Below, in pieces: positions 1-51,233 of a stretch of DNA of 51,233 bases (its first letter is position 1; each line of letters opens with the position of its first letter). The notes under the pieces were generated by a model. It was not told where the DNA came from and did no database searches. It saw nothing but the letters and a program-made list of their open reading frames with translations. The translations under genes and the position numbers were made by a program. This DNA comes from an uncultured Burkholderiales bacterium (lineage in GTDB: Bacteria; Pseudomonadota; Gammaproteobacteria; Burkholderiales; Burkholderiaceae_C): assembly GCA_903842945.1 (NCBI GenBank), contig CAIMNS010000069.1:1-51233 (forward strand), read 5' to 3'.

Positions 1-311
1 AGGCCCGTGGTCTCGATGATCAGGAGTGGAAATTTATGAACACGCCTCTCAAGCCTTGCCCAAAACAGGTCCTCCAAGGCTTGAGACAGGCCTGGTAAAC
101 CGGTGCAACACACACACGCATTGGCGACCAAAGAAGCCGCTTCGGCGGCATGGGTGAGCAAGGCTTGATCGATGCCGACTTCGCCCAACTCATTGATGAT
201 GAGAGCTGCGTCTTTGAACTCAGGTTGATGGAGCCATTCTTTGAGCAACGTGGTTTTGCCACTGCCCAGAAAGCCAGTCAGGAGATAAATAGGAATTTTT
301 TGAAGGGTCAT
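1..311 (-). CDS. CobW/G3E-family GTPase, N-terminal part (truncated by window edge; not in the ORF track)
   Basis: Minus-strand translation from ATG at 311: MTLQKIPIYLLTGFLGSGKTTLLKEWLHQPEFKDAALIINELGEVGIDQALL...NACVCCTGLPG...; Walker A GFLGSGKTTLL and CxCC motif typical of CobW/G3E GTPases; open to the window edge. Confidence 0.9.
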   Translation of the reverse strand, partial: MTLQKIPIYLLTGFLGSGKTTLLKEWLHQPEFKDAALIINELGEVGIDQALLTHAAEAASLVANACVCCTGLPGLSQALEDLFWARLERRVHKFPLLIIETTG

Positions 312-409
312 GGGACAAGGTGGCTCAAAGCGCTATTTTCGCTAAAAAAACTTCAAAGCTATACTGAGAAGGCTTAAATTATTTTGAATTTTTAAAGAGG
401 AGTCCCCTT

Positions 410-880
410 GTGGAGAGAATCACCATTTCACTGGACCCGGAGTTGGCAGGTATTTTGGATGACATGTCTGCTCAGCATGGCTACGCATCCAGATCTGAAG
501 CGGTCAGAGATCTGATTCGGGGTTGGCACTCACAAGAGGCCATGAAGCGCAACAAGAGTGAGCATTGCGTGGCTTATTTGGGCTACGTCTACGACCAAAG
601 GGACCGAACGCTGTCTGAAAGAATCTCCCACCTTCAGCACGAGCATCACCATTTGACGGTTTCAAACATGCAGTTGCACATGGACCACAACAATTGTTTG
701 GAGGTGGCCTTTCTAAGGGGGCCTAGCCGAGAGGTCAGGTCTTTGGCTGAGCGCGTGATGTCTCAAAGAGGCGTGCGCCATGGATCGGTGCATTTCGTGC
801 CGGTGACGGTTCAAGGGAACATTGAGGGGCATGACCATGCGAACGGGATGCCACACATGCATCTAAAGCCAAGTATTTAA
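410..880 (+). CDS. nikR: NikR-type nickel-responsive ribbon-helix-helix regulator
   Basis: GTG start after AAAGAGGAG; RHH N-terminus MERITISLDPELAGILDDMSAQHGYASRSEAVRDLIR, ACT-like C-terminus with His/Cys ligand-type pattern (HEHHHLTVSNMQLHMDHNNCLEVAFLRG). Confidence 0.92.
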   Translation: MERITISLDPELAGILDDMSAQHGYASRSEAVRDLIRGWHSQEAMKRNKSEHCVAYLGYVYDQRDRTLSERISHLQHEHHHLTVSNMQLHMDHNNCLEVAFLRGPSREVRSLAERVMSQRGVRHGSVHFVPVTVQGNIEGHDHANGMPHMHLKPSI

Positions 881-932
881 CTTGTAGCGAGACCCTGGGC
901 GACGCGTTGATCAAGGTCTTTCGTCGGGGCGC

Positions 933-1748
933 TCAGGTCAAGGACTTGGACAAATAGGGTGCTTTGGCGCGGTGTTTGTATTTGTCGAACACAAACAAGA
1001 GCAGCAGCGTCAAGGTCAAAGCAATGCCAATCCAAGCGCCATTGGCGGACCAGAACTCATCGATTTGTGCGTCTAAATTTTTAATCAAACCAAAGAGCAC
1101 GACCAACAAGGACAACAAGGCGATCACCCCACTCATCACGCGAGCCGTGTGTTTGGCCAATTGTTCGCTTTGTTTGACAATCCAATGCACAATGAATCCA
1201 TTGAGCGAGTCGGCCAGCATCATCCCTGAACCAAAGCTCAAAGCAAAGAGCAAGATCATCTCAAAGCCACCCAATTCATGACCTTTGGCGGCCATGAGCC
1301 CAGCCTGGCCCAAGGTGTCCAAGGAGAGTGCAAATGCAAAGCCAACCCCCATGGGGTGCGCAAAGGGGCCAAGACTTTTCAAAATGAAACCTTGAAACAA
1401 ACCGCGTGGGTGCGTGTGGCTTGCGCCAAAAAAACAGTATCTGAAATTGGTGAACGCCAACCACAACAAAAAAATGCTGGAGATCCAAAGACCCAACTGG
1501 TCCAACCACAAGGGCATTTCAATGCCTTGCCAATAAAAAATCATGGTCGCGAGCAAGACCGTCAAACTGTGACCACTGGCAAACTGAAACCCTGTGAGCC
1601 TTGCTGACCAATAATTTTGTGCCTTGTAACGCATGCGCGTGAGGCCATCGACCGCAGCAATGTGGTCCGGATCTAGACCATGCCTAAAGCCCAGAGCCAG
1701 CAGCAGCCCAAGCGTTGGCCAAAGAGAGGAGGAGATCAAATCTTGCAT
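933..1748 (-). CDS. Nickel/cobalt transporter (NiCoT-like membrane protein)
   Basis: RHGLDPDHIAAVDGLTRMRY matches the HxxxxDH signature region; multiple hydrophobic helices; next to nikR. Confidence 0.85.
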   Translation of the reverse strand: MQDLISSSLWPTLGLLLALGFRHGLDPDHIAAVDGLTRMRYKAQNYWSARLTGFQFASGHSLTVLLATMIFYWQGIEMPLWLDQLGLWISSIFLLWLAFTNFRYCFFGASHTHPRGLFQGFILKSLGPFAHPMGVGFAFALSLDTLGQAGLMAAKGHELGGFEMILLFALSFGSGMMLADSLNGFIVHWIVKQSEQLAKHTARVMSGVIALLSLLVVLFGLIKNLDAQIDEFWSANGAWIGIALTLTLLLLFVFDKYKHRAKAPYLSKSLT

Positions 1749-1879
1749 ATGACGAATTCTAAATTATTCTTAACGCCTTGGGGTGATTTAGCATTGGGGT
1801 GCAAGGGTAATTCCTAGGGCAAGTCAAAGGCATGGTCAAAATCAAGTCCCAAGTCCCAAGTCAAAGCAACAAGCTCTTC

Positions 1880-3736
1880 TTATGTGTGAGTGTGCTCATC
1901 GTGCCCAGGTCCATGTCCATGATCGTGCCCATGCCCATGGTGATGGTGGTGGCCTTTTTGTCCATGCTCATGGCCCTCAGCGTGAGAATGGGTGTGTGGG
2001 GCATGCCGATGCATGTGCCCATCCCCATGTTCATGCCAGTCGTTCATGTCGGATTTACCATGTGCGTGAGGGTCTTCGTTGAACACCAAGGACTTGACGG
2101 TCACTGGAACGGTGTAAGAGGGCATTCTGATGCGGCCCAAATCAATGAAATCAAAGCCCCAAAGGGTCACGCCATCGATGACCAAGATGTCGCTTTGAAC
2201 GCGCGCGTCTTCTTGGAAAATATGTCCCAAATTGTGCGCAATGTCGCCATCCGTCACAATGAACAAGGGTCGCTTTTGAGCAAGCGTTTGAGGAATGGCG
2301 CTGATGATGCCGTTGGCCAATTGAGACAGACGTGCATAGGAAGGTGCACCCAACCATCTGAGAGAAATGGCCACATCTTGCGCCCCTTCTTGCAGGTCAT
2401 GCCGGGTAAAGGATTGCTTCAAATCTTTGGCAACGACCAGCGCGTCGATGTGTTCGCCAAGCACCGTGGGCAAGGGGATCACTTGCAGGTTTTTTCTGGG
2501 TAAAAGCAGTCCAGGCTCAGAAATAAAGGTGGTGTTGCCACTCAATTGAACGCTGTACTCGGAGGCGCCAAGCACAGTTGCACGGATGCATTCACCCGCC
2601 GGTAACAGCTCCGTGCCAATCGCACCCGCATCCAATTGTTGGCGGATGGCTTGACCAAACAATTTACCCAAATCGCCAAAATCTCGAACTTCGCGTTGGT
2701 AGACATACTCACCAACACCGCCAGAGAACATGATGCCATCAAGGGTTCCAAAACTTTCAATAGGATCGGTCAAGTACAAATGCTCAAGATCGACTTTGGT
2801 GAAGGTTTGGTTCAGGACACGAATGAGTGCTTGTGCCATCCAGTGAGCAACTTGAGCCAGATCTTGGCGTTGCACTTTCGTCCCCAAGTGCCAATCAAAG
2901 CCAGCTTGTTGTGCTAGGTACTGACCGGCAGGATCTAGTCGAGTGATCACGTTGGCCTCGTCCACAACAAGAAGCCGCCCTCCCAAGTGGACGGCAGCTG
3001 TGGCGACCAATTCACCATTTTGAACGAGTCCAAGTTTGGTGGTGCCACCGCCGATGTCCACGTTCAAAATGCGGTGTTTTTGATCATAGGATCGCTTGGC
3101 CGCACCCGAGCCATAAACGGCCAGCATGGACTCCATGTGGTGTCCAGCTGCAGCACAAACAAATTCTCCCCCTTGCTCGGCCAAGACCTCTGCGATCGAT
3201 TCACTGTTCTCACGCCTTAGAGCTTCGCCGGTCAAAATCACGGCCCCCGCATCCACATCATCGGGGTGCAAGCCAGCGGCTTGATAGGCTCGGTCAATGA
3301 TGGCGCCAAGGGCTTTGGCGTCCATGGTGGTATCGTTCAAATAGGGTGTCAGAGAAATGGGCGATTGATAAAGAGGCTGACGGTCCACCACGGTATAGCG
3401 AGAAGAGAGGTCTTCAGCGATGCGTCGCAGGTGAATTTTTGAAAAGACGACTTGAGTGCCCGAAGAACCCACGTCAATGCCCACGCTGTGCAAGATCACA
3501 TTGTCTTGTCTCCACAAGGACTCCTGTGAAGGATCGTCGCCAGTGAAATTGTCGTGGTCGTGGTCGTGATCTGCATCCCCATCGTGGGTGTGAGCGTAGT
3601 CCTCACCGTATTGATGATCTTGGATGGTGTGGCGAGCAGAGGTGTCGCTCACCTTGGGTTGATCTGAGTTGCTCATGGTAGGGGAATGTGAATCAAGGGT
3701 GTGATGAGGAGGTGGTAAGGACGTGAACCATTTCAA
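1880..3736 (-). CDS. EutA-like ethanolamine ammonia-lyase reactivating factor family protein with His-rich N- and C-terminal extensions
   Basis: ASKHA-type ATPase core (VGIDVGSSGTQVVFSK; LNVDIGGGTTKLGLVQNG; GIMFSGGVGEYVY) characteristic of EutA; C-terminus HEHGDGHMHRHAPHTHSHAEGHEHGQKGHHHHHGHGHDHGHGPGHDEHTHT; N-terminus HTHDGDADHDHDHDN. Confidence 0.85.
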   Translation of the reverse strand: MKWFTSLPPPHHTLDSHSPTMSNSDQPKVSDTSARHTIQDHQYGEDYAHTHDGDADHDHDHDNFTGDDPSQESLWRQDNVILHSVGIDVGSSGTQVVFSKIHLRRIAEDLSSRYTVVDRQPLYQSPISLTPYLNDTTMDAKALGAIIDRAYQAAGLHPDDVDAGAVILTGEALRRENSESIAEVLAEQGGEFVCAAAGHHMESMLAVYGSGAAKRSYDQKHRILNVDIGGGTTKLGLVQNGELVATAAVHLGGRLLVVDEANVITRLDPAGQYLAQQAGFDWHLGTKVQRQDLAQVAHWMAQALIRVLNQTFTKVDLEHLYLTDPIESFGTLDGIMFSGGVGEYVYQREVRDFGDLGKLFGQAIRQQLDAGAIGTELLPAGECIRATVLGASEYSVQLSGNTTFISEPGLLLPRKNLQVIPLPTVLGEHIDALVVAKDLKQSFTRHDLQEGAQDVAISLRWLGAPSYARLSQLANGIISAIPQTLAQKRPLFIVTDGDIAHNLGHIFQEDARVQSDILVIDGVTLWGFDFIDLGRIRMPSYTVPVTVKSLVFNEDPHAHGKSDMNDWHEHGDGHMHRHAPHTHSHAEGHEHGQKGHHHHHGHGHDHGHGPGHDEHTHT

Positions 3737-3768
3737 TGCTCAAGCATGAGAAAAAAGATGGGGTTCCA

Positions 3769-4779
3769 TCAATAAAATTGATCAAAATGGACCTGGTTCA
3801 TGGGGACTTTGTGCTCCACCAAAAGTTTGAGCATGGCCTGGGCCATGAGTGGGGGACCAGCAAAATAAATTTCCATGTTGCCCAAGTCATGGGCGTGAAA
3901 TTTTTGAACCACTTCGTGGACAAAACCTCGTTCACAGTCAGGGGTCAAAACCTCATCAACTGATGCATTGGAGACGACCGGTGTGTAGTGTCCCATGCTG
4001 GCCCAAAGCGGCAGTTCATTGAGCATGTCTAGGCCGCAGATATCACGAGCCTCGCGGGCACCGTAGATGAAGTGAATGTTCTGAAAAGGACGTGTGTGCA
4101 GAGAAAGTGCGCCCCTGGCCAAAGAAACCATGGGCGCTAAACCTGAGCCACCGCCGACCAGCAAGATGTCCCTGGGGGCATCCTCGCGCAAATAGGCCAT
4201 GCCATAAGGGCCGTCAATGCGAACCTTTTCACCCAAGGGCATGGAAAAGAGTTTTTGGGTACCGAGGCCTCCTGGGGTCAAGCGCACTTGAAAATCAAGG
4301 CGTTGGCGGCTCCCACCCCCTTGGCTCATCGAGTAGGCCCTTGGACCCGGTACGTCTGAAAAATGGATCAACGCGTACTGTCCTGAAGCGAAGCTCAAGG
4401 CAGCGTCACACTCAAAAGAGAACTCATGCAAGTCATGGGTGATGGCTCTCTTGTGGGTCAGGCTTGCAGTGGTTTGAACGGGCAGGTGAACTGGTGCGTA
4501 GTGTTCCATTTCTCGCACCTTGATGCGTGCGTTGGAGCAAGCTTGGGCTTGGCATCCTAGCCAGCGGTTTTTGAGGCGATCTTTGTCGCTGAGTCCAGGT
4601 GCATCGCTCCAGTTGCTTTGAAGCTCACCTTCAAGAAGCTCAAATTTGCAGTTGCCGCAAGAGCCTACATTGCACTCATATGGAAAACCAATGCCTGCTC
4701 GAAGTGCTGCTCTTAAAAGGGTGTCACCTGGAGCGCAGGGGAAATGTTTTGTCGAGCCGTCGATTTGAATCTGAAACAT
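3769..4779 (-). CDS. 2Fe-2S ferredoxin / FAD-NAD(P) oxidoreductase (oxygenase reductase component type)
   Basis: Plant-type 2Fe-2S motif CNVGSCGNCKFELLEG...C; FAD RAYSMSQ; NAD GGGSGLAPMVSLAR; C-terminal FDQFY. Confidence 0.88.
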   Translation of the reverse strand: MFQIQIDGSTKHFPCAPGDTLLRAALRAGIGFPYECNVGSCGNCKFELLEGELQSNWSDAPGLSDKDRLKNRWLGCQAQACSNARIKVREMEHYAPVHLPVQTTASLTHKRAITHDLHEFSFECDAALSFASGQYALIHFSDVPGPRAYSMSQGGGSRQRLDFQVRLTPGGLGTQKLFSMPLGEKVRIDGPYGMAYLREDAPRDILLVGGGSGLAPMVSLARGALSLHTRPFQNIHFIYGAREARDICGLDMLNELPLWASMGHYTPVVSNASVDEVLTPDCERGFVHEVVQKFHAHDLGNMEIYFAGPPLMAQAMLKLLVEHKVPMNQVHFDQFY

Positions 4780-4866
4780 GGGGTTTGGAAAAAAGAGTGT
4801 GAATAAGTTGAAGAAACATGATGAAAAAATTGCTCATCCATGAGCTATTTCACCATAGGGTCTTTG

Positions 4867-5643
4867 TCATGGGCGATAACCCAGTTGGGTGGAGATGTCT
4901 TGCGCGGTTTGGAGCACCAACGGGGCCAAGGCTCTTAACTTTTTGAGCGTGAGTCGTTGACTGGGGCCACCGACACCAACAGAAGCCACCACTTGTGAGC
5001 TGATGTCTCTCAAGGGGGCAGAAATGCCTCTCATGCCGATTTCAGACTCCTCATCATCGATGGCGTATCCATTGTGACGAACTTGTTGAAAAATATGAAC
5101 CAGTTCATTCACATCACAGCATGTATTGGGGGTCCTGGGTTTGAGCTCTGAGTGCAGCACTTTTTGAATCAATTCATTGCTGCTGAACGATAAAATGGCT
5201 CGGCCCTCGCTGGTACAAAATGAGGGTTTGAGCGTCCCGATGTAATTTTTCATGCGGATGGCTTGGCTGCTTTCCAAGTTGTAGAGATAAATGATGTTGG
5301 TTTCATTCATCACCGCCAAGTGAATGGTCTCGCCCGTTCTTTCTCGAAGCACATTCAAGAACGGTTGAGCCATGTTGGAGACATCAAGGCGTCTTCTGAC
5401 CAAGGCGCCCATGATAAAGAGATTGATGCCCAAGCGGTATCGACCATTTTCCGGGTTTTGTTCCAACAAGCCTTCGCTCAGCAAGGTCACGGCCAGTCGG
5501 TGAGCTGTGCTTTTCGCCAAGCTAAGCCTTTTGGCAAGGCTGCTGATGCCAATTTCAGGTTCAATCTCTGAGAAGCATTTGAGAACACGAATGGAGGCAG
5601 CAACTGAAGACAGGCGGGCGCTTTTGGAGGGTTGTCGTTCCAT
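4867..5643 (-). CDS. IclR-family transcriptional regulator (ORF track start 5676; internal ATG at 5643 also plausible)
   Basis: Winged HTH (SSVAASIRVLKCFSEIEPEIGISSLAKRLSLAKSTAHRLAVTLLSEGLLEQNPENGRYRLG) plus IclR effector domain (GYAIDDEESEIGMRGISAPLRD). Confidence 0.9.
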   Translation of the reverse strand: MERQPSKSARLSSVAASIRVLKCFSEIEPEIGISSLAKRLSLAKSTAHRLAVTLLSEGLLEQNPENGRYRLGINLFIMGALVRRRLDVSNMAQPFLNVLRERTGETIHLAVMNETNIIYLYNLESSQAIRMKNYIGTLKPSFCTSEGRAILSFSSNELIQKVLHSELKPRTPNTCCDVNELVHIFQQVRHNGYAIDDEESEIGMRGISAPLRDISSQVVASVGVGGPSQRLTLKKLRALAPLVLQTAQDISTQLGYRP

Positions 5644-5695
5644 GATTGAACTTCTTAACAAGTTTAAAAAGATCATACATCATTTTCCTTTATGA

Positions 5696-5708
5696 GGAAC
5701 AGTGTTCC
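5696..5708. promoter_or_regulatory. Palindrome GGAACAgTGTTCC upstream of iclR-family gene; candidate operator
   Basis: Perfect 6-bp arms around one base, in the divergent regulator/operon intergenic region. Confidence 0.4.
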
Positions 5709-5869
5709 CTATAAAAGAAAGAGATGAAATCATGAAAGGACTGGCGTTGGCTTTTATTTGATGGATAAAATTTGTGAAATTGATAAAATGTAATGATAAG
5801 TTTTACAGGGAAAACCCGCAATGCATTTGCTTGACACTTAAAAGAGATTCGAGCCTAATATTGTTTGTG

Positions 5870-5900
5870 CCTTTATGCGGATCTGTGTCCCGCATAAAGG
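5870..5900. promoter_or_regulatory. Inverted repeat CCTTTATGCGG-N9-CCGCATAAAGG in operon leader
   Basis: 11-bp perfect arms (5870-5880 / 5890-5900); it overlaps the ORF-track start at 5875, arguing that the true permease start is downstream. Confidence 0.5.
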
Positions 5901-5968
5901 AACCATAAAGCGAGTCCCCAATCGATGGAGGCCCTCGCCTCAAGCCTTGTTTCATCGGGTGATTCCTG

Positions 5969-5992
5969 CAATAGACGTTCGTCTGTCTATTG
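5969..5992. promoter_or_regulatory. Inverted repeat CAATAGAC-N8-GTCTATTG just upstream of the likely permease start
   Basis: 8-bp perfect arms directly read; GTG start candidate at 6016 follows GGAG. Confidence 0.4.
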
Positions 5993-6015
5993 ATTCTTTC
6001 GTTGGAGAAACATCA

Positions 6016-7749
6016 GTGCAAAGCCCTGTTGCGGCGGAACCTCACCGTCCTGTGAATTTGAGTTTTGATCCCAAGTGGTTGGTCATTGGGGTCTGTTTGA
6101 TCGTGGTTGGCTTTTTGGCCTTGGTGCCTTTTGGCTTCATGATTTGGCAAAGTTTTTTGACGCCTGAGACGGCGGACGTACCCGCCAAAGTCACTTTTTC
6201 AAACTACATCACGGCTTACACGGATGCAGAGACGATCACAACTTTGTTCAACTCGATGCAGTTTGCTTTAGGGGGTTCTCTTCTGGCTTTTGTCATCGGG
6301 ACAGCGCTGGCCTGGATGAACGAGAGGACGAACACCCCGATGCGACGACTCTTTTACGCGTTGTCGATCATTCCCCTGATCATTCCAAGCATTTTGTTCA
6401 CCATTGCGTGGATCATGTTGGCAAGTCCCAAAATTGGTTTGATCAACATGGCCTTGCAATCGTGGTTCGGCTTGGAGTCGCCCCCCTTTAACATTTACTC
6501 CATGTGGGGAATGATTTGGGTCGATGGACTGCATTATTCACCCATGGCCTTTTTGCTCATGTCTGCGGCCTTTAGGGCCATGGATCCATCTCTTGAAGAG
6601 TCTGCGGTGATGAGCGGATCAAGTATTTTAAGGACCCTTTGGCGCATCACTTTGAGGCTGGCCATTCCCGCCATTGTGGCCACTGTTTTGACGCTTTTTG
6701 TGCGCGCCATTGAGTCCTTTGAGGTGCCGGCTTTGTTGGGTTTGCCCGCTGGCATTCAAGTCTTCACATCAGCCATTTATCAAGCAATCCATCAGTTCCC
6801 AAGTCAATTGGGCCTGGCCTCTGCTTATTCTGTGGTGTTGTTGTTGATCACGTCAGTGGGTATTTATATCCAAGCCAAAATATCATCGACGGGCGGCAAG
6901 TATGTGACCGTCACAGGAAAGGGATTTCGCCCGAGAAGCATTGATCTGGGTCCTTGGAGGTATTTGACGACAGGCATCTTCTTGCTTTATTTTTTGTTGA
7001 TTGTTCTCTTGCCCTTTTTGGTGTTGCTGTGGTCCTCTTTGCAAAAGTTTTATGCGCCTCCTTCGGCCGAAGCCTTGAAGCACTTGACCTTGGATGGTTA
7101 CCGCTATGTGTTGGGTTCCAGCAATATTCTGCACGCGCTCTTGAACAGCTTATGGATGGCGGTCGCATGTGCCACCATCGTGATGCTGTTGTCAGCGGTC
7201 GTGTGTTGGGTGGTTGTGAAGACGAAGATCCCAGGGCGTTGGTTGTTGGACAATTTGGCCTCCTTGCCCATGGTCTTTCCTGGCTTGGTCTTGGGCGTGT
7301 CGATCATGATTTTTTATCTGACCTTTGACATTGGCATCTACGGCACATTTTGGATTATTTTGCTTGCCTACATCACGCGTTTCATGCCGTATGGCATGCG
7401 CTACAACACCACATCCATGATCCAAATCCATAAAGATTTAGAAGATTCGGCGGCCATGAGTGGTGCGGGGTGGTTGACGGTTTTTACGCGGGTGATTTTG
7501 CCTTTGCTCAAGCCTGGCATGGTTGCCGGTTGGATCTACGTCATGATTGTTTCCGTTCGTGAGTTGTCAAGTTCCATTTTGCTCTACAGTCCAGGCAATG
7601 AAGTGATCTCCATCGTGATTTGGGAGTTATGGGAAAACGGGCAATATGTAGAACTGTCTGCCTTGAGCGTGATGTTCATTATGTTGCTCTTGGTCTTGGT
7701 GATGATTGCGCAACTCATTGGCAAACGTTTTGGTGTGAAAGAAGCGTGA
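6016..7749 (+). CDS. Two-domain ABC transporter permease, Fe3+/FbpB-like (ORF open from 5875)
   Basis: Two binding-protein-dependent permease halves with EAA-type loops (LEESAVMSGSSILRTLWRITLRLAIPAI; LEDSAAMSGAGWLTVFTRVILPLLKPG); GTTGGAGAAACATCAGTG start context. Confidence 0.9.
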   Translation: MQSPVAAEPHRPVNLSFDPKWLVIGVCLIVVGFLALVPFGFMIWQSFLTPETADVPAKVTFSNYITAYTDAETITTLFNSMQFALGGSLLAFVIGTALAWMNERTNTPMRRLFYALSIIPLIIPSILFTIAWIMLASPKIGLINMALQSWFGLESPPFNIYSMWGMIWVDGLHYSPMAFLLMSAAFRAMDPSLEESAVMSGSSILRTLWRITLRLAIPAIVATVLTLFVRAIESFEVPALLGLPAGIQVFTSAIYQAIHQFPSQLGLASAYSVVLLLITSVGIYIQAKISSTGGKYVTVTGKGFRPRSIDLGPWRYLTTGIFLLYFLLIVLLPFLVLLWSSLQKFYAPPSAEALKHLTLDGYRYVLGSSNILHALLNSLWMAVACATIVMLLSAVVCWVVVKTKIPGRWLLDNLASLPMVFPGLVLGVSIMIFYLTFDIGIYGTFWIILLAYITRFMPYGMRYNTTSMIQIHKDLEDSAAMSGAGWLTVFTRVILPLLKPGMVAGWIYVMIVSVRELSSSILLYSPGNEVISIVIWELWENGQYVELSALSVMFIMLLLVLVMIAQLIGKRFGVKEA

Positions 7750-7813
7750 TGCTGCGCCATAAACCGACGCAGAAGTTTTTCAGACTAAAGAATGTATTAA
7801 AGGAAGAAAAGTT

Positions 7814-8920
7814 GTGTTAAATGTTACCGGTCTATTCACACAATACGTGAGCGACAAAGGCGTGGTGGTGCAAGCTGCCAAGGATGTTTCCTTTGAAGTG
7901 CCAAAGGGCAAACTTTTTACCCTTTTAGGTCCTAGTGGCTGTGGAAAAACCACGACGCTCAGATCCATTGCGGGTTTAGAAAAGCCTACCCAAGGCTTGA
8001 TAGAGGTTTACGGTAAGGCGGTTTACAGCTCTGCCAAAGGCGTCTTCACCCCACCGAATCAGCGCGGATTTGGTATGGTGTTTCAGTCCTATGCGATTTG
8101 GCCTCACATGACGGTGTTTCAAAATGCCAGCTTCCCCATGGAAGTAGGGGCCAAGAAGTTCACGACGGCGCAAATCAAAGAGCGTGTCATGCGCGTCCTG
8201 GAATCTGTGGAGCTGGCCCAATACCACGACAGGGACGCGACTCGCTTGTCAGGCGGTCAGCAGCAACGTTTGGCCTTGGCTCGCGCTTTGGTGATGGAGC
8301 CGCAACTCTTGTTGCTCGATGAGCCTTTGTCCAATTTGGATGCAAAACTCAGAGAAAAAATGCGTTTTGAATTGAAAAAGATTCAACGAGAACTCAACAT
8401 CACCACGATCTACGTGACGCACGATCAATCCGAGGCCTTGGCGCTTTCGCACGAAATTGCCGTGATGTCGGCGGGTCGAATCGTTCAACGCGGAACGCCT
8501 AGAGAAATTTACGAAAAACCGATTGATAAATTTGTGGCCGATTTCGTGGGTGCCATCAATTTCATTGATGCAACCGTGAAGCACTTGGACCTTCAGCAGC
8601 ACATCATGGTCTTGGAGTCCGAGGTCGGTTTGATTCAATTGCCCATCCAAGAAGACTTCAAAGCCGGCGATGCTGTGCAAGTGTGCGTGCGGCCAGAAAA
8701 TGTCCACTTGAGTGACGCCCCCCCCCATATCGATCACTTGAATCGCTATGAAGGCACCGTAGACCAAAAAATATTTTTAGGCGAAGTTTTGGATTTCCAA
8801 GTCAAGATTCGCGAAAAATTGATTTTGTCACGCGTTCATCCCACACAACTGACACCCGTAGGGCACCCCATCCACGTGTATTTTGATCCACGAGGGTGTG
8901 TGGTTTTCAAAGTGCAATAA
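7814..8920 (+). CDS. ABC transporter ATP-binding protein (FbpC/PotA-like)
   Basis: Walker A GPSGCGKTTTL, signature RLSGGQQQRLALARAL, Walker B LLLLDEPLSNLD, C-terminal TOBE-like region; GTG start. Confidence 0.95.
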   Translation: MLNVTGLFTQYVSDKGVVVQAAKDVSFEVPKGKLFTLLGPSGCGKTTTLRSIAGLEKPTQGLIEVYGKAVYSSAKGVFTPPNQRGFGMVFQSYAIWPHMTVFQNASFPMEVGAKKFTTAQIKERVMRVLESVELAQYHDRDATRLSGGQQQRLALARALVMEPQLLLLDEPLSNLDAKLREKMRFELKKIQRELNITTIYVTHDQSEALALSHEIAVMSAGRIVQRGTPREIYEKPIDKFVADFVGAINFIDATVKHLDLQQHIMVLESEVGLIQLPIQEDFKAGDAVQVCVRPENVHLSDAPPHIDHLNRYEGTVDQKIFLGEVLDFQVKIREKLILSRVHPTQLTPVGHPIHVYFDPRGCVVFKVQ

Positions 8921-8959
8921 AAAGCCTTGAACTTATTTTTTTAACCTAGAGCAATTCCC

Positions 8960-9562
8960 ATGACGATTAAAACGATTGAAACGAATTCGAAGGATTACGT
9001 TCCCAACGAATCCCACTACCACAGCAAGAAGGATCGTACTTTTGTACGCGCCATTGCAGGTCCTTACAATTTAAAAGATGAGTTGACCCGCTTGCGTGCC
9101 ATGCCACGCGTTAGAAAAGGCAAGGACATCAAATTCAACGATGGTCCTCAAGCCTTTAGTCGCCACTATGTAGAGCCCAAAGACGGCATCACCCAGACCT
9201 TTCACATGCACTTGGAAGAGTATGGTCCTGGTGCACGTTCGCAAAAACATGGACACGTGAACGAGGCTGCTTTTTATATCTTAGATGGCGTGGGCTATGA
9301 AGTCCATGACGGTATTCGTTATGACTGGAAGGCGGGGGATGTGGCGATTGTTCACAACAACTGCGTTCATCAGCACTTCAATGCCGATTCGGTCAAACCA
9401 GCTCGCGCGCTGGTGATCAAAACCAAGCCGATGTACATGTTCATGAACATGCTCTTTCAACAGCAAGTTGAGCCTCGTCCTAGTGAGCCTGCAGCCGGTG
9501 GCGAAGGGTTCAAAGCGAGAAACGATGAGCAAGACTTTAATCACCCAGAGGGAGGATACTAA
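8960..9562 (+). CDS. Cupin-domain protein 1
   Basis: Cupin motifs GARSQKHGHVNEAAFYILDGVGYEVHDG and WKAGDVAIVHNNCVHQHFN. Confidence 0.85.
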   Translation: MTIKTIETNSKDYVPNESHYHSKKDRTFVRAIAGPYNLKDELTRLRAMPRVRKGKDIKFNDGPQAFSRHYVEPKDGITQTFHMHLEEYGPGARSQKHGHVNEAAFYILDGVGYEVHDGIRYDWKAGDVAIVHNNCVHQHFNADSVKPARALVIKTKPMYMFMNMLFQQQVEPRPSEPAAGGEGFKARNDEQDFNHPEGGY

Positions 9563-9563
9563 A

Positions 9564-10163
9564 ATGGCATGGGATGAATCAAAAACGTGGATGGGTGGGG
9601 ATGCGCAAGGCGCTTTTTATCAGGGCTTGCTGGACGATGCCGCTCAGGCACCCGTTAGAAATGCAAAGAGAAAAAAAGTAGTTCACCCAGAAGAAATGCC
9701 TTGGGAAATGGCTCGCCAAGGTTTGTTGAAGCATTTGCTCAATGAGCAAATGAACACGCGCATGGAAACGGTTGATGCGTACATGCAACTCATCCCACCT
9801 GGATCGCATTCTGGCAAGCATCGCCACTTGGCCGAGGAGTGTGTCTACGTCCTCGAGGGCAAGGGCTATGATTTGCATCAGGACTGTGATGTCGAAATCA
9901 CAGACACCTACCATTGGAAACCTGTGGATGAAATCAAGCGCTATGAGTGGGAAGCTGGGGATGTGATCTATATTCCACCCAATACGATCCATCAGCACTT
10001 CAATGCAGACCCTTTAAAACCAGTTCGATTGATCTCCTCGACCAACCGCATCTTCAAGTACTGTGGTTTGAATGACATGGAGCAATTGGAAAATGCGCCT
10101 GAGTACGATCCATCCATCATACTGAATGCGAAAAACATTCTTCAATATTTGAAGAACAAGTGA
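9564..10163 (+). CDS. Cupin-domain protein 2 (ORF open from 9468; ATG at 9564 preferred)
   Basis: GSHSGKHRHLAEECVYVLEGKGYDLHQD and WEAGDVIYIPPNTIHQHFN; GGAGGATACTAAAATG start context. Confidence 0.85.
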   Translation: MAWDESKTWMGGDAQGAFYQGLLDDAAQAPVRNAKRKKVVHPEEMPWEMARQGLLKHLLNEQMNTRMETVDAYMQLIPPGSHSGKHRHLAEECVYVLEGKGYDLHQDCDVEITDTYHWKPVDEIKRYEWEAGDVIYIPPNTIHQHFNADPLKPVRLISSTNRIFKYCGLNDMEQLENAPEYDPSIILNAKNILQYLKNK

Positions 10164-10209
10164 TTCACTGGTCTTCTTCGAATTGTTAGACCCAAAAGAG
10201 AAATTTTAA

Positions 10210-11325
10210 ATGAGCAAAGACGCCCTGGTTTCCGATGATTTAGCGCAAAAGTTTGCAACTGAAAAGGAGACACCGTATACCCGATGGGTCAAGTCCGAGG
10301 GGCTTGACATCATCAGCGCACACTATGTCAAAAACCTGAACACGGTTGACGTGAAACCTTGGGCCAGACGCGGTGGCAAAGGCGTGTTTATCAACCATGA
10401 GGCGTCTAGAACGTCCAATGATTGCTACGTGGTTGAAATCGCGCCAGGTCAGCAACTCGAGCCTCAGCGTCAACTCTTTGAAGAGATGATCTACGTGCTC
10501 TCAGGGCGAGGGTCGACAACGGTTTGGAACGATCAGGGTCACCGCATCACATTTGAATGGCAAGCCGGTGCGCTTTTCGCCATTCCCTTGAACTGCTCGC
10601 ACCAGCACTTCAATGGCTCGGGTAAAGATGCGACGAGGTTTGTGGCCGTGACGAATGGCCCGCCCGTGATCAACTTGTACGAAGATTTGGATTTTGTCTT
10701 CCATACTCAACATGATTTTGCCAATCGCTTCAATGGGGAACCTGATTACTTCAGTGGTCAAGGCGAACAAAAGGGCTTGTTGCTGGAGACAAACTTTGTA
10801 GCTGATGCGGTGAATTTACCCTTGATCAGCGCCAAGGAAAGAGGCGCTGGAGGCGGGCACATCCGCTTTAACATGGCGCGTGGTTCAATGAACAGCCACA
10901 TCTCCCAATTTCCAGTGGGAACCTACAAAAAGGCGCATTGTCATGGTCCTGGTGCACACGTGATCATCCTGAGCGGTGAGGGTTATAGTTTGATGTGGCC
11001 AGAGGGTGAAGAACCTAGGCAATACGATTGGGAAGTGGGCTCGATGATTGTGCCACCCAACATGTGGTTTCACCAGCATTTCAACACCGGTAAAACGCCT
11101 GCAAGGTATTTGGCTTTCAAGCATGAGGTGGTGTCGGTTCGAAATGCGCAAGGCGTGCCCAAGGCTTGGATCAGCCGTCGAATCGGAGGCGACCAAATTG
11201 ACTACGCCGATGAGAGCCAATTGGTCAGAGATCGTTTCACCCATGCCTTGTCCGCCCATGGTTTGACCCCAAAAATGGCGGAAGCCTACGAGACGGAGTT
11301 ATCAACTTTGCCTGCGCTTAAATAA
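10210..11325 (+). CDS. Bicupin protein (gentisate 1,2-dioxygenase-like fold)
   Basis: Two cupin cores: FEEMIYVLSGRGSTTVWND...FAIPLNCSHQHFN and GTYKKAHCHGPGAHVIILSGEGYSLMWPEGE...IVPPNMWFHQHFN. Confidence 0.82.
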   Translation: MSKDALVSDDLAQKFATEKETPYTRWVKSEGLDIISAHYVKNLNTVDVKPWARRGGKGVFINHEASRTSNDCYVVEIAPGQQLEPQRQLFEEMIYVLSGRGSTTVWNDQGHRITFEWQAGALFAIPLNCSHQHFNGSGKDATRFVAVTNGPPVINLYEDLDFVFHTQHDFANRFNGEPDYFSGQGEQKGLLLETNFVADAVNLPLISAKERGAGGGHIRFNMARGSMNSHISQFPVGTYKKAHCHGPGAHVIILSGEGYSLMWPEGEEPRQYDWEVGSMIVPPNMWFHQHFNTGKTPARYLAFKHEVVSVRNAQGVPKAWISRRIGGDQIDYADESQLVRDRFTHALSAHGLTPKMAEAYETELSTLPALK

Positions 11326-11543
11326 AACAGCGTTCTTCTTCTAACAGCAACTGACACCTAGGGGAAACCCTTTGATTTTGCGCTCGGATGGCTAAAAATC
11401 AAACGCCACGAACGGTCCTCGATGGCCATTCATGGTTTTTAACGGCCTTGTCGGTGAGGGTGCTTTGATTTGGTGATAATGCAGTCTTTGGACTTGATTG
11501 AGGTCCTACCCATCAACCGTTATTTTCGTTTTTTTGCATCCTT

Positions 11544-12653
11544 ATGAAAAACTTTGGCCTGAGTCGTCGCAACATTTTAAAAAGCGGATCTTACGTTCTG
11601 GGGGCCGCCTCTTTGCCTGTCGGTGTGATCACAGCAAATTGGACCCCTTCTGCCTTGGCTCAAAGTGATGCACAAAGCGCTTTACCAACGGGCTTGGCTT
11701 CAGCATTTTCTGGCGCCGAGCGGACCAACAAGCTCGTTGAGATGGCAAAAAAGGAAGGACCTGTATTGGTTTATTCTTCCATGCCGCAAGATGACATGGC
11801 TGCCTTGACCAGCGAGTTTGAAAAGAGGTACGGCTTAAAGACCAAGGTGTGGAGAGCGGGCTCAGAGAAAATTCTTCAGCGTGTGGTCCTAGAGGCCAAA
11901 TCCAATCGCCATGAAGTCGATGTGATTGATACCAATGGGCCGGAGATGGAGGCCATGCACAGAGAGCACATTCTTCAAGTGTGTAAATCACCCACCTTGT
12001 CTGAGTTGATCCCGCAAGCCATCCAACCACATAGAGAATGGATTGCTAGCCGATTGAATATCTTTACCTGTGCTTACAACACGCGCCAAATAAAAAAAGA
12101 AGACTTGCCCAAGACCTACAAAGACCTGCTGGACCCCAAATGGAAGGGAAAGATTGCGGTAGAGTCTGAAGACAACGATTGGTTGGCCGTTGTGGTCACC
12201 CAGATGGGCTATGAAAAGGGCGTGGCTCTTTTTAAAGAAATTGCCATTAAAAATGCGGTGACGGTTCGAAAAGGTCACACCTTGCTTGCCAATTTGGTGG
12301 CCTCTGGAGAGGTGCCCTTGGCATTGACCTTGTACAACTACAAGGTGGAGCAGATGAAAAATGCAGGTGCGCCGATGGACTGGTTTGCGCTAGACCCGAC
12401 CGTTGTGAGACCCAATGGCGTGGGTGTCAATAAAAATGCACCCCACCCCTATGCGGCCGTTTTGTTCCAAGATTTTATTTTAAGTGTGGGTCAAAGTATC
12501 TTAGGTAAACGAGACTTTATTCCCACCCACACCAAAGTGCCTTCCAGCTTGAACAAAATGCCTTTGACCTTTGCCGACCCTAAGATGACTTTGGACGACA
12601 ACCAAAAATGGTCTCGTCTTTATGAGGAAATCTTCAGTCGCAAAGGCGCTTGA
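11544..12653 (+). CDS. Extracellular solute-binding protein (Fe3+/FbpA-like) with Tat-type signal
   Basis: LSRRNILKSGSYVLGAASLPVG signal; PVLVYSSMPQDDMAALTSEFEKRYGLKTKVWRAGSEKILQRV typical of the family. Confidence 0.85.
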   Translation: MKNFGLSRRNILKSGSYVLGAASLPVGVITANWTPSALAQSDAQSALPTGLASAFSGAERTNKLVEMAKKEGPVLVYSSMPQDDMAALTSEFEKRYGLKTKVWRAGSEKILQRVVLEAKSNRHEVDVIDTNGPEMEAMHREHILQVCKSPTLSELIPQAIQPHREWIASRLNIFTCAYNTRQIKKEDLPKTYKDLLDPKWKGKIAVESEDNDWLAVVVTQMGYEKGVALFKEIAIKNAVTVRKGHTLLANLVASGEVPLALTLYNYKVEQMKNAGAPMDWFALDPTVVRPNGVGVNKNAPHPYAAVLFQDFILSVGQSILGKRDFIPTHTKVPSSLNKMPLTFADPKMTLDDNQKWSRLYEEIFSRKGA

Positions 12654-12739
12654 GTCCCCGCTTCAAATGTTTGGTTTTGAAATGGTTTTTGCCCCTCTCA
12701 AGGAATGATGTTTCTGAACACATACAGATGTTGACACCG

Positions 12740-13828
12740 ATGAAGCCTCGCCTATTTCTCACGCCCTTGAAAACACTTTTATGTGTTTTTGTATTGACTT
12801 TGGGCGCGTCCCTTTTAAAAGCCCAAACCGCATTGCCGTCCGTGCTCCATGCAGCCAGTTGGGAGGTCATCAAAACGCCATCTGCAGATCGTGTTCAAAA
12901 GCTAGTGAGCCTAGCCAAAGCAGAAGGTGGCACGGTTTCACTTTATACCTCTATTGCCGAAAAAGACTTGAAGGTCATCTTCGACCCATTTGAAAAAAAA
13001 TATGGGATCAAGGTTCTTGTTTGGAGGGCCAGTGGAGACTCTGTGATGACGAGAACCATCAACGAGGCCCGTGCCAAGCGTTACAGCGTCGATATTTTTC
13101 ATGCTGGTGCTGTTGAGCTTGAAGCTTTGTCTCGCGAGCATTTGATTCAACGCGTGGCGTCTCCCCACTTTGCAGATTTGATGGAGGGCAGTTTGCCGAC
13201 CCACAAAGAGTGGGCAGCTACTCTTTTTTCTCTTTGGGTTCAGGCCTACAACACCCAAGCGTTCAAAGAATCCGAGTTGCCCAAAACCTATGCCGACTTG
13301 TTGGACCCCAGGTTCAAAGGCAAATTGGGCTATGAGATAGAAAACGTGGATTGGTTTGTGACCGTCATCAAGTCCATGGGAGAAGCCAAGGGCATACAAT
13401 TTTTCAGAGACTTGAGCAAAACCAATGGCATTTCTGTCAGGAAAGGGCACACCAATCTCACCGGCATGGTGGCCTCAGGTGAGGTCCCAATGGCGCTCAC
13501 CGTTTACAACTACATGCCTGAGGCCTTCAAGAAAAAAGGCGCGCCTATCGACCATGTCGTGATCCAACCTGCCGTGGCCAGAGCCAATGGTGTGGCGGTC
13601 TTGAAAAACGCGCCTCATCCTGCGAGTGCTGCCTTGTTGATGGACTATTTGCTGAGTGAAGGTCAAATTGCAAGCTCGAGTTTGGATTATTTTCCAACTA
13701 ACCTTAAAGTGCCTACGTCCCTTAGAAACATCAAGATGATGGTGGTGGACCCTGCCGAGAGCTTGGATCAGCGAGACAAGTGGAAGAAGTTGTACGACGA
13801 AATTATTTTAAAAGGGAGCCGACCATGA
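12740..13828 (+). CDS. Second extracellular solute-binding protein, paralogous to the preceding gene (ORF open from 12650)
   Basis: Signal-like MKPRLFLTPLKTLLCVFVLTLGASLLKAQ; GTVSLYTSIAEKDLKVIFDPFEKKYGIKVLVWRASGDSVMTR parallels the upstream SBP. Confidence 0.82.
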   Translation: MKPRLFLTPLKTLLCVFVLTLGASLLKAQTALPSVLHAASWEVIKTPSADRVQKLVSLAKAEGGTVSLYTSIAEKDLKVIFDPFEKKYGIKVLVWRASGDSVMTRTINEARAKRYSVDIFHAGAVELEALSREHLIQRVASPHFADLMEGSLPTHKEWAATLFSLWVQAYNTQAFKESELPKTYADLLDPRFKGKLGYEIENVDWFVTVIKSMGEAKGIQFFRDLSKTNGISVRKGHTNLTGMVASGEVPMALTVYNYMPEAFKKKGAPIDHVVIQPAVARANGVAVLKNAPHPASAALLMDYLLSEGQIASSSLDYFPTNLKVPTSLRNIKMMVVDPAESLDQRDKWKKLYDEIILKGSRP

Positions 13829-15093
13829 GCGCAGGCGTTTTAAAGGATCCAACAGGTCCATTGCCAGAGCCTAAAATTCCATACCGCGACATGGGGCTCA
13901 TCACCATCGGGCATGCATTGACGCATTGGTACCCTGCAACTTTTTTCATGCTGCTGCCTTTGATCGGGCAAGAGTTGGGTCTGAGTTACAGCCAAATTGG
14001 TTTCATCATGACCTGTCAATATGCTGCTGGGGCGCTTTCCAATGTGCCCGGTGGCATGCTCGTTGACATCTGGGGAAAGAAGGGCCAATTGATGGCCCTG
14101 TCACTGTTTTGGGTAGGATTTCCTTATTTTCTCATGGGTTTTACCACCACGTATTGGATGCTTTTGGCGTGCGCCATGTTGGTGGGCATGGGCAACAATT
14201 TATGGCACCCCACGGCCATTCCGCTGCTTGGAAAAATGTTTCCCGATCGAAAAGGTTTAGCGCTTTCTCTTCACGGCATGGGAGGCAACATGGGCGATGC
14301 ACTCGCGCCATTGGCAGTTGGCGCACTGCTCAGCGTGTTGTCTTGGCACCAAATTGTGATGCTCAATGTGGTGCCAGGAACGGTGATGTCCATTTTGATT
14401 TTGTATTTTTTGGGCACTTTGAACTTTGCCGTCAAGGGTCCCAAAGAGGTCCCAGAAACTCAGAAAGTCAATGCAATGGAGGTGAAGGGGCGTCAGCAAA
14501 GCTTTCAAAGTTATTTGAACGGCTTGAAATTGCTCATCCAAACGCCGGGCTTGTTCATGCTGATCATGAGTTCATCGTTTAGATCCATGACGCAAGCCAC
14601 CTTGCTCACCTTCTTGCCACTTTACTTGGCCAAAGAGATGCAATACAACGTCTTTTGGGTGGGTGCCGTGATGGCCATTCTTCAAGTGGCTGGGTTCGTA
14701 GCAGCGCCCATAGCTGGACACTTGTCGGATCAGCTTGGCAGAAGAACTTTGCTCATGTCTTGTTTTGCTGTGAGTGGTGTAGTGATCTTGCTCATGACAT
14801 TCGCGGGGGGCTCTGCACTGTTTGTGGTTTTGATTGCTTTGCTTGGCTTTTTTCTTTACGCTGCAAGACCCGTCATGCAGGCCTGGCTTTTGGAGTCTGC
14901 GCCAAGCAACATGGGGGGCACGAGCATTGGTTTGATGTTTGGCATGCAGTCGGCGGCTCAAGCCTTGGCCCCCATCATTGGAGGCTTGATCGCTGATAGT
15001 TTTGGACTGATGGCCGCCTTTTACTTTTTGGCCGCAACAATTTTATTGGCCAACTTGATGGTCTTTTTGATACCCGAGCCCAAGCTCCAGTAA
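13825..15093 (+). CDS. MFS transporter
   Basis: Twelve-helix-type hydrophobic profile; MFS loop GHLSDQLGRR; ATGA overlap with the preceding stop. Confidence 0.88.
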   Translation: MSAGVLKDPTGPLPEPKIPYRDMGLITIGHALTHWYPATFFMLLPLIGQELGLSYSQIGFIMTCQYAAGALSNVPGGMLVDIWGKKGQLMALSLFWVGFPYFLMGFTTTYWMLLACAMLVGMGNNLWHPTAIPLLGKMFPDRKGLALSLHGMGGNMGDALAPLAVGALLSVLSWHQIVMLNVVPGTVMSILILYFLGTLNFAVKGPKEVPETQKVNAMEVKGRQQSFQSYLNGLKLLIQTPGLFMLIMSSSFRSMTQATLLTFLPLYLAKEMQYNVFWVGAVMAILQVAGFVAAPIAGHLSDQLGRRTLLMSCFAVSGVVILLMTFAGGSALFVVLIALLGFFLYAARPVMQAWLLESAPSNMGGTSIGLMFGMQSAAQALAPIIGGLIADSFGLMAAFYFLAATILLANLMVFLIPEPKLQ

Positions 15094-15203
15094 GTTCTTC
15101 ATTTGACTAAAGAGGTGAAGATTGGTCAACTCGGTGTCATTTTGCCAAAGTCTGAGAAGGGCTGAGAAGTGGGTGTTCTTTTTTTAGCTAAAAGCAACTT
15201 GCC

Positions 15204-16325
15204 ATGTCTGCATTGAAGATCATCCAACTCACCGCTCAAAAAGCTGATCAAGCATTGACGCCAGAGAAAAAGCGTTTCAATACCTTGAGCAAGCAAATTG
15301 CAAAAGCGCGCAAAGATCACTCAAGCTGGCAATCAAAATTACCTGGCTTTAGGGTGGATTGCATCAACACGATCGCCCCTCAAAGGCAGGCCTATTTGAA
15401 GGCCAAACGTGAAATTGCCTTTGCCATGGACCGTGTTTTGGATCGGGTGAAACTGAGCCAAGAAATGCAAGATGATCTGAAAGATTGTCTGCTTGCCGGT
15501 ATCCAGTCCTTGACAGAACACACTCCAATGGACGAAGAATTAAAGCAGTTGTTTGAAAAGCATTCAAGCGTGTCCTTTGATGAGTTCAAGCTTGCAGAGG
15601 CCGATATGGTGCAGTCCTTTGTCTCTCAGTTCACGGGACAAACAATGGATGAAAAGCAAGATCATGAGTCCCATGATGACTACATGGATCGCTTGCATGA
15701 TCATTTGCAAGAGCAAATTGAACTGGAAAAAAAAAGGAGACAAGCTCAAAAATCTGAAAAAGAAAAAATTAAAACAGCCAAAAGCTCTCCCCCAAAAAAA
15801 GACGAGTTGTTAGCTCAAAATTTACTGAAAGACGTTTTTAGAAAGTTGGTGAGTGCGCTACACCCCGACCGAGAAAAAGATCCAAACGAAAGAGCTCGAA
15901 AAACCCAATTGATGCAAGAAATCAATCGAGCCTATTCCAACAATGAATTGATGACCTTGCTTCACTTGCAGCTTGAAATTGAACAAATAGAGCAATCCGA
16001 TCTGCAAGACTTGGCTGCGGAAAAATTGAACGCCTACAATCAACTACTTGCTACCGAACTGAACCGCGTGCGTCAAGTAACCCAAGACGAGTTGGATCGA
16101 TTTTGCGCTGAAAACTATCTTCCGCGTCTCAAATCTCAGTTGATGAAATCGGATGATTTAAAGGCGGTGATCAAGCATGTTGAACATGCCATGGAGGAAG
16201 AGGTGGAAATTCTTTTGGATGAGCTTGAGTTTTTATACGCTGTCAAAAAATCCACTCGTCAATTGAAAGCTTGGATACACCAACAAATGTTCGCATTGGA
16301 TAACAACATGGGTGATTTTGATTAA
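15204..16325 (+). CDS. J-domain (DnaJ-like) protein
   Basis: J-like segment LLKDVFRKLVSALHPDREKDPNERARKTQLMQEINRAYSNNELMTLL with HPD motif. Confidence 0.7.
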   Translation: MSALKIIQLTAQKADQALTPEKKRFNTLSKQIAKARKDHSSWQSKLPGFRVDCINTIAPQRQAYLKAKREIAFAMDRVLDRVKLSQEMQDDLKDCLLAGIQSLTEHTPMDEELKQLFEKHSSVSFDEFKLAEADMVQSFVSQFTGQTMDEKQDHESHDDYMDRLHDHLQEQIELEKKRRQAQKSEKEKIKTAKSSPPKKDELLAQNLLKDVFRKLVSALHPDREKDPNERARKTQLMQEINRAYSNNELMTLLHLQLEIEQIEQSDLQDLAAEKLNAYNQLLATELNRVRQVTQDELDRFCAENYLPRLKSQLMKSDDLKAVIKHVEHAMEEEVEILLDELEFLYAVKKSTRQLKAWIHQQMFALDNNMGDFD

Positions 16326-16603
16326 CGATCTAGTTATCTTGCCATGAAAGCCTGATTTGATTCAACCGTCCTACTTCGTTTCTGAAGGGGTTCTCATTGA
16401 ATGTATGAGGCCGTGTACGACACGAGGCGGGTTTCAAGGTCAGCATGTCATCAAGTGGGGTGTTGACTTTGGTGAAGCCTTGTTAGTAGACAAAAAAACC
16501 AATCCTTAAGTTGAAAGACGGGTTGATCGATCACTTGTTCATCTTGACGTTCACTTGACTTTTAGAGTCTATGAAAGATAATCCAAATCAAGGGGAACAT
16601 AAA

Positions 16604-16834
16604 ATGACTACATCTACCAAACCCGTTTCGCTGATTGCCCATTTGAGTCCAGCTGTACTCCCTGTACACCCAGCTGCACTGCCTGCTCATCCAGTTGCAT
16701 TTCCTGCACACACATCGGCAAAACCTGTTCATCCTATAACACCACCTAGCCAGGCCACAGCGCCTCACGTTGCTCTGGTTGGCGCTTTAGTTCATGCCGA
16801 TGCAGTTGCTCATGCAATGCATTCTGGAATTTAA
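16604..16834 (+). CDS. Small Pro/Ala/His-repeat ORF (PxHPxxL-type repeats); ORF open from 16571
   Basis: MTTSTKPVSLIAHLSPAVLPVHPAALPAHPVAFPAHTSAKPVHPITPPSQ...; RBS-like AGGGGAAC before ATG 16604; followed by a strong hairpin/T-tract. Confidence 0.5.
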   Translation: MTTSTKPVSLIAHLSPAVLPVHPAALPAHPVAFPAHTSAKPVHPITPPSQATAPHVALVGALVHADAVAHAMHSGI

Positions 16835-16916
16835 GACGAGTCTTTTTTAACAGCAACTTGCAATTCATCCAACAAAGAATGCGATCCATGAGTTGATCAA
16901 TGAAACGTGTTAAGTG

Positions 16917-16948
16917 AAAAAAAACCTGCTTTGATGCAGGTTTTTTTG
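16917..16948 (+). terminator. Rho-independent terminator
   Basis: AAAAAACCTGC-TTTGAT-GCAGGTTTTTTT stem-loop and T-run downstream of the small repeat ORF. Confidence 0.85.
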
Positions 16949-17042
16949 GGTGATAGCACGTGTGAAACAAGTTGGGTCGTTAACAACCCAGCCAAGGTGA
17001 AGGATGCTTCATCCCATGGCGCGGTAAGGTTACATTCAGTTT

Positions 17043-17900
17043 TTACTTGATCTTAGACAACAGGTTCACATCGGTAACTAGGTTTCTCACACCATGGGCG
17101 TGGTCTTCTTTGAACACGTTGCCCTTGCACCAACTGCCAACACTTGAAGCGTTGACCTTGATCGTTTTAGGGCGAACGCTCCAAGACACTTGCAATGGTG
17201 AACCTTTTTCGTTGTATGCTGGGCCCGTGGTGGAGCCAGCATATTGCACTGGCGTTCCAGTGTCTGACGGAATGTTCAGCGCTTGTTGGTAGCCATTGCG
17301 CTGTCCTACTTCCATGAACTGGTTGAAATCTGCGGCTTTGGCGTTGTTAACCAGCACAAACACTTGAGCTTCTACGCGCAATTGTGGATTGGACAGGTTC
17401 TCATTGAGACAAGCTCCCAATGTTGGTCCAGGTGTCACCTGAGCAGAGGAATGCACAAAGTGCACTTCTATCGTGTCACCTGCATTTAGACCGCCATGTT
17501 CACTAGAGCAGACGTCGGCATCTAACTTGGTTTTCTCGGCGGCCGATAAGTTACCACTGTAGAGGAAACCTGATTTCCCCCCTTTACCATCACCATTGCC
17601 AGCGTACTTCATAAAGTCACCACCTTTGTGCTCAGCATTGGTGTGAAAGTGAATGTTGCACAAATTCATGGCTTGATAAGCGGGAGCAGTACCGAATATG
17701 CGAGCATTCTTGCCTCCCTTTGCCGTAATATCACGAGGAGATTGAGGGCCAAACCCTTTTCCTTCGGTTGCGCTGGCTAGGGCGCTGTTTTGGGCTTTGA
17801 TGACATCGTCACCAACCGCTTCGGTTGGATTCTCCTTAGCGAATGTAGAAGCGGCCAAGCTAATGGCTACAAGCGAAAACAATAATTTAAAAGATTTCAT
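17043..17900 (-). CDS. Secreted delta-class carbonic anhydrase-like protein
   Basis: Signal peptide MKSFKLLFSLVAISLAASTFA; NLCNIHFHTNAEHKGGDF motif plus WSVRPKTIKVNASSVGSWC resemble bacterial delta-CA family proteins. Confidence 0.65.
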   Translation of the reverse strand: MKSFKLLFSLVAISLAASTFAKENPTEAVGDDVIKAQNSALASATEGKGFGPQSPRDITAKGGKNARIFGTAPAYQAMNLCNIHFHTNAEHKGGDFMKYAGNGDGKGGKSGFLYSGNLSAAEKTKLDADVCSSEHGGLNAGDTIEVHFVHSSAQVTPGPTLGACLNENLSNPQLRVEAQVFVLVNNAKAADFNQFMEVGQRNGYQQALNIPSDTGTPVQYAGSTTGPAYNEKGSPLQVSWSVRPKTIKVNASSVGSWCKGNVFKEDHAHGVRNLVTDVNLLSKIK

Positions 17901-18164
17901 TTAAATCCCTGGGTCAAATGGTTGCGGTGGTTATGTGAAAAGGCTTACGACCTCATTCACAGGATGTAGATGCTCTGAACGAGCCTAAGGCATTTTAATA
18001 CAGACAGAAGTCATCATGTGAATGACAATATTGACATTTGATTGACGTTGAGAATCAAACAGAAAAAAGCCAAAGCAATCAACTTAAGTTGAAATTTATG
18101 AGGGAGTAGTTAAATCTGTGCAAATCAACTGCGGTTATTGGTGAGCGTTTACTCGATACCCAAC

Positions 18165-18437
18165 ATTCGATTTCAAATCTTTTCATCACAGCCCTCTAAT
18201 TTTAAATCGGCATGGTCCATTTTTAGATCCCTGCATGAGTGCTATATATACCACTTTCATGACAGAATTCTCGTTGGGAAACAGTTTCCTACGTTTGTTT
18301 GCTGAACGAATGAAACTGTTGAGAGACTCAATGGCATTGGTCGTATAGATGGCTTTCCGTATTTCTGGCGGGTAGTCTAAGTTAGTTTTAAAATTGACCA
18401 AGTTGTTGGTCCAAGATTTCGCGATTTGCGGGTACAT
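18165..18437 (-). pseudogene. IS256-family transposase C-terminal remnant
   Basis: YPQIAKSWTNNLVNFKTNLDYPPEIRKAIYTTNAIESLNSFIRSANKRRKLFPNENSVMKVVYIALMQGSKN; the +1 frame continues KWTMPI*N*RAVMKRF, so it is frameshifted and stop-interrupted as well as 5'-truncated. Confidence 0.85.
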
Positions 18438-18798
18438 TCGGTGGGGTCTGGCTAGGCAGGAAATTCAAAAGGGTAAGTAGATCAAGCTCTTGGGGTCAGG
18501 TTCATCTTTCTAAATGTTGAGACAGCTATTTGAGAAGGCGATGTAATCCGAGGTCAGATCGACTTGATAGCTCTTCGGGATAGAAACAAACATGCGGCTT
18601 CATGAACCAAAAGGAACACGCAGCATGCAATCTCACCCACAAGCACAAATCGATTAAAGACCCGAACCAAGTCCCATGGCCATCATTGGTGCCATCCTCG
18701 CCCAAGGCGCGATTCGCTTTCTCGATTGACAAAAAAGAGAGCAAAGGGCCGCTGAGAAAAGCATCAACCCCGCTGAGCCGCTGCAAAACTGAGTGACT

Positions 18799-19092
18799 TT
18801 ACGTGGGGTTCAAGACTTCAGGAATATCGCGTGCGCCGTGCAATATGCGAACGATGGTGACCTGCTCTGTCGTGGACTCAAAAAAGATCACGTAGTTACC
18901 ATGTGCGCATGAGCGCAAGTCATCAGACAGCTCGGGCCGGCGCCGATAGCCCGCAGGGTTGAGACAAATCTTTTCGCAATGCGCACGCAACTCAGCCACG
19001 AAAGTTCCGGCGCGAACCGGATTGTCTTGTGCAATGTAGTCGCCGATCTCCTCAAGATCGAACGCTGCCAAGGGCGTTATCAGTAACTGCAT
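18799..19092 (-). CDS. parE: ParE/RelE-superfamily toxin
   Basis: MQLLITPLAAFDLEEIGDYIAQDNPVRAGTFVAELRAHCEKICLNPAGYRRRPEL...VIFFESTTEQVTIVRILHGARDI. Confidence 0.92.
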   Translation of the reverse strand: MQLLITPLAAFDLEEIGDYIAQDNPVRAGTFVAELRAHCEKICLNPAGYRRRPELSDDLRSCAHGNYVIFFESTTEQVTIVRILHGARDIPEVLNPT

Positions 19093-19358
19093 TAGCGAGC
19101 TTGGCGAGTCGCCTGCTGTGCGTATTTGGCTTGCAATCGATCAAACACTGGTTCCGCAGCAAGTGCTGCGCCGCTGGCCTTGCCTGCGGCAATATCATTT
19201 TTCAGAGCTTGTAGTTGAATGGCCTGCTGGCGCTCGGTGTCCTCGAGCAATCGCAGTCCAGCACGGACGACTTCGCTGACGTTGTTGTATCGACCGCTTT
19301 CGACTTGATCGCGGATGAAGCTCTCAAAATGCGGGCTCAGGGCAACGCTGGTGGGCAT
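19092..19358 (-). CDS. parD: ParD-type RHH antitoxin
   Basis: MPTSVALSPHFESFIRDQVESGRYNNVSEVVRAGLRLLEDTERQ; stop/start overlap with parE. Confidence 0.92.
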   Translation of the reverse strand: MPTSVALSPHFESFIRDQVESGRYNNVSEVVRAGLRLLEDTERQQAIQLQALKNDIAAGKASGAALAAEPVFDRLQAKYAQQATRQAR

Positions 19359-19369
19359 GAAGATCTCCT

Positions 19370-19386
19370 AATAGTTAATAACTATT
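19370..19386. promoter_or_regulatory. Inverted repeat AATAGTT-AAT-AACTATT upstream of parD; candidate autoregulatory operator
   Basis: Perfect 7-bp arms, 11 bp upstream of the parD ATG. Confidence 0.5.
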
Positions 19387-19583
19387 ATTATTTAACAATC
19401 AACAGGACATGTCAAGAATGGCCGAATGTTGACAGAATGGCCGGATGCCCACAGCCATTTGAGTCTGATGATTTGCAGACTAACACGAGTAACCGTCAGC
19501 GATTTTGCAGATGATCTTTTGATGTTACTTTTCGATCGCTCAAAGAAAACCCCTAAATAAATTAATCACTTAAGGTTTTAATT

Positions 19584-19674
19584 TGGCGGGAAAGGAGGGA
19601 TTCGAACCCTCGATACGGTAAATCCGTATACTGGATTTCGAGTCCAGCGCATTCGACCACTCTGCCACTTTTCC
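19584..19674 (-). tRNA. tRNA-Ser(CGA)
   Basis: Reverse complement GGAAAAGTGGCAGAGTGGTCGAATGCGCTGGACTCGAAATCCAGTATACGG...GAGGGTTCGAATCCCTCCTTTCCCGCCA: anticodon loop CTCGAAA, long variable arm, encoded CCA. Confidence 0.93.
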
Positions 19675-19737
19675 GCAGTATTTGCGTCTATAAGGGGATC
19701 TGTTCAAAAGTGATCTTGAAATTGAAATTTGGTGTTT

Positions 19738-20064
19738 TTAGACCAAATCCATATCACCTAAAAATTGGCCACCGCGCTCGATTTGGATGTCTCCGTATTG
19801 AAGAGATCCGGCAACTTTGCCTGTTGATCGAATGATCAAGAGCTCACGACTGATGACAGTTTGATTCAACTGGCCATGTACATCGATGAGGTTTGCTGTT
19901 GTGTTGCCAGAAACTGAGCCAGAAGGACCAATGAACACGTCTTGCGCTTCAATGTCGCCTTCAATTTGACCATCGATTTTGGCTTGATTTGGCGCCTTGA
20001 TGGAGCCTTGAAAAGTAACTCCGCGGCCGATAAAGATGCTGTTTTTGGAGGTGTTATCGTTCAT
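19738..20064 (-). CDS. Bactofilin A (polymer-forming cytoskeletal protein); ORF open from 20157
   Basis: GRGVTFQGSIKAPNQAKIDGQIEGDIEAQDVFIGPSGSVSGNTTANLIDVHGQLNQTVISRELLIIRSTGKVAGSLQYGDIQIERGGQFLGDM beta-helix repeats. Confidence 0.9.
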   Translation of the reverse strand: MNDNTSKNSIFIGRGVTFQGSIKAPNQAKIDGQIEGDIEAQDVFIGPSGSVSGNTTANLIDVHGQLNQTVISRELLIIRSTGKVAGSLQYGDIQIERGGQFLGDMDLV

Positions 20065-20207
20065 AAAGTGCCCATCAAGTTTAGGTTTTGGTGACCATGA
20101 TAATGTAAATTGCTTCAATTGTCTTGTTGCAACAGATGAAGCCTCGAGCAAATTCAAGGGTGTTGTTCAAGGGATACAGCGCTTGTCGAGTTCAAAACCC
20201 ATGATTT

Positions 20208-20468
20208 TTAGTGAGCATCTGGGAGTTCAATTTTGACTTCAAGCACTTCCAAATTGTCTTGTCTTTCCAAATTGACACGAATATCTTCGGGGTTGATGTT
20301 GACATATTTAGACAGTACCGCAATCAATTCCCTTTGCAGAGCAGGCAGATAATCGGGTTGAGAAGAGCGTCCATTGCCGCGTTCGTGGGCCAATATGATT
20401 TGCAAACGCTCTTTTGCAAGACTTGCAGTTTTCTTTCTCTCACCAAGAAGCATCGAAAGGATAGACAT
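20208..20468 (-). CDS. minE: Cell division topological specificity factor MinE
   Basis: [68 protein letters not shown]. Confidence 0.95.
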
Positions 20469-20472
20469 TTGA

Positions 20473-21288
20473 TTATCGACCTCCAAAAATACGCTTCAAG
20501 AGTCCCGTCTTTTGCGGCTCTGTAAAGCGCAAAGGAATATCTTCCCCAAGGAAGCGAGTGATGACGTCCTTGTAGGCCTCAGACACATCGGTCTCTTTTA
20601 GATGAACGGCGGGAAGACCTTGATTTGAAGCTTGGAGAACACTTTCGGACTCTGGGATGACGCCAATCAAAGGAATTCGCAGGATGTCTTTGATGTCCTC
20701 CAATGAAAGCATCTGCCCTTCTTGGACCCGATTGGGGTTGTACCTGGTGATCAGGAGATGTTCTTTGATCGGTTCTGCACCTTGAATGGCACGCAAAGTT
20801 TTGCTGCTGAGCATGCCTAAAATTCGATCCGAATCTCTCACAGATGAGACCTCAGGGTTCGTCACGATCAAGGCCTCATCTGCAAAATGCATGGCCATCA
20901 TCGCGCCAGTTTCAATTCCAGCGGGTGAGTCGCAAACGATGTAGTCAAATCCCATGCCTTGGAGGTCATTTAATACACGCTCAACACCGTGCTGAGTGAG
21001 GGATTCTTTATCTCGAGTTTGAGACGCTGCAAGGACAAAAAGGTTGTCGCACAGCTTGTCTTTGATCAAGGCTTGGTTCAAGGAGGCTTCGCCATTGATG
21101 ACATTGATGAAGTCATAAACCACACGTCTCTCGCAGCCCATGATGAGGTCTAAATTTCTTAGGCCCACATCAAAATCGATGACGGCGGTTTTGAAGCCTT
21201 TAAGGGCCAAACCAGATGCAAAGCTTGCACTTGTGGTGGTTTTGCCAACACCACCTTTACCTGAGGTGACCACAACAATTTTTGCCAT
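20473..21288 (-). CDS. minD: Septum site-determining ATPase MinD
   Basis: [64 protein letters not shown]-terminal amphipathic GLLKRIFGG. Confidence 0.98.
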
Positions 21289-21375
21289 AAAAAATACCTT
21301 TACTGATCCGAATCGATAACAAGTCCAAGTTTACTGGATGATGGACGCGCTTTACATGAACCCGAGAAATAGATT

Positions 21376-22167
21376 TCAGTCCAATTTGCGCATGACCAAC
21401 TTGTCCTCTTCAAGAAAGATTTGAGCGCTTTGGCCTTGAACATCTTTGGGTAAAGCGTTGTCACTGGTTCTATAAATGCCAGCAATCGAGAGCAACTCTG
21501 CCTCTAGGCATGAGGTAAAGATGCGAGCCGTGGCATCGCCTCTTGCACCCGCAATGGCTTTTCCCCGAAGAGGGGCATACACATGGATATGCCCATCGGC
21601 CATGACCTCTGCGCCTGCATTGACCATGGCCAAGATCACCAAGTCGCCACCACGTGCATAAATGTGCTGCCCTGATCTCAGGGGCTTGGTGATGATCATG
21701 GTGGGAGATTTCTCCGCAGGCACTTCTTGAACGAGCTCTTTGATGTCGATGATTTTTTCGTTCTGAGGGTGAGGGGCTCTTGATGCCTCGAGCTCTGCCG
21801 CATTGAAGTGTTTTTGTGCTTCTTTTTTTGAATGTGTGGTTGAGGGCAAAAAGGCCGATATCTCTGGCAATCCGAGTTGCTGGCCCATCTCAATGAATTG
21901 TTGTTGATGACTTTTAATGGCCCAAGGCTGAAGGTGATAGGTGCCAAGGAGGGCTTTGATACCTGCCAAATCTAGCTCAGGCAGATCTTCATCGTGAAGG
22001 GCCGTCAGATCGATCACGGCGGGCTCACCACTGAAAAAATCCGGCATATCAGCCAGTTTTTGGCTCAACTCGCTTTTAAGCAAGGTTAAATCTGGGCTTT
22101 TGACCACAAAAGAGATCAGTGGGAGATCTAAGTTTTTGATCTCAAAAGCAGTAATTTTGGGTTTCAT
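21376..22167 (-). CDS. minC: Septum site-determining protein MinC
   Basis: C-terminal [70 protein letters not shown]; upstream of minD. Confidence 0.95.
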
Positions 22168-22515
22168 GGATGCATTTTAAAGTGTTAAATTGAGCGTTGT
22201 TTTAAAGCATATTTTGAAGAAAAGCATCTTTAAATACATCATGTTCATGATTTTTTGTTTTAATGAGGCCTAATTTTGCCATGATGCAATGTGTTTGGAT
22301 GAAATGAATCGAAGTTAAAAGTGCTCAGGTTCATGCGATTGACTTCAGAGTATGTTGATCCCTTGATTCTTTTTGGTCTTTAAATTTATTTGGGCTAAAG
22401 GCAAGAGGTTGACCTAGGAAATCTTGTTGGAGTATTTTTTGTCAAATAGGCTTGACGATTCAACCGAACCTTGGTCTTGAGAGACGGTCCCCCTACTTTT
22501 TAACAGTTGCGGTCA

Positions 22516-23625
22516 ATGCAAGAAATAAGTTGGTCAACTGCGGATGCTCGGCGCTTAAAAAAGCTCAGGCTTGAGGCTGGGCATGACCTTGTCCAATTCT
22601 CTAAGCTCAGTGCAGTGTCAGTGGCTCAAATCAGCCAGCTTGAAGAGTCAGGAAATTCACTTTTCTACAGCGAGAGGATTAAATATTCTGTTGGCAAGCG
22701 ATTGACGCTTTTGTTGCTCAAAGGCCAAAACGCTCGTGAAAATGGCATGCCTTTGGTGGATGAAAAGACCAGAAATAGCCATGTATCTTCTCATTCAGAA
22801 ATCAACGCGATTGCAGAAATGAGTCGTCGAAATTTAGATGCCAGCCCAATTAGGGATTTCTTCAATATTTTTGCTTACCGGCTGAGCCGTCTGGTCTTAT
22901 CAAAGTATGTGATGTCTTCGATTGGCATGGTGTTGCTGATGCTCGGTGTTTGGTTTTATGAGCGCCATACTGAAGACGATGTGTTGACTTCTGAATTGAA
23001 TGCACAACCCAAGCCTAAGCATGAAGTTTTGGCGAGTCTCTCCAGCAACTGGTTGGTTCATTGGCTTAGCCCATCGGCTCCTGAGCATCCCAAGTCGGCC
23101 CCAGAGAGTTCACAAGTCGTTAAGAAAACCCTGGTCACGACCAATCCGGCAGACAAAGTCCTGGCTCCAAGTGATCAGCTAGGCCGCGAGCTTTTAAACC
23201 CCCAAGCTTCAAGTTCTAACAGCGTGATGGCAAGCAACTCGCCCGAGATCAACCCTTCAAGCGTTTTGTCTGGAACGTCACTCAGCCCTATCATCACTGA
23301 AAACGCCAAAACGCCTGTCGACAGGACCAATGAGTGTGTTTTTACTGCTGAAGGGCCAGAAATTGTGCCGACGATGGCCTATAAACCCTCCAATTATGTT
23401 TATGTGGAGGCGCTTTCAGATGCCGTCATTTGCCTAGAGGACAGTCAAAAAAAGATCCATCGACTCAGTTTACAGGCGGGCGCTGCACAATCCGTCATGG
23501 GTTCTTCCCCATGGAAGCTCAGTCTGAAGGCCGCTCAGCAGGTGAGGGTGTTTTTTCAAGGCCAAAGGATGCAACTACCTGACGCCAACAATCAGACCAT
23601 TACCCTGATGGAGTACAGACCTTGA
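22516..23625 (+). CDS. RodZ-like protein 1 (N-terminal HTH, single TM, Ser/Pro-rich linker, C-terminal domain); ORF open from 22507
   Basis: HTH ARRLKKLRLEAGHDLVQFSKLSAVSVAQISQLEESGNSLFYSERIKYSVGKRL; TM VMSSIGMVLLMLGVWF; C-terminal IHRLSLQAGAAQSVMGSSPWKLSLKAAQQVRVFFQGQRMQLP. Confidence 0.7.
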   Translation: MQEISWSTADARRLKKLRLEAGHDLVQFSKLSAVSVAQISQLEESGNSLFYSERIKYSVGKRLTLLLLKGQNARENGMPLVDEKTRNSHVSSHSEINAIAEMSRRNLDASPIRDFFNIFAYRLSRLVLSKYVMSSIGMVLLMLGVWFYERHTEDDVLTSELNAQPKPKHEVLASLSSNWLVHWLSPSAPEHPKSAPESSQVVKKTLVTTNPADKVLAPSDQLGRELLNPQASSSNSVMASNSPEINPSSVLSGTSLSPIITENAKTPVDRTNECVFTAEGPEIVPTMAYKPSNYVYVEALSDAVICLEDSQKKIHRLSLQAGAAQSVMGSSPWKLSLKAAQQVRVFFQGQRMQLPDANNQTITLMEYRP

Positions 23626-23855
23626 TGGAGAGCTGGCGGTCAAGTTTGAGCTTGCAAGGTCGATTCCATTAAAAGCAATTCGAGTGTAGTTGGACATTTC
23701 AAAACTAGGGTTAACCCTATATTCTTAATGAATTTAGTTCTAAAGGATTCAAAAATGTCATATCTAGAAAAATCTAATCCCAAAGTTTAGGATTTTGTCA
23801 TTCCAAAATTACTTAAATTGCCTAAAATGATCTTCCCTTGTTAAAAAAGTGATTC

Positions 23856-24785
23856 ATGCAACTCATGTGGTTGTCCGGTCCTACCGGGCGCATTAAAACT
23901 ATATCCATCACCTCTGCAACGATCATTCGTGCAGCGTTGGGCTTGGCTATTTTTTTAGTGATCATGGGTTTTTTATTGAACTTGCTTGGATTGAGGATTG
24001 CCGTTGAGCACTCCCCGGAATTGGCCAGAAGCTTAGGTGGCGTCACCACCGAATCTGAGCAAATTCGCATGGAATCGATTTACAGAGAAAAGTTAGATCG
24101 AATGAATGTGGATTTGCAAGGCACGATTCGAGAGCTCAAGCAACTGGAGTCCATTAAAAACAAGTTCATGGAGATCGCCTCACCTCCTGGGTTCAAAGAA
24201 AAGGGAACCCAAAAAACAGACAGTTTGGGAGGCCCTTTTGTACCTTTGGATCTGAAGGGTTCGTTTTTTCGTCAGCCTCTTGATGTAGCATTTAAAACAG
24301 CCGAGCAAGATGTTGATCGCTTAAAAACCGTGGTCATGACCATGCAAACCCAATGGACGGATCAATTGAAATGGCTTCGAGCCTTGCCTTTGGGTATTCC
24401 AGTTGGTGGTGACTTTAGGTACACCAGCGGTTTTGGCATAAGAAACGATCCTTTTACAGGCCAGTTGGCCATGCATGAAGGGATTGATTTTTCTGCCGAA
24501 TCTGGCACGCCTGTCTTGGCCACTGCCGATGGTGTGGTGATCCGATCCGGTTGGGACCCCAGCTTTGGTAACGTCATTGAAGTGCGTCATGCCGAGGATT
24601 ACGTGACCAGATATGCTCATTTAAGAAAAAGAATTGTCATTGAGGGCGACCGCATTGAGCGAGGAACTCCCCTAGGACAGGTTGGCTCAACGGGGCGTTC
24701 AACGGGACCTCATTTGCATTATGAGATGTTTAGAAATGGGAGATTGATCAACCCCATTCAAATCATACCGATTACCCCAGGTTGA
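23856..24785 (+). CDS. M23-family metallopeptidase 1 (LytM domain), membrane anchored
   Basis: N-terminal TM; FGIRNDPFTGQLAMHEGIDFSAESGTPVLATADGVVIRSGWDPSFGNVIEVRHAEDYVTRYAHLRK...GSTGRSTGPHLHYEM. Confidence 0.95.
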   Translation: MQLMWLSGPTGRIKTISITSATIIRAALGLAIFLVIMGFLLNLLGLRIAVEHSPELARSLGGVTTESEQIRMESIYREKLDRMNVDLQGTIRELKQLESIKNKFMEIASPPGFKEKGTQKTDSLGGPFVPLDLKGSFFRQPLDVAFKTAEQDVDRLKTVVMTMQTQWTDQLKWLRALPLGIPVGGDFRYTSGFGIRNDPFTGQLAMHEGIDFSAESGTPVLATADGVVIRSGWDPSFGNVIEVRHAEDYVTRYAHLRKRIVIEGDRIERGTPLGQVGSTGRSTGPHLHYEMFRNGRLINPIQIIPITPG

Positions 24786-24811
24786 TCGCCTTTTTCACCG
24801 GAAAACACCGC

Positions 24812-25249
24812 ATGTTTGAAAAACTCAAAGACAAATCTTTAAATGCTTCCAACGAAAGGTTTGACACACTCATTGGTAAATCGGCTCAAATTTATGGTCG
24901 CTTGGTTTTGCTCGACAGCGTGCGCATCGATGGTAAGGTCATTGGAAACATTGAGACTGCACCTGACCACAAAGTCTCTGTTGCCATTGGGGCCACCGGA
25001 GAGGTCAAAGGGGACATCACCGCTCACAGGGTCATGGTGGCCGGCAAAATTGAAGGTAATATTTATGCCGATGAGCGAGTTGAGTTTCATAAGGACTCCA
25101 TTGTTCATGGAGACATTTCTTATGGCTCTATTGCCGTTGAACATGGTGCAAAACTATTGGGTTTGGTGATACAAAATTCTGGAAGCTCCAGTGCGCAAGC
25201 TGATGCAAAGAACGTGATTCACAATGCCCAAACCATCAAGCCCAATTGA
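24812..25249 (+). CDS. Bactofilin B; ORF open from 24782
   Basis: FDTLIGKSAQIYGRLVLLDSVRIDGKVIGNIETAPDHKVSVAIGATGEVKGDITAHRVMVAGKIEGNIYADERVEFHKDSIVHGDISYGSIAVEHGAKL. Confidence 0.93.
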   Translation: MFEKLKDKSLNASNERFDTLIGKSAQIYGRLVLLDSVRIDGKVIGNIETAPDHKVSVAIGATGEVKGDITAHRVMVAGKIEGNIYADERVEFHKDSIVHGDISYGSIAVEHGAKLLGLVIQNSGSSSAQADAKNVIHNAQTIKPN

Positions 25250-25481
25250 AGAGCCACTAGGGTAGTGTTGAATAGGTTCTGAAGAAAACCTTTTTTGAAA
25301 ATGAAATAATAGTTTCACCCTAAATTTATAGTAATTAAGTTCATATTTTCTTTCTCTTGCTCCTTAAATAATTCAAGTTAAATGCTTAAACTTGTGGCTT
25401 TTGTGCAGGTTTATTAAATACATTGTTTTCATAAAATCAAATCATGCAATTGTTTGTTAAAATTTTGGCCAAGGAGCAACC

Positions 25482-25883
25482 ATGACCAATCAGCCAGAAT
25501 CATTTGAGAGTGTCGTCATTGGCGATGGAGTTATCGTCAAAGGTACTTTCACCGTACCAGCAAAAGCCGTTGTCAATGGTGTCATTGAAGGTGACTTGAC
25601 CGCGGAGGAGGTTCTTGTTGGTCCAACTGGCAAGATCACAGGCCGCGTGTCGGCCAAAGTGCTTGACGTGCGGGGTGAACTGCACAACAACATCATCAGT
25701 GAAAAGAGCTTGATCATTCGCTCCACTGGAAAAATTGCGGGCAAGGTTCAATACGTCGAAATTGAAATTGAAAAAGGTGGCGAAGTTCAAGGTACCTTGA
25801 ATCAAACTGCCCCTGGTGCGCCTACCACTCCTGGAGCCCCACCCAGTCTGGCCGCTCCAAGTCAAACCATCGTGACCAACTGA
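25482..25883 (+). CDS. Bactofilin C
   Basis: VIGDGVIVKGTFTVPAKAVVNGVIEGDLTAEEVLVGPTGKITGRVSAKVLDVRGELHNNIISEKSLIIRSTGKIAGKVQYVEIEIEKGGEVQG. Confidence 0.93.
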   Translation: MTNQPESFESVVIGDGVIVKGTFTVPAKAVVNGVIEGDLTAEEVLVGPTGKITGRVSAKVLDVRGELHNNIISEKSLIIRSTGKIAGKVQYVEIEIEKGGEVQGTLNQTAPGAPTTPGAPPSLAAPSQTIVTN

Positions 25884-25909
25884 TTTTTATTTATTGATCT
25901 AATTTACCC

Positions 25910-26950
25910 ATGAGTTTCACCAACACATTGTGGATGTGGTTGAGTTCCATGCCGCAAATTGTGGTTGGAGGATGGACGCGTGAGTACCAAGACGCGCGTA
26001 TCATTTGGGAGCAAAATGGGGATCTCAAATATTTCAACATCTCCTCCAAGGTACAGCGACTTTTTGTCAGAGGTGGAATTGTTCTATCCGGCACAATGCT
26101 TTCAGTCATCCTTGTGCTTTTTATCATCACCTTGGACTTGTACCTGACAAGAGCCAAGTTAGAGCAATCCCACCAAGCTGTTTTTAAAGCATTGATCAGC
26201 TCCTCCTTTGAGCTCGATCCTTCCGAGGCCACCGAAATTTCTGAAGACCAGATGCTCAGTTTGGCCCAAACCATTCGAGATCGAGATATGAGCATTCGTC
26301 GCTTTGTGGATACCTCCATGGTGGCTGTGGAACAAGAAAACACCAGCATGAAGAGTCAACTTGACTCTTCAGGTTTGACAGAAAAAGTCATCAATATCAT
26401 TCAAAGAAACTCACCCAATGGGGGGTTCACCTTGAACAACGATTTAAAGTCCAATCCCCTTTTAAAGGGTAAAGTTGCCAATGAGTTGGCCTCCAACAGG
26501 TCCATGAGGGAAGTTTTGGCCGCATTGCCTTCGGCCATGCCACTTTCATCTTATTCCGTCAGCTCAGATTTTGGAGTGAGAAGACATCCTTTTACCAATC
26601 AGCCTCATTTCCATACGGGTGTAGACTTGATCAACGAAGCCAAAGACGATAAAGTTCATGCTGTAAAGCCAGGTGTGGTGGTGATGGCCAGTGTTCATTC
26701 AACCTATGGCAACACGGTCGTGGTTAGACATTCAAATGGGATAGAGTCCCTTTATGCCCATTTGGCCAGTATGATGGTCAAAGTCGGAGAGACAGTCACC
26801 ACGGACACCCTCATTGGCTACGTGGGGAACACGGGTGTTTCGACTGGCAAGCATTTGCATTTAGAAATATTGGTTGGCGGCTATCCAGTCAACCCACAAA
26901 AGGTCATCAGAACTGCACAGTATGTTCAAGAGATTCAAAACCAGAAATAA
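25910..26950 (+). CDS. M23-family metallopeptidase 2 (LytM domain), membrane anchored
   Basis: TM GGIVLSGTMLSVILVLFIITLDLYL; SSDFGVRRHPFTNQPHFHTGVDLINEAKDDKVHAVKPGVVVMASVHSTYGNTVVVRHSNGIESLYAHLASM...GVSTGKHLHLEI. Confidence 0.95.
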   Translation: MSFTNTLWMWLSSMPQIVVGGWTREYQDARIIWEQNGDLKYFNISSKVQRLFVRGGIVLSGTMLSVILVLFIITLDLYLTRAKLEQSHQAVFKALISSSFELDPSEATEISEDQMLSLAQTIRDRDMSIRRFVDTSMVAVEQENTSMKSQLDSSGLTEKVINIIQRNSPNGGFTLNNDLKSNPLLKGKVANELASNRSMREVLAALPSAMPLSSYSVSSDFGVRRHPFTNQPHFHTGVDLINEAKDDKVHAVKPGVVVMASVHSTYGNTVVVRHSNGIESLYAHLASMMVKVGETVTTDTLIGYVGNTGVSTGKHLHLEILVGGYPVNPQKVIRTAQYVQEIQNQK

Positions 26951-27515
26951 CAGTGGCGACGATGACAAATCCATACCTCACACCAAAAATCAAGCGCCTG
27001 TCGCAGGGGCTGAAGATAGCATGCCTAGCCAGGTTGATGTTGCAACGAGTGTTGTCAACAGTGAGCCACCTCACCTTACCCCCCCCATCATTGAACCCTT
27101 TATAAACGCCATGTCTACACCGCCCATTGAAAATACAGCCGACTTAGCTACCTCCCTTGCACAAGTGCCTAGGGCCAATGTGATGGACATGATTGCGCCA
27201 GCCAATAGCAAACCTTCTATTTTGAGCGAGGGTTTTTCTTTTCGAGGAGAGATCAACGCCAAGGGTGCTATCCACGTTGAGGGGACTTTAAATGGGCAAA
27301 TTCAGGTCAACGAGTTGACCATTGGCTCCAAAGGCGCTGTGGAAGGCGTGGTCAGTTGTCACAGCTTGCACATCAAAGGAAAGTTTGCTGGCACGGCGAT
27401 TTGTAATGAACTGATCGTCACTTCCTCTGCCTCCGTGGATGGGCATGTTGTTTACCAAACGCTCTCCGTACAAAAGGGCGCCTCGATCAAGGGCGAGTTG
27501 CTGTTAGACAAGTAA
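26922..27515 (+). CDS. Bactofilin D with long N-terminal extension; ORF open from 26874
   Basis: GFSFRGEINAKGAIHVEGTLNGQIQVNELTIGSKGAVEGVVSCHSLHIKGKFAGTAICNELIVTSSASVDGHVVYQTLSVQKGASIKGELL; overlaps the M23 gene end. Confidence 0.9.
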   Translation: MFKRFKTRNNSGDDDKSIPHTKNQAPVAGAEDSMPSQVDVATSVVNSEPPHLTPPIIEPFINAMSTPPIENTADLATSLAQVPRANVMDMIAPANSKPSILSEGFSFRGEINAKGAIHVEGTLNGQIQVNELTIGSKGAVEGVVSCHSLHIKGKFAGTAICNELIVTSSASVDGHVVYQTLSVQKGASIKGELLLDK

Positions 27516-27551
27516 TCAATTCCTCACTCTCTTGCCGCTGAAAGTAATGCA

Positions 27552-28676
27552 ATGACTGTAGACAACGATATCAATGGATCATTGTTAAAAATTAGGCGAG
27601 AGAGCTTGGGTTGGACTTTGGCCGATATGGCTGTCAGAGCATGTTTGTCCACCAAGCAAGTGAGACAACTTGAAGAGGGCGGGGACAATTCTTTTTACAG
27701 TCACGCCATCAAGTTGACAGTGGCGAAGAAAATTGCACTGATCTTAAATGTCACTGAAGATGAGCTTTTTTTCCGCACACCAGTACCTCTCCCTTTGAGC
27801 GAGTTAGAGGACTCTTTAAAAGAAGAAAGCTTGCATTTGGAGGATCATCTTGAAGGTCATCTGGATCTGAGCAGTCATCCATTGCCAAAAGAATCTGTTG
27901 CTGAGAAGAGTTCAAGCGAGGCGGCATCTAAAGTCTTGGTCTCAAGTGCAGATCCCAAAGCTTCATTTGCGTCTATTTTGACGCGCTCGCAGTCATCATC
28001 AGAAGACCTAGACGCCTTGTTGCTACAAGAAGATGAAGTGCAGCAATCCTCAGTTGACGGTCAAGATGCGGTCAAAAAGCTTGCCTCACAACAAGTTCAC
28101 GGGAATTTTACAGCGCCCTCAGCAAGTGAGCTCAACCATCTGGAGACTGCTGGGCTACCTTCTACACCTTCACCAATTACCTTGTCCTCCGCTTCAAGCT
28201 CCTTGTCAGAAGACCAGCATTCAAACGGACAAAGTGTTTGGCTCAAACTGATATTGGGTATTTTGGTCTTCATCGGTGCATTGCTGATCGTTGCTCCAAA
28301 ATCTTTGGATGGTTTCGTGAGTTTGATTGAGAGCCGCTTTAAAAAGATGGATTCTTCTATCGATGTTCCCGCAAATGCAAATATACAAGCGACGCAAGTA
28401 TTGCCCATTTTAGACACGACTCAATTGGATACGCCCGTTGAAGCCGCCAAAGCGGTCAATTCAAGTGGCTTGGACATGAACAAAGCCCCCTCAAGTTCAA
28501 TCCCACCATCCTCGTCACCATCTCCAGCAGTCAGTCCCACCAACACCTCACCAGCCCTACCCAATGGGAATTCGCAAGGCATTGGTGTGACCAATGCACC
28601 CGTCAAAACCCAAGCTCCCACCAATACTCAGCAGGCGCTACAACCTGCACCAGCCTCTGTTTTGCCTGGACAGTAG
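27552..28676 (+). CDS. RodZ-like protein 2 (N-terminal HTH, TM, Ser/Pro-rich C-terminus)
   Basis: SLLKIRRESLGWTLADMAVRACLSTKQVRQLEEGGDNSFYSHAIKLTVAKKIALILN parallels RodZ-like 1; TM VWLKLILGILVFIGALLIVAP. Confidence 0.68.
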   Translation: MTVDNDINGSLLKIRRESLGWTLADMAVRACLSTKQVRQLEEGGDNSFYSHAIKLTVAKKIALILNVTEDELFFRTPVPLPLSELEDSLKEESLHLEDHLEGHLDLSSHPLPKESVAEKSSSEAASKVLVSSADPKASFASILTRSQSSSEDLDALLLQEDEVQQSSVDGQDAVKKLASQQVHGNFTAPSASELNHLETAGLPSTPSPITLSSASSSLSEDQHSNGQSVWLKLILGILVFIGALLIVAPKSLDGFVSLIESRFKKMDSSIDVPANANIQATQVLPILDTTQLDTPVEAAKAVNSSGLDMNKAPSSSIPPSSSPSPAVSPTNTSPALPNGNSQGIGVTNAPVKTQAPTNTQQALQPAPASVLPGQ

Positions 28677-28900
28677 TTCTTGTGGCTGAGCTTTACAGGT
28701 CCTCAAAACCTTGTGTAAAGATTCATTAAAGTCTGAGCGTCAATGGGTAGATCTCAATGGCTCGCTTTCTCGAGTGTTTTATCGGGGTATTGCAGATGAT
28801 CCTTATGCTTATGTTGAAGTGAACGAAAATAGACAAGTTTTTCAAAGATAATCTATATCAGATTATTAGTTTTATTTAAACCTTTAACTTGGAGTATGAC

Positions 28901-29209
28901 ATGACATCACGTCGGGAATTTTTTATCAACATCAGTCTTATTGGAACCGCTATTGCTGGCGGTCAGGTATTTGCTCAAGCAGCCAATCTAAATGAGTCAG
29001 ATCCTCAAGCCACTGCATTACATTACAAGGCTGACACGACAAAGGTTGATGGTGCCAAATTCCCAAAGCATACAGCAGCACAAGCTTGTAAAAACTGCCA
29101 GTTGTACCAAGGAAAGCCTACAGATGCAGCTGGCGGTTGTCCCTTGTTTGCTGGTAAGCAAGTTGCTGGAAACGGTTGGTGTAGCGCTTACAACAAAAAA
29201 GCATCTTGA
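28901..29209 (+). CDS. High-potential iron-sulfur protein (HiPIP), Tat-exported
   Basis: TSRREFFINISLIGTAIAGGQVFA Tat signal; cysteine pattern CKNCQLYQGKPTDAAGGCPLFAGKQVAGNGWCSAY. Confidence 0.95.
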   Translation: MTSRREFFINISLIGTAIAGGQVFAQAANLNESDPQATALHYKADTTKVDGAKFPKHTAAQACKNCQLYQGKPTDAAGGCPLFAGKQVAGNGWCSAYNKKAS

Positions 29210-29272
29210 GCTGATTTCAGTTCTTTGACACTTGATAAAAGTATCATAAGAATTTCGATTTTTTCTCTATGA

Positions 29273-29310
29273 CCCCGACTTCTTCTCAACCGAAGAGTTG
29301 GGGTTTTTTG
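29273..29310 (+). terminator. Rho-independent terminator after HiPIP
   Basis: CCCCGACTTCTTC-TCAACC-GAAGAGTTGGGG followed by TTTTTT. Confidence 0.8.
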
Positions 29311-29651
29311 ATTTTGTAGAGCAGAATTTAAACTTGATCGAAAGCGGTACTGCAAATCTTCAGAAGTTTTGAGAAGGGAAATTTAGGTATATTTTGGTGC
29401 TTGGTCATAAATTGAAGTAATTTAAAGTGGATTTGAGATAATGAGCTTGAATCCAACATCAATCTTTAAGAGAAAACCTTGAATGATGATAGCAAAATGA
29501 ATCTAAGTTGAATTCTTTCATTGTTTGCCCAAGGTGACCAAAAAGCGAATTACTAGACCAACAGAGCAAAGTTTTATCAAGAAGATCTTCACATTCAAGC
29601 ATTTTGAAATTAAACAGTTCTTGTAATTGAAAAACCAATAAAATTAATCAT

Positions 29652-30746
29652 ATGAGTCTTAAGCTATCTGTCGTCATCCCAACTTTTAACGAGCTTGATA
29701 ATTTAGATGAGATTGTTAAAAGGCTTGACTTGACATTGAGTCAGGTCAAATGGGAGGTCATCTTTGTAGATGATGATTCACCTGATGGTACTGCAACAAA
29801 AGCAAAATCAATCTCTTTGTTGGATTCTCGTGTGAGATGCATCAAGAGAGTAGGTAGAAGAGGTTTATCAAGCGCCTGTGTTGAGGGCATACTTTCAAGC
29901 AGTGCGCCGTATGTTGCTGTCATGGATGCCGATCTGCAGCACGATGAAGGCATTCTTCCCGAGATGCTCCGTGAACTAGAACATGAAAATTATGACCTCG
30001 TGGTGGGCACTAGGTACATGGAGGGAGGAGGCGTCGGAGATTGGGACGAAAGTAGAAAAAGTTCTAGCAAAATAGCCACCGTCATCAGTCAAAAAATATT
30101 AGGCGTCACGCTCAATGATCCCATGAGTGGATTTTTTATGATGAAAAGAGATTCGTTTGATTTGTGCGTTTACCGATTGTCGAACATGGGCTTCAAAATC
30201 TTGCTTGATATCTTCGTTTCTTCCCCAAAGAAACTGACGTTTAAGGAGGTTCCTTTTCATTTTAGACAAAGGTACGCAGGTGAAAGTAAGTTAGATCAAA
30301 AAGTGATTTGGGATTATTTTCTTTTGCTGATTGATAAAACAATTGGTCAATACATTCCTACAAAATTAATTTCATTCGCATGTATTGGTGCAATGGGTGT
30401 AGGCATACATTTATTGGTGCTGGGATTTGTATTGAAAATATTAGAACAACCTTTTACCTGGGCTCAAACCACTGCAGTTGTCTTGGCCATGGTGTTTAAT
30501 TTTAATTTAAACAATATCTTGACTTACCGCGATCAAAAGCTTGTAGGATTTAGTTTTTGGATTGGTCTTGTTAAATTTATGTTGGCTTGTAGCGTTGGAG
30601 CTTTGGCCAACGTTGGCGTTGCATCAGTGATTTACAAGGACTATGGCTATTGGATAGTTTCTGGGGTCGCTGGTGTTTTGGTGGGTGTCGTTTGGAATTA
30701 TGTTGCAACATCTTTGATTGTTTGGCCTAAGAAAACTAACAAATAA
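29652..30746 (+). CDS. GT2 glycosyltransferase (polyprenyl-phosphate sugar transferase type) fused to GtrA-like membrane domain
   Basis: LSVVIPTFNELDNLDEIVKRLDLTLSQVKWEVIFVDDDSPDGTATKA..DADLQHDEGILPEML; C-terminal GtrA-type helices (FASIGAMGVGIHLLVLGFVL-like segment ... VVWNYVATSLIVW). Confidence 0.88.
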   Translation: MSLKLSVVIPTFNELDNLDEIVKRLDLTLSQVKWEVIFVDDDSPDGTATKAKSISLLDSRVRCIKRVGRRGLSSACVEGILSSSAPYVAVMDADLQHDEGILPEMLRELEHENYDLVVGTRYMEGGGVGDWDESRKSSSKIATVISQKILGVTLNDPMSGFFMMKRDSFDLCVYRLSNMGFKILLDIFVSSPKKLTFKEVPFHFRQRYAGESKLDQKVIWDYFLLLIDKTIGQYIPTKLISFACIGAMGVGIHLLVLGFVLKILEQPFTWAQTTAVVLAMVFNFNLNNILTYRDQKLVGFSFWIGLVKFMLACSVGALANVGVASVIYKDYGYWIVSGVAGVLVGVVWNYVATSLIVWPKKTNK

Positions 30747-30751
30747 AAAAT

Positions 30752-32311
30752 ATGTTGAGTTTTTTCAAAAATATTGAACTTAAACAATTTGAAAAATATC
30801 TGATTTTATGTGCGCTATGCATACATCTATTTTTGGCTTCTTACATTGGATTGTCTCCTGATGAAGCGCACTATGCTCTTTATGCAAAATTCTTAGATTG
30901 GAGTTATTATGATCATCCCCCAATGGTGGGTTGGCTTCAATATATTTTTTATAAAATAAATGAGAGTGAGTTTTCTCTAAGAATATTACCCACATTAAGT
31001 TGGTTGCTTAGCCTTGCGTTGATCTTGAAAATGACGCAAAAAATCAAAAAGGATTCAATAAAGCAAAGAGTTGATCATACGGAAAATAGATGGATAAGGT
31101 GGTCAATCCTAATATTTATATTCAGTCCTTTGCTGCACTTGCTTTCTTTTGCCTTGGTGCCAGACACGTTGCTGATCCCATTGGTCCTCTTAATGATGAT
31201 TTGTACATGGAATCTTCTTGAATTTGAATCCTATGAAAAATCAACATGGAAGAGTTGGATGGGTTTAGGACTTGTTCTTGGATTGGCCGGACTGACTAAA
31301 TATACATCTATCTTTTTTGCTATATCCATTGCTTATTTGATCTTGAAACAATTTGGATTGAAAATTCTTTTAACTGTCAAATTATGGACTGCCTTTGTCA
31401 TTGCGCTTGTTTGTATTTCACCAGTCGTGTATTGGAATCAGCAACACGATTGGATTTCGTTCAATTACCAATTGAATCACGCTGCTGGTTCATCTGAGTG
31501 GTTACTGAGAAAGTGCATAGTATTTTTACTCGTGTTGATTCTCGCATATGGACCATTGTTTTTCATGGGTCTTTTTATAAAAACAGCCCCTGATGAGCAG
31601 GGCAACTTCATCAAAGAAAAAAAAATTAAGTCTTTCTTTTTTATATTCTCGCTGCCTTCTTTAATTATTTTAATCTTCCTCTCAGGCCGTGGAAGCACCT
31701 TGCCTCATTGGGCTGCCCCGGCTTTGGTGGCGGTGATTCCATATATCGCCTTCAAATGTGAAAAGCTCGGGACTTATAACTTAAAAATATTTAATACAGC
31801 CCTGATCTTTCAGGTTTTAAGTTCATTGACCTTGATTGTTTTTTTATACACAGCTGGATTTGGTCAGGAGACTGGTCATGAAAAGACATTTAACTCTCAT
31901 CAACTTGAGAAAAAATCCAAAAATAATCCATTTGCAGACCTTTATGGTTGGAGTGAAGCAGGAGAAAGAGCTATTGATTTGCTTAAAAAATATGAACTTA
32001 ATAAGATAGCAGTCACCAACTGGACTTTAGCAAGCAGAATAGCTTGGTATGCAAGACCAGTTCCAGTAAATATCATTGACCCACATCATGATCAATTTGA
32101 TATTTGGTTCGGCACTATTAAAGTCAATGAGAGCATACTGTGGGTTGACTGGTCAATGATGCCTTTTAAATCACCAATTGAGCAAGGACAGTTCGAGTCA
32201 TGTGAGTTGATAGAGCAATTGCCTATTTATCATTTCAACCGACAGATATCACATTTCAATTTTTCAAAATGTAGTGGTTGGCAAGGTGGAGGAAACCAAC
32301 TTGAAAAGTGA
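30752..32311 (+). CDS. GT39/ArnT-PMT family membrane glycosyltransferase
   Basis: SYIGLSPDEAHYALYAKFLDWSYYDHPPMVGWLQYIFYKI, LLGLAGLTKYTSIFF-type helices typical of this family. Confidence 0.88.
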   Translation: MLSFFKNIELKQFEKYLILCALCIHLFLASYIGLSPDEAHYALYAKFLDWSYYDHPPMVGWLQYIFYKINESEFSLRILPTLSWLLSLALILKMTQKIKKDSIKQRVDHTENRWIRWSILIFIFSPLLHLLSFALVPDTLLIPLVLLMMICTWNLLEFESYEKSTWKSWMGLGLVLGLAGLTKYTSIFFAISIAYLILKQFGLKILLTVKLWTAFVIALVCISPVVYWNQQHDWISFNYQLNHAAGSSEWLLRKCIVFLLVLILAYGPLFFMGLFIKTAPDEQGNFIKEKKIKSFFFIFSLPSLIILIFLSGRGSTLPHWAAPALVAVIPYIAFKCEKLGTYNLKIFNTALIFQVLSSLTLIVFLYTAGFGQETGHEKTFNSHQLEKKSKNNPFADLYGWSEAGERAIDLLKKYELNKIAVTNWTLASRIAWYARPVPVNIIDPHHDQFDIWFGTIKVNESILWVDWSMMPFKSPIEQGQFESCELIEQLPIYHFNRQISHFNFSKCSGWQGGGNQLEK

Positions 32312-33131
32312 TGATGATCAAATCAAGTATCTGCAGAGTAGAAGCCTTGTAATGAGTCTTGTAATTTCTGCAGTGTTATTGACATTCTTTTCAATTTTTC
32401 AACTTATGAACATAAGAATGAATATTGAAGGATTTATAGAAATTAATTTAATTGGTCATCTTGTTGATGAAAAGATATGGGCATTTTTAACTCTTTTGGG
32501 GGACACTGGAATTCTTTGGCCCATGTTGCTAATTTTTTCGATTACATCTATGCAAACGATTTATGCCGTCATAGCTGCTGTACCCCTAGGCGGATTCTTA
32601 TCAGTCGGACTGAAAAGGCTCTTTGACTCTCCACGGCCATCGGGAATGCTCGACTCGATTGAATTTCACGTCATTGGGCCTGTTTTAAAAACGCATAGTT
32701 TCCCATCAGGGCATACGATTACAATTTTTGCGACTGCAGCTGCCATCTTATTGAGTTGCCACATTAAGAGTAAAACTTCCAATGGTATTTTTAAAACATC
32801 AATCTTGGTGCTGGCTGTTTTAGTGGGTCTATCACGCATTATGGTTGGTGCTCATTGGCCTTTAGATTGTTTGGCTGGAGCTTGCATCGGTTGGTTAAGT
32901 GGATCAACTGGCGTTTATGTTGTGAATAAACTTAGTTATAAAATAGCTAATCCAAAAGTAGACTTGATATTGGTCGCTTTGTTATGGATTTTAAGTGTTG
33001 GGAACTTATATAGAGCATTTGACTACCCAGCGAGTAGCCTTTCTGTATCTTTGTCTTTTTTAATTTCAAGTGCAATGTTTACTATTTATATATTTAAAAA
33101 AGGTAAATCAATTGCAAGTTTTTTTGCCTAA
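32274..33131 (+). CDS. PAP2-family membrane phosphatase
   Basis: KRLFDSPRPSG, SFPSGHTITIF and SRIMVGAHWPLDCLAGACIGW PAP2 signature motifs. Confidence 0.92.
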   Translation: MVGKVEETNLKSDDDQIKYLQSRSLVMSLVISAVLLTFFSIFQLMNIRMNIEGFIEINLIGHLVDEKIWAFLTLLGDTGILWPMLLIFSITSMQTIYAVIAAVPLGGFLSVGLKRLFDSPRPSGMLDSIEFHVIGPVLKTHSFPSGHTITIFATAAAILLSCHIKSKTSNGIFKTSILVLAVLVGLSRIMVGAHWPLDCLAGACIGWLSGSTGVYVVNKLSYKIANPKVDLILVALLWILSVGNLYRAFDYPASSLSVSLSFLISSAMFTIYIFKKGKSIASFFA

Positions 33132-33455
33132 TTCAGTTACACAGATTTGTCCTTTTGAATTAATTTGTTCTGTCTTTGACTGATCGATGTATTGCCCACT
33201 AGAGCCGATACGGATATTATTGTTTGATGGTGTGGATGTTTGCTCTGGAGAGGTGGTATTTGAAGGTTTTTGAATGGCTTTGGGTGTATTGACCAGTTTT
33301 GATGCGTCAATTATGATAAGAGGCTGATTTGCCTGTGAGGCATTGTTTTTGGCATCAATAGCTTTGTTATTAGATACAGAGTTACTTTCTGCGAAGCACA
33401 AGTTTATTAATGCAAGAAATACTATCAGTAGATTTAGAGCCAATGATTTAAACAT
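33108..33455 (-). CDS. Small secreted hypothetical protein
   Basis: Signal peptide MFKSLALNLLIVFLALINLCFAES; no recognised domain; convergent overlap with the PAP2 end. Confidence 0.55.
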   Translation of the reverse strand: MFKSLALNLLIVFLALINLCFAESNSVSNNKAIDAKNNASQANQPLIIIDASKLVNTPKAIQKPSNTTSPEQTSTPSNNNIRIGSSGQYIDQSKTEQINSKGQICVTELGKKTCN

Positions 33456-33517
33456 TCAGTCTTTCCCTCAAAAAATAGGAACTATAATTTTTATAAAATG
33501 TATTGAGTCCATGAGTC

Positions 33518-33910
33518 ATGTATCATTTAAAAATATTTGAAAAAATTAAATTCAAAATTAATTCGATAAAAGTAGACTCGTTAACTCTTTGGTTTGCTTG
33601 TCAAAAAAAAGAAGCGCCACTTCATTTCAAGTTATTTGGTTTCTTGATCTTGGCCTATGCGTTTAGTCCAATTGACCTGATACCAGACTTTATACCAATA
33701 ATTGGTTTTTTAGATGAACTCATATTACTCCCAGTTTTGATATTTTTAGCAATTAAATTAATTCCCCCCAAAATCTATTTGGAGTCAAAAGAACTTGCTG
33801 AAAATTGGATCCTTGAAAACCGTAAAAAACCAAAAAGTAAGCTTGGACTTTTTTTAGTCTTACTAATTTGGATTGCAATAACTTACTTTATCATTAAATT
33901 TCTATATTAA
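33518..33910 (+). CDS. DUF1232/YkvA-family membrane protein
   Basis: LFGFLILAYAFSPIDLIPDFIPIIGFLDELILLPVLIFLAIKLIP is the DUF1232 core. Confidence 0.85.
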   Translation: MYHLKIFEKIKFKINSIKVDSLTLWFACQKKEAPLHFKLFGFLILAYAFSPIDLIPDFIPIIGFLDELILLPVLIFLAIKLIPPKIYLESKELAENWILENRKKPKSKLGLFLVLLIWIAITYFIIKFLY

Positions 33911-33988
33911 ATCATAAGCCTTCATTTAGTACTTAAGTAACCAGTCTTGGGTTAGATTTCTAGATCAATTGAGTTATAATTATTTCGT

Positions 33989-34065
33989 GGCGCTTTAGCT
34001 CAGTCGGTTAGAGCGATGGAATCATAATCCACAGGTCCGCGGTTCGAATCCGTGAAGCGCCACCA
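33989..34065 (+). tRNA. tRNA with CAU anticodon (tRNA-Met, or Ile2 if lysidinylated)
   Basis: GGCGCTTTAGCTCAGTCGGTTAGAGCGATGGAATCATAATCCACAGGTCCGCGGTTCGAATCCGTGAAGCGCCACCA; complementary acceptor arms GGCGCTT/AAGCGCC; CCA encoded. Confidence 0.93.
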
Positions 34066-34067
34066 AA
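34014..34067 (+). repeat. Direct repeat copy 1 (54 bp; tRNA 3' part, putative att)
   Basis: CGATGGAATCATAATCCACAGGTCCGCGGTTCGAATCCGTGAAGCGCCACCAAA identical to 34833-34886. Confidence 0.97.
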
Positions 34068-34113
34068 TACACTCCTCCGGATAATAGGCTCTTTCTACTG
34101 AAATGCTAATCCG

Positions 34114-34629
34114 ATGAAAAAAGTCATAATAATTGCAGGTCCTAACGGGGCTGGTAAAACGACTTTTGCACGAAACTTTCTTCCCAAAGAAGCCCAAACT
34201 TATCACTTTATAAATGCTGACCTTATTGCGGCAGGTCTTTCACCTTTCAATCCGGATTTAGCGGCTTTTAAAGCTGGAAGAATAATGCTGAGTGAGATAG
34301 AAGCAGTATCTATATCAGGCCATAATTTTGCACTTGAAACAACCTTGTCTGGTGTTCATTATTTAACCCAAATAAAGCGTTGGCAAAATTTGGGATACAC
34401 CGTGAAGCTTTGGTTTATTAAGTTAAGCACATCTGAGTTAGCGATCGAAAGAGTCAAATCTCGTGTGAAACAAGGCGGACACGACATTCCTCATGCAACG
34501 ATCTTGCGTCGATTTACATCTGGTCTAAAAAATTTAGAAAAATTCAAGTTAATCGTCGACTCTTGGGTAATATTTGACGGTGACGTAGACATACCAAAAA
34601 TAATAGATTGGAGCGCCAATGAACACTAA
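34114..34629 (+). CDS. Zeta-toxin-like P-loop kinase/ATPase
   Basis: MKKVIIIAGPNGAGKTTFARNFLPKEAQTYHFINADLIAAGLSPFNPDLAAFKAGRIMLSEI...ALETTLSG: Walker A and ADxIA/ETT pattern of the zeta toxin superfamily. Confidence 0.85.
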   Translation: MKKVIIIAGPNGAGKTTFARNFLPKEAQTYHFINADLIAAGLSPFNPDLAAFKAGRIMLSEIEAVSISGHNFALETTLSGVHYLTQIKRWQNLGYTVKLWFIKLSTSELAIERVKSRVKQGGHDIPHATILRRFTSGLKNLEKFKLIVDSWVIFDGDVDIPKIIDWSANEH

Positions 34630-34846
34630 GGATATTCGATTATCTAAAGATCCCGATTTGGCTGGATCTCTCGATGCAATTTTAAGAGCAGGTCAATCAG
34701 CTGTAGATTTAGCTATTCAAACCAACACACAAATTGTGACCTTAGTGGACGGAAAAATTGTCTACCGATCAGCAGAAAAGCTTAAAAAGGAGCGAGAGCT
34801 CAATTCTCATCCAACGGTTTCAATTGTTAGGACGATGGAATCATAA
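34619..34846 (+). CDS. Small partner protein of the zeta-like gene (candidate antitoxin)
   Basis: MNTKDIRLSKDPDLAGSLDAILRAGQSAVDLAIQTNTQIVTLVDGKIVYRS...; overlaps the zeta-like ORF by 11 bp; last codons ATG GAA TCA TAA lie in the tRNA fragment. Confidence 0.6.
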   Translation: MNTKDIRLSKDPDLAGSLDAILRAGQSAVDLAIQTNTQIVTLVDGKIVYRSAEKLKKERELNSHPTVSIVRTMES

Positions 34847-34886
34847 TCCACAGGTCCGCGGTTCGAATCCGTGAAGCGCCACCAAA
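34833..34886 (+). repeat. Direct repeat copy 2 (54 bp; partial tRNA, anticodon stem to CCA)
   Basis: Identical to 34014-34067; lacks the 5' acceptor strand and D arm. Confidence 0.97.
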
Positions 34887-34913
34887 GGTAAATGGTCCTT
34901 ATAGAATCCATTG

Positions 34914-35022
34914 TCTTTCAGCTGAAATGTTGATCAAATAAAAAATTATTACCTTCGATAGCGCCAACATCATTTAGATTCTTTACCAAAAGAAGCTCTA
35001 CTTTATATCTTTAAAATTCAGG
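34914..35022 (+). pseudogene. Decayed leader and 5' part of a second zeta-toxin-like gene
   Basis: CTTTCAGCTGAAATGTTGATCAAATAAAAAA aligns with CTTTCTACTGAAATGCTAATCCGATGAAAAAA upstream of the intact gene; then DSLPKEALLYIFKI parallels NFLPKEAQTYHFIN. Confidence 0.55.
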
Positions 35023-35221
35023 TCTAATGCCTGGTGAACAGTTCACGTTAAATGTTGATTTTGTGACATTTAAGACCTCCCAGCTCAGTTCCACTCAAAT
35101 AAAAGAAAGCTCTATGTTTTCTGAAAATTTTCAAATGATACACAACTATGCTTTTGCCATTTCTCACAAAACTAGGAATTAAAAAATCTTGATAATTATT
35201 TGTTCAGCGATATAACTTCAA

Positions 35222-36223
35222 TTACTGCTTTTCAATTTTAGAGCGTTCAATAACATTTCGCCATCTTTTTATATCATTGTTCAACAAATCAAAAGCTTGT
35301 TCGCTAGTACTGCCTTGAACAGTCACATTTAGATCACTCAATTTAGAAATAAAGTCTTTTGAACTGAGGATTGATTGAATTTCAATGTTGAGCTTTGAAA
35401 TGACTTCCTTGGGTGTTTTTGAAGGTGCAGCCAACCCGTTCCAAGAAGCTACACTTAATTGACTAAAGTTGCCACCTAGCTCACGTAGTGTTGGAGTATC
35501 TGGTAACAAGTTAAATCTTTTTTCTCCCATAAGGGATAGTGGACGTAAAAAATTACCTTTGATTTGAGGCATGAGGGGACCTAATATATCAATCATGACA
35601 TCAATTTCATTGCCTCTAAGTGCGTTAATTACAGGTGGGGTACCATTGAAAGGGATGATTTGAGCAGATATTCCAGCTGTTGAGATAAATAATTCAGCAG
35701 CTAAGTTCTGTGTAGTACCGATTTGTGGGGTTCCAATATTGAGCTTACCAGGATTACTTTTAGCAAATGTAATCAAATCAGAAACACTTTTGAATCGACT
35801 ACTTTCAGATGCTGCAATAACTAAGTCAAAAATTGCAAGTTTTGTTATGGGTGTAAAGTCTTTCAAGGTATCAAATGGTAGTGATTTAAATAAAGCAGCA
35901 CTAACTGCAGTTCCACTTGAAATCAATAACAAAGTATGCCCATCAGGTTCCGATTTAGAAACTTGCTCAGCTGCTGCAATACCACCTGCAGTTGGCTTAT
36001 TTTCAATAATAACTTGTTGACCTATAGAGTCACTCAATTTTTGAGCAAGAGTTCGAGCAGTGATATCAGCTGCCCCTCCTGCTGCATTGGGAACTAAAAT
36101 TTTTATGGGTTTTATTGGGAAAATGGTTTGAGCGTTAAGCAAATTACCTAAACAAAAAAAAGAAAGTATAAGATTTAAACAAAGAAAAGCTAACTTATAG
36201 GAAATATTTTGAAAAGAAAACAT
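35222..36223 (-). CDS. Bug/TctC-family tripartite tricarboxylate transporter substrate-binding protein
   Basis: PIKPIKILVPNAAGGAADITARTLAQKLSDSIGQQVIIENKPTAGGIAAAEQVSKSEPDGHTLL. Confidence 0.93.
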   Translation of the reverse strand: MFSFQNISYKLAFLCLNLILSFFCLGNLLNAQTIFPIKPIKILVPNAAGGAADITARTLAQKLSDSIGQQVIIENKPTAGGIAAAEQVSKSEPDGHTLLLISSGTAVSAALFKSLPFDTLKDFTPITKLAIFDLVIAASESSRFKSVSDLITFAKSNPGKLNIGTPQIGTTQNLAAELFISTAGISAQIIPFNGTPPVINALRGNEIDVMIDILGPLMPQIKGNFLRPLSLMGEKRFNLLPDTPTLRELGGNFSQLSVASWNGLAAPSKTPKEVISKLNIEIQSILSSKDFISKLSDLNVTVQGSTSEQAFDLLNNDIKRWRNVIERSKIEKQ

Positions 36224-36396
36224 AAAAACCCCCTTTAAGAGGAAACAAATTAGTTAAGTTAAGATAAATGACTTTTAATAATCATACGTCTAAGGAAGGG
36301 TAAAAATAAATAGACAGAAACCATTAGTTATGCATAAAATTTAACCAATAAGACAAAATAAAGCCATGAAAACAAGAAATCATTAATGGAGACAAC

Positions 36397-37371
36397 ATGA
36401 AGAAAATATCCTGTAACAAGACGCTCACAGCAATTATCCTATTGTTAACTTTTTCAGTAACAGTTATTGCTCAAAACTATCCAAGTAAGCCAGTCAAAAT
36501 AGTTGTCCCATTTGCATCTGGAGGACCTGCTGACAATTATGCACGGTTCATGTCTCAAAAGCTTCAAGACGAATTGCAACAAACCTTTGTCGTTGAAAAT
36601 AAACCAGGTGCAGGATCAGTGATTGGAACTGATATTGCAGCTAAAGCACCTGCTGATGGCTATACATTGCTAATGATGTCAAATACACAAACGGTCAATG
36701 AATCGTTAATTCAAAATAAACCGTTTAATTTACTAAAGGATTTTGTTGGAGTTGCACCTATCAATTACTCAGATTTAATATTGGTTGTACATCCTTCACT
36801 GCCAGTTCAAAATTTAAAAGAACTCATCACATTAGCAAAATCAAAACCTGATGTTTTGAATTTTGCCTCATCTGGAAATGGAACACCTTATCACATGGCT
36901 GGAGAATTGTTTAACTCCATGGCAGGTGTAAAAATAACCCACATTCCCTATAAAGGAAGTTCTGGTGCAAGAACAGACTTAATTGGAGGTCAGGTTAATA
37001 TGATGTTTGATGCAATTACTACGATGAATGAATTTGTTAAAAATAACAAAGTGAGGGCAATTGCTACAACAGGCCATGTACGCTCATGGATTATGCCGAA
37101 TATACCAACTGTAGAGGAGGCTGGAGTACCTAAATTTGAAACTACGATTTGGCTTGGAATAATGGCACCTAAAGGGACACCCAACGAAATTATTCTAAGG
37201 TTAAATAGCAGTATTCAAAAAATAATATCAAGGCAAGAGGTTAAAGAGGCTTGGTCTGCTCAAGGAGCCGTTCCGATGGTGATGAATCCACAAGAGTTTA
37301 ATAAATTTCTAGAAATTGACGTGAATAAATGGGCAAATGTAGTTAAATCGGCACAAATCAAGCCCGACTGA
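36397..37371 (+). CDS. Bug/TctC-family substrate-binding protein
   Basis: YPSKPVKIVVPFASGGPADNYARFMSQKLQDELQQTFVVENKPGAGSVIGTDIAAKAPADGYTLL. Confidence 0.95.
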   Translation: MKKISCNKTLTAIILLLTFSVTVIAQNYPSKPVKIVVPFASGGPADNYARFMSQKLQDELQQTFVVENKPGAGSVIGTDIAAKAPADGYTLLMMSNTQTVNESLIQNKPFNLLKDFVGVAPINYSDLILVVHPSLPVQNLKELITLAKSKPDVLNFASSGNGTPYHMAGELFNSMAGVKITHIPYKGSSGARTDLIGGQVNMMFDAITTMNEFVKNNKVRAIATTGHVRSWIMPNIPTVEEAGVPKFETTIWLGIMAPKGTPNEIILRLNSSIQKIISRQEVKEAWSAQGAVPMVMNPQEFNKFLEIDVNKWANVVKSAQIKPD

Positions 37372-37372
37372 T

Positions 37373-37834
37373 ATGAAAGAAAAGATAGATTTTTTATTGA
37401 ACGGACAAATAACTGAGGTCAGCCTTCAAGATGAAAGCTTAACTTTATTGAGTTTATTGCGAGATGAGCTTAAATTAAAAGCTACAAAATACGGATGTGG
37501 TTTAGGTCAATGCGGTGCATGCAAAGTGTTGGTTGATGGTAAAGCAATGAACTCATGTCAAATACCAATTTGGGATCTTGATAAGAAAAGTGTAGTAACA
37601 ATTGAAGGTCTGCAAGAAGATAAAATATATCTAAATCTGAAGAATTCATTTTCAAATGCAAATGCTGCTCAATGTGGTTTCTGTATAAGTGGCATGCTAG
37701 TGACTTGTTATAGTCTATTGAAAACTCAAAGCAGTCAAAATATAGAAGAACTATCCGAAGAATTAAAAGAGAATTTATGTCGATGCGGCGTACATCACAA
37801 AATAATAAATGCCTTGATTAAGGTGAGCACGTGA
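37373..37834 (+). CDS. (2Fe-2S)-binding small subunit of a molybdenum hydroxylase (xanthine oxidase family)
   Basis: CGLGQCGACKVLVDGKAMNSC and CGFCISGMLVTCYSLL...ENLCRCGVHHKI. Confidence 0.95.
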   Translation: MKEKIDFLLNGQITEVSLQDESLTLLSLLRDELKLKATKYGCGLGQCGACKVLVDGKAMNSCQIPIWDLDKKSVVTIEGLQEDKIYLNLKNSFSNANAAQCGFCISGMLVTCYSLLKTQSSQNIEELSEELKENLCRCGVHHKIINALIKVST

Positions 37835-39963
37835 ATAAAAACGTCGAAAATAATTTAAAAAAATATCCGAAAATAAAGCATTGGATAAAGAAATCTAAAA
37901 ACAATAAGTTAATTATATTTTCTGGAAAAGTTGAAATTGGTCAAGGAATTTTATTTGCATTTCAGCAACTAGTTTCGAATAACTTAGATTTCACTTTTGA
38001 ACAGATTGAAGTGACTTGCGCAAGTACTGACACTCATCCAAATGAAGCGGTAACATCAGGTAGTCTCTCTGTGCAAGATTCGGGTCTCACCTTAAAAATT
38101 GTGTGTGCCAACATACTATATTTTTCCGAAAAGAAATATATATCTGAAATAGGGAAAAATAAAATAAATATAGAATACTCGAAGGGCGTATTTTCTCAAA
38201 ATCATGACTATTTTAAGAGCCTAATTGACTTAATCGATGATGATTTATTAGAAAAAACTATTGATATTAATATTCCCAAATATGAATTTATAAATAATAA
38301 AAATGAATTTAAAAATTTAGATCTATTAAAAAAACTTGAAGGTCTGTATATTTACATAAACGATCTTGAAATAGCGGGTATGTTGCATGGGCTAGTTCTT
38401 CATCCTAAAACGATAACAGGAAAATTAAATCAAGAAAATTTCATTTTATTTCAGAAATTCATTTCTAAAAAATTTAATATTATTAAAATTGTAAATGATG
38501 GAAACTTAATAGGTATTATTTCTAATAAAAAATCTGAACTCATGAAAATTGAAAAAATTCTTGATCAATTTTCTCTTTGGAATGAAAGTGAATTAGATCT
38601 ACCTCTAAACAGTCAGTATGAAACATGGCTTAAGTCTCAAAAATCTTTAAAACTTAATATTTCAAAGTCATTTGAATTTCCGATCAATACAAATACCAAA
38701 TCAAAGACCTTAAAAATATCTAGACCTTTTATAACACACGCATCTATTGGCTTATGCTGTGCCATTGCAACCTGGTCAAAAGAACACATTCAAGTCATTT
38801 CGCACAGCCAAGGTATTTTTAATTTAAGACATGATTTAGCCCTTGCATTTGATCTTGCTGAAGACAAGATAAATGTAAAACACCATCCAGGTGCTGGATG
38901 CTATGGACATAATGGAGCAGATGACGTTGCATATGATGCGGTCTGGTTAGCCCGACATGTTCCTGAACAACCACTCCGTGTTGAATGGAGTCGTGCTCAA
39001 GAGATGTCTATTGCGCCACTGAGTCCGGCGATGTATGTTGAATTAACAGCAACAATAAATGTAAATGGGAGAATTTGCGCTTGGAATTATGAAATATGGA
39101 GTCAAGCTCACGGAACTAGGCCTGGAAGAGACAAAACACCAGCTCTTTTAGGCTCATGGCAAACCAATGAGCCTTTTGCAATCTCGCAACCTGTCAATGC
39201 ATCTGAGGTTAATGGCGGGGGTGCAGATAGAAACTCACGACCTATTTATGAAATTGACAATATTGAAATAAGCCTAAATGACATTAAAGAGATGCCCGTT
39301 AGGGTTTCAGCATTGAGAAGTTTAGGTGGTCATGTCAATGTTTTTGCAATTGAATCAATGATGGATGAATTAGCTCTGTTGGGATCGATAGATCCGATTG
39401 AATTTCGTTTAAATCATTTAAAAAATAGTAGAGCGAAGGATGTTTTGAATACTATAAAAAAATTATCAAGTTGGTCAAATAAATCTAAGATTAAAAATGA
39501 AGGAGAGGGAAGGGGTATTGGTTTTGCGCAATATAAAAATACGGGAGCTTTTTGCGCAGTAGTTGCAGAAGTTAAATTAACAGATCGCATAGAAGTTAAA
39601 AAACTTTTTATATGCGCTGATGTAGGCTCAATTATTAGTGAAGAAGGTGTAATCAATCAATTGGAAGGTGGATCAATACAAGCTATTAGCTTTACACTCT
39701 TTGAAGAAACCCAACTTTCAAAAAATGGAGTTGATTCAAATGATTGGTCTAAATACACTATCGTCGGTTTTAATGATATACCCTTAATACAAACTGAGTT
39801 AATTCACAATGAAGAAAATCCATCGGTAGGAGCTGGAGAGTGCTCCATCGGACCAACTGCGGCTGCGATAGCAAACGCTGTTTTTGACGCTATAGGCATA
39901 AGATTCACTAAAATGCCCTTTAATAAAGATAATTTACAGGCGCAGATCCTTAGTGAAAATTAA
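37831..39963 (+). CDS. Molybdopterin-binding large subunit (IorB / nicotinate dehydrogenase subunit B-like)
   Basis: GKVEIGQGILFAFQQLV; HHPGAGCYGHNGADDVAYDAVWLARHVPEQPLRVEWSRAQEM; NPSVGAGECSIGPTAAAIANAVFDAIGIRFTKMPF. Confidence 0.92.
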   Translation: MNKNVENNLKKYPKIKHWIKKSKNNKLIIFSGKVEIGQGILFAFQQLVSNNLDFTFEQIEVTCASTDTHPNEAVTSGSLSVQDSGLTLKIVCANILYFSEKKYISEIGKNKINIEYSKGVFSQNHDYFKSLIDLIDDDLLEKTIDINIPKYEFINNKNEFKNLDLLKKLEGLYIYINDLEIAGMLHGLVLHPKTITGKLNQENFILFQKFISKKFNIIKIVNDGNLIGIISNKKSELMKIEKILDQFSLWNESELDLPLNSQYETWLKSQKSLKLNISKSFEFPINTNTKSKTLKISRPFITHASIGLCCAIATWSKEHIQVISHSQGIFNLRHDLALAFDLAEDKINVKHHPGAGCYGHNGADDVAYDAVWLARHVPEQPLRVEWSRAQEMSIAPLSPAMYVELTATINVNGRICAWNYEIWSQAHGTRPGRDKTPALLGSWQTNEPFAISQPVNASEVNGGGADRNSRPIYEIDNIEISLNDIKEMPVRVSALRSLGGHVNVFAIESMMDELALLGSIDPIEFRLNHLKNSRAKDVLNTIKKLSSWSNKSKIKNEGEGRGIGFAQYKNTGAFCAVVAEVKLTDRIEVKKLFICADVGSIISEEGVINQLEGGSIQAISFTLFEETQLSKNGVDSNDWSKYTIVGFNDIPLIQTELIHNEENPSVGAGECSIGPTAAAIANAVFDAIGIRFTKMPFNKDNLQAQILSEN

Positions 39964-40149
39964 GTACTTTTTAAATGTCAGCTTTTGATCCGGATATTAT
40001 TAGAACTTTAAACCACTCAAAATATAAAGTTCTACCTATTGCGAGCTTTGTTGAGTAGTCGTACCAAAGGGAATAGCGTCTAGATCAAGAAATTGATTTT
40101 TAACAATGTAATCTTTGAGAACTTCGTGTACTTTGTGTTTCAAAAATTA

Positions 40150-40266
40150 ATGACAGAATTAGGAGTTTGTTCGGGAGATACAATATATAAAATTAAGCGA
40201 ACTCGGATTCAGAAAAAATTGAACTATGAATTGGTTGGAAGCTCGGGTAATGATAAAAATCTCTGA
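40150..40266 (+). pseudogene. Possible GntR-family UTRA-domain remnant
   Basis: MTELGVCSGDTIYKIKRTRIQKKLNYELVGSSGNDKNL* resembles the UTRA beta-strand pattern (LGV..GD.IY.I.RTR); no complete ORF around it. Confidence 0.25.
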
Positions 40267-40317
40267 TTCAATTTCACACCAAGACCTCTACATCATAATT
40301 TAATTCAGTTGTTAAAT

Positions 40318-41286
40318 TTAGTTTTGATTAAAAGTATCAAAATTCAAAAGTTTAAGAAGTGGGTAGTCGGTAACTCTAATAAGTATAGATTCTTCATTAG
40401 AACGATGCGTGAATTTATACCAGCTTGGAATTGCAAGAAAATCTCCAATGGACCAGTTGAAGTTGAAATTTTCTACTTGAGTAGAACCAGATCCTTTAAT
40501 AACAACAAAAATTTGATTGAAAGTTGTTTTCTCATTTTCCCAAACGGTATTAGGCTCTAAGTGAATAACAAACCTATCAAATGATACTAATTTTTTCGGA
40601 CCTAATTCAAGTTTTCGAACACCTGTTTTGACGATAGTTCCTTTTAGTACATTCTGACTAAAAACGGAGTAAGAAAATCGCATCTCTGAATTTAAATCTA
40701 TTTCGTTATTATCCTCAAAGTATTGCGGGTGAGTTTGGAAAAACATGGGGCCCAAATATTGGACAAGGGGGACATCTAAAATATCAATCCAATATGCTTC
40801 AATATTACTTTTGTTAATATGTCCGTGGTAGGAACCATTTGGTGTTAATAAAACATCACCATTCAACATTGGAATTGACTTACCGTCTACGACAGTAAAG
40901 GTATTTTGATCCCCTTGAATGATGATTCTCATTGCATTAGGGGAATGCCTATGACTTTTAGCTATCTCTCCTGGCATAACCATCTGATAGGCGCCAACTA
41001 AAGTTGAAACAGTAGGGTAATCATTGCCCGGTATTGGATTAGCAAGAATTAAATTTCTTCGTTCGGCCTTATCAGTACTGATGAGTTTTCCTGCAGCGTG
41101 AAGTGCTGAAAAAGCGTGAATAAAACTCCAATGAGCGGGTAAAAAGGTCTTTTTAGGCTCAGGGTAAAGTGAAGGTGTTGGTTTAGACCATCCATTTTTA
41201 AATTTAACTAATTCAAGCATAGAGTGGAGTTCATCCAATGTTTGAGCGGAGCTGAATTTAGGGGCGTTTGGGAGAATATTATTCAT
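40318..41286 (-). CDS. Bicupin protein (gentisate 1,2-dioxygenase-like)
   Basis: GAYQMVMPGEIAKSHRHSPNAMRIIIQGDQNTFTVVDGKSIPMLNGDVLLTPNGSYHGHINKS and a second cupin FNQIFVVIKGSGSTQVENFNFNWSIGDFLAIPSWYKFTHRS. Confidence 0.85.
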   Translation of the reverse strand: MNNILPNAPKFSSAQTLDELHSMLELVKFKNGWSKPTPSLYPEPKKTFLPAHWSFIHAFSALHAAGKLISTDKAERRNLILANPIPGNDYPTVSTLVGAYQMVMPGEIAKSHRHSPNAMRIIIQGDQNTFTVVDGKSIPMLNGDVLLTPNGSYHGHINKSNIEAYWIDILDVPLVQYLGPMFFQTHPQYFEDNNEIDLNSEMRFSYSVFSQNVLKGTIVKTGVRKLELGPKKLVSFDRFVIHLEPNTVWENEKTTFNQIFVVIKGSGSTQVENFNFNWSIGDFLAIPSWYKFTHRSNEESILIRVTDYPLLKLLNFDTFNQN

Positions 41287-41292
41287 AGGTAA

Positions 41293-42270
41293 TTACTTAA
41301 CTGATATAAATAGATCACTGGTAGAAACACGTTTTCCTATAATGCCTTGTTCTAGCATGTAGTCTATAAGTGTATCAATGCATGTTTTATTTTCTAATTC
41401 TCCGTATGGCCATGGATCGCCATCGAAAATACTTTCTATTTCATCAAGATCGTCTGCTAGCCAAGGAAGCATATATCTGAGTGCGGCTAAATTTTTCATA
41501 CGGGTTAATGCAATATTTTTAGATTCATTAAAAGCGTCAAATAATGATTTTCCTATAAATGGATATTTTTCATAAGTTGATCTCTTAATAATTATTAAAT
41601 GCATGACAGGAAAAATACTGGTTCTTTTAAAGTATTGTTTTTCTATATCTCTGAAATTTGGAAATAGCCTAACAATATTAGGATTACCCTTCATTGAATT
41701 TGGAAGAGTTGTTCCAATAATTGCATCAAGTTGCCCATGGTTCAATAAATCGCTAAGTGAATATCCTGTTTTATTGAGAGTGATTGGAATAGTTCGATAC
41801 ATTGGCATTACAGTTGGCTCACCATGCGAAGTAGGTGAGTTAATAGAACCTTGAACCCAGGTAACTTTTGATAAATCTACGTTAAAGTCATGAATAAGGT
41901 GTCCTCTAATCCATACCGCCGCAGTCATTGTGTAAAGTGGTACACCAATTCTCTTACCAGCTAAATCCAGCGGTGTTTTAATACCACTTTCTTTGTTTAT
42001 GGCAATAAAACTATGTCTAAACGATCTAGATGGGAAGACAGGAAGTGCAACAAATTTTCTATCTCCAGCGACAACTCTTGAAATAAATTCAGAACAAGAC
42101 ATCTCGCATAAATCAAATGCATTTTCGGATGCCATTCTGTCAAATATTTCTCTTGGAGCTTCAATCCTTTCAAAGCGAAGATCAATACCCTTGGCTTTGA
42201 CCTCGCCTGTATATAGGGGTTGCATTCGATCATACAACCCTGAGGCAAATGACAGTTGTATATTACTCAT
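41293..42270 (-). CDS. 4,5-dihydroxyphthalate decarboxylase-like / periplasmic-binding-fold protein
   Basis: LSFASGLYDRMQPLYTGEVKAKGIDLRFERIEAPREIFDRMASENAFDLCEMSCSEFISRVVAGDRKFVALPVFPSRSFRHSFIAINKESGI. Confidence 0.78.
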   Translation of the reverse strand: MSNIQLSFASGLYDRMQPLYTGEVKAKGIDLRFERIEAPREIFDRMASENAFDLCEMSCSEFISRVVAGDRKFVALPVFPSRSFRHSFIAINKESGIKTPLDLAGKRIGVPLYTMTAAVWIRGHLIHDFNVDLSKVTWVQGSINSPTSHGEPTVMPMYRTIPITLNKTGYSLSDLLNHGQLDAIIGTTLPNSMKGNPNIVRLFPNFRDIEKQYFKRTSIFPVMHLIIIKRSTYEKYPFIGKSLFDAFNESKNIALTRMKNLAALRYMLPWLADDLDEIESIFDGDPWPYGELENKTCIDTLIDYMLEQGIIGKRVSTSDLFISVK

Positions 42271-42277
42271 GCGAACG

Positions 42278-43009
42278 TTATATTCCAGGGTTTACGCCAG
42301 CTTTGGCACACCAGTACTCCCAAGCCCTAACCATTTGAGGAGCATTAGGTTCAACGCGAGATCTAATGGTTATTTCACCCTTTGAAAGAGATTTAAATTT
42401 TCCTAAATTAGAAGCATGCAGTTGAATTTGTGCATTTTTGGGCAAATAAATGGCTACTTTAACTACCTCTATAAGTGAACGCCCTGCAGCTGTAAAACCA
42501 TGGCCTCTCATTAAAATAACTTTGTTATCCCCTAATCCAACAGCAAGATCGTCACCTTGATCTTCATTCGTAACTAGCAGATTTGTATCTCCAAATTGGT
42601 CTCTAATATCCCAGACAGGAACCTCATGTCCCATGTCACTTGCTGTGTGTATTACAGGTTTTAAGGGTGTTTCAGAGATTGTAAAGGGTAGAACTTCATC
42701 AGCGTGACTATGCACAACTGCATTGATATCAGTACGTCGCTTATAAATACTTCCATGTATAAATCTTTCCAAATACGGTGTAGGTGAATTTTTATCTATA
42801 GGATTGCCGTCTAAAGAAAATGCAAAGATATCTTCTTCAGTCACCAACTCGGGGCTTAAAGATCGAGATAATAAATATTCATTTTTGTTCAGTGGATTTC
42901 TAATACTCACATGACCGTAAGCATCTACAATTCCTTCATTGGCAAGAACTCGATTTGCTGCAACAAGTTTGACAATTTCGTTTTTAATACTTTCAAATTT
43001 AATGTTCAT
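42278..43009 (-). CDS. Class II aldolase/adducin-family protein
   Basis: ANRVLANEGIVDAYGHVSIRNPLNKNEYLLSRSLSPELVTEEDI; INAVVHSHADEVLPF; VILMRGHGFTAAGRSLIEVV. Confidence 0.92.
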   Translation of the reverse strand: MNIKFESIKNEIVKLVAANRVLANEGIVDAYGHVSIRNPLNKNEYLLSRSLSPELVTEEDIFAFSLDGNPIDKNSPTPYLERFIHGSIYKRRTDINAVVHSHADEVLPFTISETPLKPVIHTASDMGHEVPVWDIRDQFGDTNLLVTNEDQGDDLAVGLGDNKVILMRGHGFTAAGRSLIEVVKVAIYLPKNAQIQLHASNLGKFKSLSKGEITIRSRVEPNAPQMVRAWEYWCAKAGVNPGI

Positions 43010-43018
43010 TTGTATTCC

Positions 43019-43987
43019 TTAGTTAATTTTTATGTCACTGGATTTGACAATATTTTCCCATTTAACAATTTCATCTTGCATAAACGCAGAAAATTGTTCG
43101 CTTGTCATGTATTGAGCCTCTACGCCTGCTTGGTCAAGTCGAGCCTTTATTGAAGGCGTGATTAACGCTTTTTTCGTTTCTAAATTGAGGAGTGAAATTA
43201 TTTCTTTGGGTGTACCCGATGGAGCAATAACACCAAACCAAGTGGGTGATTCAAAACCTGTATAGCCTGATTCATTCAACGTCGGTACAGTTGATAAATA
43301 GGTAAGCCTTTGAGATCCAGCTACAGCAAGAGGTTTGATCGTGCCTTTAATGATATGGGGCATCAATTCTATTGGAGTACCAAATTGAATTTGTATTCTT
43401 CCAGAAACAACCTCCTGAATAGCTTCACCGCTGGATTTGAATGGAATATGCTGCATTTCAATACCGGCCTTAATCTTGAGAAGTTCTCCATATAAATGCC
43501 CAGTATTACCTATCCCTGAAGACCCATAGTTAAAGTGATCTTGTTTTTGTTTCATTATTGATATTAATTCTCTGATGCTTTCAACTTTAATATTACGGTT
43601 TGCAACCAAAATAAAAGGAACTCTTCCAATGAATGCAACAGGGATAAAATCCTTTAACGTATCAAATGGTAGTGATTGGTACACAAAACGGTTGGTTATT
43701 AGCATATTTGCAGCCCCAATTCCTAACGTATATCCATCTTTAGGAGCTTTTGCTATAGCGGCTAGACCAACATTCCCGCCGCCGCCTGGTTTGTTTTCAA
43801 CAATAAAAGATTTACCGAAGCTGATTGTAAAAGCTTGTGCAATTTCTCTTGCAAGCGTATCAACAGTTCCACCCGGTGAATATGGGGCAATTATTTTTCC
43901 AATCTTATTTGGGTATTCTTGTATTTGACCAAAGGCTAAATTAATGAATAAAAATGCGTATGACAATAAAAATGATTTGATAATCAT
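43019..43987 (-). CDS. Bug/TctC-family substrate-binding protein
   Basis: YPNKIGKIIAPYSPGGTVDTLAREIAQAFTISFGKSFIVENKPGGGGNVGLAAIAKAPKDGYTLG. Confidence 0.94.
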   Translation of the reverse strand: MIIKSFLLSYAFLFINLAFGQIQEYPNKIGKIIAPYSPGGTVDTLAREIAQAFTISFGKSFIVENKPGGGGNVGLAAIAKAPKDGYTLGIGAANMLITNRFVYQSLPFDTLKDFIPVAFIGRVPFILVANRNIKVESIRELISIMKQKQDHFNYGSSGIGNTGHLYGELLKIKAGIEMQHIPFKSSGEAIQEVVSGRIQIQFGTPIELMPHIIKGTIKPLAVAGSQRLTYLSTVPTLNESGYTGFESPTWFGVIAPSGTPKEIISLLNLETKKALITPSIKARLDQAGVEAQYMTSEQFSAFMQDEIVKWENIVKSSDIKIN

Positions 43988-44020
43988 GATGTATAAGTTG
44001 TATTTAATGGTGAAAGGTTT

Positions 44021-45649
44021 TCATTTACCAGTAATTGTTGACCAAAAAAGATGTGGATCTAATTTGCAATTATGACCACTCCATGCAACATGTCCATCAG
44101 GCCTAATCATTACGAAATTCCATTTATATAACGATTTTGTTGCAATCGAGTCTATATAAAATATAGATAAAGGTATTTTTAATTCGTTTGCATATTGACA
44201 TAATACTTTGATCTCGTCAGTAATGTTGGTAAAGCACAAAAGAGCATATTTTTTATTGATCAAATCAAGAGTAGATAAGTCTTTATCCAACCAAATGTGT
44301 GGAGCTCTAGCTCCTGGCCTAGTACTAGGTATATAGTTTATGGCATCTTCAAATTCAGACTTCACTTTTAATGAATCCTCAGGTTCATCATATATGTTTA
44401 TAGGAGAATTTATGTATCTATTGCCAAGGTGCATATTTAATGAAAACCACTCACGCTTAAGACCCTCGGTCATGGCTTTACCAACTTTTTCTCTAACATT
44501 TTCACCAGCACTTGAATCATCATATATAAATTCATTGCTAGGCAACTTTTTCATGATCTCTAAATTACCAGTAGAGAATTGGGTTATTCTTTCAGCGATT
44601 GGCTTTCTCTCAAATGTATATGAGTCTAGTAGAACTTCACCGCCCCATCCCTGAAGATATCCAGATAATTTCCACGATAAATCTACTGCATCACCCATAC
44701 CAGTATTCATCCCTAACCCACCTGTAGGTGAAGTTAAGTGACATGAATCACCACAAATGAATACATTTCGATCTCTATATTTATCAGCAACTAATTCAGC
44801 GCGTTGCCATGGCAAGATACTCAAAATTGTCATCTCGAATGTCGTTCCAACTGCTTTATAAGCCAAAGATCTTATTTCTTCTTCCGTGTAAACTTTTTTC
44901 TCTTTAGCGTTACCAATAAGTGACATTCGCCATTGATCTTTCCCATTGATTGCAACAATAGTACACCAGGTACCAGTTGGACCAATAAACATATACCTAT
45001 AACCTGGTGCTTTGTTATGAAGTGAATTAAATTCGCTGCATTCAAAAATCACATTGGTTGTATAAGTAAGAAGACCCTTACCGGTCATTTGGATTCCTAA
45101 AGAATCTCTAATTAAGCTCTTGGCTCCATCACAACCGACCAAAAAAATGGATTCAATATTGAAAATCTGATCAGTTTGGAGATCCTTCGCTTGAATATTT
45201 ACTCGATTGTGTATCTGTTCAAATCCAATGCATTCAGTTTTGTAATATATTTGGTTTGAAGGCTGAGAAAGTGCAAACTTTTTTAGTATTGGGTCAAAGT
45301 AATTCTGGGGACACCGTTCACGCTTTTGTGGACTCTCTATTGGCGGAAGTTCTTCGTTCATAGAAGGCATTTTTTGTCTTCCGAGTTCATAGCCATTTAG
45401 AGATGTTAAATAAACATTATCTTGAGGGTAGTTTCTGTCATATTTGCTTTCCTCAACATCCTTAACAATGCCCCACCTCCTACAGAACTCCATAGTTCTA
45501 ATTCCGACAAGGTCCATTTTGGGCTGATATATTGAACCATCTCCTTTTTCGAGTAATAAAACTTTATGTCCTCTCCATGCCAAATCACCAGATAAGGCTA
45601 GTCCTACTGGCCCTCCACCAACAACAACCACGTCAACTTTTAAGCTCAT
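44021..45649 (-). CDS. FAD-dependent aromatic monooxygenase (PheA/TfdB-type)
   Basis: VDVVVVGGGPVGLALSGDLAWRGHKVLLLEKGDG; VGCDGAKSLIRDSLGIQMTGKG; VFICGDSCHLTSPTGGLGMNTGMGDAVDLSWKL. Confidence 0.95.
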   Translation of the reverse strand: MSLKVDVVVVGGGPVGLALSGDLAWRGHKVLLLEKGDGSIYQPKMDLVGIRTMEFCRRWGIVKDVEESKYDRNYPQDNVYLTSLNGYELGRQKMPSMNEELPPIESPQKRERCPQNYFDPILKKFALSQPSNQIYYKTECIGFEQIHNRVNIQAKDLQTDQIFNIESIFLVGCDGAKSLIRDSLGIQMTGKGLLTYTTNVIFECSEFNSLHNKAPGYRYMFIGPTGTWCTIVAINGKDQWRMSLIGNAKEKKVYTEEEIRSLAYKAVGTTFEMTILSILPWQRAELVADKYRDRNVFICGDSCHLTSPTGGLGMNTGMGDAVDLSWKLSGYLQGWGGEVLLDSYTFERKPIAERITQFSTGNLEIMKKLPSNEFIYDDSSAGENVREKVGKAMTEGLKREWFSLNMHLGNRYINSPINIYDEPEDSLKVKSEFEDAINYIPSTRPGARAPHIWLDKDLSTLDLINKKYALLCFTNITDEIKVLCQYANELKIPLSIFYIDSIATKSLYKWNFVMIRPDGHVAWSGHNCKLDPHLFWSTITGK

Positions 45650-45714
45650 AAGTGCATTACATTTCTAAAAAACTATCTACAATTCAATCTATATCTTACT
45701 AGGTAAATTTAATT

Positions 45715-46725
45715 ATGAAATCAGGGAAATCATCAAATGGGCGATACGATTTATTGCTGATTTTTTTATATTTATGTTTTTACCCATGCATTGGTAAGAC
45801 TGAAGCCAAGATCTCCTCAGCTTCTGATTGGCCAAATAAAACTGTAAAGATTGTTGTGCCTTTTGCACCTGGAGGCGGAACTGATTATGTTGCTAGGCTC
45901 ACTGCTCAAAAGTTAACTGATAGATTTGGACAAAGTTTTATTATTGAAAATAAGCCAGGAGCCGGTGGAATTACTGGAACTGATCTTGTGGCGAAGTCTA
46001 AACCCGATGGATACAATTTTGTTATTGTGAGTGGAAGCCATACGATCAATCCCAATCTGTATAAAACTCTACCCTATGATACTAGACGTGATTTTTTAGC
46101 AGTAAGTAACCTTGTGATCGGTCCTGCTATATTGGTTGTAAATTCAAATCTAAATATCAGTAATTTAAAAGAACTTATTGCGTTGGCTAAATTGAAGCCT
46201 GGAGAGCTTTCGTTTGCTTCATCAGGAAATGGTTCTCCTCCACATTTAGGTGGTGAGCTATTTAAAGCAATGGCTGGTATTGATTTGGTTCACATTCCAT
46301 ATAAAGGTAATGGACCAGCCTACAATGATTTAATGGGGGGACAAATTACGCTAATGTTTCCCAACATTGCCACAGCGCTTCCGTTTGTAAAATCAGGAAA
46401 ACTTAAGGCATTGGCTGTCACCAGTAAACTCAGAAGTAAAATTGCTCCTGAATTGCCGACAATGGCTGAAGCTGGACTGGAAGGGTATGAGTTGAGTTCT
46501 TGGTTTGGTATGTTGGCTCCTATAGAAACATCGCCTTCGATAATTCAACTTTTACATCATGAAATAAATAAGATTTATCAGGCTTCAGATATAAGAGAAA
46601 AGCTTCTTTCTCAAGGAGTAGAGCCTTTGGCCAGTACACCTAATGAATTTACTTTTCAAATCAATTCAGAAATTGATTATTGGTCGAAAACATTTAAATC
46701 AAAAAATCTCAAAATTGAGCCTTAA
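45715..46725 (+). CDS. Bug/TctC-family substrate-binding protein
   Basis: WPNKTVKIVVPFAPGGGTDYVARLTAQKLTDRFGQSFIIENKPGAGGITGTDLVAKSKPDGYNFV. Confidence 0.95.
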   Translation: MKSGKSSNGRYDLLLIFLYLCFYPCIGKTEAKISSASDWPNKTVKIVVPFAPGGGTDYVARLTAQKLTDRFGQSFIIENKPGAGGITGTDLVAKSKPDGYNFVIVSGSHTINPNLYKTLPYDTRRDFLAVSNLVIGPAILVVNSNLNISNLKELIALAKLKPGELSFASSGNGSPPHLGGELFKAMAGIDLVHIPYKGNGPAYNDLMGGQITLMFPNIATALPFVKSGKLKALAVTSKLRSKIAPELPTMAEAGLEGYELSSWFGMLAPIETSPSIIQLLHHEINKIYQASDIREKLLSQGVEPLASTPNEFTFQINSEIDYWSKTFKSKNLKIEP

Positions 46726-47555
46726 TCCCACTTTAACCAAGACTTGAGTCCTTTACCCATCACCCAGGCTAAATCGTCTCCCTTAAGCCAGCTTAATTCT
46801 TGCGTAAAATGATTTACACACTCAGAATAAGTTGAAGTAAGTCTTGATAAATCTGATCCCCAAAACATCCGTTTTGGTCCAAAGGAGTCAAACACCATTT
46901 TAATGTACGGTTCAATAGCTGGATAAGGCCATGCCTCTGTTGTATAAGATGGTAAGCAACTGGCTTTGACTGCAATATTTGGTCTTTTGGATAAATTTAA
47001 TATAGATTGAAAATTATCAAATGCATCCAAATCTTTCTTTCCAGGCAATAGTCCAAAATGATCAATAATTAATTTTAAGTTTGGATATTTTTGTGCTATC
47101 TCGTCTGTAATATGCATGATCTCAAAAGGACATGTCATCATAATCGGAATATTAAAAGCCTCAGCTAATGGCCAAAGCCAATTTACTGTTCCTTGAGTCA
47201 AAAGTGATTGTAAGGACGGACGATGAAAGGTAAATCTAAGTCCAAGAAGGCCATTTGTAGGGTGCCAATTGTTTACCATGTCAATTGATTTTTTCGATAA
47301 CGGGTCAAGTCTTCCCATAACAGCGAATTTCTCAGGATATTTTTTTGCTGCAGCTTGGCATATATCATTTCTTTCCCCTTCCCAAGATGGAGGCACTAGA
47401 ATGGCCTTATGAACACCGGCATCCTTCATAGCAATCAGTAAGCTTTCTGCCGTGATGGGAGTAGGCTTATGAGGTTGATGACGATCAGGCCATGGTCTTT
47501 CAGGTGTGCTATTAGCCCAAATATGAACTTGTGAATCAAAAATTTCTAAACTCAT
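46722..47555 (-). CDS. Amidohydrolase-family (amidohydrolase_2) TIM-barrel protein
   Basis: MSLEIFDSQVHIW; HKAILVPPSWEG; NLKLIIDHFGLLPG; RMFWGSDLSRL. Confidence 0.9.
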   Translation of the reverse strand: MSLEIFDSQVHIWANSTPERPWPDRHQPHKPTPITAESLLIAMKDAGVHKAILVPPSWEGERNDICQAAAKKYPEKFAVMGRLDPLSKKSIDMVNNWHPTNGLLGLRFTFHRPSLQSLLTQGTVNWLWPLAEAFNIPIMMTCPFEIMHITDEIAQKYPNLKLIIDHFGLLPGKKDLDAFDNFQSILNLSKRPNIAVKASCLPSYTTEAWPYPAIEPYIKMVFDSFGPKRMFWGSDLSRLTSTYSECVNHFTQELSWLKGDDLAWVMGKGLKSWLKWD

Positions 47556-47858
47556 AATGTTATTTTATAATTAATTTATAGAGACACTTAAAAACTAAAT
47601 CAATATAGAACAAGTATAGATGATAGGGAGTTTAAATAGAGTACTCAAATTGTGAAGTTTTTTTGTGAAAATTTAAAGATGATTGCAAAATTTGAAGGAC
47701 ACAGTCCTCTAGTCCTAAAAATTGATTAAAAATATATTCTATAAATGCAAATTAAAACATTGTGCTTCAGGTATAAATTCACTTTTAAAAAAATTCTATA
47801 ATTATAAAATATTTGAAAATCCATTAAACTTAAAAAATCTTAAAATTAGATATTAGAA

Positions 47859-48902
47859 ATGACACTAAAAATTACATTAACTGGCGATATCAATTTGATG
47901 AATGTAGTAGATGCCTCTATTCCCTTTCGACTAATGAAGGATGAGTTACAACAATCTGATCTTGTATTTTCAAACTTAGAGTGCTGTCTTTATGAGCCTG
48001 AACACACCCATTCGGTAAATAATGAGGGTTTTTACGCTAATCCGATAGTTGCTGCAAATGCTTTAAAAAATGGGAATATTAAAGTTGTAAGTTTAGCTAA
48101 CAACGTCAATTATGGCCATGATGCAATATTGAAATCTATTGAAGAGCTTGACAAGGTAGGATTAATGCACACTGGTGCGGGCGAGAATAAAGATCAAGCC
48201 ATAAAACCCGTCATATTAGAAAGCCAAGGTATAAAGATTGGTTTTTTGGCTCGAACTTCTGTCTATTGGAATACCCATCATGAAGCTCAAAAAGACTCAT
48301 CAGGTGTTGCGGTCCTTCGTGGACATACAGCTTATCAAGTACCATCTTATAAGGTTAAAGCAGAGATTCCACCTTTTAATCGGCCCGGAATACCCCCCAT
48401 TGTGGTGACCTGGGCTGACAGAGTTTATTTAGAAGAACTGGTTCAGCAGATTAAAGAATTGAAAAAGTCATGCGATTTTGTTGTGATTTCCTGTCATTGG
48501 GGACTTTGGAGCGAAGTTTTAGAATACATGACTGAGATCGCACACGCAGCTATTAATGCTGGAGCAGACGTCATTTTTGGTCATGGGCCACATTTATCCT
48601 TACCAGTTGAAATCTATTGTGGGAAACCTATATTTTATGGGTTGGGTAGTTTTTCATTTCATACCGGACACAATGGTAGAAAGCATGGTAACTGGGTCGG
48701 TGAAATGCCGCAAATTATTTTGAGTAAAGAAAAAATAGAAGAAATTTCTTTTAAATTGATTAGGCATAACAATCTTAACGAGACCTACTGTTGTGATTTA
48801 GATCAGGAGACTGAAACAATTGATGATCTTATTAAACAAAGTGCAAATAAAAACTGTGAACTGCATGTTTCGGGTCAATCCATCATTGTGAAAACAAGAT
48901 AA
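47859..48902 (+). CDS. CapA-family (poly-gamma-glutamate synthesis type) protein
   Basis: ITLTGDINLMNVVD; LVFSNLECCLYEPEH; VVSLANNVNYGHDAILKSIEELDKVGLMHTGAG; DFVVISCHWGLWSE; GADVIFGHGPHLSLPVEIYCGKPIFYGLGSF. Confidence 0.88.
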   Translation: MTLKITLTGDINLMNVVDASIPFRLMKDELQQSDLVFSNLECCLYEPEHTHSVNNEGFYANPIVAANALKNGNIKVVSLANNVNYGHDAILKSIEELDKVGLMHTGAGENKDQAIKPVILESQGIKIGFLARTSVYWNTHHEAQKDSSGVAVLRGHTAYQVPSYKVKAEIPPFNRPGIPPIVVTWADRVYLEELVQQIKELKKSCDFVVISCHWGLWSEVLEYMTEIAHAAINAGADVIFGHGPHLSLPVEIYCGKPIFYGLGSFSFHTGHNGRKHGNWVGEMPQIILSKEKIEEISFKLIRHNNLNETYCCDLDQETETIDDLIKQSANKNCELHVSGQSIIVKTR

Positions 48903-48922
48903 AAAGATAAGTAGGTGCTAAA

Positions 48923-49912
48923 TTGTATAAGTTCTCTTTTAAATTCTTTTTTTCTTTTGCAATAGTTTTTTTCAGCGATTTTCTAATTGCCGAAACGATT
49001 GACTCAACAGGATCAATTAACTATCCAACAAAACCTATCCATCTAATTGTGCCTTTTCCCCCAGGTGGTGGAAATGACTTTATTGCTAGATTTATTGCAC
49101 AACGTCTAACCACAGGACTAAAGCAATCTGTGATTGTGGAAAATAAAGCCGGCGCTGGGGGATTATTGGGAACAGAATTTGCCATTAGATCATTACCAGA
49201 TGGCTACACAATTTTATTAATTTCTGCAAGCTATACAGTTAATTCTGCACTTTATCCATTGAAATATGACCCAATTACAGACATTCAAGCAATTGGTCAA
49301 GTTTCACAGGGCGCTTTTGTCTTGGTCTCCAATCCCTCGTTACCAGTAAATAGCATAAGCGATCTAATTAGCTACTCACGATCTGCTTCTGTCCTGAGTA
49401 TTGCGTCTTCAGGCCATGGGAGTGTGTTGCACCTTTCAGCCGAGTTATTAATGAGCAAAGCTGGAATCAAGCTTTTGCACGTACCCTACAAAGGGGGAGG
49501 GCCTGCTTTAAGTGATACCCTATCGGGTCAAACGCAGTTATTTTTTAGTACGCCTTCAATTGCGTTGCCATTTATTAAATCAGGTAAATTAAAAGCTTTA
49601 GGCGTTACAACGTTAAAAAGAACTCCGGTTCTGCCAGATGTACCGACGCTACAAGAGTCTGGTGTGGTAGGGTATGAAGTCAATGTTTGGCATGGACTTA
49701 TTGCTCCTAAAGGTACTCACCAAGGCGTAATTCAAAAAATTAACCAGGAGTTAATAAAAGCATTTAACAGTAAAGAAGCTGTCGATCTTTTAGAGAAGGA
49801 TGGAGTTTATCCTTCAGTGGGTACGCCTCAGCAATTTGATGCTTTAATAAAAAGAGAAATAACTAACTGGAAAGAGTTAGTTAAAAAATCAAATATAAGC
49901 TTGGAGCCTTAA
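48923..49912 (+). CDS. Bug/TctC-family substrate-binding protein
   Basis: YPTKPIHLIVPFPPGGGNDFIARFIAQRLTTGLKQSVIVENKAGAGGLLGTEFAIRSLPDGYTIL; the ORF track's first codon is TTG. Confidence 0.94.
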   Translation: MYKFSFKFFFSFAIVFFSDFLIAETIDSTGSINYPTKPIHLIVPFPPGGGNDFIARFIAQRLTTGLKQSVIVENKAGAGGLLGTEFAIRSLPDGYTILLISASYTVNSALYPLKYDPITDIQAIGQVSQGAFVLVSNPSLPVNSISDLISYSRSASVLSIASSGHGSVLHLSAELLMSKAGIKLLHVPYKGGGPALSDTLSGQTQLFFSTPSIALPFIKSGKLKALGVTTLKRTPVLPDVPTLQESGVVGYEVNVWHGLIAPKGTHQGVIQKINQELIKAFNSKEAVDLLEKDGVYPSVGTPQQFDALIKREITNWKELVKKSNISLEP

Positions 49913-49996
49913 ATTGATGAAATAGAGGAAGTTGCCCAATTGGATTAATTGAGTTAGATACAAATTTGCTCCATGAATATGCTTTTTTAAATGAAA

Positions 49997-51233
49997 TTAA
50001 AACAAATCAGGAAGTTGATTTAAGTTGGTTAAATTTTCTAGATCTAAAAAAGCATTGAACCAGCTTTCGGCATTAACAAATTTACATTTTTGAGTATGAT
50101 TCATGAATCTTTGTTTTAATTGAGAAACACTTAATGGGTTTTCTGGTGAACCCATAAAATTGTCGCATTCAATAGTATATTCATTACCATTTTGTAGTAA
50201 TACTTTAAGTGTAGATGTCCAAGAAGATCTCTCTAAAGCATCACTGTAAGCCTTCATCGTTATTTTTTTACAATTATTTATGATATTTTGGTTGTTAACA
50301 ATTTCATCGAGAAAAACGCTCGGATCACTTACATCGTTATCCATCGCTATAGCTAAGCAAAATGGGACACTGTATTGAGCTTGCTTAATATCCCTTGGCT
50401 CTCTAATATCGTGATGAGTGAGAATTTTTTCTGGAACAAGTAAGTCACATCTTTGGATGTCACTTGAGTTAAACGAATATTTATTCATCAATAAATATAA
50501 AGAATGAATTAAAGGATGTGCCGTGATATGACAAGGATAAGCCTTTAAGCAAATCTTAGAGGTTTCCCATTCAGTCCCCAAATTTTTAGTTAAAAGTTCA
50601 GAATCTCTAGAACTGCAAAATGTATCTAAAAAACCAAACTTCCCCTCGAGTATAGTTTCTGGTCCTTCAAAGCCCTCATAAGCTAAACGGGATGCCAAAA
50701 CTCCACTTTCACAAGCCTTTCCCAGGTGCAAGCGTTTAACCTCAGAGCCGCGCTTTGATTTAGTAAAAGCCAATAAACCACTTGATAGTGAACCTGCAAT
50801 TCCAAGCGCGTTGGAAAGTTGAAGTGAGTTTAATCCTTGAACCAATCCGCCTGAGACGGCAGCGCCAAATACCCCCGTAAGGCCTGGTGCATGGAATCCT
50901 AATTTTTCTGAGCTATGTTGAGATGCAGAACCAATGCGAAACATAACTTCGCACCCCGCTACGAATGACCTTAATAGAGTTTCACCTCCCACACTCAATT
51001 CTTGACCAATTGCAAAAGCTGGAGGAAAAAGTGTGGCACCAGGATGAACGCCGGCTCCAGGTTTTCGTAAGCTATCTTGTTCAAAAGCATGAGCAAATGC
51101 TCCGTTAACTAAAGCAGCATAAGGAGCTTGTAAACGGATATTACTAGATCCTAAAACTTGAGATTTACCACCGCTGCCGTATGATTTAGCGTAGGTAGCA
51201 ATTTTTTGACTCCAAGGAAATTGAGAACCAAAA
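49997..51233 (-). CDS. MmgE/PrpD-family protein, truncated by window edge
   Basis: The frame stays open upstream of the listed Met to the edge: FGSQFPWSQKIATYAKSYGSGGKSQVLGSSNIRLQAPYAALVNGAFAHAFEQDSLRKPGAGVHPGATLFPPAFAIGQELSVGGETLLRSFVAGCEVMFRIG..., the MmgE/PrpD core. Confidence 0.93.
   Translation of the reverse strand, partial: FGSQFPWSQKIATYAKSYGSGGKSQVLGSSNIRLQAPYAALVNGAFAHAFEQDSLRKPGAGVHPGATLFPPAFAIGQELSVGGETLLRSFVAGCEVMFRIGSASQHSSEKLGFHAPGLTGVFGAAVSGGLVQGLNSLQLSNALGIAGSLSSGLLAFTKSKRGSEVKRLHLGKACESGVLASRLAYEGFEGPETILEGKFGFLDTFCSSRDSELLTKNLGTEWETSKICLKAYPCHITAHPLIHSLYLLMNKYSFNSSDIQRCDLLVPEKILTHHDIREPRDIKQAQYSVPFCLAIAMDNDVSDPSVFLDEIVNNQNIINNCKKITMKAYSDALERSSWTSTLKVLLQNGNEYTIECDNFMGSPENPLSVSQLKQRFMNHTQKCKFVNAESWFNAFLDLENLTNLNQLPDLF

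Follow-up and report, generated by a model that had tools for sequence, protein, structure and literature searches.

EutA-like ATPases without a EutB partner form a separate clade encoded beside matching cupins

We found that EutA-like ATPases without a EutB partner form a clade of their own, comprising at least four subtypes (types 1, 1b, 2 and 3 here), each of which is encoded beside a matching cupin. Because this separate EutA branch sits beside cupins and co-occurs with a nickel sensor in one genus, repair or metal loading of cupins appears probable. In our analysis, the best explanation is that the EutA-likes would reactivate or metallate cupins as ATP-driven reactivases or metal-loading chaperones, with His-rich ends that buffer the metal, a reading to which we assign a probability of about 0.5. 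That the EutA-likes function with cupins in some manner is likely.

Results

The EutA-like gene and its neighbors

The window that we analyzed, a stretch of 51,233 nucleotides, is contig C69 of a draft genome from near Limnohabitans (G000; 3.22 Mb, 313 contigs, 97% complete). It carries the following features.

1 to 311, minus strand: truncated CobW/G3E GTPase, 69% identical to Limnohabitans CobW; the contig ends inside the gene (full-length homologue, PF02492)
410 to 880, plus strand: NikR nickel-responsive regulator (NF002815, 166 bits; cut-off, 83)
933 to 1748, minus strand: NiCoT-type Ni/Co permease (NicO) with the RHGLDPDH signature (HX4DH) (PF03824, 32.3 bits, barely above the Pfam cut-off)
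1880 to 3676, minus strand: EutA-like ASKHA ATPase, type 1, 598 amino acids from the ATG at 3676 (PF06277); a longer open reading frame with a TTG start runs to 3736
1883 to 2080, minus strand: C-terminal His-rich tail of that protein, residues 533 to 598, 24 His of 66, predicted to be disordered
3527 to 3676, minus strand: its N-terminal His/Asp segment, residues 1 to 50, 7 His (HTIQDHQYG..HTHDGDADHDHDHD), predicted to be disordered
3769 to 4779, minus strand: BenC-like 2Fe-2S/FAD/NAD(P)H reductase (FdR), upstream of and co-directional with the EutA-like gene (PF00111, PF00970, PF00175)
4867 to 5676, minus strand: IclR-family regulator (PF01614, PF09339)
5689 to 5716, no strand: conserved palindrome in the IclR-permease gap (TTTATGAGGAACAGTGTTCCCTATAAAA; GGAAC-N3-GTTCC), a candidate IclR operator (footprint over 11 loci)
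5875 to 7749, plus strand: fused ABC permease (PF00528, twice)
7814 to 8920, plus strand: ABC ATPase (open reading frame; homologue within 12 kb in 56 of 86 type 1 loci)
8960 to 9562, plus strand: CupA, monocupin with an HGHVNE metal motif (PF07883); adjoins type 1b EutA elsewhere
9468 to 10163, plus strand: CupB, monocupin open reading frame with an HRHLAEE motif (match to 3bu7, E of 2e-7); the true start is probably further in
10210 to 11325, plus strand: CupC, bicupin and presumed client of the type 1 EutA (PF07883, PF00190; AlphaFold2 model pLDDT, 84); metal ligands of its C-terminal cupin, H243, H245, H250 and H288/H290
11544 to 12653, plus strand: AfuA-type solute-binding protein 1 (PF13343)
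12650 to 13828, plus strand: solute-binding protein 2 (open reading frame; homologue conserved in the clusters)
13780 to 15093, plus strand: MFS transporter, end of the cupin operon (PF07690)

The minus-strand genes thus run from IclR through the BenC-like reductase and the EutA-like protein to the NiCoT permease, with NikR and the truncated CobW gene beyond, while the plus-strand series, divergent from IclR, runs from the ABC permease and ATPase through CupA, CupB, CupC and the two solute-binding proteins to the MFS transporter. An earlier note, made from the sequence alone, had named four of these neighbors. Profile scores uphold three of them, namely NikR (166 bits), the NiCoT permease (32 bits) and the reductase (three Pfam domains), and the fourth, CobW, is borne out by 69% identity to the Limnohabitans protein but is present only as a fragment cut by the contig end. 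The reductase lies within 12 kb in 33 of 86 type 1 loci. Elsewhere in the window, as read by eye, positions 22507 to 28676 hold two tandem-looking sets of genes for an HTH/membrane protein, an M23-like peptidase and a bactofilin-like protein. Positions 35222 to 49912, again by eye, form another region of catabolic appearance: several Bug-type binding proteins are encoded there, along with a gentisate-dioxygenase-like cupin (40318 to 41286), an aldolase/decarboxylase-like protein and a flavin hydroxylase-like protein.

An intact ASKHA core with His-rich ends

The minus-strand open reading frame from 1880 to 3736 matched the Pfam EutA profile (PF06277) with 386.6 bits over positions 3 to 475 of 475, in agreement with the EutA reading of the ASKHA core in the earlier note. 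The TTG start at 3736 is probably 20 codons too early; we judged the ATG at 3676 to be the likelier start because congeners start at the aligned ATG. For none of the four NCBIfam EutA equivalogs did its score reach the cut-off (322.8 versus 598, 248.4 versus 769, 218.6 versus 952 and 197 versus 799). The protein also gave a weak match to PF01869 (BcrAD_BadFG), and no G3E GTPase or UreE domain was found in it. All three motifs of ASKHA ATPases (phosphate-1, phosphate-2 and adenosine) are intact, and the ATP-site residues G66, D68, G70 and S71, D207, I208, G209, G210 and T212, and S318, G319 and G320 are invariant in the alignment. The AlphaFold2 model has a confident core whose PDB neighbors are ASKHA proteins, with 9gai and 1hux as the top fold matches; our search of solved structures found no EutA structure in the PDB.

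Both ends of the protein are rich in histidine, as the earlier note had described: there are 24 His in the last 66 residues, an enrichment with a binomial P of ~8e-22 at 2.5% His, and 7 in the first 50. AlphaFold2 predicted disorder for nearly all of residues 1 to 48 and 530 to 598. The type 1 homologues with a readable tail number 81 and come from Alpha- and Betaproteobacteria and Acidobacteriota; five or more tail His (median, 17) are present in 79 of them, and the N-terminal motif H-x3-4-(D/E)H ... HxH ... DH(D/E)H in 80. The N-terminal motif is conserved by sequence and the C-terminal tail by composition only. Neither was present in any of 19 type 2 paralogues. The His/Asp segment is kept in type 1, with a shorter version in types 1b and 3, and the C-terminal tail occurs in type 1 only. 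As types 2, 3 and 1b have no such tail, metal buffering by the tail would not be a general property.

Two further observations concern His tails. In two Bordetella-like metagenome-assembled genomes (MAGs), the type 1 EutA gene continues in frame via the His tail into the ABC permease (L033:4660-8022 and L040:10034-13333), an apparent natural fusion or lost stop codon. Separately, a conserved protein of ~131 amino acids without a Pfam or NCBIfam match ends in a short His tail at seven loci (L050:19160-19552 and relatives).

A clade apart from EutBC-linked EutA

No eutB or eutC was seen in the window, as the earlier note had stated, and the genome-wide search likewise found no EutB in G000, despite its 97% completeness, or in 15 congeners. 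EutB was also missing from 12 of 14 other genomes carrying EutA-likes. In the two carriers that have it (G693 and G695), EutB and the EutA-like genes, full-length ones included, are on separate contigs. We therefore rejected classical ethanolamine use, which the note had also argued against.

EutA genes that do adjoin EutB were found in E. coli, Cetobacterium, Haladaptatus and one Burkholderiales genome (G290), and a divergent EutA of genome G164 has a EutB-like reading frame beside it, as read by eye. The phylogeny that the note had proposed placed types 1, 2 and 3 in one clade with a support of 96, apart from five EutBC-type EutA sequences: the four that are beside EutB and one from Acetoanaerobium, whose record is unannotated. 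A short motif follows the same division, reading AGP in the five EutBC-type sequences, AGH in types 1 and 3, AGD in type 2, and AGD (most) or AGH in type 1b. The type 3 protein of Phyllobacterium is annotated as an ethanolamine ammonia-lyase reactivating factor, with no EutB annotated nearby; by these data, that name is misleading for the EutA-like branch.

Each subtype is encoded beside its own cupin

The earlier note did not mention cupins, which are linked to the EutA-like family throughout, and so overlooked the likely client. Among 38 EutA-like genes or fragments from 14 genomes, 24 have a same-strand cupin or bicupin match less than 600 bp away (chance, ~0.1) and 35 have a cupin within 10 kb, counts that are non-independent through shared ancestry and that record linkage, not contact. 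Most of the genomes compared are draft MAGs. The partners differ by subtype. Type 2 goes with the bicupin CupC2, to which it is adjacent in 19 of the 20 loci having both, type 3 with CupC3, and type 1b with CupA plus CupB, with one exception (L152) among the five loci covered. Type 1 occurs in clusters that hold CupC, CupA and CupB, and a cupin is present in 35 of the 37 type 1 loci having 8 kb on both sides. Two type 1 loci have no cupin within ~10 kb; these come from Xanthobacteraceae MAGs (L036 and L046), retain full His ends and show no recognized ABC gene over the same distance.

Across 300 Burkholderiales genomes, the bicupin (E ≤ 1e-10) was found in four (G000, G150, G182 and G287), which are exactly those with type 1 or type 2 EutA-likes (in G182, the type 2 pair only). 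A phylum-wide search of 398 genomes returned the bicupin in G000 alone, too sparse a result for a further association test. The settings of the pairs vary: some are in ABC clusters, CupC2-EutA2 occurs with prolyl aminopeptidase, CupA-CupB-EutA1b lies away from the ABC cluster, and CupC3-EutA3 is found on a Phyllobacterium plasmid next to genes for tripartite tricarboxylate transporters. Some bicupins lack a EutA-like partner of their own, since bicupins outnumber EutA-likes in several genomes (in G687, 22 matching places versus 4). We found no report of an association of EutA with a cupin, a bicupin, nickel or Rieske proteins in the open literature that we searched.

Two other contigs of G000, C110 (2-2187; L001/L084) and C202 (3658-4320; L137), both break inside a CupC2 gene, and the genome therefore probably holds two very similar CupC2 copies. 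A search for EutA found a type 2 gene after the C110 copy only.

The nickel sensor tracks type 1 EutA in one genus

Among 37 genomes from this genus, those with NikR and those with type 1 EutA are exactly the same seven, and the two genes lie ~1 kb from each other in every one. These seven also encode further EutA-likes of 37 to 38% identity, which in G000 are type 2. Urease is present in G000 and in four congeners that have neither NikR nor type 1 EutA, and NiFe hydrogenase was not found; NikR thus goes with the island rather than with urease, and a urease or hydrogenase client is disfavored on the same grounds.

A NiCoT permease gene is present in 25 type 1 loci, variously arranged but always co-directional with type 1 EutA, and these loci are all betaproteobacterial as far as titles or kinship tell. 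In betaproteobacteria, metal import has thus either joined the cluster or stayed with it. Near alphaproteobacterial and acidobacterial homologues, NiCoT, NikR and CobW were not found, except for CobW-like matches of 33% in two, and the metal may therefore differ by lineage. The linkage to NikR and NiCoT proposed in the earlier note accordingly holds in betaproteobacteria (the 7 of 37 match and the 25 loci) but does not extend to the alphaproteobacterial and acidobacterial loci. NikR is a sensor of nickel rather than cobalt, and because of it nickel is the likeliest metal in betaproteobacteria; for this genus, we put forward nickel tentatively, at a little under an even chance. Of the metal- or corrinoid-dependent client envisaged earlier, the metal half stands, plausibly as nickel given the match of NikR to type 1 EutA across 37 genomes. 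The corrinoid half does not, no B12 enzyme having been recognized among the annotated conserved neighbors.

As for regulation, footprinting over up to 13 loci revealed no recognizable NikR site before the cupin operon or NiCoT. We thus set aside NikR control of the cupin operon, as the footprint gave instead the GGAAC-N3-GTTCC palindrome beside IclR.

The cupins and their pathway

CupB matched gentisate 1,2-dioxygenase (3bu7) by sequence (E of 2e-7), and the fold of the CupC model matched oxalate decarboxylase, MncA, gentisate dioxygenase (3bu7) and salicylate dioxygenase (3nl1). The cupins score far below the equivalog cut-offs. In the C-terminal cupin of CupC, H243, H245, H288 and H290 are invariant across 23 sequences. 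A further histidine, H250, occupies the usual Glu place and is kept in 17 of 18 CupC rows; CupC2 has Ala or Ile-shifted residues there, without His. A Ni/Co quercetinase works with a 3His/1Glu site and retains some activity with 4His (PMC4416304).

Genes that recur in the vicinity encode LigXa-type Rieske oxygenases, a Rieske-type ferredoxin and class II aldolase/decarboxylase-like proteins and suggest that aromatic or plant-derived acids are catabolized. The cupins would serve a catabolic cluster with ABC, MFS and Rieske-oxygenase genes, probably one for such acids. One pathway model that we considered, a riboflavin/lumichrome catabolic cluster containing TPP and Rieske genes, was rejected, as the enzymes described for it (P450, xanthine oxidase and two-subunit Rieske protein) do not match.

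Discussion

EutA uses ATP to remove damaged cofactor from ethanolamine ammonia-lyase (PMC5821096). By analogy to this prying of inactivated adenosylcobalamin from the enzyme, a EutA-like protein would spend ATP to open its cupin, which would release an oxidized or wrong metal and then take a new one. Type 1 could hold a supply of the replacement metal in its His-rich ends, a role that has been suggested for the tails of HypB (PMC7055735). For this genus, nickel (or cobalt) would be the likeliest metal; the NiCoT permease would import it under the control of NikR, and CobW and the ferredoxin reductase are putative helpers. XylT reduces the oxidized metal of catechol 2,3-dioxygenase, and the neighboring reductase could act on an oxidized cupin metal in the same manner. 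ASKHA reactivases are known for B12 and Fe-S enzymes. In its broadest form, this proposal adds to them a widespread branch with cupin clients, in which type 1 would carry nickel and repair cupins at the expense of ATP, and the cupins of type 1 would be Ni (or Co) enzymes in a catabolic pathway, as yet undescribed, of freshwater and soil bacteria; taken whole, it is doubtful.

The alternative that survives best, though we think it unlikely, is that the ASKHA protein works in the pathway as an enzyme in its own right. It would then be an ATP-dependent kinase or an activating subunit, comparable to the ASKHA subunits of HyuA or acetone carboxylase, and would phosphorylate the substrate, with the cupin catalyzing the next step and the His ends storing metal. 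The mostly catabolic clusters with transporters and decarboxylase/aldolase-like genes would suit such an enzyme, as would the several paralogues per genome, expected if each handled a different substrate. However, the proteins have the full-length EutA sequence, characterized EutA members act on an enzyme rather than a small molecule, and in the tree the outgroup sequences closest to them are those of EutBC-linked reactivases.

Genomic linkage could also reflect a shared pathway rather than contact between EutA-like and cupin, and contact is our inference. Another reading is that the two genes are only co-inherited in one catabolic island, without acting on each other. Conservation of the ABC/cupin/IclR/FdR cluster as a whole block is consistent with that, but the pairs persist in very different surroundings (with prolyl aminopeptidase, on the Phyllobacterium plasmid and outside the ABC cluster), making co-inheritance alone quite improbable. 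We give slightly less credence still to a nickel storage protein or chaperone for general nickel enzymes such as urease that lies beside cupins by chance: the HypB/UreE-like His-rich ends, the NikR, NiCoT and CobW neighbors and the urease of this genome are set against the four urease-bearing congeners without NikR or type 1 EutA, and against alphaproteobacterial and acidobacterial loci in which cupins, but no NiCoT or NikR, were found around the gene. Reactivation of an unrecognized B12 enzyme elsewhere, with NiCoT supplying cobalt and CobW supporting cobalamin, draws on the EutA family, the possibility of cobalt transport by NiCoT and the EutB of G693 and G695, but is the least probable of all given the absence of EutB from G000, 15 congeners and 12 of 14 carriers, its location on another contig in the remaining two, the annotated conserved neighbors, among which there is no B12 enzyme, and a regulator that senses nickel rather than cobalt.

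We therefore return to cupin reactivation or metal loading as the preferred reading. Should the cupin link prove functional, the EutA-likes would be the first ATP-driven proteins known to us that are dedicated to reactivating members of the cupin superfamily or loading them with metal, and would bear on how cupins are kept correctly metallated. A further prediction, from the NikR match, is that Limnohabitans-like freshwater bacteria have a catabolic function linked to nickel. Clusters are present in the named strains Limnohabitans sp. 15K, Pusillimonas noertemannii DSM 10065 and Massilia niastensis DSM 21313, which make the cupin-partner reading testable.

Several known systems resemble parts of this one. 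With the BadF/BcrA/HgdC activators of benzoyl-CoA reductase and 2-hydroxyacyl-CoA dehydratase, the EutA-like protein shares its top PDB folds (9gai and 1hux) and the weak PF01869 match, but it has no invariant Cys and no reductase or dehydratase partner was seen. Since none of the columns in 31 aligned EutA-like sequences is an invariant Cys, there is no sign of a bridging Fe-S cluster, and we rejected an Fe-S ASKHA activator on this basis. The gentisate and salicylate 1,2-dioxygenase bicupins are matched by CupB in sequence (3bu7) and by CupC in fold (3bu7 and 3nl1), but the cupins here fall far below the equivalog cut-offs and CupC has His in place of the motif Glu.

No ATPase partner of the Streptomyces quercetinase QueD is known to us. 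QueD is a precedent for a nickel-requiring cupin dioxygenase with a 3His/1Glu or 4His site (PMC4416304), although the cupins here are only distant relatives. Compared with HypB and UreE, the type 1 protein is an ASKHA ATPase and not a G3E GTPase or UreE fold, and no urease or hydrogenase link was found; like them, it has a terminal His-rich stretch of comparable size (the HypB of Bradyrhizobium japonicum contains 24 His, and each monomer binds 9 Ni; PMC7055735), and it adjoins nickel import and sensing genes. From EutA (PF06277) itself, the type 1 protein differs in having no EutB or EutC, in its separate clade and sub-equivalog scores, in AGH (AGD in type 2 and most of type 1b) versus AGP, and in its His-rich ends and cupin neighbors. 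No small subunit was recognized beside it, which is a point of likeness, and it shares with EutA the full-length profile match and the motifs of the ATP site.
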